The position numbers were made by a program, and so were the translations under genes. Shown piece by piece: positions 1 to 25,051 of a stretch of DNA of 25,051 bases. Under the pieces are notes generated by a model. It did no database searches and was not told where the DNA came from. It was given only the letters and a program-made list of their open reading frames with translations. Source of the DNA: Methylophaga sp. (GTDB lineage: Bacteria > Pseudomonadota > Gammaproteobacteria > Nitrosococcales > Methylophagaceae); contig NZ_JAUSCC010000099.1 in assembly GCF_030651745.1 (NCBI RefSeq), forward strand, positions 1 through 25,051, written 5' to 3'. Every line of letters starts with the position of its first letter. Position 1 is the first letter of the stretch.

Positions 1-1
1 G

Positions 2-481
2 CCCGAAGCTTCTGGTATAGATGCGCCCTTGTTTTTAGAAAGTATGAGGTTTGCCAACATGGACCCGAACCAAGATGATGTAAGTTTCACCCCGTATCAA
101 CCGGGTAGTGATGAAGAATACATGAGCAAAGATATGGTAAAGCATTTTCGGGGTATTCTCGAAAAATGGCGCTCGCAACTTATGGAAGAAGTTGATCGCA
201 CTGTTCACCATATGCAGGACGAAGCAGCAAACTTCCCGGATCCAAATGATCGCGCCACACAGGAAGAAGAATTTACCCTGGAATTACGTACCCGTGATCG
301 TGAACGCAAACTGATCAAAAAAATCGAAGAATCCCTGATTGATATGGATAAAGGTGATTATGGTTTTTGCGAATCATGTGGTGTTGAAATCGGTATCCGC
401 CGTCTCGAAGCTCGTCCGACAGCAACTTTATGTATTGATTGCAAAACACTGGATGAAATTCGCGAAAAGAACCGCGCCTGA
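2..481 (+). CDS. dksA: RNA polymerase-binding transcription factor DksA (5' end outside window)
   Basis: DksA binds in the RNA polymerase secondary channel and, with ppGpp, adjusts transcription of rRNA, tRNA and amino-acid genes. The product shows the coiled-coil tip motif DxxDxA (D-P-N-D-R-A), the QEEEF/LELR stretch and a C-terminal zinc finger with C-x2-C (bases 368 to about 379) and CIDC, spaced as in E. coli DksA. Total length of about 150 aa is normal for the family. The first in-frame start inside the window is TTG at 29 and the first ATG is at 44. The frame is open without a stop to the window edge (base 2), so the true start probably lies upstream and the 5' end is simply cut. A strong hairpin follows the TGA at 479-481, so transcription very likely ends there. 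Family identity is very secure; the start is not. Confidence 0.95.
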   Translation, partial: PEASGIDAPLFLESMRFANMDPNQDDVSFTPYQPGSDEEYMSKDMVKHFRGILEKWRSQLMEEVDRTVHHMQDEAANFPDPNDRATQEEEFTLELRTRDRERKLIKKIEESLIDMDKGDYGFCESCGVEIGIRRLEARPTATLCIDCKTLDEIREKNRA

Positions 482-526
482 TTTCACCCAAGACTCACCT
501 CATACTTGAGTAAAAGGTAGGTCCTG

Positions 527-557
527 AAAGCCCTGTGGTATCACAGGGCTTTTTTTT
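527..557 (+). terminator. Intrinsic terminator of dksA, shared with tamB
   Basis: An 11-bp perfect stem (527-537 with 542-552), closed by the 4-base loop GTAT, runs into a T tract of about eight bases. This is a textbook rho-independent terminator for dksA. The stop codon of tamB (TAA on the minus strand, 556-558) lies in the same T tract, so tamB transcripts meet the same hairpin immediately after their stop. In that direction the following T run is short (TTT), so termination is probably weaker. Confidence 0.93.
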
Positions 558-3500
558 ATCGTTCGTAGATATACAACAAATCCACACCGCTTTGCGTTCC
601 TGATTCTGCTTGCAAGGTCCAAATCTTGCTTAAGGTATAACGCAATTGGACGGTACTTACCGGATCAAAGATACCAATGCCGTATCCAAGATAAAGTTTG
701 GGTGACAGGTATTTGCCTATCTGTACTGCAGCAGTATCCGGACTTTCACCAGTGAACTCGACCGAATCCAATCCAAAGGTGCTGGCTATTTGCTCGCTGA
801 TTGCATTGCCGTTGGTAATACCAAGGTTAGTGGCTGCAGAAGCCAACATAGCCGCATCGGCCGCACTGGCTTGCCCTAATGGCCGTCCTAAAACAATATA
901 GGACAGAACATCTTCCTGGCTCATTGAAGGCACCGAAAACAGTGTTGCCTGGGGATTACTTGCCGGGCCAGTAATATGGATACCTGCCTGATAATTCGTC
1001 CCTCTGCGAATGGCTTTTATATCCAAATCAGGGTTATCAATAGCGGCGCCGGAAAAAAGTACTCTGCCGTTATTGACAGTTAATTCACGTCCATAAGCCG
1101 CATAACTGCCATCGTTCACCGTGATTTCGCCATTGCCCAGCAAAAGCTGCCCAGCATCACCATAAATACGCAAATTCCCACCCAGACGACCAGAGAAACC
1201 CAACGCCCGAATCATTACTTTATTACCCAATTGCACAGTGACATCCACATCAGTGGCCAGACGCATTTTTTCATCATCGGCTTCCTGCCCCATGATCACC
1301 ACATCCTCACTGGCTGAAACGGTGGTATTGAAATCCATCGGAGCTAATTCTGCTGTAGGAATTCTGACTGTACCACTCACTTTGGCAGTTTGTGGAGAAA
1401 CCATTAGTTTTAAATCCGGCGAGGCAATAACATAAGCTTCTGGCAGGTTCATCACCTCCAGCTGGTCACCTTTAATCGTGGCATTTAATAACCAGTCTGT
1501 GTCGGTCATGCTGAAATCACCGGCAATTTCCAACTGACCTTCAGCAGATTGCGCCTGCAGCAAGATGTTCAATCCAGATAGAGGATCACCTTTAATATCA
1601 CCATTAATCGCTGACAAGGTTATTCCCATATCCACTAAAAATATTTGTCCATCACGCAAACTGATAGCTGTTGTTAATTTCGGTTGATTGATTGTTCCTT
1701 GCATATCAACATTCAGCTCAAGTTTGCCGGCTAATTCATCAAATGCCAGTGTTTCCAGATTTAACGCGGCAAGATCTTCTACCGAGGTCTGTACTTGCAA
1801 AGTCAGCGGTGTATCCATCGGCGCTTCCATCAGCGTTTTGACTGCAGCAGACTGCACTCTGGCCTCTATGGGCTGCATTCCAGCAACATCCGGGGCAATC
1901 GTCATAGCTACCATACTGTCTTCAGCAGTGAGCTGATATCGTAATTCAACTGTATTAAATTCAATCGGTTCTTGCTGACTGATGGCTTCAGATTCAAGTT
2001 TTAAAACCGCCTGCTCCAACGATAGATTACCACTGCCGATAATATCCCCTTCGGCTTGCATTGCCAGTTGCAATTTGCCATTGATAAAACCAGAGAGTTT
2101 TGCGTACTCTTCAATCCAGGGTTTAAGGATTTCCACTGAAAGTTGATTGATGTCTATTTGAGTCTGCACTCCTTGCGTCGTATTTTCACCTTGCAGACAC
2201 AGTTGTGCCTGCTGCGCAGATTGCCAGCAATGCTGCGTCATGATTTGTTTATCGGCTGACAATTGAATATCACCGGCTTCACGCAGCTGCCAGCTTCCCG
2301 CCATGGAATTATCGATATTCATTGACTGCAATCGGCCAGTCCATTGATTATCGGTATTCAAACTGCCTTGCAACAGGCTGGATAAACTCACTATGTCTGA
2401 CTGGACCTGCAAACCAAGCTGGTGTTGAGCTCGCTTGCCACTCAAACTGAGGTCAACAGAATCAATGGTTTGCTCTGCAACCACAATCTGCGTCGAATTT
2501 ACATTAAGTTTGCTTTGTTGATTGTCAGTGAGATCTATTTGGGCATCGGCGTTAATAGAACCAACCGTTAATTCATCAGCCCAGCGAATCGCGCTTCCGT
2601 CCAGTTTAGCGTCTAGTTTTAACTTAGCCAGTTCGCCAAATAATTGCCCTTGTCCATTCAAACTACCAGACAAATCAGGATGAAAATCCTGCAAATTGGG
2701 TGAGGCTAATTTCCAGCTTAAATCCAGCTGTTTCTCCACCTTACCTTTTAACGTTAATTGCGAATCGCCTAATTTGAGCAGCAAATCTTCAATATTTACA
2801 TCGGTATTCACTGCTCGCAGATTACTGTCCAGAGAAAAGTTGCGTTCCCTTAATATGCCGTTTAAATGCAACTGCTGCACACTGGCCTGGAAATTTCCCT
2901 CGCCTTTATCCTGAAATTGCACTTGTGCCTGACCACTTATCCTGCCCGGCCATTCTGGGTCAAATGCTGCTGGATCCAGTTGTCGCAGGGTCAGTTTGCC
3001 ATCAACCATCAGCATTTCTTTCCAATTTACTCTGCCGCTAAAACCGGCACCACCATCAGCAATTTTGGCATCAGCCCGTATATCGGTTATTCCGGCTTCC
3101 GGACTGCTGGCCAACAAATTCAATAACAGAGGAATACCATCAACAATAAAATCAGAATCGACTTTTAAATCAAAAAGTTCTTTCTCACCATTAAGCTTAA
3201 AAAGCCCGGAATAACTTTCTACTGTCCCCCCACTCAAGCTGGCTGGGAGTTGCAGATTTTTCCATCCACCATCGAGCTGATAACGCAATTCCGGTTCCCA
3301 AACCACATCACCACTCAGCGCAAGTTCCGCTAACGCAGACTTGATTTCCAGTGAATTAATCGTTGCCTGTTGCAAATCGCCACGTAAATCGGAGTTTATC
3401 GTCCAATTCTGTTCCACTGCCGCTAGCGTACTGCTCAGGATCAACCGATAATCTTGCAGATTCCCATCCAATGAAAGCTGTCCGGAAGCATCACCAACCA

Positions 3501-4608
3501 GGGTTTCCGCATCTTGTTGCCAGGGCCATTTAAGTTTCGACCAGCTTGCCTCGATCGAAAAGCCGCACTCCAGTGGATCCTCAGTTACCAGGATATCGCC
3601 ATGCAACTCAGCAAAACTGTTTTGACTGATAGCTGCCATTAAGTCCACGCGCCAGTTAGTAAGATCATTGGAACTCAAACTCACACTGGCAGACAGCGGT
3701 GGATGCATTTCTTCAAATTCTTCCAGCTGAAAATCCAGTTCAACCTTGGCGCTGTTCAATGTGCCTTTGGCATCCAAATCAATTGCTCTGATATTGCCTA
3801 CCTCAGTTTTGAGGATTCGTCCTAACGGCAGTTCTTCACTTTCAATGCTGAGACGCCAATCCAACTCATCAAGCAGATTACGCACCATAACGGTTTGTTC
3901 AGAGGCAAACGGTGCGCCTAGTTGCTGGCGTAACGTCATCTGCTGAAGATCACCGGTGATTGTTCCGGTGGCAGAAATCAGTCCCCATTGAGGATCATTG
4001 AGTCTGGCGCCGTAATTTAAATTTGTGGCGTAGGGTTGGTGTAACTGCACATTGCCAACCAGGGTGAAGGCAAATACATCCCGGTTCAGCCTCAATGAAG
4101 AGATAATCAGACGGTCATAATTCAACCTTAATGAGGTATCGAAACGATCAAACAAAGATGCTGTAACACCTTGATTATCAGTTAATTCTGCCTGCGTTAC
4201 TCGCAGAGATCGGATATGTACTGCAAGTGGTATACGTATTTCCGGCAGGCTGAAGCTTTCTTCGTCTTCAACATCAATAACCGTTTCGGCCTGTTTGATT
4301 TGCAGTTTGTTTATATGGACTTGATTGATGATAAAACGACTGGAAAGTATCGACCATAACTGCCAGCGAGCATCGATGGTATCAATGTAAATCGCATCCC
4401 CATCCTCAGGTTCATAGGCAATACCCTTAAGAAAGATGCCATCGTACAGTCGGCCACGGGTTTCGTTGATAGTAAGTTCCGGTAGGGTTTGTTGAGTGAA
4501 ATTTAATGCTGTATTGAAACCCGATTTGGTCATCAATAACCAATATAAACCTGCCGGTATGATCAGCAAGAATGTTATAGCGATTGTCCATAATGCACGC
4601 TTTATCAC
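556..4608 (-). CDS. tamB: Translocation and assembly module inner-membrane protein TamB
   Basis: TamB is an AsmA-like, envelope-spanning protein anchored in the inner membrane. It works with the outer-membrane protein TamA in outer-membrane protein assembly and anterograde phospholipid transport. The 1350-aa product starts with a basic end and one hydrophobic segment (about residues 5-27, signal anchor), continues as a very long repetitive beta-rich region, and ends with the conserved DUF490/TamB C-terminal domain (about the last 350 residues, with YLSPKLYLGYGIG and the terminal QAESGTQSGVDLLY region). E. coli TamB is 1259 aa, so this one is slightly longer. The start is GTG at 4608, inside a GTGA junction that overlaps the tamA stop by 4 bases, which implies translational coupling. 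Many small ORFs on the opposite strand here are shadows. Confidence 0.95.
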   Translation of the reverse strand: MIKRALWTIAITFLLIIPAGLYWLLMTKSGFNTALNFTQQTLPELTINETRGRLYDGIFLKGIAYEPEDGDAIYIDTIDARWQLWSILSSRFIINQVHINKLQIKQAETVIDVEDEESFSLPEIRIPLAVHIRSLRVTQAELTDNQGVTASLFDRFDTSLRLNYDRLIISSLRLNRDVFAFTLVGNVQLHQPYATNLNYGARLNDPQWGLISATGTITGDLQQMTLRQQLGAPFASEQTVMVRNLLDELDWRLSIESEELPLGRILKTEVGNIRAIDLDAKGTLNSAKVELDFQLEEFEEMHPPLSASVSLSSNDLTNWRVDLMAAISQNSFAELHGDILVTEDPLECGFSIEASWSKLKWPWQQDAETLVGDASGQLSLDGNLQDYRLILSSTLAAVEQNWTINSDLRGDLQQATINSLEIKSALAELALSGDVVWEPELRYQLDGGWKNLQLPASLSGGTVESYSGLFKLNGEKELFDLKVDSDFIVDGIPLLLNLLASSPEAGITDIRADAKIADGGAGFSGRVNWKEMLMVDGKLTLRQLDPAAFDPEWPGRISGQAQVQFQDKGEGNFQASVQQLHLNGILRERNFSLDSNLRAVNTDVNIEDLLLKLGDSQLTLKGKVEKQLDLSWKLASPNLQDFHPDLSGSLNGQGQLFGELAKLKLDAKLDGSAIRWADELTVGSINADAQIDLTDNQQSKLNVNSTQIVVAEQTIDSVDLSLSGKRAQHQLGLQVQSDIVSLSSLLQGSLNTDNQWTGRLQSMNIDNSMAGSWQLREAGDIQLSADKQIMTQHCWQSAQQAQLCLQGENTTQGVQTQIDINQLSVEILKPWIEEYAKLSGFINGKLQLAMQAEGDIIGSGNLSLEQAVLKLESEAISQQEPIEFNTVELRYQLTAEDSMVAMTIAPDVAGMQPIEARVQSAAVKTLMEAPMDTPLTLQVQTSVEDLAALNLETLAFDELAGKLELNVDMQGTINQPKLTTAISLRDGQIFLVDMGITLSAINGDIKGDPLSGLNILLQAQSAEGQLEIAGDFSMTDTDWLLNATIKGDQLEVMNLPEAYVIASPDLKLMVSPQTAKVSGTVRIPTAELAPMDFNTTVSASEDVVIMGQEADDEKMRLATDVDVTVQLGNKVMIRALGFSGRLGGNLRIYGDAGQLLLGNGEITVNDGSYAAYGRELTVNNGRVLFSGAAIDNPDLDIKAIRRGTNYQAGIHITGPASNPQATLFSVPSMSQEDVLSYIVLGRPLGQASAADAAMLASAATNLGITNGNAISEQIASTFGLDSVEFTGESPDTAAVQIGKYLSPKLYLGYGIGIFDPVSTVQLRYTLSKIWTLQAESGTQSGVDLLYIYER

Positions 4609-6368
4609 AAATCAGGTCCTATCATGATATGCAACCCAAAGGGTTTGTCTTCGTCCGAGATCCCTCTGGCCACATCGACTCGAATCAAGCCCACCGGGGA
4701 GCGCCAACGAATACCGACACCCACACTATACTCTATTGGATCTGACCAGCTATTGAATGCGTTACCAAAATCAGAAAAAATCGCCCCACCCCAATTCTGC
4801 AAAAACATCTTTTCGTATTCGACACTGCCAACAGCCGTGTAACGACCACCGATAACTTCATCAATATTGTTTTTTGGACCAAGAGATTGATAGTTAAATC
4901 CGCGAATGCTGTTATCACCCCCGGCAAAGAAACGTAAAGAGCTGGGTAATTTTGAAAAGTCACTGACTTCAGTTGCCCCAACGGTTGCTCTGGTAATAAC
5001 CCGACTGGAACTGCCAACACTACGAATATATTTACCGCGCACAATTATCTGAGTGAAACTTATATCAGACAGAAAACCTTCTGCAGCCCCACTCAGCTCC
5101 AGACTGACACGTCCACCATGTCGTGTATAAATTGTGTCATCAGCCCAGGTTCGGGCATAGGCAATTCCTGGGATCAATAAGGTTGTTGAAGCAGAATCGT
5201 CTGACACGTCAAAGCTTTCATTTAAAAACTTTATGCTGCCGGTTTCTTCCCAGCCCCAACGCATGCGATTGTAATAACTACCAACAGCGATGGAACGACT
5301 TTCACTGGTGTCAGTATCTTCTTGTTTTAATTCAGTATTAAAACCAACTGTATTAATGTTTTCACTCCAGAAAGGCATCTGGTAATCGGCACCTATCCGA
5401 TTGGCAATTTGCGATAAGCGACTTTCTACGGAGAGTCTGTGACCACGACTATTTACATAACGGTTTTGCCAGCCCAGACTCATCCTGGCACCAGTATCAG
5501 TACCGTAGCCCACACCAGCACTGTAGCGATGCTTCAGATTCTCATCTAATGAAACCTCTATTGGTACTTCGTCATTCTCACGGGCAGAGGTCATTGCCTG
5601 AGTTGAAACCGATGCAAAATAGCCACTGTTTTGTAAATTACTTCGCAGTGTCAGCAGTTTGCTGGAATTAAATGGTTCACCGGCTTCAATAGGTGACATC
5701 GCTTCAAGTAAATCCTCATTTACCACAGTGTCTGGAAAAGAAATCGTGCCAAACCGATAGCGTTGCTTGCCGTCATACACCAGACAAATATCTGCAGCAT
5801 TTGCTTCAATATCAACCCCAACTCTGCTGCAGGTAAATGCTCCATCGAAATAGCCCCTCTCAGCGGCAATTCTCAGCAAAGACCTTTTGGCATTCTCATA
5901 ATTATCATGTTTAAAGTGGTCTCCCACTTTTAGTGGCATGCTATTGACCAGAGAGGTAAATACCGGATCGGTCTTGGCATCCCCTTCCACAGCTATGTTG
6001 ATTTTGCGAATTTTGATAGGTTGGCCCAGCGCAATTTGATAACTTGCCAGCCAGTTATTTTCTTTGGTTTCGGTTAATTCGGCAGTAATTTCGGGGGAGT
6101 AATATCCATATACCGTGAGCATGTGTTTCAACTCTTCAACGGCTTGGGTGTGTAACCTGTCTACACTACGGGAATCGAGTCGCGGACTGTTCTTTTGTCT
6201 GTTGATGCTCAAGCCATTCAACAGGGTTTCAATTAATTCTTTCTCTACACCGCTTATCTGGATATCGATATTTTTTTCTGTCTCCGCCATGACCAAACTG
6301 GCAGGCAAAAAACTCAAAATCAATAACAGGATGATCCTGTTGAAAAAATAATGTTGGCATAACGGCAT
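4605..6368 (-). CDS. tamA: Outer-membrane Omp85-family protein TamA
   Basis: TamA is a BamA-like outer-membrane beta-barrel protein that pairs with TamB. The 587-aa product has a signal peptide (about residues 1-28, hydrophobic core ILLLILSFLPASLV, cleavage likely after VMA). Next come about three POTRA domains (roughly 30-260), then a barrel (roughly 270-587). The conserved barrel loop motif SIRGF sits near residue 488, as expected for the Omp85 lid-loop RGF/RGY signature. Length matches the family (E. coli TamA 577). The stop overlaps the tamB start. The ATG at 6368 has no obvious Shine-Dalgarno sequence, but it gives a complete signal peptide and no earlier in-frame start is seen nearby. 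The protein ends in Leu instead of the usual terminal aromatic residue of barrel proteins. Confidence 0.94.
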   Translation of the reverse strand: MPLCQHYFFNRIILLLILSFLPASLVMAETEKNIDIQISGVEKELIETLLNGLSINRQKNSPRLDSRSVDRLHTQAVEELKHMLTVYGYYSPEITAELTETKENNWLASYQIALGQPIKIRKINIAVEGDAKTDPVFTSLVNSMPLKVGDHFKHDNYENAKRSLLRIAAERGYFDGAFTCSRVGVDIEANAADICLVYDGKQRYRFGTISFPDTVVNEDLLEAMSPIEAGEPFNSSKLLTLRSNLQNSGYFASVSTQAMTSARENDEVPIEVSLDENLKHRYSAGVGYGTDTGARMSLGWQNRYVNSRGHRLSVESRLSQIANRIGADYQMPFWSENINTVGFNTELKQEDTDTSESRSIAVGSYYNRMRWGWEETGSIKFLNESFDVSDDSASTTLLIPGIAYARTWADDTIYTRHGGRVSLELSGAAEGFLSDISFTQIIVRGKYIRSVGSSSRVITRATVGATEVSDFSKLPSSLRFFAGGDNSIRGFNYQSLGPKNNIDEVIGGRYTAVGSVEYEKMFLQNWGGAIFSDFGNAFNSWSDPIEYSVGVGIRWRSPVGLIRVDVARGISDEDKPFGLHIMIGPDL

Positions 6369-6483
6369 AGAATGTCTGTCATTACTGAAGGGGGTATCAA
6401 TGAGAGATGAAACAACTTCAACTGTCCTGATTATGACAGCTTGAAGCCTTCGGTGTTCTGAGCAAACGAAATTAAATGTCTAA

Positions 6484-7410
6484 TTAAGCCGTTTGATCCG
6501 GGAGATTTTCTTTACGGAAAGCACTCGGTGAACAGCCGAAAAACAGACTAAAACGTCGACTGAAATGGCTTAAGTCATTGAAACCATAGCCATAACAAGC
6601 TTCAGTGACGCTTTGACCACCACGAATGGCATCCGCAGCGGATTTCAGCCTGAGTTGTTGATGAAATTCACCCGGCGTACAGCCCAACTGTTTTTTAAAT
6701 TCAACATATAAGCGGCTACGACTCATGCAGGCCTGTCGGCATAATTGCTCGATATCCAAAGGTTCACGCAGATTTTGTTCGAGAGTGTGAATAACCGTTG
6801 TAATGCCTGTGGCATCTGGCACGCGTTTGCAGTAACTCAATAATACATCGCGGCCCTGCTCACGAAGTAATCGGATCACCAGTTCGGATACACCCAAATC
6901 CACCATCAATTCTTTGTCAGGATCATTTCGTACATAAAACGAAACCATTCTTTCCAGCAATTGCTGAGTATCACGGGTGTGATGTTTGTGAATAATGCGT
7001 GGCTGATATTCCCAGTTGTGATCTGGTGCTTCAATTTTCACCACATCCCGCATACGTTTTGAGATAGCTTCAATACGTTCTTTGGATATCTCAATCGTCA
7101 AACAGGTAGTCGGTTGTTGCTCATTGGCATCGGGAAAATCAATTTCGACATGCTCACCGGGCGGCATCACGTAAGACTCATGTGGCACAAACAATTCGCC
7201 GGAAGCATTGTAATGGTTATGCATTACTTTTCGGCCGCTAACCATGCCGCAATATAATAAGTGATCAGCCTCAAGTGCGACGCCTGATGAACTACGATAA
7301 GTATCGTAAATACTCAATTCAGTTTCCGGACCGTTAAATGTCACTTTATTTTCTATCAGCAACTGACGGTTTTCACGTCGGCTACTTGGTGGAAATGTAT
7401 TCAGGCTCAT
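6484..7410 (-). CDS. AraC/XylS-family transcriptional regulator, likely activator of the divergent aldehyde dehydrogenase
   Basis: The 308-aa protein has an N-terminal sensing domain of the AraC-binding-like type (about residues 1-190). Its C-terminal AraC double helix-turn-helix (about 205-303) contains LDIEQLCRQACMSRSRLY, then TPGEFHQQLRL, and the family signature GYGFNDLSHFSRRFSLFFGCSPSAFR. The gene is transcribed away from the aldehyde dehydrogenase gene at 7680. The 269-bp gap contains three copies of AGTCAAGT, two of them 21 bp apart just upstream of the dehydrogenase -10 box. This is the arrangement expected for a class II AraC-type activator and its target. The inducer is unknown; an aldehyde or its parent alcohol is the natural guess. 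Start ATG at 7410. No strong terminator is seen in the 115 bp down to tamA. Confidence 0.9.
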   Translation of the reverse strand: MSLNTFPPSSRRENRQLLIENKVTFNGPETELSIYDTYRSSSGVALEADHLLYCGMVSGRKVMHNHYNASGELFVPHESYVMPPGEHVEIDFPDANEQQPTTCLTIEISKERIEAISKRMRDVVKIEAPDHNWEYQPRIIHKHHTRDTQQLLERMVSFYVRNDPDKELMVDLGVSELVIRLLREQGRDVLLSYCKRVPDATGITTVIHTLEQNLREPLDIEQLCRQACMSRSRLYVEFKKQLGCTPGEFHQQLRLKSAADAIRGGQSVTEACYGYGFNDLSHFSRRFSLFFGCSPSAFRKENLPDQTA

Positions 7411-7461
7411 AATATGACCTTAAATAAATGTTGATTCATCATGTGTCCGATTACGTCTATA

Positions 7462-7640
7462 AGTCAAGTACATGGTATCCACTTCTAACAACTTCTTTTC
7501 ACAGATAAAGATGTGAAATTTTCATAGCTAAAAATAGCAACTCTATCGAACGATGTGTTAACTTTTTTGTCACTTCTGGACTATCAGTCAAGTGATCAGG
7601 ATTTTCAGTCAAGTAATTTAGCTGCCACAGGATTTATGCT
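7462..7640 (+). promoter_or_regulatory. Putative AraC-type operator half-sites and aldehyde dehydrogenase promoter
   Basis: The octamer AGTCAAGT occurs at 7462-7469, 7586-7593 and 7607-7614, always on the plus strand. The last two share a longer context (TCAGTCAAGT) and start exactly 21 bp apart, two helical turns, as for direct-repeat AraC-family half-sites. A possible -10 box TATGCT lies at 7635-7640. The matching -35 position (7612-7617, AGTAAT) is a poor consensus and overlaps the proximal half-site, as expected for a promoter that depends on its activator. The distal copy lies about 50 bp before the regulator start codon and could serve autoregulation or looping. The repeats and spacing are seen directly; the function is inferred. 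Confidence 0.6.
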
Positions 7641-7679
7641 GGGCTTTTTAAAACATAACAACATAAGAGAGAGAGATTT

Positions 7680-9200
7680 ATGATTTACGCAAAACCAGGC
7701 ACACCAGAGTCGGTGATCTCATTCAAATCACGTTATGAAAACTTTATTGGCGGTGAATGGGTTGCCCCCGTCAAAGGCGAATACTTTAATAACATTACCC
7801 CGGTAACCGGCGAAGTTATTTGTGAAATTCCCCGCTCCGGCGAAGCCGATATTGAACTGGCTTTAGATGCGGCACACGCTGCACGTGATGCCTGGGGCAA
7901 AACCTCGGTTCAAAATCGCAGCAATATCCTGTTGAAAATTGCTGATCGCATTGAAGCCAACCTTGAAAAACTGGCGGTAGCCGAAACCTGGGATAACGGT
8001 AAAGCAGTTCGTGAAACCCTCAATGCCGATATTCCATTGGCCGCTGACCATTTCCGTTATTTTGCCGGTTGTTTGCGTGCTCAAGAAGGCACAATGGGTG
8101 AAATCGATGAAAACACCGTCGCATATCATTTCCATGAACCACTGGGAGTTGTCGGTCAGATCATTCCCTGGAACTTCCCGTTATTAATGGCAGCCTGGAA
8201 ACTGGCACCAGCTTTGGCGGCAGGCAACTGTGTGGTGATGAAACCGGCGGAACAAACGCCAGTATCCATCCTGATTCTGGTTGAGCTGATTGCCGATCTG
8301 CTGCCTGCCGGGGTATTAAATATAGTGAACGGTTTTGGTCGTGAAGCTGGTCAGGCACTTGGTACCAGTAAACGTATTGCCAAAATCGCTTTCACCGGAT
8401 CAACGCCGGTTGGTTCATTAATAATGAAATACGCTGCTGAAAATATTATTCCGTCAACCGTCGAACTGGGTGGCAAATCTCCGAATATTTTCTTTGAAGA
8501 CATCATGCAGCAGGAACAGGATTACATTAATAAATGTGCCGAAGGCATGGTGCTGGCATTTTTCAACCAGGGTGAAGTTTGTACCTGCCCTTCCCGTGCG
8601 GTGATTCAAGAAAGTATCTATGACGAATTTATTGCCGTTGTCATGGAACGCGCCAAAATGATTAAACGTGGTAATCCGCTTGATACTGAAACACAAGTCG
8701 GGGCTCAGGCTTCTCAAGAGCAGTTTGATAAAATCCTCAGCTATGTTGAAATTGGTAAACAGGAAGGCGCTCAACTGTTAATGGGTGGTGGTATCGAACA
8801 GCTTGGTGCTGAATTCAATTATGGTTTCTATTTCGAACCGACATTGATGAAAGGCCACAATAAAATGCGTATCTTCCAGGAAGAAATTTTCGGACCAGTG
8901 GTTTCAGTAACAACGTTCAAAGATGAAGCTGAAGCGTTGGAAATTGCCAACGATACTGAATTTGGTCTGGGTGCAGGCTTATGGACCCGTGATATGAACC
9001 TTGCCTATCGCATGGGTCGTGCTATTCAGGCCGGACGTGTGTGGACCAACTGCTACCATCATTATCCAGCGCATGCTGCCTTCGGTGGATACAAAAAATC
9101 CGGTGTAGGTCGTGAAACGCACAAAATTGCTCTGGAACATTACCAACAAACCAAAAACCTGTTGGTCAGTTACAGCACCAGCCCGCTCGGTTTCTTTTAA
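7680..9200 (+). CDS. NAD-dependent aldehyde dehydrogenase, AldB/ExaC/AcoD type
   Basis: This enzyme oxidises an aldehyde, most likely acetaldehyde, to the carboxylic acid with NAD(P)+. The 506-aa length and sequence fit the AldB/ExaC (acetaldehyde dehydrogenase II) group. Visible motifs are [19 protein letters not shown] (cofactor binding), FTGSTPVG, the catalytic-base glutamate in VELGGKSPN (residue 262), the nucleophile in [11 protein letters not shown] (Cys301, followed by a second Cys at 303, as in AldB-type enzymes) and the EEIFGPV motif. A purine run at 7665-7676 precedes the ATG. The divergent AraC regulator and the half-sites in front of it point to inducible expression. A terminator follows, and acetyl-CoA synthetase comes next, so the two could act in sequence from acetaldehyde to acetyl-CoA. 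The exact substrate is inferred. Confidence 0.93.
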
Positions 9201-9220
9201 AACATTCTAATCAACAAACA

Positions 9221-9257
9221 AACTCTCCCCTAAGCTTGGCTTTCGGGAGAGTTTTTT
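9221..9257 (+). terminator. Intrinsic terminator after the aldehyde dehydrogenase gene
   Basis: A 9-bp perfect stem (9221-9229 with 9245-9253), enclosing a 15-base loop, is followed by a T run to 9257. It lies 20 bases after the dehydrogenase stop and separates that gene from acs, so acs should have its own promoter. Confidence 0.9.
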
Positions 9258-9293
9258 ATTGGAAGCTGACTACATTTAACGCTGGCAGCGGGC

Positions 9294-9299
9294 TATACT
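9294..9299 (+). promoter_or_regulatory. Possible -10 box for acs
   Basis: TATACT at 9294-9299 lies 31 bases before the acs start codon and downstream of the terminator. No good -35 sequence is present at 16-18 bp spacing (TACATT at 9271 is poor), so activation by a regulator such as CRP is possible but no site was identified. An AAGG-type ribosome-binding site follows at about 9317-9325. Confidence 0.4.
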
Positions 9300-9330
9300 C
9301 AAAAAGAGAGAATAATAAGGTAAGGTATTT

Positions 9331-11292
9331 ATGGCTCAGAATAATATTGAATCAACCCTTCATGAAAACCGGCATTTCGCACCTTGCGACAGTTTTTATA
9401 AAAACTCTGCACTCAATCCTCAGAAACTTGATGCGCTTTATGCCAGGGCGGCTGAAGATCATGAAGCATTCTGGGGTGAATTAGCCAGACAGGAACTGGA
9501 CTGGATCAAACCCTTCAGCAAAACATTAGATGACAGTAATGCCCCATTTTATAAATGGTTTGCCGATGGCCAATTGAATGTTTCGTATAACTGCCTAGAT
9601 AGACAATTAGCAGATAATGCCGAAAAAACTGCCATCATCTTTGAAGGCGAACCTGGCGATGTGCAACATATCACTTACCGAATGCTGCATAAGAAAGTCT
9701 GTGTGTTTGCCAATGCCTTAAAAAATCAAGGTATCAAAAAAGGTGATCGGGTCATTATCTACATGCCCATGATCACCGAAGCCGTGGTGGCCATGCAGGC
9801 TTGTGCCCGCATTGGTGCCATACATTCCGTAGTATTTGGTGGATTCTCAGCTGAAGCATTAAAAGATCGTATTGAGGACACAGAGGCTAAATTAGTTGTT
9901 ACCGCCGATGGTGGACATCGTGGTGGCAAAATCGTACCACTGAAAAATACCGCTGATCAGGCATTAGCAAAAGGCTGCAAAAGTGTAGAAACCGTCATTG
10001 TCTTCAAACGTTGCGGCAACGACATCAATATGCAGGATGGTCGCGATATCTGGTGGCATGATGCTGAAGAAGGTCAATCAGCAGAATGTGATCCTGAACC
10101 AATGAATGCCTGCGATCCGCTGTTTTTACTTTACACATCAGGCTCTACCGGCAAACCAAAAGGTATTCAGCATTCTTCCGCTGGTTATCTGCTGAATGCC
10201 ATTACTACCATGCGTTGGGTATTTGATATTCAGGCAAAAGACGTATTCTGGTGTACTGCCGATGTTGGCTGGATCACCGGTCATACCTATGTTGCTTACG
10301 GCCCTCTGGCGGTCGGTGCAACAATGATTGTTTATGAAGGTGTACCAACGGTTCCTGATGCAGGCCGTTTCTGGGATGTGTGTGCCCGTCATCATGTCAC
10401 TATTTTCTATACCGCACCGACAGCGATTCGGGCATTGATGAAAGCTGGTGATGAGATTCCACAACGTTATGACCTATCCTGCCTGCGATTATTGGGTACG
10501 GTGGGAGAACCGATTAATCCTGAGGCATGGATGTGGTATCACCGGGTGATTGGTCAGGAACGTTGCCCGATTGTGGATACCTGGTGGCAGACTGAAACCG
10601 GTGCACATATGATTGCGCCAGTGCCAGCTGTGACAGTTACCAAACCTGGTTCATGTACACGCGCCCTTCCGGGCATTGATGCAGCAGTGGTTAACGAACA
10701 AGGTGAAGCCCTTGGTGAAAATCAGGGTGGTTTTCTGGTGATTCGTAAACCTTGGCCATCGATGATCCAGACTATCTGGGGAGATGATCAACGTTATAAG
10801 GACACCTATTGGCCGTATTTCGACGGCAAATATTATCTTGCTGGTGACAGTGCGCGTCAGGATGAGGAAGGTTACTTCTGGATCATGGGCCGTATTGATG
10901 ATGTGCTTAATGTGTCCGGACATCGTTTGGGTACCATGGAAATTGAATCAGCTCTGGTGGCGCACGAAGCTGTTGCCGAAGCAGCCGTGGTCGGTAAACC
11001 ACACGATGTAAAAGGCGAATCGGTGTTTGCCTATGTTGTGCTTAAAGGCACACGTCCAGAAGGTGGTGTTGATGAAGAAATGACCAACGTATTACGCGCC
11101 TGGGTCGCCGATCAGATTGGACCTATCGCCAAACCAGACGAAATTCGTTATTCCGACAATCTGCCGAAAACCCGCAGCGGTAAAATTATGCGTCGCTTAC
11201 TACGTACCATTGCCAAAGGTGAAGAGATCACTCAGGACACTTCAACGCTGGAAAACGAAGGCATTTTATTGCAATTACAAGGTAAGGCTTAA
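9331..11292 (+). CDS. acs: Acetyl-coenzyme A synthetase (AMP-forming)
   Basis: Acs activates acetate with ATP and CoA to acetyl-CoA through acetyl-AMP. The 653-aa product aligns along its length with E. coli Acs (652 aa). It shows the phosphate-binding motif [11 protein letters not shown] (starting at Tyr268), [12 protein letters not shown], the acyl-pocket and AMP motif DTWWQTETG, the hinge region [16 protein letters not shown], and the C-terminal lysine in TRSGKIMRR (Lys618), the residue known to be acetylated for control in Acs enzymes. The DTWWQTETG pocket and overall similarity favour acetate over propionate (PrpE is more distant). The stop overlaps the hslR start by one base (TAATG), so acs, hslR and mazG are probably cotranscribed and coupled. 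Confidence 0.95.
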
Positions 11293-11696
11293 TGGCGAAA
11301 GCCGAAACGGAAAGTCAGGAAAATCAACGGCTTGACAAATGGCTCTGGGCTGCGCGGTTTTACAAAACCCGCAGCCTGGCTGTTGAAGCGATAAACGGCG
11401 GTAAAGTCCATGCAAATGGTCAGCGGGCAAAACCCAGCCGTACTATTCATCCAGGCGATCAATTAGCCATTTCATTGCCACCTTATGAATATGTGGTGGA
11501 TGTATTAGGTCTGCAAAAACAGCGGCGCCCGGCCAGCGAAGCCCAGTTGCTCTATCAGGAAACTCCGGAAAGTCGTGAAAAACGCGAACTGTTACGCGAA
11601 CAAATCAAAAACGAACCGTTAGGCTTTCGTGACCAAAAAGGTCGACCCAGCAAACGGGATCGTCGGCATATTATTAAATTTACCCGTGGCGACTAA
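11292..11696 (+). CDS. hslR: Ribosome-associated heat shock protein Hsp15
   Basis: Hsp15 is an S4-domain RNA-binding protein that recognises free 50S subunits carrying a stalled nascent chain and helps release the peptidyl-tRNA. The 134-aa product matches E. coli HslR (133 aa), with RLDKWLWAARFYKTRSLA at the S4 start (residues about 14-31), GGKVHANGQRAKPS, and the conserved EQRRPASEA-like stretch (here KQRRPASEAQLLYQETPES). The tail is basic. It starts at ATG 11292 inside a TAATG overlap with acs and ends in another TAATG overlap with the next gene, so its translation probably depends on ribosomes arriving from acs. No independent promoter was recognised. Confidence 0.95.
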   Translation: MAKAETESQENQRLDKWLWAARFYKTRSLAVEAINGGKVHANGQRAKPSRTIHPGDQLAISLPPYEYVVDVLGLQKQRRPASEAQLLYQETPESREKRELLREQIKNEPLGFRDQKGRPSKRDRRHIIKFTRGD

Positions 11697-12106
11697 TGGA
11701 TAAACCTTCCCTACTTAATGCTGCAGATAAACAGCTTCCATCGCTTCGTTATGCAGTTGAATTACAAAAAACGGCTGCCAGTATCGGGTTTGACTGGCCG
11801 CATATTGATGGTGTGATTGCCAAAATTCATGAAGAACTCGACGAAGTCGCCGCTGAACTGGATGAAGCTGATCAGGTTAAATTGCAGGAAGAAATTGGTG
11901 ATTTGTTATTTGCGATTACCAATCTTGCCAGGCATTTAAACATTGATCCGGAACAAGCCATTCAGCAATGTAATCAGAAATTTATCCGCCGCTTTCAGTA
12001 CATTGAATCTCAAATATTCCGGCAGGGCAAAACATTGCAAACCGCCTCATTGGCTGAGCTGGATGCACTTTGGGATACAGCGAAAAACATCGAGAAAAAG
12101 AGTTAA
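11696..12106 (+). CDS. Single-domain MazG-like nucleoside triphosphate pyrophosphohydrolase
   Basis: MazG enzymes hydrolyse NTPs or dNTPs to monophosphates and pyrophosphate. The 136-aa protein carries the metal-binding helix motifs KIHEELDEVAAEL (EExxE) and EEIGDLLFAITNLARHL (ExxD), followed by the NQKFIRRFQYIE segment. These match the second (C-terminal) domain of the two-domain E. coli MazG (263 aa). The N-terminal MazG domain is absent, and it was not lost to a window or frame problem, because the ATG sits in a TAATG overlap with hslR. It may be a naturally short, house-cleaning family member. Three genes (acs, hslR, this one) form a tight run. Substrate is unknown. Confidence 0.85.
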   Translation: MDKPSLLNAADKQLPSLRYAVELQKTAASIGFDWPHIDGVIAKIHEELDEVAAELDEADQVKLQEEIGDLLFAITNLARHLNIDPEQAIQQCNQKFIRRFQYIESQIFRQGKTLQTASLAELDALWDTAKNIEKKS

Positions 12107-12129
12107 ACTCCGCCTGTAAGGCTATGTTT

Positions 12130-12579
12130 TTAAAAGTCTAAAAACAAACGATATGCCAACATTGAAGACTCTGTGAAACCATGTTGTTCGTAAAAACGGT
12201 GCGCTGCTTCATTGTCATTATCGGTCAGCAAGGTAATGCGTTTACAGCCTTTTTCTCTGGCAAAATCAATAGCGTGTTTCAGTAATTCCGACCCGACACC
12301 AAGTCCTCGATGTTGTGGTGCAATAACCATATCTTCCAGAATCGCGACCCGACTGCCAAGTGCCGTTGAAACGGTATACAGCAAATTCACCATGCCGATA
12401 ATCTGCCCGGATTGTTTTGCCACCAGAATATCGCCTATGCCATCCCCTTCAATAATCGCTCCTAAACCGAGTGCCTGTAATTGGCTATCCGGTTTAAATT
12501 CGGCTTCCTGACTAAACAAGGTGTCGAGTAACAAACATAATTGTGGAATATCCGTGCTAACAGCTGTTTGAATTTGCAT
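12130..12579 (-). CDS. GNAT-family N-acetyltransferase
   Basis: The 149-aa protein is a single GNAT domain, with motif A (acetyl-CoA pyrophosphate loop) as HRGLGVGSELLKHA at about residues 90-103, preceded by the strand LEDMVIAPQ and followed by the typical HRFYEQHGF ending. It would transfer an acetyl group to an amine on an unknown substrate. The gene starts 3 bp after the fdhD stop on the same strand, so it is probably the last gene of the moaA-fdhD unit. It faces the mazG-like gene with only 23 bp between the two stops, where no clear hairpin was seen. A specific function cannot be assigned. Confidence 0.88.
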   Translation of the reverse strand: MQIQTAVSTDIPQLCLLLDTLFSQEAEFKPDSQLQALGLGAIIEGDGIGDILVAKQSGQIIGMVNLLYTVSTALGSRVAILEDMVIAPQHRGLGVGSELLKHAIDFAREKGCKRITLLTDNDNEAAHRFYEQHGFTESSMLAYRLFLDF

Positions 12580-12582
12580 AAC

Positions 12583-13422
12583 TTATCCAGCAGAGCTTAA
12601 TGAGTTAGTTGTTTGAAATTGATCCTGGCCGGTATATACCAGAAAGTGCTTACCTTTAGCACGAGCCACCATGCCAATACCAATATTCTGAGCAATGCTG
12701 AGCCCCATCTCGGTCACACCGCTGCGTGATAACAATAACGGCACCTGCATTTGCGCCACTTTTATCACCATCTCGGACGTCAGGCGGCCAGTGGTATAAA
12801 ACACTTTGCCGTCGCCTTTGATATCGTTCAGCCACATCCAGCCGGAAATCGCATCAACGGCATTATGTCTTCCAACATCTTCTACGAAAAACAACACCTC
12901 ATTCTGCTGGCACAGTGCACAACCATGTACCGCCCCCGCCTGTTTATACATTTCGTTATATTCGTTTAGGGCATGCAAAACATCGTAAATTGACTCAGCA
13001 CTGAACTCGGGACAGTGCAATTTGAGTGAGGACAACGAATCCATCACATGACCAAACATAGTGCCCTGCCCGCAACCACTGGTGGCAATACGTCTGGACA
13101 TCAGCGAATCGAGGTTATTTTTCTGCTGATGTGTAGTCACCGCCACAGCATCGACATCCCAATCCACCTGAATGGATTTGATATGTGTTATTTCGTCGAC
13201 CAGTCCCTGATTACGCAGATAACCCAGTGTAAGTAACTCCGGCTGACCACCCAAAGTCATTAAGGTCACAATCTCGCGATTATCCAGATAAATGGTAAGT
13301 GGTCTTTCACCCGTCAACGACACTTCGCGGGCTTCGCCAGACTCATCTAACACTGTCGTAGTATGTAGTCGATTTATGCCCTGATTGGTCATTTCGAGTT
13401 GATATCTAGCCACCGGTGACAC
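12583..13422 (-). CDS. fdhD: Formate dehydrogenase accessory sulfurtransferase FdhD
   Basis: FdhD delivers sulfur from IscS to the molybdenum cofactor and is required for active formate dehydrogenase. The 279-aa protein shows ERPLTIYLDNREIVTLMTLGG at the start of the fold, the reactive loop TSGCGQGTMFG, and the family signature FFVEDVGRHNAVDAISGW. In the reactive loop only one cysteine is present, whereas E. coli FdhD has a CxxC pair there. A separate CxxC (GCALCQ) lies just before the EDVGRHN motif. The GTG start at 13422 overlaps the moaA end by 17 bp; the alternative ATG at 13392 would remove ten residues. The overlap with moaA fits joint production of molybdenum cofactor and its insertion factor. 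Confidence 0.93.
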   Translation of the reverse strand: MSPVARYQLEMTNQGINRLHTTTVLDESGEAREVSLTGERPLTIYLDNREIVTLMTLGGQPELLTLGYLRNQGLVDEITHIKSIQVDWDVDAVAVTTHQQKNNLDSLMSRRIATSGCGQGTMFGHVMDSLSSLKLHCPEFSAESIYDVLHALNEYNEMYKQAGAVHGCALCQQNEVLFFVEDVGRHNAVDAISGWMWLNDIKGDGKVFYTTGRLTSEMVIKVAQMQVPLLLSRSGVTEMGLSIAQNIGIGMVARAKGKHFLVYTGQDQFQTTNSLSSAG

Positions 13423-14413
13423 TCATATGACGGAAGATAATCGGTTGTTCTTTGATATTAAAGTCATGGCCTTTCGGTTTGATGTCCATTGACTTAATGA
13501 TGGCCTGTTTGAGTTTTTCAATATCACCGGGATGACGGCGGATAATGTCACGCAAATCCATCGAATGCTCCTGCCCCAGACATAACAGCAGACGGCCTTC
13601 AGTGGTGACCCGTACCCTGTTACAGCTTTCACAGAAGTTATGGCTATGCGGGGAAATAAAACCAATTTTGCTATTGGTACCAGCCGCTTTGTAATAACGG
13701 GAAGGTCCACCGGTATTGGCAATACTGCTTTGCAAGTCAAAATGTTTTTGTAATGTCGCCAGCACTTCATCACTACTACAGTAGCTTTCATTACGGCTAT
13801 GAGTCACTTGGCCTAATGGCATCTCTTCGATATAGGAAATATCCAGATCATTATCGATGGCAAATTGCGCCAAATCGACAATCTCATCATCATTACGGCC
13901 TTTCATAATCACCGCATTCAATTTAATGCGTTTAAAGCCAGCTTGTTTGGCAGCATCAATGCCAGCCAATACCTGCGAGAGTTCACCAGTTCGGGTCAAT
14001 TCACGAAAGCGATCGGCATTTAATGAATCCAGACTGATATTAATACGGTCCATACCGGCCGCAGCCAGCTTTTCAGCGTACTTCGGCAACTGGGAGCCAT
14101 TGGTAGTCAAGTTCAATTCTTTAAGCGACGTAGTGTGCTTCAGTGCACCTATCTGCTCGATCAACCAATCAACATTACGACGCACCAAAGGTTCACCGCC
14201 GGTAATGCGGACTTTTTCCACGCCTAACTCACAAAATGCTCTAACCAGAAAAGCAATCTCTTCCAACGTCAGCAGCCGTTCGCGTGGCATGAAGGTCATT
14301 TCTTCATCCATGCAATACACACAACGAAAATCACAACGATCGGTAATCGATATGCGTACATAGTTCACGCGTCGTCCGAAGTTATCGATCAATTGTGTTT
14401 GGGTATCAGTCAT
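13406..14413 (-). CDS. moaA: GTP 3',8-cyclase MoaA
   Basis: MoaA is a radical SAM enzyme that, with MoaC, turns GTP into cyclic pyranopterin monophosphate, the first step of molybdopterin synthesis. The 335-aa product has the N-terminal SAM cluster motif CDFRCVYC (C-x3-C-x2-C, about residues 28-35), the SAM-binding ITGGEPLVRR, the C-terminal second-cluster motif CESCNRVRVT followed by the third cysteine in LLLCLGQ, and the conserved terminal GG dipeptide needed for activity. Length is normal. The gene begins 15 bp after a DUF2892 gene and overlaps fdhD by 17 bp at its end, indicating one transcript. Confidence 0.96.
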   Translation of the reverse strand: MTDTQTQLIDNFGRRVNYVRISITDRCDFRCVYCMDEEMTFMPRERLLTLEEIAFLVRAFCELGVEKVRITGGEPLVRRNVDWLIEQIGALKHTTSLKELNLTTNGSQLPKYAEKLAAAGMDRINISLDSLNADRFRELTRTGELSQVLAGIDAAKQAGFKRIKLNAVIMKGRNDDEIVDLAQFAIDNDLDISYIEEMPLGQVTHSRNESYCSSDEVLATLQKHFDLQSSIANTGGPSRYYKAAGTNSKIGFISPHSHNFCESCNRVRVTTEGRLLLCLGQEHSMDLRDIIRRHPGDIEKLKQAIIKSMDIKPKGHDFNIKEQPIIFRHMSVTGG

Positions 14414-14428
14414 GGTGTTTATTATGCG

Positions 14429-14641
14429 CTAGCTACGCTCTTTATGAGAAATATCACAGGAATCGTTTGCAGTGGAAAAGCCAAATAAGGCATAACCGCC
14501 ACAGCGACCGCTTAAACCATTAATCAGCAGACCTAATCCCAGCAAGGCCCACCAACTTTGGTAATACAACGCAATCACTATTATAAACAGACCGATTATG
14601 ATGCGTAACGTTCTATCGGTTTTGCCCAGATTCTTTTTCAT
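14429..14641 (-). CDS. DUF2892 family small inner-membrane protein
   Basis: This short protein (70 aa from the ATG at 14641) has a basic start (MKKNLGKTDRTLRI) and two hydrophobic segments (about residues 13-26 and 29-42). It closes with a cysteine-containing tail, GRCGGYALFGFSTANDSCD. That layout matches DUF2892 proteins, which are often found alone or fused to rhodanese domains; their role is unknown. The frame is open upstream to 14695, giving 18 extra residues. That extension would lie over the terminator hairpin of the preceding gene, so the shorter start is preferred. It lies 15 bp before moaA on the same strand and may share its transcript. Confidence 0.8.
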   Translation of the reverse strand: MKKNLGKTDRTLRIIIGLFIIVIALYYQSWWALLGLGLLINGLSGRCGGYALFGFSTANDSCDISHKERS

Positions 14642-14655
14642 TGCACTGCTCCAGA

Positions 14656-14683
14656 TACAAACAAGCCCCTTTGCAGGGGCTTG
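14656..14683 (-). terminator. Terminator of the BI-1/YccA-family gene
   Basis: An 8-bp perfect stem, CAAGCCCC (14662-14669) with GGGGCTTG (14676-14683), has a 6-base loop. On the minus strand it is followed by TTTGT, a weak U tract. It lies about 25 bases downstream of the YccA-family stop and just before the DUF2892 start, so it may attenuate rather than fully stop read-through into moaA. Confidence 0.75.
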
Positions 14684-14709
14684 AATGAATAACATGTCAG
14701 ACTGGCAAA

Positions 14710-15381
14710 TTAATCGCTGCTTGAGAAAGCGCCGATCAAATGCAACAGGCTGGTAAACAGGTTGTAGATACTGACATATAAGGTCACAGTCGCCATGATG
14801 TAGTTGGTTTCGCCACCGTGAATGATGTTGCTGGTTTCGTACAGAATCAAACCAGACATCAGCAATACGAACATTGCAGAAACAGCTAATGACAGACCAG
14901 GCATGCTAAAGAAGAACGCCGCCAGACCGGCCAGGAAGGCCACCAGAATACCGACAAACAGGAATCCGCCCATAAAACTGAAATCTTTCTCAGATTTAAT
15001 CGCATAAGCAGACAAACCTAAAAACACAATACCGGTCGCGCCCAGGGCTTGCATAACAATTTGCGGGCCATTCGGTAAGCCTAAGTAAGCATTAACGATA
15101 GGTCCTAAAGTTAATCCCATGAAGCCTGTCAGAGCGAAAACAGACGCAATACCCCAAACACTGTTGCGCAATTTAGCCGTCAGGAACAACAGACCGAAGT
15201 AACCAATTAACGTAATAACAATGCCAGGATGTGGCAGGTTAAACACCATTGACACCCCAGCTGTAACAGCACTAAAGCCCAGCGTCATCGCCAGCAATAC
15301 ATACGTGTTACGTAATAGCTTGTTGGTTTGTAGCGCAGACTCGCGTGAGCGTACAACCGTTGATTGAGCATCGTAGTTCAT
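14710..15381 (-). CDS. Bax inhibitor-1/YccA family membrane protein
   Basis: The protein has seven hydrophobic helices and the BI-1 family layout, including LRNTYVLLAMTLGFSAVTAG at the first helix, FALTGFMGLTLGP, and the C-terminal ETSNIIHGGETNYIMATVTLYVSIYNLF, a hallmark of bacterial YccA/YbhL proteins. In E. coli, YccA binds and modulates the FtsH membrane protease. The frame could start at 15396, but that ATG lies inside a GGAG Shine-Dalgarno element placed nine bases before a second ATG at 15381. I therefore choose 15381 (MNYDAQ..., 223 aa), which also matches the usual family N-terminus. It is transcribed alone, with a terminator behind it and the divergent tRNA-Ser in front. Confidence 0.92.
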   Translation of the reverse strand: MNYDAQSTVVRSRESALQTNKLLRNTYVLLAMTLGFSAVTAGVSMVFNLPHPGIVITLIGYFGLLFLTAKLRNSVWGIASVFALTGFMGLTLGPIVNAYLGLPNGPQIVMQALGATGIVFLGLSAYAIKSEKDFSFMGGFLFVGILVAFLAGLAAFFFSMPGLSLAVSAMFVLLMSGLILYETSNIIHGGETNYIMATVTLYVSIYNLFTSLLHLIGAFSSSD

Positions 15382-15442
15382 CAGTTTTTTCTCCATTACA
15401 CAGTAAAAGTATTGATGATAGGTAGTTCATCCAATGGACATC

Positions 15443-15454
15443 ATCCTACAGGAT
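15443..15454. repeat. Short inverted repeat upstream of the YccA-family gene
   Basis: ATCCT-AC-AGGAT at 15443-15454 is a perfect 5-bp inverted repeat about 60 bp upstream of the YccA-family start. On the minus strand, TTGCCA and TAGGAT (the latter inside the repeat) sit 16 bp apart and could form a weak sigma-70 promoter. It is short enough to be chance. Confidence 0.3.
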
Positions 15455-15496
15455 AAGTTCTAAATGGCAATAGCAAACTAAATTTTGCTTTCACTG

Positions 15497-15525
15497 TTGT
15501 CAGAACAAGTCATTCCTAGTAATAT
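15497..15525 (+). promoter_or_regulatory. Promoter of tRNA-Ser
   Basis: TTGTCA (15497-15502) and TAATAT (15520-15525) are separated by exactly 17 bp and are followed by the GC-rich discriminator GCCGCG. That discriminator is typical of stable-RNA promoters under stringent (ppGpp/DksA) control. Transcription should start only a few bases before the mature tRNA 5' end at 15536. Confidence 0.8.
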
Positions 15526-15535
15526 GCCGCGTCTT

Positions 15536-15626
15536 GGAGGGTTGGCAGAGCGGTTGAATGCACCGGTCTTGAAAACCGGCGTGGGTTTATAGCCTACCCA
15601 GGGTTCGAATCCCTGACCCTCCGCCA
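15536..15626 (+). tRNA. tRNA-Ser (anticodon UGA)
   Basis: The 91-base gene folds as a class II tRNA. The acceptor stem pairs GGAGGGT (15536-15542) with ACCCTCC (15616-15622), then discriminator G and an encoded CCA (15624-15626). The anticodon stem is CCGGT/ACCGG with loop CTTGAAA, giving anticodon TGA at 15570-15572. There is a long variable arm, as expected for serine, and a T-loop GGTTCGAATCC. It reads UCA and other UCN codons. Confidence 0.97.
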
Positions 15627-15635
15627 AAACAAACT

Positions 15636-15658
15636 AACGGACCTCGGTCCGTTTTTTT
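15636..15658 (+). terminator. Terminator of tRNA-Ser
   Basis: The stem AACGGAC/GTCCGTT with the 4-base loop CTCG, followed by a run of seven T, lies 10 bases after the tRNA CCA end. It is a clear rho-independent terminator. Confidence 0.9.
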
Positions 15659-16249
15659 GTATCTGGGGTTTGGAAATTGTGATTTTAGCTGTTCTGTATT
15701 TAGAAATTATTTCAGGCTATATCGTCGTATCTGAACATATCCTTTTACTACTGACATTATCCGTCGTTTCTGTCTCCGCCATCCCATGCACATCGTTGTC
15801 CCCCCCCTTCGCCATTACGTTCGAATCTGCTTAAAGCCGACCATGTATTTGGATATGTTGCCAGTAACTCAAATGCGACGTTAAAGCCAACTGCGTAGTC
15901 CAAGTCAGAGCGATGTACGGTGACGTACAGACGGGCGGCTCATAGCTGTCTAACATCAAAAATGAAGTCTCTAACTACATTAGTCAGCATGGAAGTGAAC
16001 AAGCTGTACACGCTAGCAGGTTAATGTGAAGAAGACGGTGGAGAGCAACTTGTAAGCGGCTTACTTCAAAGGTGTAGAGAAATGTTTTAGAGCATTTTGT
16101 CTGGCGATGCGCAGCGTATTGGCGATACCAGTCCGACCTGCGTGATCCCATCAAAACCGGCGAAAATGTTCGCATCCATCCTGTAGGCCTTCATCACAGT
16201 GAGATTGTGCCGTTCGGTAACCGATAGTCCTTAAATAAAAGGAAGAATT
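15659..16249. other. Gene-free stretch with many short hairpins, possible structured RNA
   Basis: No convincing coding region is seen on either strand. The first part is unremarkable apart from a run of eight C at 15800-15807. TTAAAGCC is repeated at 15831 and 15881. From 15908 there are several small perfect hairpins: TGTACG-GTGA-CGTACA (15914-15929, a GNRA-type loop), GTAAG-CGG-CTTAC (16052-16064), AAATG/CATTT (16080-16097), ATGCG-CAG-CGTAT with one G-U pair (16107-16119), GCGAA-AATG-TTCGC (16160-16173) and TCGG-TAA-CCGA (about 16214-16224). TGGCGAT is repeated 18 bp apart at 16102 and 16120. The plus strand is purine-rich and leads straight into a ribosome-binding site and small ORF. It could be a leader, a remnant of a mobile RNA element, or chance structure. 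Confidence 0.4.
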
Positions 16250-16486
16250 ATGGACAAACCTCTTTTACCATTAATATCTATGATTGACTCATATATTTCA
16301 CGGAACACAGGAACTCTAGTTATATTTTTATCTACAGATCTTTATCATCAAATTCTGCATTCAAACAGAACCTCATTCAATTTAGCTTATGATCCGCCCA
16401 AATTGTTGGGACATAGTTTTTCTGTGCGAGATGATATCGATACTCAGGAGAAACAATTTTTTGTTACAGGCGATGTAGCATTGTAA
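16250..16486 (+). CDS. Small hypothetical protein, 78 aa
   Basis: The ORF starts with ATG after an AAGGAAG ribosome-binding site (16239-16245) at good distance, which few chance ORFs have. The product begins MDKPLLPLISMIDSY and ends EKQFFVTGDVAL. It has a hydrophobic patch near residues 21-29 (GTLVIFLST) and an acidic segment RDDIDTQE, with no signal peptide and no motif I recognise. The codons are AT-rich and include ATA, AGA, CTA and CGG, which are uncommon in the neighbouring core genes, suggesting acquired DNA. It stands alone between the tRNA-Ser and the convergent end-joining operon. It may be a real small gene or a fragment of a lost one. Confidence 0.45.
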   Translation: MDKPLLPLISMIDSYISRNTGTLVIFLSTDLYHQILHSNRTSFNLAYDPPKLLGHSFSVRDDIDTQEKQFFVTGDVAL

Positions 16487-16607
16487 GAAACAAAATAAGT
16501 TGCATGAAAATGACTACGAGCATTGCCGCAGTCCTACCCCCGATCCCTAATCGAAGAGGATGCAGTACTAAAATTCAAAATCGTTGGCACACCCACCTGC
16601 TCATTTT

Positions 16608-17594
16608 TCATAGTGACTTATGAGTTGTAAGTGCGTCGATAAGTTTTGCTTTAGACATTTTACTGCGGCCGGGTAAATTCTGGGATTGTGCCATTTCATA
16701 GAGCTCTGCCTTGCTTTTCGACCTGAGTTCACTGGCTTTTGGCTGACGGGTTTTGCTTTGGGATGCTGATCGTTCGCGAAGCTTACCTTGTAAACGCTCT
16801 TTCAGTACCTCCATCAGATCTACCACGTTCGTTGAACTTTCTTCGACTTCCTCGTCGTCAGTACTAGCCTTCACAATATCGGTACCGGAACGCAGCTTCT
16901 TATCGGCAAGTTTAATGATGCGCGCACTGCGTTGATCCTTAAGTTCAGCATGATCCAGTGTTTTAGTTTTTAATCCTTTGATGGCTTGTGTGAAATGCTT
17001 CACTTCAGCTGCATCTACTGATTTCATTTCAGGTAATCCAATGGCTTTCGGACTACGCAGTTCGTCAGCAAAGCGTAGCGTCTCCGCACGCAGGATCCCA
17101 CGCTCGGCAATTATCGCGCACAAATATTCTTTCCCCCGCATCACAAAGGTTGCGATGCCAGCACGTCCTTCCTGCACCAAAGTTTCGGCAAGAAGTCGAT
17201 AAGCTTTTGTGGAACCACCATTAGGAACCAGGAAGTACGCTCGCTCAAAATACAACGGACTCAGTGTATTCAAATCTACGAAAAGTTTGAGATCTATCTC
17301 ACGGGACTTCTCAGGATCGAGTGCTTCAAGCTCATCATCCTCGATGATGACAAATCGATCTTTTTCAATTTCATAACCACGTACTAGGTTTTTAGCATCA
17401 AGCGGTTTGCTGTCTTCCGAGCCGAAAAATCGACGTTTGAGTAAATTACCTTTGTCATCAACCATTCGTAGTCGAAGTGTTGTGCCACGGGTCGCAGGAA
17501 ATAAACTAACGGGAACGCTCACCAGACCAAAGGTGACAACACCAGACCAGAACGGCTTCAGGATTTCGGTTTCTTCGGTAGGTTCTTCTGCCAT
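16608..17594 (-). CDS. ku: Ku-family non-homologous end-joining protein with C-terminal SAP-like domain
   Basis: Bacterial Ku forms a ring dimer on DNA ends and recruits LigD for end joining. The 328-aa product has the Ku core from about residue 10 (LKPFWSGVVTFGLVSVPVSLFPA) to about 250, with the characteristic YLVPNGGSTKAYRLLAE-like segment (here YFLVPNGGSTKAYRLL) and MRGKEYLCAI. A linker rich in charged residues follows. The end (about 285-325, ELRSKSKAELYEMAQ and MSKAKLIDAL) resembles a SAP or Rho-N-type DNA-binding helix pair. The ATG at 17594 has a GAGG ribosome-binding site that overlaps the stop of the upstream Ku gene, 9 bp away. It is the last gene of the operon; no strong terminator was recognised after it. 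Confidence 0.93.
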   Translation of the reverse strand: MAEEPTEETEILKPFWSGVVTFGLVSVPVSLFPATRGTTLRLRMVDDKGNLLKRRFFGSEDSKPLDAKNLVRGYEIEKDRFVIIEDDELEALDPEKSREIDLKLFVDLNTLSPLYFERAYFLVPNGGSTKAYRLLAETLVQEGRAGIATFVMRGKEYLCAIIAERGILRAETLRFADELRSPKAIGLPEMKSVDAAEVKHFTQAIKGLKTKTLDHAELKDQRSARIIKLADKKLRSGTDIVKASTDDEEVEESSTNVVDLMEVLKERLQGKLRERSASQSKTRQPKASELRSKSKAELYEMAQSQNLPGRSKMSKAKLIDALTTHKSL

Positions 17595-17603
17595 AACTCG
17601 ACC

Positions 17604-18383
17604 TCACGCGCTCTTTTTTAAAGACTTTAGGCTCGCTTGCAATGCGCTCCCCAAGTCATTATTGGGTTTCTTGGATGATGGTTTGACCAACTTCAGCCGT
17701 GGTCCACCTTTTGCTTTTGACTCAACCAGTTTTAACACTCGCTCGCGATAGGCATCATGAAAAGCAGACAAGTCCAATTCATCTGCTAACATGCCAATTA
17801 ACTGACGAGCCATCTCTAGCTCCTTCGGGTTCAGATCTGCACCACCGGGTGCAACTAAATCCTCTATTGCGACAACTTCATCGGCATGCTTCAACGTAAT
17901 TAGTACTGGATATCCTTGATGTAGTCGCAACGCGCCCATATACATTTTCCCACGCATCACCCAACGCATGAGTCCATGCATTGCACTACTCTCAATGGCT
18001 TCAATGAAAGCAAAATAGGCTTTGCTATTGCCGTCAGGACCGAGGTAGTAAGGCCTATCGTACCAACGGTGATTAATCTGCTCGGCTGGCAGAAAAGCAA
18101 TAGTCTCGATGTTGCGTGAAGGTTCGGGTTCCAATGCGTCCAGCTCAGTAGTTTCAAGGATGGCACGATCACCATTTTCAGCCACGTAGGCTCGGTGCGT
18201 TTTATCATGTGGCACTATTTTTCCTGTCTCAGGGTTAACCATTGCTCCTTTTACCGGTTGTTTATCCTTGCGGCTAAGAATACGGAAACGAATATTTCGA
18301 TCCTCAATCGCAGAATAAAGTTTTACCGGCACCTGATATTTGCCACATTGAATAACCGCTTTCCAGATCGCGTGTGCTGCCAT
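17604..18383 (-). CDS. ku: Second Ku-family non-homologous end-joining protein
   Basis: A second, clearly different Ku protein, 259-260 aa from the ATG at 18383 (MAAHAIWKAVIQCGKYQVPVKLYSA). It has the Ku core, including PYYLGPDGNSKAYFAFIEAI and MRGKMYMGALRL, and a short basic tail ending in KSLKKSA instead of the SAP-like domain of its neighbour. The frame is open a further 36 bases upstream, but the chosen ATG sits in a TAATG overlap with the stop of the small zinc-finger gene and gives the typical Ku start, so it is preferred. Its TGA stop (17604-17606) lies inside the ribosome-binding site of the next Ku gene, which suggests coupled and possibly equal production of both Ku proteins. Confidence 0.93.
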   Translation of the reverse strand: MAAHAIWKAVIQCGKYQVPVKLYSAIEDRNIRFRILSRKDKQPVKGAMVNPETGKIVPHDKTHRAYVAENGDRAILETTELDALEPEPSRNIETIAFLPAEQINHRWYDRPYYLGPDGNSKAYFAFIEAIESSAMHGLMRWVMRGKMYMGALRLHQGYPVLITLKHADEVVAIEDLVAPGGADLNPKELEMARQLIGMLADELDLSAFHDAYRERVLKLVESKAKGGPRLKLVKPSSKKPNNDLGSALQASLKSLKKSA

Positions 18384-18601
18384 TACAAGTCCCCTGATTT
18401 TTTGTGGCAAATTGGGCAACTAGGTTCGCTGTCCATATCGAGGAGCATGCATACGGCACATACTTGTGCGTCACAAGCCCTGCAGTAGTACATCGCTTCA
18501 ACATGATGCGGCTGCTCACACCAGGGACAGAGCGCTGGACCTGGCGCCATCCACCAACCGGCTCCAGATCCTGGTTCGTCGTTGTCATTATGCATACTCA
18601 T
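18383..18601 (-). CDS. Small eight-cysteine cross-brace zinc-finger protein in the end-joining operon
   Basis: The 72-aa product has a Gly/Trp/Pro-rich start and then eight cysteines in four CxxC pairs: 25/28, 40/43, 48/51 and 62/65. The spacing C-x2-C-x11-C-x2-C-x4-C-x2-C-x10-C-x2-C is that of a two-zinc cross-brace (RING/FYVE-like) finger, and CRAC-x4-CAVC resembles the centre of FYVE domains. The basic RKHHC motif for lipid binding is missing (AMYYC instead), so lipid binding is not expected. The ATG overlaps the ligD stop (ATGA, 4 bp) and the TAA overlaps the Ku start (TAATG), so it is embedded in the operon. The function is unknown; an adaptor for Ku, LigD or DNA ends is an inference from context. 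Confidence 0.82.
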   Translation of the reverse strand: MSMHNDNDEPGSGAGWWMAPGPALCPWCEQPHHVEAMYYCRACDAQVCAVCMLLDMDSEPSCPICHKKSGDL

Positions 18602-21138
18602 AGCCCCACTGCTTTTCGCATTCGCGGAGTAATCGCAACTTGCGAATCATAAAAATCACCCCAAGGATCTTCTTTGAGATGTGCAAGCCGCCGCCGCAGG
18701 TTAGTGACTGAATACTGATCGGGACGCAAGGATGAAGTCAATTCATCCCATCTGATTGGCACCGCCACCGGCGCCCCAGATCTTGCTCGAGTTGAATAGC
18801 TAGCCACTGCGGTCGCACCACGGCCATTACGCAGATAATCGATAAAGATTTTATGTTGACGTTGGGCTTTGGGGAGTTTAGCGGTGAGCCGAGATGGCGC
18901 GTCAGCAGCGTGCCGTTCGGAAACGGCTTTTGCAAAAGCCTTAACACCATCCCAATCCGTTGTCGGACGCAGTGGTACTACTACATGCAGGCCCTTGCCG
19001 CCCGTCGTTCGTACAAAGGTATTGAAACCGAGCTTTTCGAGTCGTTCACGCAATTCTCGAGTGACTTTAAGAATATCCTTCCACTGCACACCGGGGGAAG
19101 GATCGAGATCAAAAATCATTTGATCCGGATGCTCTGTATCCGTTATCAAGCTACCAAAAGGATGGAATTCGAGCACTCCCGATTGCACCAAAGAAATGAC
19201 ATGTTTTATCGACTGGACATAGGCATAGGGTTTGTAACCTTTGCTTTGTCTAAAATCCTGTCGCGGTACTTTACTAGCTTGACTCGCAAGTAGATGTTTT
19301 TGGAAGAAACATTCCTGTTCTCTTCCATCAGGACACCGGACCAGGGAAAGTAAACGATTGGCAACCATCGGCATCAACCAGTCTTGGATATCCGCGTAGA
19401 ATTGCGCAACTTCAAGTTTGGTAAAGCCAATATCCGGATAAACAACCCGATCCGGATGGGTGATACGGATTCCCTCCACAACATCGTCGCCTTGCGTGGT
19501 AGTCGATAAGGGTCGTTTGGGAGAAACTCTAACATCAGAATCTTTATTGGCAACGTGGGCAGTTGCGGCGCCCATAACGACCTCTTTGGCATTACGGTCC
19601 TCGCGGACTCCACGAAATATTGGATGGCGTAAACGACCTTCTCGCGTCTCATCGCTGAACTCAACGTCGACTACCAGCTGGGGAGTGACCCATGTAACAC
19701 CTTTCGCATCGGGCACATTGTCTGCAAAAGGAGATGTTTGCCTTTTAGCTTTTGTCAGAACACCATGCAAGTGCTTCAACTGTTTATCGCTGAAACCTGT
19801 ACCAACACGCCCTCGATAACGAAGCGCATCACCTTCCCAACTTCCAAGCAACAAGGCCCCGAATCCTTTACGCAAGCCCGACGGCGGAGTAAATCCGCCG
19901 ACTAGAAATTCACCATCCTGTGAGTCTTTAATTTTTAGCCACGAATTACTGCGGCGACTGGTGTATTGAGCATCAGCAAGCTTCGCCACGGTGCCTTCCA
20001 GACCAAGTTCGCAAGCGTGTTCGAAGAACTCTCGTCCTAATCCAATAACGTGATCGGAGTACTGAATTAATGAGCCCGTGACCGCAAGGCCACTTTGCTG
20101 CAGAAGAGTCTTTAATGCAATTTTACGATCAAGAAGTGTTGCTGCCGTCAAATCGTAACCATCTAGATACATCAGGTCGAATAGGTGCAAGACCAGCGAG
20201 CCGGTATTTTTAGCACTGACCAGATCCTGCAGTTCTGCGAAGCTGGATATGCCTTGATTATCCATGGCGACCATCTCGCCATCGAGAATAGCGTCTTTTA
20301 CCTTGAGAGCTCTAAGTTGCCGCACCTGTGCAGCAAACCGTCTACTCCAATCGAGGCCATTCCGTGAGAGTAATCGAATCTTTCCTTCAGCAATATGAAC
20401 AACCATACGATAACCGTCAAACTTGATTTCATGAATCCATTCATCGCCATCTGGAGGGACTTCTGCCGGCGTCGCAAGTTGAGGTGCGAAGCTTGCTGGT
20501 AGAGTTTGTCGCCGAGCACCTGGAATGTTGGAAGGCGATACAGGAGGATTGTCACTCGACATAATTTCATTTTGATCAAAGGGGGCGCCCTTAGCTATCT
20601 CCTCCATAGTTCTGCCGCTAAGGATACTCAGATCGTGCGCATTAGTAGCACTGACATCATTATTCCCACGTTTGATAAGCAGCCAATTGGTAGCTGGCCT
20701 GCCGGTGGCAGCACCACTTCTAACCAGTGTCCAGGCCCCCTTCAATTTGCCCCCGTCAAGGGTGAAGTCAATGCGATCGGCAGTGCTTTTTCCGGTTACA
20801 TTCCAAGTGCCTTCATCCCAAAGCATAATGGTACCGCCACCATATTGTCCCTTTGGGATAGTGCCTTCAAACGAGCCGTAGTCAATGGGATGATCTTCAA
20901 CCTCTACCGCCAAACGCTTTTCGCCCCGTTTAAGACTCGGGCCTTTAGGTAACGCCCAACTTCGCAGAACTCCTCCTTCTTCAAGCCGCAAATCATAATG
21001 AAGGTGACTCGCTTTATGCTTGTGCATAACATAACGTTGGCCTTGGGAAGGATATGTATCGCCCTTGGGTTCTGCCGTGATATCAAAATCACGTTTGCGA
21101 CGGTAAGTAGTAAGTGAGCGTTTCACAGTACCGTTCAT
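18598..21138 (-). CDS. ligD: Multifunctional NHEJ DNA ligase LigD (phosphoesterase-ligase-polymerase)
   Basis: LigD trims, fills and seals broken DNA ends bound by Ku. The domain order is that of Pseudomonas LigD. First is the 3'-phosphoesterase (about residues 10-170, with HKHKASHLHYDLRLE, whose His and Asp residues bind the metal, and GTIPKGQYGGG). Next is the ATP-dependent ligase (about 215-520, nucleophile Lys239 in EIKFDGYR, then LDGEMVAMD and SWLKIK). Last is the primase-type polymerase (about 550-840, catalytic Asp677 and Asp679 in IFDLDPSP, then RTTGGKGLHV). I use the ATG at 21138 (846 aa). The frame also allows a TTG at 21168, adding ten residues; neither has a strong ribosome-binding site. 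The stop overlaps the zinc-finger gene by 4 bp. It is the first gene of the end-joining operon. Confidence 0.95.
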   Translation of the reverse strand: MNGTVKRSLTTYRRKRDFDITAEPKGDTYPSQGQRYVMHKHKASHLHYDLRLEEGGVLRSWALPKGPSLKRGEKRLAVEVEDHPIDYGSFEGTIPKGQYGGGTIMLWDEGTWNVTGKSTADRIDFTLDGGKLKGAWTLVRSGAATGRPATNWLLIKRGNNDVSATNAHDLSILSGRTMEEIAKGAPFDQNEIMSSDNPPVSPSNIPGARRQTLPASFAPQLATPAEVPPDGDEWIHEIKFDGYRMVVHIAEGKIRLLSRNGLDWSRRFAAQVRQLRALKVKDAILDGEMVAMDNQGISSFAELQDLVSAKNTGSLVLHLFDLMYLDGYDLTAATLLDRKIALKTLLQQSGLAVTGSLIQYSDHVIGLGREFFEHACELGLEGTVAKLADAQYTSRRSNSWLKIKDSQDGEFLVGGFTPPSGLRKGFGALLLGSWEGDALRYRGRVGTGFSDKQLKHLHGVLTKAKRQTSPFADNVPDAKGVTWVTPQLVVDVEFSDETREGRLRHPIFRGVREDRNAKEVVMGAATAHVANKDSDVRVSPKRPLSTTTQGDDVVEGIRITHPDRVVYPDIGFTKLEVAQFYADIQDWLMPMVANRLLSLVRCPDGREQECFFQKHLLASQASKVPRQDFRQSKGYKPYAYVQSIKHVISLVQSGVLEFHPFGSLITDTEHPDQMIFDLDPSPGVQWKDILKVTRELRERLEKLGFNTFVRTTGGKGLHVVVPLRPTTDWDGVKAFAKAVSERHAADAPSRLTAKLPKAQRQHKIFIDYLRNGRGATAVASYSTRARSGAPVAVPIRWDELTSSLRPDQYSVTNLRRRLAHLKEDPWGDFYDSQVAITPRMRKAVGL

Positions 21139-21168
21139 GACTTTGAATTTGCTGAAGAATGAGACCAA

Positions 21169-21636
21169 AAAGCAACATAGTGCGTGTCAGGCAAAATATA
21201 AGACTCTTCGGACGGCAAAGTATCAGGCTTACGTTTTACCAACCAGAAAAATAGTTTGAGAATACGATGATTGCACTGTTTTAAAAGGAGTAGTGATCTG
21301 GACATAAACATGATTCATTCCAAATTTTTAATTAAGCGCTGGAGAGTTTTAAATTCCAATTACTATAAATATTGAGATGCTTTTGCTTTATGTAACACTT
21401 CGATTAGCAATGCATCGGCATGAATAATCAGAATAATTTCTTAGATGTTTGTTGCGTACTTAAATTTTATAAAAGTCATAATTTTCGCCTTTAAAGTAAG
21501 TAGACGACATTTCAATCCAAAAGTACGTTGAATTAATAATTAGAACATTAACTTACATTAAATTTAATTGAATACTAATCCTGTTGAGTAAGCTGACATA
21601 TATCGATATCGAAAAAGTCGTTTATTGGGCATGGGA
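21169..21636. other. AT-rich intergenic region between cydC and ligD
   Basis: About 470 bases without a plausible ORF on either strand and clearly richer in A+T than its neighbours. It must hold the ligD promoter and the end of the cydDC transcript, but no good -35/-10 pair and no strong hairpin were found. ATATCGATAT (21600-21609) is a perfect 10-bp palindrome 28 bp after the cydC stop. No repeat of the tRNA-Ser 3' end was seen that would mark an island boundary. Confidence 0.5.
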
Positions 21637-23340
21637 TTAACAATTGACTACATTCAGATTGATTTCAAAAATCTGCTGATTATCGACTTCAGGAAAATAA
21701 GCAGGCTGTTGGTGCATCAAAACAATTAGTATTTTATCCTGCCACTGCGGATACAAACGATGCCAGATACGTTGTGCCATTTCTGCATCAATACCGTTAA
21801 ACGGTTCATCCAGCAGAATCAGTTTCGGGTTTCTCAATAATAATCGTGCCAGACAAATTCGACGGGCCTGACCACCTGATAGTTGGCTGCCGGTATCACC
21901 CAGCCAGCTGTGTAATCCGGCTGGCAGTTGTTTGGCCCAATCATCCAGCTCGATTAAAGTCAGTGCCTGCCAAAGTTGTTGTTCGTCGACTTCATCCAGT
22001 CCCAGCGTCAAATTGCTATATAACGTCGCGGCGATGATGCTGTTTTGCTGAGTCAGATAGCCAATCTGCTTATGCCAAGCTTGTGTTTGCTCTGTACGTA
22101 GTGGAATACCATTAATCAACAACTGATAAGGCGTTGTAAATGAATCCGGTATTTCCAGTCCCGCCAGTATGTTGGCGACTGTGGATTTTCCACTTCCAGA
22201 TCGGCCGGTTATAAGCAAATATTGTCCGGGGTGTAATTCAAATGCCATAGCAGTATCGATAGTGCTGATCACTTTTGGATGATCAGCCAGCATCATTGAC
22301 AGTCGCTCAATATCTTCCATCGGCAGTTTCTCTGTAATCTTATGTTCGGCTAAAGGTTGCAGACGTTTTGCTGCATAACAGGTTCTACCCCACTGCCCTA
22401 ACTGCCCCGGCAGGTTTTGCAGTAACTCACCCAAACCAAATACAGCTAATACCAGCATAACCGCAACCGGTCCACTGAAAATGGCATTCTGGTAGGCCCA
22501 CATTGCTGCCAGCGCCACGCCTATCACCAACAGCCCATGACAGATACTGACCATTAACTGTGCATTGGCAATCTGTTGATTCAGTTTTAATTGTGCCCTG
22601 CCAATCTCACCAAGCGATTGCAGCAGTCGCGTTTGATGCGCTTCGTTTAAATGTGCAGCCTGTAGCTCCAGTTGTCCTTGCAAGTGCTCAATCGTCAGCA
22701 ATCGTGCCTCGTTAATTTGCTCTGCATAAAATCGACTGATTTGAGTTGTTTTATGGGTAAACAGGCAGAAATAGAAAATGCCAGATATCAGTGTGACACC
22801 ACCGAATACAAACCCAAGTGTGAGTGAGAAAAAACTCATAAATAAGGACAGCAATAACACGCTGCCTATTGCTGTCATAGGGGGTAATAAAAGCCGTAGT
22901 ACAAGACTATCGAGATTATCCAAATCGGCGGTTAAACGGCTCAGCCATTCGCTATCCTGGGTGTTTCTGAGTTGTTGAACCGGTAAATCCAGTAATCCGG
23001 AAAATAGCGTGCCTCTGAATCCAGCAATAACTCGCAACACTAAATCGTGATTATGCAGACGTTCAAAATAGCGCCCTACCGTTCTGCTTAAGGCAAAAAA
23101 CCGGATGCCACCACCTGGACGATAAATATCCAACATCACCGCACTGCCCGCCGTAATTGCCAAACCGGTTATCGCTGTTGCGGTGATTAACCAGCCAGAC
23201 AAGGCCAACAGTCCCATTGCTGAAACAACCGTTAATAACGCCAGTAGTAAACCGATTATTAAACGTCTTTTCTGATGTTCCAGGACTTTTCCAAGCCAGA
23301 ATCTAATTGGTGAAACTGTATTTGGTCGAGGACTCAACAT
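21637..23340 (-). CDS. cydC: Heterodimeric ABC exporter subunit CydC (cysteine/glutathione)
   Basis: CydDC exports cysteine and glutathione to the periplasm and is needed to assemble cytochrome bd oxidase. The 567-aa half-transporter has six membrane helices (about residues 25-310; LLALLTVVSAMGLLALSGWL is the first, with the CydC-typical SGWLITATAITGLA). The nucleotide-binding domain has Walker A GRSGSGKST, signature LSGGQARR and Walker B LILLDEPFNGID. The ATG at 23340 lies 2 bp after the cydD stop, the usual cydD-cydC order, so both are made from one transcript. No terminator with a clear U tract was recognised downstream. Confidence 0.95.
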   Translation of the reverse strand: MLSPRPNTVSPIRFWLGKVLEHQKRRLIIGLLLALLTVVSAMGLLALSGWLITATAITGLAITAGSAVMLDIYRPGGGIRFFALSRTVGRYFERLHNHDLVLRVIAGFRGTLFSGLLDLPVQQLRNTQDSEWLSRLTADLDNLDSLVLRLLLPPMTAIGSVLLLSLFMSFFSLTLGFVFGGVTLISGIFYFCLFTHKTTQISRFYAEQINEARLLTIEHLQGQLELQAAHLNEAHQTRLLQSLGEIGRAQLKLNQQIANAQLMVSICHGLLVIGVALAAMWAYQNAIFSGPVAVMLVLAVFGLGELLQNLPGQLGQWGRTCYAAKRLQPLAEHKITEKLPMEDIERLSMMLADHPKVISTIDTAMAFELHPGQYLLITGRSGSGKSTVANILAGLEIPDSFTTPYQLLINGIPLRTEQTQAWHKQIGYLTQQNSIIAATLYSNLTLGLDEVDEQQLWQALTLIELDDWAKQLPAGLHSWLGDTGSQLSGGQARRICLARLLLRNPKLILLDEPFNGIDAEMAQRIWHRLYPQWQDKILIVLMHQQPAYFPEVDNQQIFEINLNVVNC

Positions 23341-23342
23341 GA

Positions 23343-25025
23343 TCAGTCATCCCCTTTAAACTTAAAATGGAGCTGCTGATCGGCAAGCGCTAATACCTCT
23401 TTATCATGGCTGGATATCACTAAAATACACTGTGGTTTTAACTCCGCTAGTGCCGCCAAAACATACTGCCGACTCTCGGCATCTAGACTAGCCGTTGGTT
23501 CATCAAGCAATACTAAAGGTGCAGGCGAAAGTATGACTCTCGCCAACGCCAGTCGCTGTAACTGACCACCGGAAAGCCCCTCACCATGTTCATTAAGTTG
23601 ACTATCTAAACCATTGTCTCTATTTGAAATTAAGGTTTCCAGGCCTAGTTGGATTAAGGCCTTTTGCATTGCTTGTTTAGTAGCTTGAGGTGCCAACACC
23701 GAAAGGTTATCGGCCCAGCTACCGTTAATGATCCAGGGCTTTTGTGGCAGATAACGAAACGCTGTTTTAGTGATTGGCTGGTTATTCAATAGCAGCTCAC
23801 CGGACAACTGTGGCAGATAACCTGCCAGGGTATGCAATAAGGTGGTTTTGCCACTTCCGGAAGGGCCGCTAATCACTAGGCATTGACCTGTCGTTAACTC
23901 GATATTTAAAGGCCCTTGCAATTTTTCATTGGCGTTATAACCGATAGAGAGATTCGTTGTGATCAACTTGGATAACGTTGAATTAGATTGTTGTTCTGAT
24001 ATGACATCTGCAGGAAGGTTTTTAGTTGTGTCTGACTGATCCAGATATGTGGCAATTTGAGTAGCCGCTGCCAAAGCAGCAGCCCGATCATGATAGAACT
24101 GGGAGAGATTTCGTAGTGGCTGAAAAAACTCCGGTGCCAACAGCAAAATAAATAAACCACTGAATAACGTGATATCAGCCGACGGACCCCAGCTAATCGC
24201 GCCAAATAAGGCAAAGCCGATATATATAGCGATAGCGGCAATGGCCACACTGGTAAAAAACTCTAAAACGGCTGAGGATAAAAACGCCAGTTTCAGTGTT
24301 TTCATCACCACTTGCCGATAATCCTCACTGCGTAAATTCACTTCAGTTAATGCGGCAGATTCAGCAGCAAACAGTTTTAACGTGGTGAAATGTTTGACCC
24401 GATCCAGAAAATGTCCAGCCAGACGCTGGCGTTGGTTGAAAAACCGCTGATTGATGCTTTCAGCGCCCATCCCCACTAAAACCATAAACAAGGGAATCAA
24501 TGGCGCTGCCAACAATAAAAATAATGCGGCTAGCCAGTTGTAATAAAACACGATCAAAACAATGATTAGCGGCGTAAGTACTGCCAATAATTGCTGTGGC
24601 CAGAATCTGGCGAAATAGCCATCCATCGCCTCGACATCTTCAATCAACTGGCTGGCTGCTGCACCGGGAGAGCGTTGGCTATGTTGCAACGCGCTGATTT
24701 GACACCACCTGAAAAGGATCTGATTTCGTAACGCCTCACGTGCATGCAAACTTGCCAGCTGAGCGTAATGTTCCTGAGCCCTGACCAGCACTGATCTTAA
24801 AATAAGTGCCAGTGCCATCAGGCCAATAATTAGGGATTGTTCAACCAGCGACTGCTGTTGAATAAGTACTGCATAGGTTAATCGTGCCAGTGCATACCAC
24901 TGCACAATCATCGCAATCGATGCCAGAACGCCCAGCAATACCGCCAGAGACAACCGTCGGTGTTGCTGCTGCGTCAGATTTTTGAGTAATAAACGTCCGG
25001 CATTGATCAGGGATTTATCATGCAT
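23343..25025 (-). CDS. cydD: Heterodimeric ABC exporter subunit CydD (cysteine/glutathione)
   Basis: Partner of CydC. The 560-aa protein has six transmembrane helices (first about residues 25-45, VLLGVLASIAMIVQWYALAR) with the CydD-like ...RSPGAAASQLIEDVEAMDGYFARFWPQ loop, and a C-terminal ATPase with Walker A GPSGSGKTT, signature LSGGQLQR and Walker B LVLLDEPTASLD. Upstream of the ATG (25025) an in-frame TAG follows within a few codons, so this start is close to correct. AAAGG on the minus strand lies further upstream than ideal. The promoter is beyond or at the right window edge, so it is not known whether cydAB lies next to it. Confidence 0.95.
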   Translation of the reverse strand: MHDKSLINAGRLLLKNLTQQQHRRLSLAVLLGVLASIAMIVQWYALARLTYAVLIQQQSLVEQSLIIGLMALALILRSVLVRAQEHYAQLASLHAREALRNQILFRWCQISALQHSQRSPGAAASQLIEDVEAMDGYFARFWPQQLLAVLTPLIIVLIVFYYNWLAALFLLLAAPLIPLFMVLVGMGAESINQRFFNQRQRLAGHFLDRVKHFTTLKLFAAESAALTEVNLRSEDYRQVVMKTLKLAFLSSAVLEFFTSVAIAAIAIYIGFALFGAISWGPSADITLFSGLFILLLAPEFFQPLRNLSQFYHDRAAALAAATQIATYLDQSDTTKNLPADVISEQQSNSTLSKLITTNLSIGYNANEKLQGPLNIELTTGQCLVISGPSGSGKTTLLHTLAGYLPQLSGELLLNNQPITKTAFRYLPQKPWIINGSWADNLSVLAPQATKQAMQKALIQLGLETLISNRDNGLDSQLNEHGEGLSGGQLQRLALARVILSPAPLVLLDEPTASLDAESRQYVLAALAELKPQCILVISSHDKEVLALADQQLHFKFKGDD

Positions 25026-25051
25026 TCGCTAATGATAACCGCCTTTTACCT

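Follow-up and report, generated by a model that had tools for sequence, protein, structure and literature searches.

The window, that is, the whole 25,051-nt stretch of Methylophaga DNA analysed, carried on its minus strand an operon with the order ligD-zn-ku1-ku2, in which zn is the name used here for the gene of a 72-aa protein with eight cysteines (18383-18601). The operon and its elements were as follows.

18598..21168, minus strand: ligD, encoding phosphoesterase, ligase and primase-polymerase domains (Pfam, NCBIfam)
18598..18601, minus strand: ATGA, 4-nt overlap of the ligD stop with the zn start (sequence)
18383..18601, minus strand: zn, gene of a 72-aa protein with 8 Cys in four CxxC pairs (ATG start, conservation in alignment A5, dN/dS)
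18551..18556, minus strand: conserved aromatic pair Trp16-Trp17, N-terminal to the first CxxC pair (A5)
18407..18529, minus strand: segment Cys25-Cys65, CxxC-x11-CxxC-x4-CxxC-x10-CxxC, presumed two-zinc cross-brace domain (sequence and A5; fold inferred)
18381..18385, minus strand: TAATG, overlap of the zn stop with the ku1 start (sequence)
17604..18383, minus strand: ku1, 259 aa from its ATG at 18383-18381 (TIGR02772, 210.7 bits; own clade in the Ku tree)
16608..17594, minus strand: ku2, 328 aa, its C-terminal part weakly resembling Rho_N (TIGR02772, 226.0 bits)

The deduced LigD scored 658.9 bits against NCBIfam TIGR02776 (cut-off 373.2), and the products of ku1 and ku2 both exceeded the TIGR02772 cut-off of 150, showing them to be genuine bacterial Ku proteins; the Rho_N match of ku2 (22.1 bits) fell below its Pfam cut-off of 24.9. 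LigD and Ku genes scoring above curated cut-offs thus lay adjacent on the same strand, as in a bacterial NHEJ operon. A preliminary description of this DNA had reported a 72-aa protein with four CxxC pairs spaced 11, 4 and 10 residues apart, encoded between ligD and a Ku gene and overlapping the former by ATGA and the latter by TAATG; the ORF at 18383-18601 and its flanking sequences bore out each of these points, and both neighbours passed the NCBIfam cut-offs. The second Ku gene, ku2, was absent from that description. A Shine-Dalgarno-like AGGGGA run was located inside the 3' end of zn, just ahead of the ku1 start. About 1 kb beyond ku2 was a tRNA-Ser gene (anticodon TGA, 15536-15626), with only short ORFs of 63 and 78 aa in between.

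The cysteines of the zn protein occupied positions 25/28, 40/43, 48/51 and 62/65, and all eight were invariant in the 16 rows of alignment A5, as were Gly21, Glu35 and Asp44. Trp16-Trp17 were nearly invariant, the row of P0015 beginning downstream of that pair; P0014 was excluded from alignments A3 to A5 because of its Ku tail (see below). Between the window and locus L005, zn had a dN of 0.029 and a dS of 0.169, and between the window and L004 a dN of 0.28 and a dS of 1.59 (ungapped pairing), giving a dN/dS of approximately 0.17 to 0.18. Since dN was well below dS in both comparisons, the zn protein is under purifying selection, and together with the eight invariant cysteines this places the pattern beyond chance. 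One reading of the invariant cysteines is a redox or zinc switch, in which oxidative stress would strip zinc from them and the protein would then alter Ku activity or operon expression, so that joining is tuned to damage. Such a switch would also suit the overlap of zn with ku1 and the accessory distribution of zn described below, but an acidic protein is an unlikely DNA-binding regulator, and the conservation of residues other than cysteine (Trp16-17, Gly21, Glu35 and Asp44) fits a binding surface at least equally well; we regard it as unlikely.

The window protein and 13 homologues had net charges from -4 to -9, each of these 14 proteins having 1 to 6 Lys/Arg residues; among the ten genomic loci, window included, the charge ranged from -2 (Haliea) to -9. 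Acidity of this kind makes a protein partner likelier than DNA. Several classes of zinc finger bind nucleic acid and zn lies among genes for proteins acting on DNA ends, so that a finger touching the break and handing it to Ku might be imagined; with charges this negative and so few basic residues, such a role is very improbable. Acidity would instead suit a negative regulator that mimics DNA, plugging the basic channel of the Ku ring and blocking its loading, which corresponds to the ring-clamp regulator of the preliminary description and agrees with the overlap of zn with ku1. Yet only Glu35 and Asp44 among the acidic residues were invariant in A5 and the Haliea protein had a charge of just -2, and we give this possibility little weight.

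The window zn protein reached no Pfam or NCBIfam cut-off, and searches of PHROGs and PADLOC, collections without curated cut-offs, returned nothing at E values up to 0.1 for P0001, P0016 and P0018. Scores against zinc-finger families were all below the gathering cut-offs: 12.5 versus 27.8 bits for FYVE (PF01363), 11.0 and 13.7 versus 27.3 and 27.9 for RING (PF13639 and PF14634), and 21.4 and 16.8 versus 26 and 24.1 for C1_2 and B-box. FYVE domains have a core of middle pairs CxxC-x4-CxxC, to which Cys40-43-x4-Cys48-51 conformed, and a lipid-binding motif R(R/K)HHCR, which was missing from the window protein (HVEAMYYCRACD at that site); RING motifs include a His ligand. In profile comparisons, A5 aligned over residues 23-66 with a PHD finger (E = 0.0025) and over residues 11-54 with a portion of the WDFY3 FYVE domain (E = 0.016); its match to a tandem RNF4 RING chain (E = 2e-4) combined two weak ones, each with an E value of about 0.2. 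Individual members gave weak matches, at E values up to 1, to B-box (15 of 16), C1 (11), Sec23/24, PHD and Siva (10 each), as well as to RING. The profile therefore fits the broad RING/PHD/FYVE/B-box class and no named family, and we infer from the cysteine pattern a two-zinc cross-brace fold in which pairs 1 and 3 and pairs 2 and 4 would each hold one zinc. The protein shares four Cys pairs with FYVE, RING, PHD and B-box fingers, although it lacks the FYVE lipid motif and the RING His ligand; the earlier label "RING/FYVE-like" accordingly holds for the class and fails for the families. A RING E3 ligase was rejected, as the RING cut-offs were missed and the Pfam analysis of 12 window ORFs showed no ubiquitin-type gene in this set.

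A similar arrangement of cysteines was observed in hybrid histidine kinases from Sinorhizobium (L001, nt 3519-6899 on the plus strand, and L002) and seven genomes of the order sample (L054-L059 and L061), whose segment CxxC-x10-CxxY-x4-CxxC..CxxxC precedes the kinase domain. Its knuckles align with those of zn (37% identity over 41 columns, hhalign probability 76), whereas the kinase segment has CxxY as its second knuckle and CxxxC as its final one, zn having CxxC at both, so that the ligand set differs. The segment is also located in the middle of kinase-receiver proteins of more than 1000 aa (Pfam on L001 and L054), in contrast to a protein of 72 aa. No Pfam domain names this segment, and the long N-terminal part of the same proteins, by appearance like a membrane permease, had no Pfam match.

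Homologues of zn were rare. Three successive protein searches yielded 4, 11 and finally 14 among 5.8 billion clustered proteins. Nine genome loci were found besides the window, one of which (G150) encodes database protein P0016; the ten loci are thus the window, L003, L005, L004, G150, G149, G848, G869, G897 and G587. Of 24 stretches matched in a scan across 84,980 species genomes, three were confirmed as loci; a single gammaproteobacterial MAG accounted for two of them and Haliea sp. E1-2-M8 for the third, and each had the order ligD-zn-ku1-ku2. As the scan used two strict peptide patterns, which missed more distant members found later, it was not exhaustive. Whole-genome searches of samples that overlap one another (Haliea is in three, and G002 in both the family and the order samples) gave zn in 1 of 95 relatives of the MAG, which was the MAG itself, and matches in 4 of 140 genomes of the Haliea family (one spurious), in 3 of 369 genomes of the class (only Haliea counted) and in 14 of 390 genomes of the order, the last comprising five zn-type small ORFs, seven kinase ORFs and two other ORFs. 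The seven zn-bearing genomes searched individually had one match each, and G001 had two copies.

Dropped from these counts were L011 (internal stops, Cys pattern absent), G306/L013 (a short CxxC ORF of a different kind, located where a contig ends), G555/L014 (internal stop), the seven kinase ORFs, and L053 and L060 (ORFs of another kind, 448-452 aa). L053, L060 and L013 represent a separate family that has a CxxC finger at the N terminus (CKYHP close to the start), measures 448-452 aa where complete and matches the profile weakly; L053 and L060 contained no Ku or LigD match. Two viral scans and phage records revealed no relative, and a phage origin was rejected on that basis. As for a plasmid origin, the plasmid match that was opened (L001) proved to be the kinase segment, found also in L002, and not zn. 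A match in Caballeronia fell on a transporter-like frame and was likewise rejected.

In all ten loci with visible surroundings, window included, zn was directly upstream of ku1 of a ku1-ku2 pair, even though Ku1 identity among them fell to 48%; the surroundings of 12 of the 14 database proteins were not visible. The zn stop and the ku1 start overlapped in nine of the ten (TAATG, TGATG, TAGTG or ATGA), G897 having a 2-nt gap. The gene ligD was just upstream of zn in eight loci; in G149 it was downstream of ku2 (zn-ku1-ku2-ligD), and in G897 it was on a contig different from that of zn-ku1. Because ligD was displaced in these two loci and ku1 was not, zn follows ku1 rather than ligD, and of the earlier proposal that zn is coupled to both Ku and LigD, the Ku link stands, whereas an equal link to LigD does not. 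In P0014 the zn domain runs straight into the first residues of Ku1, a fusion that may be a sequencing or assembly frameshift. Homologues lying mostly away from ku or ligD, or having disrupted cysteines, had been named in advance as observations against a dedicated NHEJ gene; every locus with visible surroundings adjoined ku1 and nine had lost no cysteine, the exception being G587, whose Ku genes were also broken.

Searches with Ku1 as the query found ku1-type Ku in 3 of the 140 genomes of the family sample, the same three that carry zn, and in 6 of the 390 genomes of the order sample (E up to 1e-40), five of which carry zn. In the class sample some Ku was present in 26 of 369 genomes at 1e-20, and the ku1 type only in Haliea and G372. 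Conversely, at 26 loci with only other Ku types no ORF with four CxxC pairs occurred in the fetched stretch of up to 1.5 kb on each side. Two ku1-ku2 operons were without zn, those of G793, in which ligD abuts ku1, and G372; no zn was detected anywhere in either genome at E values up to 0.1 in a search that scored every first-look candidate. These operons indicate that zn is accessory and not indispensable. Near its finger-less ku1-ku2 pair, G372 had a second LigD-like gene on the opposite strand (L072).

A tree built from 47 Ku sequences placed the 11 Ku1 proteins in one clade and the 11 Ku2 proteins in another, both with 100% SH-aLRT and a long stem and both separate from the remaining 25 Ku sequences, taken from the class. 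The two genes were in tandem in all 11 loci of the tree. The recurrence of two separate lineages as a tandem pair suggests that Ku1 and Ku2 form an obligate heterodimer. Multiple Ku genes per genome and the idea of their pairing are already in print for Streptomyces and Sinorhizobium, heterodimers having been suggested as possible for Streptomyces, in the part of PMC5124664 consulted. G372 grouped with G848 and G897 at 86-88% ultrafast bootstrap (the tool's mark being 95), and the concatenated tree was weak at its base; as G372 is nested among carriers, zn was probably lost at least once. Columns invariant in the carriers and changed in both zn-less operons numbered 5 in Ku1, 7 in Ku2 and 3 in LigD, and the pair G372 and G793 ranked first of 21 pairs for such columns in Ku1 and Ku2, not in LigD, although this signal is weak and is confounded by the long branches of both. 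The idea that the finger substitutes for a CxxC knuckle lost from Ku was dropped, because CxxC is likewise missing from all 25 other Ku sequences.

In G587, Tyr replaces the seventh Cys of the zn protein, Ku1 stops 21 residues after the overlapping ATG with only its later part remaining, and Ku2 is a fragment, showing that the finger decays together with its operon. LigD was in pieces as well in this decayed operon relative (L070, L052 and L066), in addition to the broken Ku1, Ku2 and finger.

Varied extents of similarity were shared by the window with the other loci. The alignment with L003 covered 13 kb (8394-21372, 91.6% identity) and included the downstream flank, whereas at the threshold used those with L005 (16632-21153, 89.9%) and L004 (16630-21123, 73.4%) were confined to the four genes, which are thus one block found in different places. 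The operon (16608-21168) had a GC content of 0.483 versus 0.449 in the remaining window, and this shift, together with the operon-only alignments, gives it the look of a transferable block. One MAG carries two operon copies, L005 and L003, 89.8% identical and in different surroundings; either the bin combines several strains or the second copy is genuine. A gene in such a block could be a passenger with no role in end joining, as the differing flanks in L005 and L004 and the absence of zn from G793 and G372 would allow. However, a mere rider would hardly be expected beside ku1 in ten of ten loci at this level of Ku1 divergence, nor under purifying selection, nor with cysteines lost, among the ten loci, only where the Ku genes are broken; we think this explanation improbable.

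As the place of zn before ku1 is kept in related bacteria, zn is probably an additional end-joining part in its carriers. Position alone does not distinguish a subunit from a regulator. With somewhat better than even confidence, we propose from these sequence comparisons that zn is a small acidic cross-brace zinc-finger adaptor, an accessory subunit dedicated to an NHEJ machine with two different Ku proteins. By this proposal, the protein would be made together with Ku1 through translational coupling, as the conserved gene overlap suggests, would fold around two zinc ions, and would bind Ku1 or the Ku1-Ku2 dimer by protein-protein contact, possibly through its conserved Trp-Trp/PGP segment. 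It might then help to hold LigD or set the loading of Ku on, or its leaving from, DNA ends, which is the weakest step of the scheme. Since some ku1-ku2 operons do without zn, it would tune joining rather than enable it. According to the part of PMC12658125 consulted, LigD is recruited in Mycobacterium tuberculosis through release of the Ku C-terminal helix, and control of that step by zn is therefore one concrete possibility.

More tentatively, and with less than even confidence, some gammaproteobacteria may possess a heterodimeric Ku1-Ku2 with LigD and a dedicated cross-brace zinc finger that attaches to the Ku dimer and directs either the recruitment of LigD or the loading of Ku, which would make zn a functional counterpart of the eukaryotic Ku accessory factors. 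No description of such a gene was found in the literature covered, namely titles and abstract openings, including few subscription papers, and the portions consulted of PMC7719229, PMC12658125, PMC11936186, PMC5124664, PMC12784961 and PMC8656161.

The part of PMC12784961 consulted describes bacterial NHEJ as consisting of LigD and a Ku homodimer. The present operon resembles that system in having a three-domain LigD and genuine Ku genes, here two in one operon, and differs from it in the extra 72-aa zinc-finger-like gene overlapping ku1 and in the two divergent Ku lineages recurring as a tandem pair. The operon type is thus known, while the extra finger gene and its tie to the paired Ku appear to be new, and a small system of four genes offers a setting in which the contribution of an accessory factor to Ku and LigD can be tested. 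In eukaryotes, human APLF, PAXX and XLF bind the vWA domains of Ku, domains that bacterial Ku lacks (PMC12658125, in the part consulted). If the adaptor reading is right, zn resembles these factors as a small extra protein acting on Ku; no sequence relation to them is claimed. Should a conserved third gene indeed be tied to one member of a paired Ku, some bacteria would have evolved a more complex, eukaryote-like assembly.
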